This document shows, in pieces, positions 1 through 15,007 of a DNA stretch of 15,007 bases; positions within the stretch are counted from its first letter, which is position 1, and each line of letters starts with the position of its first letter. The stretch is from assembly GCF_946477055.1 (NCBI RefSeq), contig NZ_CAMKXG010000058.1, positions 1-15,007 of the forward strand, read 5' to 3'. Position numbers and translations under genes: made by a program. This DNA is from Lonsdalea britannica. Lineage in GTDB: Bacteria > Pseudomonadota > Gammaproteobacteria > Enterobacterales > Enterobacteriaceae. A model generated the notes under the pieces. The model did not search any database. It was given only the letters and a program-made list of their open reading frames with translations, and was not told the DNA's origin.

Positions 1-47
1 GAGATTCGCCTTAGTCTCGTGGGCTCGGAGATGTGTATAAGAGACAG
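1..47 (+). other. Nextera sequencing adapter (index N701), artefact
   Basis: This is library adapter, not genomic DNA. Bases 1-5 are the end of the Illumina P7 primer (GAGAT). Bases 6-13 are TCGCCTTA, the N701 i7 index as written in the primer. Bases 14-28 are GTCTCGTGGGCTCGG, and bases 29-47 are the 19-bp Tn5 mosaic end AGATGTGTATAAGAGACAG. Genomic sequence starts at about base 48. The contig therefore ends here because of a read that still carried its adapter, and nothing can be inferred about what lies further left. Confidence 0.97.
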
Positions 48-66
48 CCTATAGTGAGTCGTTATT
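48..66 (-). promoter_or_regulatory. T7-type phage RNA polymerase promoter
   Basis: Read on the minus strand this gives AATAACGACTCACTATAGG, with the T7-class core CGACTCACTATAGG intact and +1 at base 49. Specificity bases -12 to -8 are T7-like (CGACTC) rather than T3-like (ACCCTC). Transcription would run leftward into the adapter-truncated end. By position, beyond the repeat-rich segment, it could be the left-end (phiOL-like) promoter of a T7-like genome, but only about 2 bases of transcribed sequence survive. Confidence 0.85.
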
Positions 67-334
67 GTTTGGGCGGCGTCTCTACTGGAGACGGTGCTTA
101 TCAGGGAAGGACTTCTCGTGGTCCAACTTTGGGGAGACCTTTAAAGGGAGCCGCCTCCATTTTTTGGCGTCGGGTTAATCTTTGACCATCTCTTGGAGGC
201 TGACCTTAAGGCGGCTGTCTAAACTACCCCTCATTTCAGGGGGGTAGATTGGTGGCTCCCTTTTGGGGAGACCTTGGAGGCTGACCCACCGTAGCCTTTA
301 GGTCGAGGGTAGTATTGATGATAATCAACCCTCT

Positions 335-373
335 CCTCTCAGGTCCTCTCAGGTCCTCTCAGGTCCTCTCAGG
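335..373. repeat. 10-bp tandem repeat, 4 copies (CCTCTCAGGT)
   Basis: Four head-to-tail copies of CCTCTCAGGT start at 335, 345, 355 and 365; the last is CCTCTCAGGG. It resembles in style the short repeat arrays next to the terminal redundancy of T7-like phages, which are used during concatemer processing. That role is an inference from position. Confidence 0.9.
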
Positions 374-427
374 GCGTTGCTCAGGGCTGACCCATTGTTT
401 GGAGGTAGTGATAATCACAATCACCTC

Positions 428-946
428 CTACTCCATGGTCTCGACAGTAGGTCTCCACTCAGTGGCCTCGGTCAATAGCCACGTGGCCCGCTTGTAGCGA
501 CGCCCTTGGTCGTCCTTCAGGTCCTTATAGACACTACTATCAATAATAGCAATGTCGCCCACCCGGAGACCCGTCTTGGCCCCAGCGTTACTTAAGCGTG
601 CCACGGTGTTGTTCACCGACCATGCCTGAAGGCCAGCAGCGCGAGCCACCTGAGAGCCGACAAAGAGTAACTCGTGGTCGACAGAACGAACACTTTGAGT
701 GTGTATCCCTCTTCCTATAGTGGGCCCAATTAAAAGTCCTTGACGCGGGACTCTAGATATGAACCTGAGGTGACCACTCGGTAGCTCGCTACGCTCTTGG
801 TGGGCATACCCAAGGTTGACCATAAGCCAGTAGCGAGCTAACGCTACGCCAGCTAACAATAGGGCGAGACTGAGCGGACGCCCAAGGCTTGGCCTCCGGC
901 CTCGCAAGGTGCGGAATGACACCTGAAGACTACCTGAGACACTCAA
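428..946 (-). CDS. Doubtful hypothetical protein in the phage end region
   Basis: An open frame of 172 codons from a TTG start. The protein is basic near its N-terminus (RTLRGRRPS) and has one likely membrane helix at about residues 24-45 (LSLALLLAGVALARYWLMV), then a hydrophilic tail without recognised motifs. A short membrane-type gene (19.5) lies downstream of phiOR in T7, so the position is plausible, but I see no real sequence match to it. Neither the TTG start, the GTG 8 codons in, nor the ATG near residue 42 has a good Shine-Dalgarno. The frame overlaps repeat-rich DNA and could be open by chance. A decayed T7 promoter-like string (714-727) lies inside it. Confidence 0.3.
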   Translation of the reverse strand: MSVSGSLQVSFRTLRGRRPSLGRPLSLALLLAGVALARYWLMVNLGYAHQERSELPSGHLRFISRVPRQGLLIGPTIGRGIHTQSVRSVDHELLFVGSQVARAAGLQAWSVNNTVARLSNAGAKTGLRVGDIAIIDSSVYKDLKDDQGRRYKRATWLLTEATEWRPTVETME

Positions 947-1081
947 TGACCATAGTTACTCGGTTCGCTGTAGGAGGGCTTGGAGTGACCTAGAGAGCGT
1001 AGCTGGTACAGCGTAGCGGTCTGCTTGGAGTGACCCTAGAGGTGGGATGATTATTAATTTATCAATCCCAATACTCATGGG

Positions 1082-1117
1082 TCTTTAAGGTCCTTAAGGT
1101 CCTTAAGGTCCTTAAGG
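1082..1117. repeat. 9-bp tandem repeat, 4 copies (TCCTTAAGG)
   Basis: Units start at 1082 (TCTTTAAGG, one change), 1091, 1100 and 1109, and each true copy contains the palindrome CCTTAAGG. A single extra copy sits at 1180-1188, next to CCTAAGG. Between them lies an AT-rich stretch (about 1118-1170). Position between two T7-type promoters and sequence style (compare T7 CCTAAAG) suggest a right-end repeat array of a T7-like genome. Confidence 0.85.
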
Positions 1118-1310
1118 TCTAAAGATTACTTTAAGTATTAAAGACTAATTAAAGATATAAATTAATGATTAACCTAAGGTCCTTAAGGTTAACCCATCCA
1201 GTACCCGAAGCCTCCCTAGAGAGAACTTTACGTGTGCTGTAGCTTTTCTTCAGGCCCATCACCCCCTGAAGCGCTTAGTCGGCCGTATGTATACCTGTGA
1301 GTCTGCATGA

Positions 1311-1345
1311 AGCTGTCGCATAGAGCTGTCGCTTAAAGCTGTCAC
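1311..1345. repeat. 13-bp tandem repeat, 3 copies (core AGCTGTCGC)
   Basis: The core AGCTGTCGC occurs at 1311-1319 and 1324-1332, and AGCTGTCAC at 1337-1345, with an exact 13-bp period. It lies between the T7-type promoter at 1449 and the 9-bp array. Function unknown. It is one of several unrelated tandem arrays packed into this phage end segment. Confidence 0.8.
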
Positions 1346-1394
1346 TAGGTTTGAGTGCATACGGTTCGCTGTTAGTTGAAATAAGAGTTAAGCC

Positions 1395-1410
1395 CAAGGT
1401 CTCCACCTTG
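1395..1410 (-). other. Perfect 6-bp hairpin downstream of the T7-type promoter
   Basis: CAAGGT-CTCC-ACCTTG forms a 6-bp stem with a 4-nt loop about 40-55 nt downstream of the +1 at 1449. There is no U-run after it on the minus strand, so it is not a normal intrinsic terminator. It could be an RNA processing or phage-polymerase pause site, but that is a guess. Confidence 0.45.
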
Positions 1411-1443
1411 AGGTAACGTGTAGGTTGTAGGGCGTAGTCCTCC

Positions 1444-1466
1444 CCTCCCTATAGTGAGTCGTTATT
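1444..1466 (-). promoter_or_regulatory. T7-type phage RNA polymerase promoter (phiOR-like)
   Basis: On the minus strand the core is AATAACGACTCACTATAGGG followed by AGG, with +1 at base 1449. It matches the T7 consensus from -12 to +5. It starts about 45 bp downstream of the integrase stop codon and fires away from it through the repeat-rich segment, as phiOR does at the right end of T7. The same 18-bp core is found again at 48-66. Use requires a cognate single-subunit RNA polymerase, presumably encoded elsewhere in the same prophage. Confidence 0.93.
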
Positions 1467-1510
1467 CATCTTCGCCGAACGTGCAGCTATCGTGCAGGCA
1501 TTAAAAGCAA

Positions 1511-3118
1511 TCAACAAAGGAGACAGCCAGCCAATACACCGCTCAGCTTATCCACCTCGACCTCCTTCGCGTAGCGGTCATAAGTAATCGACCCAGAACT
1601 ATGTCCCAGTATCGCCTGAGCGTATGCCAATTCGATGCCATGCTGTTTTAACTGAGTGGCTACCGTATGCCTGAACGAATGGAAAGCTAAACCGTCCCGC
1701 TCAGTAATCACCTTGGGTAACAACGTTCTGTTAAACCATTTGCTCACCTGTTCGCCATAGCCGTTCTTCATGAGTCGAAGACCATCAAACACCATAGCGT
1801 CATCACCGTCAGACCCTCTACGGGCCTCTACAAGCGCCATAAAATCAGCCAATACGAAACCGTAAGCACCATCAACCAGAGGCACACAGCGATCACTGTG
1901 CGCGTTCTTTATGCTCTTACCCGGCAAGCTGCTATCGTCCTCATTAACGTGGATGTAGACGACCCCTGATTCAGCGGTCCTAACATCCTTTACTTGGAGC
2001 TGTGCTACCTCATTAAGTCTTGCCCCGGTGATTGCAGCTAACGCGGTGACGTAGTAATGATACGGCTTTCCTGATGCTTTCTGAGAGTATGACTTAGCCG
2101 CGACCAGTAGTTGCCCCACCTGCTCCGTAGAGAAAGCGTTACGGGCCTCAGAGGCTTTACGCTGGGGAACCTTCAGTTCCAGCACCTCAGTCATATTCTT
2201 TTTAATCAGGTCATTACGAACAGCCCACTTGAAGACAGCCGCCATCTTGATAAGATATTTATTATTGATGGTGACAACATCCAGACAATCTGTCTTATCA
2301 TCACGGTTCAGTAGGTCAATCAACGTGGCATCCTTGAAGCGCTGCTTACGGTTCTTAGGTAACTCCTGGAGCACATAACGAACTCTAAGTATGTCAGCAC
2401 GTGTTATCGCATTAGCATCATCATTAAGACCAAGATGGTCGAAGATTTCGAGTAACGCAGTATGAGACGCTTTGTTTTCCCTTAAGGTGGCAGGCTTCCA
2501 GTTCTGTGAATTTTCCGCTTCGTATTGCTCAAAAAGGCTCGCTACGGTGACACCGGGTTTAACTTCCGGGGCACCTACAGATAGGGACACAGATGCCTGA
2601 CCATTTAACCTATCAATATCATTAAATTCATCGATGTAATCTATCAGTGGTTTACTGTCTCCCACCTCGATACGCCGCATGCAGGCCCTGATAACTCCCA
2701 AAGCCTCGTGAATGTAGCGATGTTGGTCAATGCTGAGAGGCTCACTGGCGACCGCATCCACAAGATTCTCCCCGAGTTCTCCGTACTGGTCACGATACAG
2801 GTCTCTCATGTCCGACTCAAAGAGGTCTGAACGCCCGGTGGACAATTCCCACTCAGCGATATCCCTAAGGTGCTCCCTCATTTCCTCATAGGAGGCATCG
2901 GGTCTATCTGCTTGTATTGCCTTAAGTGCTGCCTTGATATGTCGTGAGTGAGCCATAGCGGTACGCCGGTCCTTGGTGCGGAGTGAAACTGAAGTCATCT
3001 TATCAATGTTAGTGCCTGATTGTCTGACGCGAATGCGGAAATAGTAGATGCCGCGACGCTGGTAAAGATAGGCGACGACTGGGAGTTTGTGGTCATGGCT
3101 AATGGATAGCTGAATCAT
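1511..3118 (-). CDS. int: Tyrosine recombinase (phage integrase), T7-like side
   Basis: A 535-aa site-specific integrase. Residues about 15-65 form an N-terminal arm-binding-type segment (YQRRGIYYFRIRV, then TKDRRTAMAHSRH). Residues about 190-310 form a core-binding domain, and the catalytic domain follows from about 325. Catalytic residues visible are R367 (ITGARLNE), K404 region, H480 and R483 (HSFRHT), H506 (LGHSS) and a nucleophile, probably Y516 (TYDRY). All are present, so the enzyme should be active. It is unrelated in detail to the P4-type integrase at the other end of the window. It is followed after about 45 bp by a T7-type promoter on the same strand and preceded by repeated GGGTTAC motifs and the tRNA-like att copy. 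I infer that it belongs to a temperate T7-like prophage. It could instead be a remnant of a third element. The Shine-Dalgarno is weak. Confidence 0.93.
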   Translation of the reverse strand: MIQLSISHDHKLPVVAYLYQRRGIYYFRIRVRQSGTNIDKMTSVSLRTKDRRTAMAHSRHIKAALKAIQADRPDASYEEMREHLRDIAEWELSTGRSDLFESDMRDLYRDQYGELGENLVDAVASEPLSIDQHRYIHEALGVIRACMRRIEVGDSKPLIDYIDEFNDIDRLNGQASVSLSVGAPEVKPGVTVASLFEQYEAENSQNWKPATLRENKASHTALLEIFDHLGLNDDANAITRADILRVRYVLQELPKNRKQRFKDATLIDLLNRDDKTDCLDVVTINNKYLIKMAAVFKWAVRNDLIKKNMTEVLELKVPQRKASEARNAFSTEQVGQLLVAAKSYSQKASGKPYHYYVTALAAITGARLNEVAQLQVKDVRTAESGVVYIHVNEDDSSLPGKSIKNAHSDRCVPLVDGAYGFVLADFMALVEARRGSDGDDAMVFDGLRLMKNGYGEQVSKWFNRTLLPKVITERDGLAFHSFRHTVATQLKQHGIELAYAQAILGHSSGSITYDRYAKEVEVDKLSGVLAGCLLC

Positions 3119-3137
3119 CTGTCTGTATGCCCTGATA

Positions 3138-3166
3138 GGGTTACACAGTGGGTTACATTAAGTAAC
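3138..3166. promoter_or_regulatory. GGGTTAC repeats upstream of the integrase gene
   Basis: GGGTTAC at 3138-3144 and 3150-3156 (12-bp spacing) is followed by an inverted GTAAC at 3162-3166, giving the dyad GTTAC-ATTAA-GTAAC. They sit 20-48 bp upstream of the integrase start. They could be arm-type integrase sites or an operator for int. No clear sigma70 promoter was identified. Confidence 0.45.
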
Positions 3167-3221
3167 TCTGCAAGGAGGCATTGAGCCATATCCCTTAGGA
3201 TTCAGTACTTAAGAAAGGTGC

Positions 3222-3244
3222 TGGAGCGGCGAAGGGAGTAGAAC
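3222..3244 (-). repeat. Candidate attachment site: imperfect copy of the tRNA-Gly 3' end
   Basis: Plus strand TGGAGCGGCGAAGGGAGTAG then AAC matches TGGAGCGGGCGAAGGGAATC then GAAC at 14953-14976: 21 of 24 aligned positions, with one missing G and two substitutions. The match runs from the T-loop to the CCA end of the tRNA, the segment that P4-family integrases use. The 8-bp block CGAAGGGA is exact and could be the strand-exchange region. It would delimit an 11.7-kb element, close to P4's 11.6 kb. The indel in the acceptor stem is unusual for a simple att repeat. Confidence 0.6.
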
Positions 3245-3296
3245 TAACTCACACAAAGCCAGTAAATACGGAATACTTTTATTTTTTATCTTGGCA

Positions 3297-3320
3297 CCTA
3301 TACACATTCCTATACACATT
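3297..3320. promoter_or_regulatory. Candidate integrase arm-type sites, left end of satellite
   Basis: The 12-mer CCTATACACATT is repeated exactly twice, head to tail (3297-3308, 3309-3320), about 55-75 bp inside the candidate left att site. The same core (CTATACACA / TGTGTATAG) recurs beside the integrase gene at the other end: 14790-14797, 14819-14827 and 14831-14840. Arm-type integrase sites flank att cores in this way, so this supports the left boundary of the element. Confidence 0.6.
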
Positions 3321-3414
3321 CGGCTCTCGCTAGGGTTGTTTGTACATCCTCCTCCTCTTCGTTGATAGCTTAAACTTCCTTGCCGTAATCTGGCCGCTCT
3401 GCGACTTAATGTAT

Positions 3415-3426
3415 GATAGTGCTATC
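3415..3426 (+). promoter_or_regulatory. Small dyad overlapping a possible -10 box
   Basis: GATAG-TG-CTATC is a perfect 5-bp inverted repeat overlapping TATGAT (3413-3418), a possible -10 box, about 25-35 bp upstream of the plus-strand start at 3450. No good -35 is seen, so an activator or a different promoter is possible. It may be an operator controlling the 3450-3809 gene. Confidence 0.35.
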
Positions 3427-3449
3427 CCACAATAAGGAATCAGCCAGCC

Positions 3450-3809
3450 ATGAGAATGACCAACCGCAAAAAAGAGATACTCAGCTATTTTGAACCGGAT
3501 AACCTCGAATGGGTGACAGGTGAAATTGGTGCGCCGCCGTTCGATGTGTCGGGCGTGGCCTACCTGCTTCATGGCATTGTGTCGTTCGATAAGCGCCACC
3601 AGCTAGAATCAACCCGGCGTACGTTGGAAAGCATGGTTGCTGGTGGGCTGCTGGAGCGTGTAACAGTGTATGAGTCGCGTCAGGTACGGCGCGGCGGTGA
3701 AACCAATGCAATGGTCGTGCGCTACGGTTTACCCGGTCAGTGCGCTGTTATGCGCGATACTGGCGGCGCTGATAACGCAATATCGGGCGAATACATGCGG
3801 GTCAGTTAA
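3450..3809 (+). CDS. Hypothetical small winged-helix-like protein
   Basis: 119 aa, the only confident plus-strand gene in the satellite. The start is supported by AAGGA 10 nt upstream. The pattern RKKEILSYF, then a helix, STRRTLESMVAGGLLERV, a basic hairpin (SRQVRRGGET) and VVRYGL resembles a winged-helix DNA-binding fold. I recognise no named family. Its last 8 bp overlap convergently the end of the gene at 3802-4344. At this place, far from the integrase and next to the att site, P4 relatives carry helper-interaction or accessory genes, so a transcriptional regulator is a reasonable but unproven guess. Confidence 0.7.
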   Translation: MRMTNRKKEILSYFEPDNLEWVTGEIGAPPFDVSGVAYLLHGIVSFDKRHQLESTRRTLESMVAGGLLERVTVYESRQVRRGGETNAMVVRYGLPGQCAVMRDTGGADNAISGEYMRVS

Positions 3810-4344
3810 GAGCCTGCAATCTGTCGTTAATGTTGTTCAGGTCGTAAATCCGGCGTTCAATATCCAGCATCAGAAAATTGTGGATCTCGGTCCGTCCAGG
3901 ATTATCAGACTCTCTGGCCTGTAAGAGCAATTCATTGTAACCATGCAAACCACCGGAATTTTCTGCCGGGGTGGTGCCTTTCCCACGCAGACAGCTAATG
4001 GGCTGTTTACTGGTATCGTGTGTTTGCTTCTCGAGCACAACAAGACAATCCCACCAGTCGCCAAAGTCATACGTGTAAACCAGCTTGTCACCATCATTCT
4101 GGAGCGCTGCCCATAGTGGTGTGATTGCCGCATTACCCATGCTTTCATCCTCACCCCATACGCGATACTCGCTACCGGGATCACCTTTACGCCCTTTCTC
4201 GAACATATACAGGTGTTCGTCATTCCAGCCAAAAGCCAATTGGATCACCGCGTGAAGTTTACTAAAGGGGATTTGCTCTGGAACCAGCACACGCCGCCAT
4301 ATTGGTGGTTTGCTGTCTCGGATGGTTATCTTTAGCTGGTACAT
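3802..4344 (-). CDS. pRiA4b ORF-3 family protein
   Basis: 180 aa, recognised from the start YQLKITIRDSKPPIWRRVLV, then FSKLHAVIQLAFGW and LYMFE, then YTYDFGDWWDCLVVLE, the conserved blocks of the plasmid pRiA4b ORF-3 family (PF07929). The molecular function of that family is not firmly known to me. The frame is open 16 codons further upstream, but ATG 4344 is preferred because AGGA lies 5 nt before it and the family similarity begins there. It converges with the plus-strand gene at 3450-3809, overlapping by 8 bp. It is common in mobile elements and is probably an accessory gene here. Confidence 0.88.
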   Translation of the reverse strand: MYQLKITIRDSKPPIWRRVLVPEQIPFSKLHAVIQLAFGWNDEHLYMFEKGRKGDPGSEYRVWGEDESMGNAAITPLWAALQNDGDKLVYTYDFGDWWDCLVVLEKQTHDTSKQPISCLRGKGTTPAENSGGLHGYNELLLQARESDNPGRTEIHNFLMLDIERRIYDLNNINDRLQALN

Positions 4345-4464
4345 GCAAATCCTGAATAAATGCGAATCGGGAGGATAACGATACTGACGCACTCACAATT
4401 CTGTAAAGATGAATAAAGGTAATTTGCTTAATACGCATAAGTTACATGCGGAATAATCCCGTAT

Positions 4465-4650
4465 CTACCTGCGTGGCGTTGGCTTCTTCCACTGGTAGAC
4501 GGGTGATCGCATCATTTCGCGGAATTTGTCACGCCGGGCTATATCGGCATTAACTGAGCGTTCTATCTCCCGTTGATCTGCCGGGGTAAGCTGGTGGCCT
4601 TCGTGCTCCAATTTGGCGGTGGTCAATAAAGCTATTTCGCGTGGTGTCAT
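4465..4650 (-). CDS. Hypothetical 61-aa protein
   Basis: A short, charged, mostly helical protein starting MTPREIALLTTAKLEHEG and ending in basic residues (YQWKKPTPRR). No recognised domain. AAGGG lies 8-9 nt before ATG 4650, within one arm of a perfect 6-bp hairpin (4658-4672) that may hide the ribosome site. It lies between the pRiA4b-type gene and the lipoprotein partner gene, with its own 158-bp upstream gap, so it may be transcribed separately. Confidence 0.6.
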   Translation of the reverse strand: MTPREIALLTTAKLEHEGHQLTPADQREIERSVNADIARRDKFREMMRSPVYQWKKPTPRR

Positions 4651-4657
4651 ACGTCAT

Positions 4658-4672
4658 ACCCTTTTGAAGGGT
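4658..4672 (-). promoter_or_regulatory. Hairpin covering the ribosome site of the 61-aa gene
   Basis: ACCCTT-CAA-AAGGGT on the minus strand is a perfect 6-bp stem with a 3-nt loop. Its 3' arm is the only Shine-Dalgarno-like sequence for ATG 4650. It could restrain translation unless opened. Confidence 0.45.
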
Positions 4673-4721
4673 GAAACACGCCCGAATTAAATTTCATTTT
4701 TCGCGGGTATAAAAATTTAAC

Positions 4722-4751
4722 GGGGCGGGCAGTACGGAAGGGGCTCGCCCC
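4722..4751. other. GC-rich inverted repeat in the 4651-4808 gap
   Basis: GGGGCG (4722-4727) and CGCCCC (4746-4751) flank an 18-nt centre. A CCTCCCCCTCCC run (4772-4783) follows. The preceding bases are very AT-rich (4683-4720). There is no U-run on either strand, so it is not an intrinsic terminator. It does not match the P2/P4 cos sequence I know. Function unknown. Confidence 0.35.
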
Positions 4752-4808
4752 CAGAGATTTACCTCCCCCTCCCAGTAGGCAGGTTTCGGATACTGTCCAA
4801 CATACTAG

Positions 4809-5504
4809 CTAAAGCGAGCTTTTTTTCGCCCCTTCAATCTCTGCTTTGCAAACATCGTTATTGCTGAAGCTATACTGAAGGAAAATATACCCCTGCTCGG
4901 AGCCATCTGCTCTAGCTTCGATTGATACGGATATAAGGTTATTTTTCAGAGGCTTATATTTGGTTCCTTTCCATTCCGCTGACAGGAATCGCTCCTTTTT
5001 ATTCAAGGACATCATCCAGTATTTGGGCTCTTTCCAAATTGAACCAGATATTAAAAAATCATTTTTATCAGCGTTGCCATAGATAGAAGATAGTGAGTCG
5101 CTGAGTTCCTCATATTTGGATTTTAAGGCAATGCCAAAACTATCAGTATCAATGCTTTTACCCACGGCCCTGATTTGACATAGGCCAGCATTTGGAGAGA
5201 TTAAAAGCCCGTATGCCTCGAAGTCAGCATTCTTTTTTGGCAACGATTCAGATGTATAAAGGTCAGCACTATTTGCTACCGGTTTAAGATCTTCGCCGGT
5301 CATATCTTCAATGTTCTTTTTAGATAACCCTGCTTCCAAACCAAACGGCCCTTCGCCCGGTGGCAGCAATGGTGCGTTTGTGGCAACTAGCGCTGTTTTT
5401 TGTGGTTGTTTAGCCGTAACGTCCGTACTGGCCTGCTCAATGAGAACTTTGACTTCTGCCAATCCATACTTAGCCGAAAGATATCGCTGTTGTAGCATCG
5501 CCAT
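4809..5504 (-). CDS. Hypothetical protein, partner of a lipoprotein
   Basis: 231 aa from ATG 5504, chosen because AGGA lies 7 nt before it. An upstream GTG at 5543 has no ribosome site. No signal peptide or membrane helix is visible. The body has a glycine/proline-rich entry (PPGEGPFGLEAGLS), then FEAYGLLISPNAGLCQIRAVGK, a KYEELSDSLSSIYG helix, and a C-terminal beta-rich part (WMMSLNKKERFLSAEW, GYIFLQYSF). Two cysteines (in GLCQI and DVCKAE) could form a disulphide. I do not recognise a named family. It follows the lipoprotein gene by about 44 bp on the same strand, and the two probably form an operon. Base composition is lower in GC than the primase. Confidence 0.75.
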   Translation of the reverse strand: MAMLQQRYLSAKYGLAEVKVLIEQASTDVTAKQPQKTALVATNAPLLPPGEGPFGLEAGLSKKNIEDMTGEDLKPVANSADLYTSESLPKKNADFEAYGLLISPNAGLCQIRAVGKSIDTDSFGIALKSKYEELSDSLSSIYGNADKNDFLISGSIWKEPKYWMMSLNKKERFLSAEWKGTKYKPLKNNLISVSIEARADGSEQGYIFLQYSFSNNDVCKAEIEGAKKSSL

Positions 5505-5548
5505 TGTCTGTTCCTGAGTCGCAACAGTAGACAGCTTCAGCACCTGGA

Positions 5549-5947
5549 TTAGACCACCGCTGTATTGGCTTGCTTCATTTTTTGCATTGCCGATTTGGAC
5601 AGTAAGCTTATCAATTTCGTTTTTAATGCCGCCGCCGCCTCTGAATTTGGTTTAACACCAGTAATGGTTAAATCAATCTTAGCGCCCGACTCGATAGCAT
5701 TGATACGCTGCTCTAATAGCGCCTTATTCGTTCCCAGCACTTCAAGCCTGGCAGTTGTGAGGTTTTTGATTAGCCCACCTGTGAATTGACTTTGCTGCTC
5801 TGTCGCTTGAGCTATTTCTTTTTCCGTCTGCGAAAGCTCACTTTTAAGACTGCTTACTTCCTGCTTTTGCTCAGGGGTTAATTTCTTTGGGCCACAACCA
5901 GTCAAAAGAGTGGCAGCAATAACGCACGCTGAAATTGTTTTTTTCAT
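5549..5947 (-). CDS. Small lipoprotein with a coiled coil
   Basis: 132 aa. The N-terminus MKKTISACVIAATLLTGCG is a type II signal peptide with lipobox LLTG-C18, so Cys18 should be lipidated after cleavage. G19 and P20 follow, with no aspartate at +2, which favours export to the outer membrane. Residues about 28-60 form a coiled coil (PEQKQEVSSLKSELSQTEKEIAQATEQQ), followed by a second helical stretch and a small polar tail. The frame is open 16 codons further upstream, but that extension would disrupt the signal peptide, so ATG 5947 is preferred. It is the first gene of a pair with 4809-5504. Such envelope cargo in a satellite could alter phage adsorption or entry, but that is inference. Confidence 0.8.
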   Translation of the reverse strand: MKKTISACVIAATLLTGCGPKKLTPEQKQEVSSLKSELSQTEKEIAQATEQQSQFTGGLIKNLTTARLEVLGTNKALLEQRINAIESGAKIDLTITGVKPNSEAAAALKTKLISLLSKSAMQKMKQANTAVV

Positions 5948-6051
5948 GTCCCTATTCCCGTTAGTAATATTCGGATTAATCCTAGCACGCAGCAATTTAC
6001 CCGTCAGTTGCCTAAGTTCAAAACCGACTCAATGCTTCTATATAAGTAAAA

Positions 6052-6316
6052 AGGTGTTGGTTCAGTTGGTTCAGTTGGTTCACTGGGCTACAGGCCGCGC
6101 CAGCACTGGGTTTTACTGAACCAACATTGACGTTTTTTTGTTGGTTCAGCAGGGGTAAATGTTGGTTCACTCCCAGCAAGAGAAAAGCTCTAAATTTTTG
6201 TGTTGGTTCAAAACGGGCATATGTTGGTTCAGTGTTGGTTCACTTTTTGAAATAAATCCCTTAAAAATCAATAGATATAAATCATTGAACCAACTGAACC
6301 AACTGAACCAACACCT
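6052..6316. repeat. Iteron array, candidate satellite replication origin
   Basis: Twelve exact copies of the 9-mer GTTGGTTCA. Three forward in tandem start at 6056, 6065 and 6074. One reverse is at 6117. Five forward are at 6140, 6161, 6202, 6223 and 6234, with spacings of 21, 41, 21 and 11 bp (near whole helical turns). Three reverse in tandem are at 6286, 6295 and 6304. The outer triplets form a 31-bp perfect inverted repeat (6052-6082 with 6286-6316). An AT-rich block (about 6243-6285) sits beside the right triplet and could be the unwinding site. In P4 the alpha primase-helicase binds its own iterons at ori and crr. Here the array is just downstream of the alpha-type gene, so it is the likely origin. 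Confidence 0.88.
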
Positions 6317-6338
6317 AAACTACGCATGTGAGATAAAA

Positions 6339-9098
6339 TTATTCTTCTGGCTGGTCGCTTTCGTCTGGAATGAAGTTGAGGACGTAAACGCGAATTTGTC
6401 GGCCACCAATGCGAGGTGATTTTCGCTGATAGCCTCTATCACTGGTCGGCGGCGTCAGCATCCCAGCATTTTTAAGCACCTCAGCGAACTGTTTGGGATT
6501 GAACCCGCTAGCTATCTCCTGCTCAAACGTTGAAGGGAAGGTATAGAAAACAATCGGATCGCCGTCATGGCTGCCGCTGGTGCGGTAACCTGCCATATCT
6601 CGGATAGGCAATGACTGCGGGTCATAAGGGAATGGGGCGAACCGGCTCAGACCATTGGCATTAAGAAATGCCTCGCACTGCTCAATGATCTGCTGATGTT
6701 CTTTGTTGCCCGTGCCGAACTCACGCAGCCAGGCATTGTAGCTGTGCTGTATCGCATCACGGCATGTCTGAGCATCCCACCCGGTGACAACCTCACCCAG
6801 CAGCAAAGCAGCCTCTAGAATGGCAAAGCGTGCGGCCACGCGGTGTACCTGCTCGCCATAGTCCGCAGGGATAAGGCTGCGCCAGCGGGATTCACACTCA
6901 CGCACGGTATCAACCGCCTGCTGCTGGTGGACTGCCAGCCACTTGATCCACTCCCGCCCTGCAGCACCATGATGGTGCTGGTAAGCGTCTTTCAGCGCGT
7001 CGGCGTGCTGTTTGCCGTTCTGGTGGTCATGGAAGCGCACCGCCTTACTCAGCGGGATATTCAGCAGGCGCACCAGTTGCCCGGCTTTGATCTTGCGCCC
7101 AGCGGTGGCTATAAAGGTTTCTAAGTCCATTTCCCCGGTACTGATCGCCACGGTGCGCCAGCGCTTTAAATCACGGTTGCCCCCCTCTTTTGCTCCCTGC
7201 AATTTCCCCACGCCGTTAAACAGCGTATAGGCAGACTGTGACACGCTTACCGGGTCAGCCCCTTGTCCGACTTCATCCAGTGGCATCAGCCCGTCATTGT
7301 GTGCTGCGGCTTCGTTTGCCAGTCCCAGTGCCGTGCCGTACCACGTCAAGCGTAGTAAGTCCGGGTTGCCGTATAAGCTGCTCGCCACGTTCGCAGTGGT
7401 GGTTTTACCCGCGCTCGACTGTTCATAGAAATGAATGCCGAACCCATCAGCGCCAGCCAGCCCGATTAACGGTGCTGCCAATGCGGCGGCAATGCCTGTC
7501 ATCATCGAGTAGTTACCGTATGCCAGACGCGCAACACTCTTACGCCAGCGCTCTGAGGTTCCTGCTACGGTGTACCCGGCGGCAGCAGAACTGCGGCCAC
7601 TGAATAAAACGGGTTGTGCAGGTGCGCCGATTATTTCCCCGTCTGGCATGATGTATGCCCCGCACTGCCAGCCAGTAGCATGAGAAACACGCCACAATAC
7701 ACGCGAGCCGCTACGCTGTAGCCAGTCGGCCAAGATCGCCCTCAGGCTACTTTTGGTGGTAACGTTAATCCCGCCCGCTTTCAGAGTGCGCCAGCCCTCA
7801 CGTTCGCCAATGTCAGCTAGGGGGATCGCGGCTGTCGTCAGCGCATTAGCACCGAATGCCTGCCAGCGGATAATCAGGTACTGGTCTTTATCATCCCGGC
7901 CAGTACCTACAACATCCAGCGGTGAGCATAGCCACGCATCGTGGTTGATAACCTCGCCGCTGTCTTTGTCCACCTTAGGCGTGATCCAGTAAACACCATC
8001 GCTACGGCTTTCAATGTGAGGTTTTAGCGGATCTTTCTCTGGCTGGCCGGATTTACCACCCCTGATGGCCTGTAGCTGCGGTTTCACGTTATCCCCCTGC
8101 GGCGGGTATATCGAATCGTTAAAAGCGGCTGTAGCAGCCTCCAGGCCGTTTTTCTGGTGGTAGTCGTTCCAGTCGGCTTTATAGTCTGTTGGAGGCACGG
8201 CAACATAGCCCGCCACGGCAGAAGCGGCCTTCTCTGCCCGTTCCGTGCCGGTATTGGGCTTGTCGTCCAGTCGGTCATTATCAGCGGCAATGATGATCTG
8301 CGCCTCTGGATACTGCTGGCGCATAAACTCCGCCACTGGCAGCAGGTTGCCCGCATCAATGGCGCACACTGTCAGTGCGTCAGGGCGCATCAGGTGAGCG
8401 GATAAAGTCGTTGCCAGCCCTTCGGCAATGATCACCTCCTGCGGCTGTTCCGGTGCGTTAACAGCGTGATATGCCCCGCGCTTTGCTGAACCGGTCAGGA
8501 GTCGTTTATCTCCCTGTGGGGTGATGGTCTGCGCTGCCACCACTGCGCCGGATTCATCTACCAGCGGCAGGAGCAACGAACCATCGGACATAACCGGGTA
8601 ATTAAACCCGGTCAGCCCTTTTGATTGCAGGTAATCAGATTCGCCCTGTGTGACGCTCTGGCGCATTCCGGCATACAGACGGGTAAACGTAGCCCTTCGT
8701 TGCGCTGCGTCATCTGCTGCCTGTTGCTGGCGCTCCTGCTCACGCTGCTGTCGGTCAGCTTCCAGTTGCTCCCTTCTCTGGCTCGCTGCCGCCGGGTCGG
8801 TTTGCGCTGCACGGTGATCAATACCCAGCACGTCAGCCGCAAGCTGTGCCGCCTCCGTGGTGTCGCAGTTGTTCACGTTCTTAATCAGGTCTAAGCCGTC
8901 GCCAGCACCACACTGGTTGCAGATAAAGCTGCCGCGCCCGTTATCATCGAACCGGAAGCGATCCGTACCGCCACATGCAGGGCAGGGGACATGGCGGAGT
9001 GATGAATCAGGCACGTCGATAGACAGGCCAGCCAGCACATAAGGCCAGTTACCGGCGGCGGCGGCGCTCACTTCGCGGATAAGGTCGATATTACGCAT
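6339..9098 (-). CDS. P4 alpha-type primase-helicase
   Basis: 919 aa, the replication protein of the satellite. Residues 39-63 form a zinc ribbon (C39, C42, C60, C63). A Q/E/R-rich charged linker (about 107-135) follows. A TOPRIM primase domain has E226 (IIAEGLA) and D273/D275 (AADND). From about 360 comes a DUF927-type helicase domain with Walker A SSAGKTTT (K565) and Walker B MPLDEVGQG. The last about 150 residues may hold the origin-binding part. It should synthesise primers, unwind DNA and recognise the iterons at 6052-6316. The frame is open 11 codons further upstream, but ATG 9098 has an AGGGGG ribosome site and overlaps the preceding small gene by 8 bp, typical of translational coupling. 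Length compares with 777 aa for P4 alpha. High GC, unlike the cargo genes. Confidence 0.95.
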   Translation of the reverse strand: MRNIDLIREVSAAAAGNWPYVLAGLSIDVPDSSLRHVPCPACGGTDRFRFDDNGRGSFICNQCGAGDGLDLIKNVNNCDTTEAAQLAADVLGIDHRAAQTDPAAASQRREQLEADRQQREQERQQQAADDAAQRRATFTRLYAGMRQSVTQGESDYLQSKGLTGFNYPVMSDGSLLLPLVDESGAVVAAQTITPQGDKRLLTGSAKRGAYHAVNAPEQPQEVIIAEGLATTLSAHLMRPDALTVCAIDAGNLLPVAEFMRQQYPEAQIIIAADNDRLDDKPNTGTERAEKAASAVAGYVAVPPTDYKADWNDYHQKNGLEAATAAFNDSIYPPQGDNVKPQLQAIRGGKSGQPEKDPLKPHIESRSDGVYWITPKVDKDSGEVINHDAWLCSPLDVVGTGRDDKDQYLIIRWQAFGANALTTAAIPLADIGEREGWRTLKAGGINVTTKSSLRAILADWLQRSGSRVLWRVSHATGWQCGAYIMPDGEIIGAPAQPVLFSGRSSAAAGYTVAGTSERWRKSVARLAYGNYSMMTGIAAALAAPLIGLAGADGFGIHFYEQSSAGKTTTANVASSLYGNPDLLRLTWYGTALGLANEAAAHNDGLMPLDEVGQGADPVSVSQSAYTLFNGVGKLQGAKEGGNRDLKRWRTVAISTGEMDLETFIATAGRKIKAGQLVRLLNIPLSKAVRFHDHQNGKQHADALKDAYQHHHGAAGREWIKWLAVHQQQAVDTVRECESRWRSLIPADYGEQVHRVAARFAILEAALLLGEVVTGWDAQTCRDAIQHSYNAWLREFGTGNKEHQQIIEQCEAFLNANGLSRFAPFPYDPQSLPIRDMAGYRTSGSHDGDPIVFYTFPSTFEQEIASGFNPKQFAEVLKNAGMLTPPTSDRGYQRKSPRIGGRQIRVYVLNFIPDESDQPEE

Positions 9099-9261
9099 GA
9101 TTGCCCCCTGCCACGGTCGCGCCCATATCATTAACCATGCTTTGCCATATCTCGCGCCCAGTATCAGTCAGGCCACCAGCATTAATAGCCGTGATGTGAT
9201 TGTAAAGTGCCGCCGCGTACTGGTTCGCCAGCGCATTTAGTCGGAAGTTTTTGGTAATCAT
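9091..9261 (-). CDS. Small hypothetical protein before the primase
   Basis: A 56-aa frame starting MITKNFRLNALANQYAAALY and ending VAGGNHA. GAGGGG lies about 6 nt before ATG 9261. It begins 9 bp after the preceding gene and overlaps the primase start by 8 bp, so it fits tightly in the operon. No known domain; predicted helical. P4 relatives carry comparable small genes in the same place. It is too short for routine gene finding and may be missed. Confidence 0.65.
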   Translation of the reverse strand: MITKNFRLNALANQYAAALYNHITAINAGGLTDTGREIWQSMVNDMGATVAGGNHA

Positions 9262-9270
9262 GTTGCCCCC

Positions 9271-9897
9271 TCAGTGCGCCGCTGGCATTTCAGGCCAGCC
9301 GTTTTCATCCAGATCGGCAATGAAGTGATCGTGTAGCTCTGCCAGCGTTTCACGTCCGAACGGGGTCAGCTCACCGCGCTCCGCATCCAGCATGGCCTGA
9401 TAGAACACAATGGCGTTCTCCGCCCCCTGTTCAGCGCCGTAGCGCTCAATCAGTGCGCCCTCAATGTTGTTCGCCATCGCCAGCCGTTCAGCAAACGGGT
9501 AAACCACAATGCCCGCTGTGCCATTGGAGTAAATCGCTACCTGCGATGATGTGCCGTCTGGTTCAGTGACCGTGGCCGTGCCGTTCTCGTGCTTCATCTC
9601 AGAAACGAACGTCGCAGCAATCAGCCAGCGCCACATAGTGATGTTTTGCTGCGCGGTGAAATCGAACCAGCCACGCGCCCCGCCGTCAGCCACTGCAAAA
9701 TACAGGGCAAAACCTTCATCGGGGATTTCGTCATACCTGCCAATATCGAGATGAGTTACCGCATCTGAATAGGGAACAAGGCAAACATGCTCATACATCC
9801 CGGCATCGTTGCGGATCATTATGTTTACGCCGTACGGTGTGGCTTCGGCGTGGAACATGTCGGGATTATCCGTCTTTAATGTCAGTACGTTGTTCAT
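9271..9897 (-). CDS. Conserved-looking satellite protein of unknown function
   Basis: 208 aa, acidic, with no signal peptide or membrane helix. It starts MNNVLTLKTDNPDMFHAEA. A central part (YFAVADGGARGWFDFTAQQNI) and a helical C-terminal third (GALIERYGAEQGAENAIVF, ETLAELHDHFIADLDENG) are visible. I do not recognise a family. It overlaps the upstream gene by 4 bp (ATGA) and is followed 9 bp later by the 56-aa gene, so it belongs to the replication operon leading to the primase, in the position of the small genes (epsilon, orf106, orf151) between kil and alpha in P4. It could be a regulator or replication accessory; neither is shown by sequence. Confidence 0.75.
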   Translation of the reverse strand: MNNVLTLKTDNPDMFHAEATPYGVNIMIRNDAGMYEHVCLVPYSDAVTHLDIGRYDEIPDEGFALYFAVADGGARGWFDFTAQQNITMWRWLIAATFVSEMKHENGTATVTEPDGTSSQVAIYSNGTAGIVVYPFAERLAMANNIEGALIERYGAEQGAENAIVFYQAMLDAERGELTPFGRETLAELHDHFIADLDENGWPEMPAAH

Positions 9898-10115
9898 GCT
9901 TTCCCCTCCCTGTATTCACGCATTACATGGTCAGCCAGTTTGCTTTCAGCCTCGTTCATTGCTTCGGGTACACCGTGTAACAACGTCAGAATGGAACCAA
10001 TCAGGCGCGGTAAATCGGGATCTGTTTTATTGGTGGTGCTTTCCAGCCACATGGACAAAACAGCCTGCGCTTGTTCAATCTGACAGGTGGCATCAATTAG
10101 TTGTAACTGGCTCAT
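9894..10115 (-). CDS. Small hypothetical protein, replication operon
   Basis: 73 aa, helical, starting MSQLQLIDATCQIEQAQAV and ending REYREGKA. It overlaps both neighbours by 4 bp (ATGA at each junction), a strong sign that it is a real gene translated by coupling. No domain recognised. By position it corresponds to one of the short early genes of P4-type elements. Confidence 0.7.
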   Translation of the reverse strand: MSQLQLIDATCQIEQAQAVLSMWLESTTNKTDPDLPRLIGSILTLLHGVPEAMNEAESKLADHVMREYREGKA

Positions 10116-10375
10116 ACGCTGGCCTCCGCATCAATCCTGGCTATATCGACAATCGTCATGACTTCACTCAACCAGCAATGCACGATAGCGGCCTGTTCAT
10201 CGTCGAGTTGAGTGGCTAAATCGGTCATAACGTGAGCCAACCCATTGCGGGCGCGGGTCATACGTTCTGCTGTACGCTCTGCCAGCGTAAAATCATCCGG
10301 GTAAGCCTGCTCGCGGGATAACATCGCTTCGGCTTCAAGCTCGGACGGATGGCGGCATAAGGCGTTAATGTTCAT
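10112..10375 (-). CDS. Small hypothetical protein, replication operon
   Basis: 87 aa, acidic and helical (SELEAEAMLSREQAYPDDF, AERTAERMTRARNGLAHVM), ending DIARIDAEASV. The start ATG overlaps the stop of the Ash/Icd-type frame by 4 bp, and GGAGGTGG lies just upstream of it. It overlaps the next gene by 4 bp. Function unknown. The paired helices would suit a small dimeric regulator, but nothing diagnostic is seen. Confidence 0.7.
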   Translation of the reverse strand: MNINALCRHPSELEAEAMLSREQAYPDDFTLAERTAERMTRARNGLAHVMTDLATQLDDEQAAIVHCWLSEVMTIVDIARIDAEASV

Positions 10376-11184
10376 GCTGCCACCTCCAGACGGATACAGC
10401 CTGCAAAGAAACAGACGTGATCCCGTGCCAGCGTGCGGCGAGCTTCGCGTTCAGACGCTGCGGCGATATGGTGAATTTTGGCGGTAATTGTCGGCATATC
10501 GCGTCGAACGGCTGCGATTAGCCAGATGACTTGCGGATTTTTGGTAGGGGTAGTAGCCATGATGGCAGCCTCTATACAGTGAATTTTTAATTCACCACCA
10601 AGAGACGCCAATCTCAGACTGGTGGTGAGCTGAACAAGGTTGGCGTAACCGGCCTGTATAGACACCGGCCTTCCTTTCGGAAGCCTCATCCAGCCCACCA
10701 TAATTTGGATGCGCAGGAATTTTGCCGACAAAAAAACACGCTTAGTGCGTGTCGGCACTATACAGGTTACCGGGACGCCAATCCCGACACCAGATTTTGC
10801 TGGTGCGCTATAACCATAAACCGGGTTGGCGATAGTCGGCAAGCCCTTTTTTATGGAGTCCGAAAACTCCCCGCGCGTACTGGTCTCGAAACTCTCCTCG
10901 TCACCACGACGAGAAAATGAGGGGTTGGCATTAGCTGGCATTGTTATGCGAGTTTTCACCCCATGCGACTCAGGTTTTTTCAGGTTCGAAATGTCGTCAT
11001 TTGTCATCATCGCCCGGCGCTGAATGTGAGGTTTTGTGAGGCTCTCACTTGGTTTTGCTAAGCCCCGAACCATAACAATTGATAACAATCTGCCGTTCGC
11101 TGTATTAGGTTTTATTAGGTTCTGAGGGCTAACATTTGCTAACAGGCTAGCCAAGGGAAAGTCTTTATCCTGGACGGCGAGCAT
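10372..11184 (-). CDS. Ash/Icd-like (host cell division inhibitor-like) protein with a long leader frame
   Basis: The recognisable domain is the last 62 residues (ATG 10560, with GAGG 8 nt upstream). It begins MATTPTKNPQVIWLIAAV and continues through REARRTLARDHVCFFAGCIR, typical of the Ash/Icd-like family (PF10554) of P4-type elements, linked in P4 relatives to Kil/Icd-type division inhibition. The same frame stays open upstream for another 208 codons to ATG 11184, which overlaps the bro stop (TAATG) and has GGAGG 7 nt before it; a GTG/ATG further up lies inside bro. The long form would run straight through the immunity hairpins and an intrinsic terminator at 10730-10752. Either the 62-aa product alone is made, or the leader frame is translated and its ribosomes influence the RNA switch. 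The short product is the safer call. Confidence 0.65.
   Translation of the reverse strand: MLAVQDKDFPLASLLANVSPQNLIKPNTANGRLLSIVMVRGLAKPSESLTKPHIQRRAMMTNDDISNLKKPESHGVKTRITMPANANPSFSRRGDEESFETSTRGEFSDSIKKGLPTIANPVYGYSAPAKSGVGIGVPVTCIVPTRTKRVFLSAKFLRIQIMVGWMRLPKGRPVSIQAGYANLVQLTTSLRLASLGGELKIHCIEAAIMATTPTKNPQVIWLIAAVRRDMPTITAKIHHIAAASEREARRTLARDHVCFFAGCIRLEVAA
10579..10628 (-). promoter_or_regulatory. Mutually exclusive hairpins before the Ash/Icd start
   Basis: Arms 10592-10600 and 10620-10628 (TCACCACCA / TGGTGGTGA) form a 9-bp stem enclosing the hairpin GAGA-TTGGCG-TCTC (10602-10615). A second perfect hairpin, GTGAATT-AAA-AATTCAC (10579-10595), shares bases 10592-10595 with it, so not all pairs can form at once. 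Both lie just upstream of the ribosome site for ATG 10560. This layout suits a translation or transcription switch governed by a trans RNA that binds the TTGGCG loop. Confidence 0.6.
10730..10752 (-). terminator. Intrinsic terminator in the immunity region
   Basis: On the minus strand ACACGC-ACTAA-GCGTGT is followed by seven T. Flanking GTCGG and CCGAC could extend it. It lies within the Ash/Icd leader frame, immediately after the candidate CI-like RNA. In P4, transcription from the early promoter stops at such a terminator in the immune state. Confidence 0.85.
10730..10831 (-). ncRNA. Candidate CI-like antisense immunity RNA of P4 type
   Basis: The minus strand reads CGCCAA (part of ATCGCCAACCCGG, 10824-10832), hairpin CACCAG-CAAAAT-CTGGTG, hairpin CGGGA-TTGGCG-TCCCG (10771-10786), then the terminator. 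GGTTA/TAACC (10765-10769, 10811-10815) could close the set into a compact RNA of about 85 nt; P4 CI is about 70 nt. The exposed loop TTGGCG is complementary to CGCCAA both upstream (10826-10831) and downstream (10641-10646), like P4 seqB pairing with seqA and seqC. Ends are approximate. No sequence identity to P4 CI is claimed; the call rests on architecture and gene order. Confidence 0.6.
10855..10913 (-). promoter_or_regulatory. Two hairpins at the head of the immunity region
   Basis: CTCGTC-GTGGT-GACGAG (about 10897-10913) and GGAGT-TTTCGG-ACTCC (10855-10870) are perfect stems in the minus-strand transcript, placed between the direct-repeat array and the CI-like RNA. They may isolate or present the downstream RNA. 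No function is known. Confidence 0.45.
10925..11144. repeat. Alternating array of 10-bp-period direct repeat pairs
   Basis: Seven pairs of 7-9-bp direct repeats, each with an exact 10-bp period, start on the plus strand at 10926/10936 (TGGCATT), 10971/10981 (CAGGTT), 10992/11002 (TGTCRTCAT), 11025/11035 (TGTGAGG), 11072/11082 (ATAACAAT), 11103/11113 (TATTAGGTT) and 11128/11138 (GCTAACA). They alternate between two types. On the minus strand one type is TGNNADC-NAW-TGNNADC, the other GARCCTNANAAAACCTNA. The variable bases are the same, or nearly so, in both halves of each pair. The array lies between bro and the CI-like RNA, inside the Ash/Icd leader frame. Function unknown. Confidence 0.8.
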
Positions 11185-11771
11185 TAGTGAACCTCCGGTA
11201 ATTGAGGTTGATACTTGCGCCATAACTCAGCTTCTTCGGCGATTAGGTGGGATTTCTCACCTTTGCAGGCTTGCAGGTCTTTACCGCGCTTACTGGCCTT
11301 CTTGATATATGCTGCTTGCCGTTTACTGTGGTCGTTCAGGAAAGCGAACGGCACACCGTAGGCGCCGGTTTTACGAATAGACGGGATAACCTCACGGAAT
11401 ACCCAGTTAGTGAACCGGTGTGCGAATGTGCCGGGTGTGGTCGCTTTGCGGCTGCGGGCGATCAGTTTGTAGAAACCAGACTCGCATACTGTACGCATAA
11501 CCTGGCTGCCGCCGGGGGTAGGTGTTAAACACTCCCCCTTCTCATCTCCGTCTAATCGACGTAATGCGACTTTGTGATCGGAAATTTCCAGCGCCTCACA
11601 AATATCTTTGGCAATAAACCAAGGCTCGCCGCAGAGACTGACGATTCGCACCGACTTACCCTCGAATTTAATCACCGAAATATTATCCTTATCAGCGGTG
11701 AAAATAGCAGCCATGCCGGTGGTGGGCTGTGGGGCGGCCTCAGAAATTAATCTGCTTTTTTCAGTTTTCAT
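11184..11771 (-). CDS. BRO-type antirepressor protein
   Basis: 195 aa. Residues about 40-135 match the Bro-N domain: VRIVSLCGEPWFIAKDICEAL, then RRLDGDEKGECLTPTPGG, an ESGFYKLIARSR helix, and FAHRFTNWVFREVIPSIRKTGAYG. Such proteins bind DNA and act in phages as antirepressors or regulators. The C-terminal 60 residues are basic and helical (KRQAAYIKKASKRGKDLQACKG). GGAG lies 8 nt before ATG 11771, and the gene follows the 139-aa gene by 13 bp. Its stop overlaps an ATG of the Ash/Icd leader frame. Standing between alpA and the immunity region, it may help switch the satellite out of its quiet state; that role is inferred. Confidence 0.9.
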   Translation of the reverse strand: MKTEKSRLISEAAPQPTTGMAAIFTADKDNISVIKFEGKSVRIVSLCGEPWFIAKDICEALEISDHKVALRRLDGDEKGECLTPTPGGSQVMRTVCESGFYKLIARSRKATTPGTFAHRFTNWVFREVIPSIRKTGAYGVPFAFLNDHSKRQAAYIKKASKRGKDLQACKGEKSHLIAEEAELWRKYQPQLPEVH

Positions 11772-11784
11772 TTGTCAGGCTCCG

Positions 11785-12204
11785 TTAAGCAGCGTTGAAC
11801 GCATCCGGGTAGAGGGAAAGAATGTCGTTAATCTCATACTGAGACAGGCCGACATAACCACCAGCAGCGGCATTGTTATTGACCAGTTGAATCACTCGCA
11901 TCACATCAGCGCGGCAGGTGATCCGGTAACGGAAGTGGCTACCGATGCCATCACCGTTAGGCTCGTCGATGCGCTCCAGCTGAATATCAAGCCTTCTTTC
12001 CAGCTCTGTCGCGTAATTACGGGCGCTGGACAAGCGGCAGTAGCGTAGGATTTCATTCTCAGTGAAGCCATTAACGCCGGTACGCATCATGTAGACGCGA
12101 GCGCGGTGTTTCTTTGGGATTGGCTTAATGACTGCGGCAGACGTAATATCAGAGGCGTCAGCTCCCTGATTAGCCGTCTGTAATGGGCGGTTTTTCTTTT
12201 CCAT
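11785..12204 (-). CDS. Hypothetical protein with a possible winged-helix core
   Basis: 139 aa from ATG 12204, which overlaps the alpA stop as TGATG and has GAGGTGG upstream. A GTG one codon earlier is possible. The N-terminal 35 residues are polar and look disordered. The core GFTENEILRYCRLSSARNYATELERRLDI followed by a strand pair (QLERIDEP, HFRYRITCRADVMRVIQLV) resembles a helix-turn-helix plus wing as found in small phage regulators. I cannot assign a family. Tight coupling to alpA suggests a regulatory partner. Confidence 0.75.
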   Translation of the reverse strand: MEKKNRPLQTANQGADASDITSAAVIKPIPKKHRARVYMMRTGVNGFTENEILRYCRLSSARNYATELERRLDIQLERIDEPNGDGIGSHFRYRITCRADVMRVIQLVNNNAAAGGYVGLSQYEINDILSLYPDAFNAA

Positions 12205-12215
12205 CACGCCACCTC
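12199..12215. repeat. 17-bp direct repeat, copy 1
   Basis: TTCCATCACGCCACCTC here and TTCCATTACGCCACCTC at 13424-13440 differ at one base. Each covers a start codon and its GAGGTGG ribosome site (the 139-aa gene here, the 308-aa gene there). The two copies bracket the 308-aa gene plus alpA, which may reflect how the cargo gene entered the element. Confidence 0.65.
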
Positions 12216-12401
12216 GCCGCGAGATTCAGCGATGCGCTGATTAATCCAGTCATCAACTTCACTTTCGACGAAAGCGATAGCTCGTGAACCAATTTTTACT
12301 GATTGAGGAAACCGGCTTTCTTTTAGCAAGCGATAGATCCACGCCTTGCTGTAGCCAGTACGGCGCTGAACCTCTGGCAGACGAATGAGTATATTAGACA
12401 T
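12204..12401 (-). CDS. alpA: AlpA-family regulator / excisionase
   Basis: 65 aa, the normal size for the family. The helix-turn-helix is seen in RLPEVQRRTGYSKAWIYRLL, followed by the wing FPQSVKIGSRAIAFVESEVDDWI, all hallmarks of AlpA/Vis proteins (PF05930). In P4 the homologue Vis is a transcription regulator and excisionase acting with Int at att. ATG 12401 has AGGAG 8 nt upstream. That ribosome site lies in the 3' arm of a perfect 11-bp hairpin (12408-12440), so translation is probably controlled. It heads the operon alpA, 139-aa gene, bro. The heptamer GTAGACG occurs in its leader and beside the integrase gene. Confidence 0.95.
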   Translation of the reverse strand: MSNILIRLPEVQRRTGYSKAWIYRLLKESRFPQSVKIGSRAIAFVESEVDDWINQRIAESRGEVA

Positions 12402-12407
12402 TTGAAA

Positions 12408-12440
12408 TGCTCCTGTAGTTGATTGGCGTCTACAGGAGCA
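12408..12440 (-). promoter_or_regulatory. Perfect hairpin masking the alpA ribosome site
   Basis: Arms 12430-12440 and 12408-12418 (TGCTCCTGTAG / CTACAGGAGCA on the minus strand) pair over 11 bp with an 11-nt loop. The 3' arm contains the AGGAG used by alpA. As DNA it could also be an operator; as RNA it would block ribosome entry until opened. The 5' arm plus loop contain GTAGACG, the heptamer also found near the integrase. Confidence 0.8.
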
Positions 12441-12469
12441 ATCATCGCTCGGGAGAGTTTTTTAGTTGT

Positions 12470-12501
12470 GGAGATTTTGAAATCTCCGTGGAGTTTTCAA
12501 A
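12470..12501. promoter_or_regulatory. Overlapping dyads upstream of alpA
   Basis: GGAGATTT-TG-AAATCTCC (12470-12487) is a perfect 8-bp dyad. Its right half also pairs, with one mismatch, as part of TTTGAAATCTCC / GGAGTTTTCAAA. The result is three related half-sites (GGAGATTT, its complement and GGAGTTTT). There is no U-run, so it is not a clear terminator for the 308-aa gene. It is more likely an operator for the alpA promoter. Confidence 0.5.
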
Positions 12502-12502
12502 C

Positions 12503-13429
12503 TTACCTATCAACGCCACCTTTTCGTAACCAATCAATAAGGGATTTATCATCATCAGGCACAGGAGCACTCGGAGCTAAATTCGAAATCCTTTGACGAA
12601 GTTTAGTTATGCTCCCTTTTAATTCATTATCCTTAATCCCTAGTTCTTTCAACAAAGCGACCGTAAAAACTGATTGCTTAACTGTCACTTTTATTGGCCT
12701 GCTGTTAAGTCCCATCGCATTTTTAATTGAATTATTTAGCAAGTTCTCATAAATAGATGACATTTGTGATTTTGTAATAAATAAATTATTTATGGATAGT
12801 GTGATTTTCTGAGGCTGAATGCCAGCCATAAAAACATAATCACCGATTTCATCTTCAGAGTCCGCAGGATTTGCCTTGAAAGAGCTGTTTTTCATTAATG
12901 ATATTTTGCTCTCATCTAGGTCCACACCAAGAGCTTCAAATATTTTAGCCGCCATTGTCATTTTTTCTGACACCCCCCCAATAATAGGTGGGTTGTCAAC
13001 GTCATAAAATGAAAAGAGATCTGACTCAAGCTCCCATAAGCCATCTACTGAGACAGAGAATCCATCACCTTGAAATATATCATTTGCAAAATCCGTAATT
13101 TGATCCTCAGTTTCAGGATAGAACAACTTCTCTGGGAATATATCTATTAATGGATAACCACGCACATACTCATTACCATCATGGATGAATTCCTTTAAAT
13201 TAGTGACATTCATCATTTCAATGAAAAACAATAACAATCTTTTCGGGTCTGGGATGGCAGGCACCAATATTTTACCCTTCGCATCATATAGTTTTACGCA
13301 AAGTTTTATTTTCCCCTCGCCAGCCCAATAAATTATATCTTCAACCGAACATCCTAAAATTTCTGATGCTCTTGATACTCGACAGTATTCAATTGAAGGT
13401 ATGCTTCTGACTCCATATTTAACTTCCAT
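12503..13429 (-). CDS. AT-rich cargo protein of unknown function
   Basis: 308 aa between the integrase and alpA. Residues about 16-50 (EYCRVSRASEILGCSVEDIIYWAGEGKIKL) look like a MerR/excisionase-type helix-turn-helix. The middle is acidic (EKLFYPETEDQITDFANDIF, VDLDESKISLMK). The C-terminal third has a helical TVALLKELGIKDNELKGSI stretch and ends DDKSLIDWLRKGG. No family recognised. GAGGTGG lies 5-6 nt before ATG 13429. It is visibly more AT-rich than the primase and small operon genes, which points to later acquisition. The integrase-proximal region is a known spot for cargo, including phage-defence genes, in P4-like elements, so defence or superinfection control is possible. No enzyme motif is visible. 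Confidence 0.8.
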   Translation of the reverse strand: MEVKYGVRSIPSIEYCRVSRASEILGCSVEDIIYWAGEGKIKLCVKLYDAKGKILVPAIPDPKRLLLFFIEMMNVTNLKEFIHDGNEYVRGYPLIDIFPEKLFYPETEDQITDFANDIFQGDGFSVSVDGLWELESDLFSFYDVDNPPIIGGVSEKMTMAAKIFEALGVDLDESKISLMKNSSFKANPADSEDEIGDYVFMAGIQPQKITLSINNLFITKSQMSSIYENLLNNSIKNAMGLNSRPIKVTVKQSVFTVALLKELGIKDNELKGSITKLRQRISNLAPSAPVPDDDKSLIDWLRKGGVDR

Positions 13430-13440
13430 TACGCCACCTC
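13424..13440. repeat. 17-bp direct repeat, copy 2
   Basis: TTCCATTACGCCACCTC, one base different from 12199-12215. It covers the start codon and ribosome site of the 308-aa cargo gene. Confidence 0.65.
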
Positions 13441-13525
13441 ACGCCCTCTTAAATTGGCGGCTATGCCAGCCCGTAGAGGTGTACGGGTTTTCGGGGATCA
13501 GCCTAGACATAGCCAATTCTTTATT

Positions 13526-13552
13526 CGTCTACAGAAGTCTACCCACATCTAC
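13526..13552 (-). promoter_or_regulatory. Three phased GTAGAYK heptamers behind the integrase gene
   Basis: CGTCTAC (13526), AGTCTAC (13536) and CATCTAC (13546) are spaced by exactly 10 bp; on the minus strand they read GTAGATG, GTAGACT and GTAGACG. They lie 22 bp downstream of the integrase stop and upstream of the 308-aa gene, so they could control that gene or form part of the excision complex. The same motif occurs upstream of int and in the alpA leader. They are candidate AlpA sites. Confidence 0.6.
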
Positions 13553-13573
13553 TATTACTGTCTATTCATACAG

Positions 13574-14788
13574 TCATGAGGATTGACTAAAACGCCCGTG
13601 AACCACGTTTTCACCATGCTCCAACACATCCATATAGTCGGCATACCATTGAAGCATTTCCCGACGACCATCTAGATACTGAGCGTGGTTATAGGTGCCA
13701 CGAATAGAGTTTTTATCGACGTGTGCCAGTTGCGTTTCAATCCACGCTGTGTTGTAGCCCTGCTCGTGAAGAATGGTGCTCATCGTATGGCGGAAGCCGT
13801 GGCCTGTTACTCTCCCCGCATACCCGATGCGGCGTATGAGGACATTCATAGCCATTTCGCTCATCGGCTTACTGTGATGAATTCTGCCAGGGAAAATAAA
13901 CTGATAGTGCCCGGTAATTGGCTTTAGCTGTTCCAGAATGGCAACAGCCTGATCGGATAACGGTACGCAGTGAGGACGGCGCTTTTTCATTCTGGAAGGT
14001 GGAACTTCCCATAAGCGCTTTTCAAAATCAATTTCAGCCCACTCCCCTTGCCGTAGCTCACCGGGTCGCAAGCCAGTAAGCACCTGCAGGCGCATCGCCA
14101 GCTTTACCACAACACTGCCGCTGTATGTGTTCAGCGTTCTGAAAAACTCTGGCAATTCCTCAGTCTTCAAAAATGCGTAATGCTCTTTTTTGTGCGGAGA
14201 AAACGCACTAGCCAGATCCGGAGCGGGGTTATACTCCGCCCTGCCAGTAACGATGGCATAGCGCCAGACCTCACCGCAGCGCTGACGTACTTTCCGCAGT
14301 TTTTCCGTTGCTCCTCGCTCGTCCAGTCGGGACAGAACCCCCATCAACTCCATAGGTTTAATTTCAGCTATGGGGCGACCGCCGATATACGGGAAAACGT
14401 CAGCCTCAAACGTCTTTAGCATCTCTTCCGAATATGAGGCAGACCAACGGTCGATACGCTTCTCGTACCATTCTCGGGCGACAGCCTCAAAGGTATTGCT
14501 GATTTCGTTCTGCCTGTTCTGCTTATCTCTCTTACGCACATCGCTGGGGTTTATGCCTGTGGCCACCAGTTTTTTTGCTTCGTCGCGCTTGTGCCTGGCT
14601 TCGGTAAGGGAGGTAAGCGGATACGTGCCAAACGACAGCATCTTGGGCTTTCCATCAAAGCGATAGCGGAAGCGCCACCCTCTCGATCCGTTCGGCTCAA
14701 TGAGTAGCGAAAGCCCGTTACCATCATTGAGTGTATAGGGCTTATCCAGTGGCTTAGAGCGCCTGATTTCAAGGTCTGTGAGTGGCAT
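13574..14788 (-). CDS. int: P4-family tyrosine integrase of the satellite
   Basis: 404 aa, full length for the family. The N-terminal arm-binding domain (about 1-90) has the signature TLNDGNGLSLLIEPNGSRGW and FGTYPLTSLTEARHKRDEA. The SAM-like core-binding domain is about 98-200, and the catalytic domain follows from 205. Catalytic residues are all present: R241 (TGLRPGE), K268/K269 region, H330 and R333 (HGFRHT), H356 (QLAHVD) and Y366 (GTYNHAQY). It is clearly similar to the enterobacterial prophage integrases of the IntS/P4 group. The gene starts 165 bp from the CCA end of tRNA-Gly(CCC) and reads away from it, as usual for elements inserted in a tRNA 3' end. TATACACA-type arm sites and GTAGAYG heptamers lie between them. 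The ribosome site is weak, and the gene may be autoregulated by binding over its own promoter. Confidence 0.96.
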   Translation of the reverse strand: MPLTDLEIRRSKPLDKPYTLNDGNGLSLLIEPNGSRGWRFRYRFDGKPKMLSFGTYPLTSLTEARHKRDEAKKLVATGINPSDVRKRDKQNRQNEISNTFEAVAREWYEKRIDRWSASYSEEMLKTFEADVFPYIGGRPIAEIKPMELMGVLSRLDERGATEKLRKVRQRCGEVWRYAIVTGRAEYNPAPDLASAFSPHKKEHYAFLKTEELPEFFRTLNTYSGSVVVKLAMRLQVLTGLRPGELRQGEWAEIDFEKRLWEVPPSRMKKRRPHCVPLSDQAVAILEQLKPITGHYQFIFPGRIHHSKPMSEMAMNVLIRRIGYAGRVTGHGFRHTMSTILHEQGYNTAWIETQLAHVDKNSIRGTYNHAQYLDGRREMLQWYADYMDVLEHGENVVHGRFSQSS

Positions 14789-14789
14789 T

Positions 14790-14850
14790 GTGTATAGTTC
14801 CAGAGTGTAGAGCGCGGGCTATACGTATTACTATACACACAGATGTATAG
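14790..14850. promoter_or_regulatory. Candidate integrase arm-type sites, int side
   Basis: GTGTATAG (14790-14797), CTATACGTA (14819-14827), CTATACACAC (14831-14840) and ATGTATAG (14843-14850) cluster just before the int start and match the CTATACACA tandem at the other end of the element (3297-3320). Their overlap with the int promoter area would let the integrase repress itself. Confidence 0.55.
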
Positions 14851-14856
14851 ATTCCG

Positions 14857-14936
14857 GTAGATGAAAGTAGACGTAGAAATAACGAAAATTATCGCTAAGG
14901 CTGATTATTACTAGGTTTTATTGACTTGAGTAGACG
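14857..14936 (+). promoter_or_regulatory. GTAGAYG heptamers in the attachment region
   Basis: GTAGATG (14857-14863) and GTAGACG (14867-14873) are 10 bp apart, and a third, GTAGACG, is at 14930-14936, 17 bp from the tRNA end. The phased pair has the same geometry as the trio at 13526-13552. Excisionases bind such phased direct repeats, so AlpA is the candidate binder. Confidence 0.6.
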
Positions 14937-14952
14937 TTGAGAAATGTTTGTT

Positions 14953-14976
14953 TGGAGCGGGCGAAGGGAATCGAAC
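14953..14976 (-). repeat. Attachment site at the tRNA-Gly 3' end
   Basis: The T-loop-to-CCA end of the tRNA gene, matched imperfectly at 3222-3244. The exact shared block CGAAGGGA (14962-14969) is the likely place of strand exchange. The integrase gene is 165 bp away on the element side. Confidence 0.7.
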
Positions 14977-15007
14977 CCTCGTATAGAGCTTGGGAAGCTC
15001 TCGTTCT
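14953..15007 (-). tRNA. glyU: tRNA-Gly(CCC), 3' part, cut by window edge
   Basis: The minus strand shows the anticodon arm AGAGC-TTCCCAA-GCTCT with anticodon CCC, variable loop ATAC, the T-arm GAGGG-TTCGATT-CCCTT, the acceptor 3' strand CGCCCGC, discriminator T and an encoded CCA. It reads codon GGG. The visible part agrees with the E. coli glyU tRNA as I remember it. The D-arm and 5' acceptor strand lie beyond base 15007. The satellite is inserted at its 3' end and restores it. Confidence 0.95.

What the first reader, a model, noticed from the sequence alone, without database searches (positions are those of the whole stretch)
48..3118. Integrase gene joined to T7-type promoters: a candidate temperate T7-like prophage
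Seen: two near-perfect T7-class promoters (core CGACTCACTATAGG) 1.4 kb apart, same direction, with repeat-rich non-coding DNA between them, and a complete tyrosine integrase 45 bp upstream of one. Known: T7-like genomes have phiOR, short repeats and a terminal redundancy at the right end, and repeats then phiOL at the left end; some T7-like podoviruses (certain cyanophages and pelagiphages) carry integrases, but the classical enterobacterial ones are strictly lytic. Inference: the window shows the two genome ends joined, as in a circularised, integrated genome, so this may be an enterobacterial temperate T7-like phage.
Basis: partly seen in the sequence, partly recalled or inferred. Interest (0 to 1): 0.85.

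Follow-up and report, generated by a model that had tools for sequence, protein, structure and literature searches.

The report
Candidate T7-phage satellite, truncated
The integrase next to T7-type promoters is the left part of a small mobile element that looks like a parasite of T7-like viruses: it carries copies of the viruses' own start signals, and many relatives carry a capsid gene or a known anti-T7 gene but almost nothing else of a phage.

Summary
Bases 1-47 are a sequencing adapter, so the left promoter is cut at the contig end. The integrase belongs to a family at tRNA-Gly in Enterobacterales. In 19 of 19 usable integrase-led relatives, T7-type promoters of varied specificity lie within 1.5 kb downstream on the same strand (47 sites inside, none in 756,528 strand-bases elsewhere). 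Nine relatives with a capsid gene and both att copies measure 6,160-6,447 bp. They encode an integrase, a variable slot (often the anti-T7 gene PD-T7-4), regulators, a scaffold-like protein and an HK97-fold capsid protein, with no room for portal or terminase. Seven of 16 integrase-bearing genomes lack the capsid gene. The closest relative (integrase 91% identical in DNA) is a 12.5-kb element that also carries a T7 gp16-like virion protein. Best explanation: a family of satellites of virulent T7-like phages, switched on, and probably replicated, through copied phage promoters. Induction, replication and packaging are inferred; nothing was tested at the bench. In the window only the first 3.2 kb is visible, in tandem with a P4-like element.

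The parts
1..47 (.). Untrimmed sequencing adapter (Nextera i7 type, recognised from memory); not biological
   Evidence: sequence; mosaic end located at 29
48..66 (-). T7-type promoter (third in reading order of the element), cut at about +2 by the contig end
334..373 (.). Tandem 10-bp repeats AGGTCCTCTC-type
   Evidence: family D3
428..946 (-). ORF whose residues 90-165 (about 452-679) resemble the N-terminal part of 'Ant'/hypothetical early proteins of T7-like phages; true start unknown; this segment is absent from the closest relative L054 in the alignment
   Evidence: best E 2e-5; E 1.7e-9 and 2.6e-8 against fetched phage pieces
711..735 (-). Second T7-family promoter, other specificity (GGGCCCACTATAGGAAG)
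817..1437 (-). Conserved non-coding block with runs identical to the closest relative L054; candidate cis region for replication/packaging
1077..1190 (.). AT-rich stretch and CTTAAGGAC repeats, weakly like the AT-rich region of a T7-like origin
   Evidence: D1, D2; window z 3.8, 0 of 100 shuffles
1438..1466 (-). First T7-type promoter, phiOR-like start (GGGAGGGGAGGAC)
1511..3118 (-). Tyrosine integrase, 535 aa; by motif R367, H480 and R483, and Y513 or Y516 as nucleophile
   Evidence: motif positions; tree
3222..3244 (-). Degenerate copy of the tRNA-Gly 3' end: likely att site between this element and the P4-like neighbour
   Evidence: Match runs to about 3244, at the tRNA-Gly of the E. coli loci; letters
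14951..15007 (-). 3' part of tRNA-Gly (CCC), the attachment site; the last 55 bases are identical to the tRNA-Gly of L054

Best explanation
Bases 48 to about 3244 are the integrase end of an integrative element, a satellite of virulent T7-like phages, cut off by the contig end. Proposed cycle: the element sits in the 3' end of tRNA-Gly. When a T7-like phage infects, the phage RNA polymerase reads the copied phage promoters (often several specificities in one element). It transcribes the element's late genes (regulator, scaffold-like protein, HK97-fold capsid protein) and probably primes replication at promoter plus AT-rich origin mimics. Helper terminase, portal, internal proteins and tail then move the element in particles built with its own capsid protein. 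The PD-T7-4 slot in many relatives curbs T7-like phages. Shown here: integrase, att sites, promoter linkage, predicted capsid fold, PD-T7-4 match, size uniformity, absence of other phage genes. Inferred: induction, replication, packaging, and that the unseen rest of the window's element is like its relatives.
Against: No excision, replication or packaging was seen or can be seen here. The window lacks the capsid gene and PD-T7-4; its rest is unknown. The capsid profile is found in only 9 of 16 integrase-bearing genomes and in 0 of 5 virus records, most of these short; among the misses L007 and L016 are att-bounded elements without it, others are cut or decayed. One capsid-led locus (L052) shows no promoter at the stringency used, and only 3 of 6 do with the plain core. 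With one mismatch allowed to CACTATAGGGA, 2 sites fall elsewhere in the 19 loci and 4 in the 6 capsid-led ones. Capsid models have modest confidence (pLDDT 67 and 72; TM 0.2-0.4), and the capsid has no significant match in Pfam, PDB sequences or 50,697 phage records; its best PHROG is a head-decoration family at E 0.019. The origin-like signal is absent or weak in half of the elements, weak in the window. No helper sharing the window's conserved block was found.
Confidence: 0.72

Rival explanations
1. A phage-triggered defence island: T7-type promoters serve only as infection sensors that switch on antiviral genes; the island is not packaged and moves by integrase alone.
For: PD-T7-4 in many relatives. 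[quoted passage not shown] Promoters of several specificities in one element fit a sensor. 7 of 16 integrase-bearing genomes lack the capsid gene.
Against: Conserved scaffold-like plus HK97-fold capsid genes where present, a gp16-like virion protein in one, origin-like DNA in some, and uniform size point to a particle. PD-T7-4 lies upstream of the promoters, not under them.
Confidence: 0.18
2. A temperate T7-like prophage.
For: T7-like temperate phages with integrases exist; 3MF5 carries a 31.6% identical integrase at its right end, and LUZ100 is described as a T7-like phage with temperate features (PMC10134795, passages).
Against: No RNA polymerase, DNA polymerase, portal, terminase or tail gene found in the relatives searched; measured elements 4.4-6.4 kb, largest 12.5 kb. 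In 3MF5 the integrase runs against the phage promoters; here it runs with them.
Confidence: 0.05
3. Decayed remnants of T7-like prophages, kept by chance.
For: Some relatives are broken (integrase in two frames in L020 and L056, the gp16-like gene in two overlapping frames in G752); E. coli L001 has insertion sequences inside.
Against: The same gene order, intact frames and 6.2-6.4 kb size recur across several families of Enterobacterales; the capsid protein is not a recognisable T7 capsid by sequence.
Confidence: 0.03
4. Assembly chimera of phage and host reads.
For: Adapter at the contig end, a 19-bp repeat at both ends of the stretch; no reads available.
Against: The same integrase-to-block junction exists in an independent genome, and promoters follow the integrase in the other relatives.
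Confidence: 0.02

Closest known systems
cf-PICI (capsid-forming phage-inducible chromosomal islands), e.g. EcCI2
   Different: Only capsid and scaffold-like genes, no room for portal or terminase; smaller; promoters of a phage RNA polymerase; helper would be a virulent T7-like phage (cf-PICI gene content and size are recalled)
PICMI (PMC10803314; abstract and outline seen)
   Same: Small satellite of virulent phages with reduced gene content
   Different: PICMIs sit next to fis in Vibrionaceae and encode no capsid-remodelling genes (abstract); here tRNA-Gly, Enterobacterales, own capsid gene in many, T7-type promoters
PD-T7-4 anti-phage gene (Vassallo 2022, PMC9519451; passages seen)
   Same: The DUF4145 gene overlapping or abutting the integrase in many relatives matches PD-T7-4 (PADLOC)
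   [quoted passage not shown] in the passages seen it is not placed in a satellite
Temperate T7-like phages (3MF5, LUZ100)
   Same: Integrase; 3MF5's is 31.6% identical to the window's; phage-type promoters
   Different: 3MF5 is a complete 41.6-kb phage with its own RNA polymerase; LUZ100 likewise encodes one (passages)
P4-like satellites
   Same: tRNA-borne satellite; one lies in tandem at the same tRNA-Gly in this window
   Different: P4-type primase absent from the T7-type elements; the P4-like integrase is 21% identical at most to this family

Membership tests
Autographiviridae temperate phage / prophage | Single-subunit phage RNA polymerase gene | tested here: not met
   tblastn of the 3MF5 RNA polymerase: no hit in the relatives fetched; of the Kp9 one: no hit in the 8 searched. 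The window's 10 longest ORFs scanned show none, but only 3.2 kb of the element is visible
Autographiviridae temperate phage / prophage | Terminase, portal, tail and T7-type capsid genes | tested here: not met
   No tblastn hit except a gp16-like protein in one relative
Autographiviridae temperate phage / prophage | T7-type promoters | tested here: met
Phage satellite (general) | Integrase and att-bounded element lacking a full phage gene set | tested here: met
   (relatives); in the window only one end is seen
Phage satellite (general) | Mobilised in particles by a helper phage | not testable with these tools
   Needs infection experiments
cf-PICI | Own HK97-fold major capsid protein | tested here: met
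   Predicted in relatives; present in 9 of 16 genomes; not visible in the window
cf-PICI | Own portal and packaging genes (recalled) | tested here: not met
   In the 6.4-kb elements the ORFs over 200 aa are integrase, DUF4145, regulator and capsid, with one 212-aa frame in L017 that extends the scaffold-like ORF; a portal or large terminase would need more
PICMI | Integration next to fis, Vibrionaceae | tested here: not met
   tRNA-Gly found in 19 of 23 loci scanned; Enterobacterales
P4-like satellite | P4-type alpha primase/helicase | tested here: not met
   No ORF of that size in the T7-type elements; the window's P4-type primase belongs to the neighbouring element
PD-T7-4 defence gene | Match to the PADLOC PD-T7-4 model | tested here: met
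   6 of 6 DUF4145 proteins tested from relatives; 0 of 4 other slot proteins; the window's element has no gene in this slot

The most novel reading that the evidence does not exclude
A widespread, undescribed family of satellites of virulent T7-like phages in Enterobacterales. They use copied phage RNA-polymerase promoters, of several specificities, as infection sensor, late-gene switch and replication origin, make their own small capsid, and carry PD-T7-4 as helper interference. PD-T7-4 would then be a satellite gene, not a stand-alone immune gene.
Probability: 0.62. Interest if true: 0.92.

Novelty: new variant of a known kind. Interest (0 to 1): 0.85.

Why it matters
T7 is among the best-studied viruses, and I found no satellite of it in the papers searched (ten listings, named below). 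A satellite that reads the phage's own RNA polymerase would give a very clean system: promoter, origin, capsid and interference can each be tested in E. coli with phage T7. It would also explain where PD-T7-4 comes from, and why T7-type promoters sit, presumably silent, in bacterial chromosomes (110 of 5,426 complete E. coli genomes hold at least 80% of one such module).

Tried and rejected
Window non-coding DNA against phage records: no match at E 1e-5. At E 10, 252 records matched short pieces, among them promoter-sized ones and a 51-bp match to Cutibacterium phages in the CTTAAGG-repeat region (E 2e-5 at best; 25 of 252 rows seen), taken as a repeat coincidence. Two conserved runs of the window's block: no exact match in IMG/VR; one 221-bp piece: no plasmid. 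Rfam: only a MIR7993 match far below its gathering score, rejected. The window's block in 295 genomes of the family of G001: one match of about 50 bp, E 7.4e-4, not followed. The capsid profile in genomes not chosen for the integrase: 2 of 394 (order; one is G001 itself), 3 of 25 (genus of G004, itself included), 0 of 7 (genus of G014), 9 of 392 (family of G008, several already known): widespread but patchy.

Dropped before counts: L019, L021, L025, L026 (integrase cut or partial) from the 23 integrase-led loci, leaving 19; L001 and L002 are 2 of the 613 E. coli genomes, the rest not looked at. From capsid-led loci, L037-L039 and L041 (fragments or contig starting past the integrase) and those from genomes already counted. 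Several of the 19 are close copies of one another here (L002/L006, L022-L024, L013/L015, L014/L017). The promoter pattern was composed after seeing some of the sites; the plain-core count is less exposed to this. Sizes: L007 and L016 left out for lack of a capsid gene, G752 given apart, L009 and L017 because one att copy was not found at that stringency.

That the element is absent from print rests on searches (listings seen) and passages of PMC9519451, PMC10134795, PMC10121019, PMC11389934; bioRxiv and most subscription papers were not searched.

Full report
WHAT IS IN THE WINDOW. The promoters and the integrase are as described. Bases 1-47 are sequencing adapter (recognised from memory; mosaic end located), so the contig ends inside a promoter. 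A third, different T7-family promoter lies near 711-735, and an ORF (428-946) contains a segment related to early proteins of T7-like phages. At 3222-3244 there is a degenerate copy of the tRNA-Gly 3' end; the window's right end (14951-15007) is the 3' part of a tRNA-Gly, 55 of 55 bases identical to that of a relative. Between them lies a P4-like element: a primase matching PHROG 1139 at E 2e-175, a Bro-N protein, a 404-aa integrase and a gene that looks AlpA-like by eye. So two mobile elements stand in tandem at one tRNA-Gly, and the one of interest runs from about 3244 leftwards, off the contig.

THE INTEGRASE FAMILY. One scan of species genomes gave 16 relatives at 64-83% identity over their best segments, one of IMG/VR gave 5, and 613 of 5,426 complete E. 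coli genomes hold some match to window 1440-3440 (113 over at least 80%). ARAGORN finds a tRNA-Gly in 19 of 23 loci scanned: 15 as the only tRNA gene and 4 in a tRNA cluster. Of 12 phage records with a related integrase, 5 are covered over at least 80%, all Pseudomonas phages of about 40 kb at 30-32% identity, two of them the same phage; 3MF5 is classed as Studiervirinae.

THE PROMOTERS. In 19 integrase-led loci (4 of 23 set aside as cut or partial) a T7-family pattern gives 47 sites, all within 1.5 kb downstream of the integrase on its strand, and none in 756,528 strand-bp elsewhere. A plain core CACTATAGGG or CACTAAAGGG gives 37 inside in 16 of 19 loci and none elsewhere; CACTATAGGGA with one mismatch gives 42 inside in 17 of 19 and 2 elsewhere. 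Specificities differ within and between elements (T7-like, K11-like, T3-like by eye). The K. pneumoniae element L006 has promoter-sized matches in 656 phage records at E limit 10, 382 of Klebsiella and 165 of Escherichia phages, and one of its promoters equals Kp9 promoters letter for letter over 25 bases. Against five phage sequences the best matches are mostly the right-end promoter: phiOR of T7 and 64795_ec1, and the last promoters of Kp9 and 3MF5; for L024 an internal promoter ties. Nine of the 19 loci have a second promoter group 460-630 bp further on.

THE ELEMENTS. Att repeats bound compact elements. The 9 with both att copies found and a capsid gene are 6,160-6,447 bp (mean 6,364, SD 86). 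L007 (4,379) and L016 (5,452) lack the capsid gene. Order: integrase; variable slot; promoters; Ant/Rha/KilA-N-type regulator; about 65-aa protein; sometimes a membrane protein; scaffold-like protein (DUF6971 in one branch; aligned); capsid; att. The slot gene, where it is a DUF4145 protein, matches PD-T7-4 in 6 of 6 tested; 4 other slot proteins match nothing in PADLOC. Vassallo et al. [quoted passage not shown]

INDEPENDENT CHECK FROM THE CAPSID SIDE. Six further capsid-bearing loci (L052-L056, L042), found with the capsid profile alone, all have an integrase upstream; 5 of 6 have a promoter between under the same pattern, with 2 stray sites elsewhere, and 3 of 6 under the plain core with none elsewhere. 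L042 and L056 carry divergent integrases (28-31% to the window's); L056's is split.

THE CLOSEST RELATIVE. G752 (probably Lonsdalea, inferred) has the integrase 91% identical in DNA over 1,475 bp and the window's non-coding block 73% identical over 691 columns, with runs of identity of about 38-56 bases. This argues against a chimera at 1440-1520. Its element measures 12,486 bp between att copies, roughly twice the common size. It holds regulator, scaffold-like protein, capsid, a T7 gp16-like internal virion protein in two overlapping frames (first frame: PHROG 342, E 7.6e-177, SLT domain), four promoter-like sites on the integrase strand and one weaker on the other, and no other hit to the 3MF5 or Kp9 proteins apart from the integrase.

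ORIGIN-LIKE DNA. The AT-rich region downstream of the phi1.1-type promoter of 64795_ec1 (position of the T7 primary origin, recalled) aligns to L006 with z 17.7, L008 10.5, L024 6.3, L007 6.0, L014 5.3, L054 5.0 (1 of 100 shuffles as high) and the window 3.8 (0 of 100). In L009, L010, L012, L013, L015, L016, L018 and L020 at least 3 of 100 shuffles reach the score. Two further queries, DNA behind phiOL, score high in L024 (both), L012 (both) and L009 (T7's) (15 elements, 3 queries, 100 shuffles each).

MECHANISM. The simplest reading is a satellite of virulent T7-like phages. Phage RNA polymerase, present only in infected cells, reads the copied promoters, makes regulator, scaffold and capsid, and primes replication; helper proteins do the rest. 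Uniform size and own capsid suggest packaging in a dedicated shell; 6 x 6.36 kb also lies near a T7-like genome length, so multimers in a normal head are possible (speculation). Capsid-less members would rely on the helper's shell or be decayed. Induction, replication and packaging are inferred.

NOVELTY. Satellites of virulent phages (PICMI; PLE) and capsid-forming satellites (cf-PICI) are known (passages of PMC11389934; abstract of PMC10803314); none in the papers searched uses a phage RNA polymerase's promoters or is tied to T7-like phages. A 2023 study of E. coli defence islands raised the idea that integrase-only defence islands may be uncharacterised satellites (PMC10121019, passages). 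I therefore rate it a new variant of a known kind, with a good chance of being a new family.

Noticed in passing
window 3245-14950: P4-like element (primase 6339-9131, AlpA-like by eye 12204-12401, Bro-N antirepressor 11184-11771, PRiA4 ORF3-like 3802-4392, integrase 13574-14788) in tandem at the same tRNA-Gly
   Followed up: partly
window 817-1437: Non-coding runs identical to L054 over about 38-56 bases, one able to form a hairpin (CTTCAGG...CCTGAAG, by eye); function unknown, two runs not found in IMG/VR
   Followed up: partly
L054/L057 (G752): Double-size element (12,486 bp) with a gp16-like internal virion protein: perhaps an intermediate between satellite and phage
   Followed up: partly
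L041, L042: The same regulator-scaffold-capsid module beside a dmsA-like gene (by eye) instead of tRNA-Gly; L042 carries a divergent integrase, and in L041 the integrase end is not on the contig
   Followed up: partly
L056: Divergent relative beside a fabA-like gene (by eye) with a split integrase
   Followed up: no
L016 12933-14132 and about 14620-15210: Capsid-less element with a DUF4236 protein and, by eye, a serine-recombinase-like ORF instead
   Followed up: no
L023, L024: Three perfect T7-type promoters in tandem at about 120-bp spacing behind the integrase
   Followed up: no
window about 1093-1143: 51-bp match (84%, E 2e-5) to Cutibacterium phages in the CTTAAGG repeats; probably coincidence
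   Followed up: no
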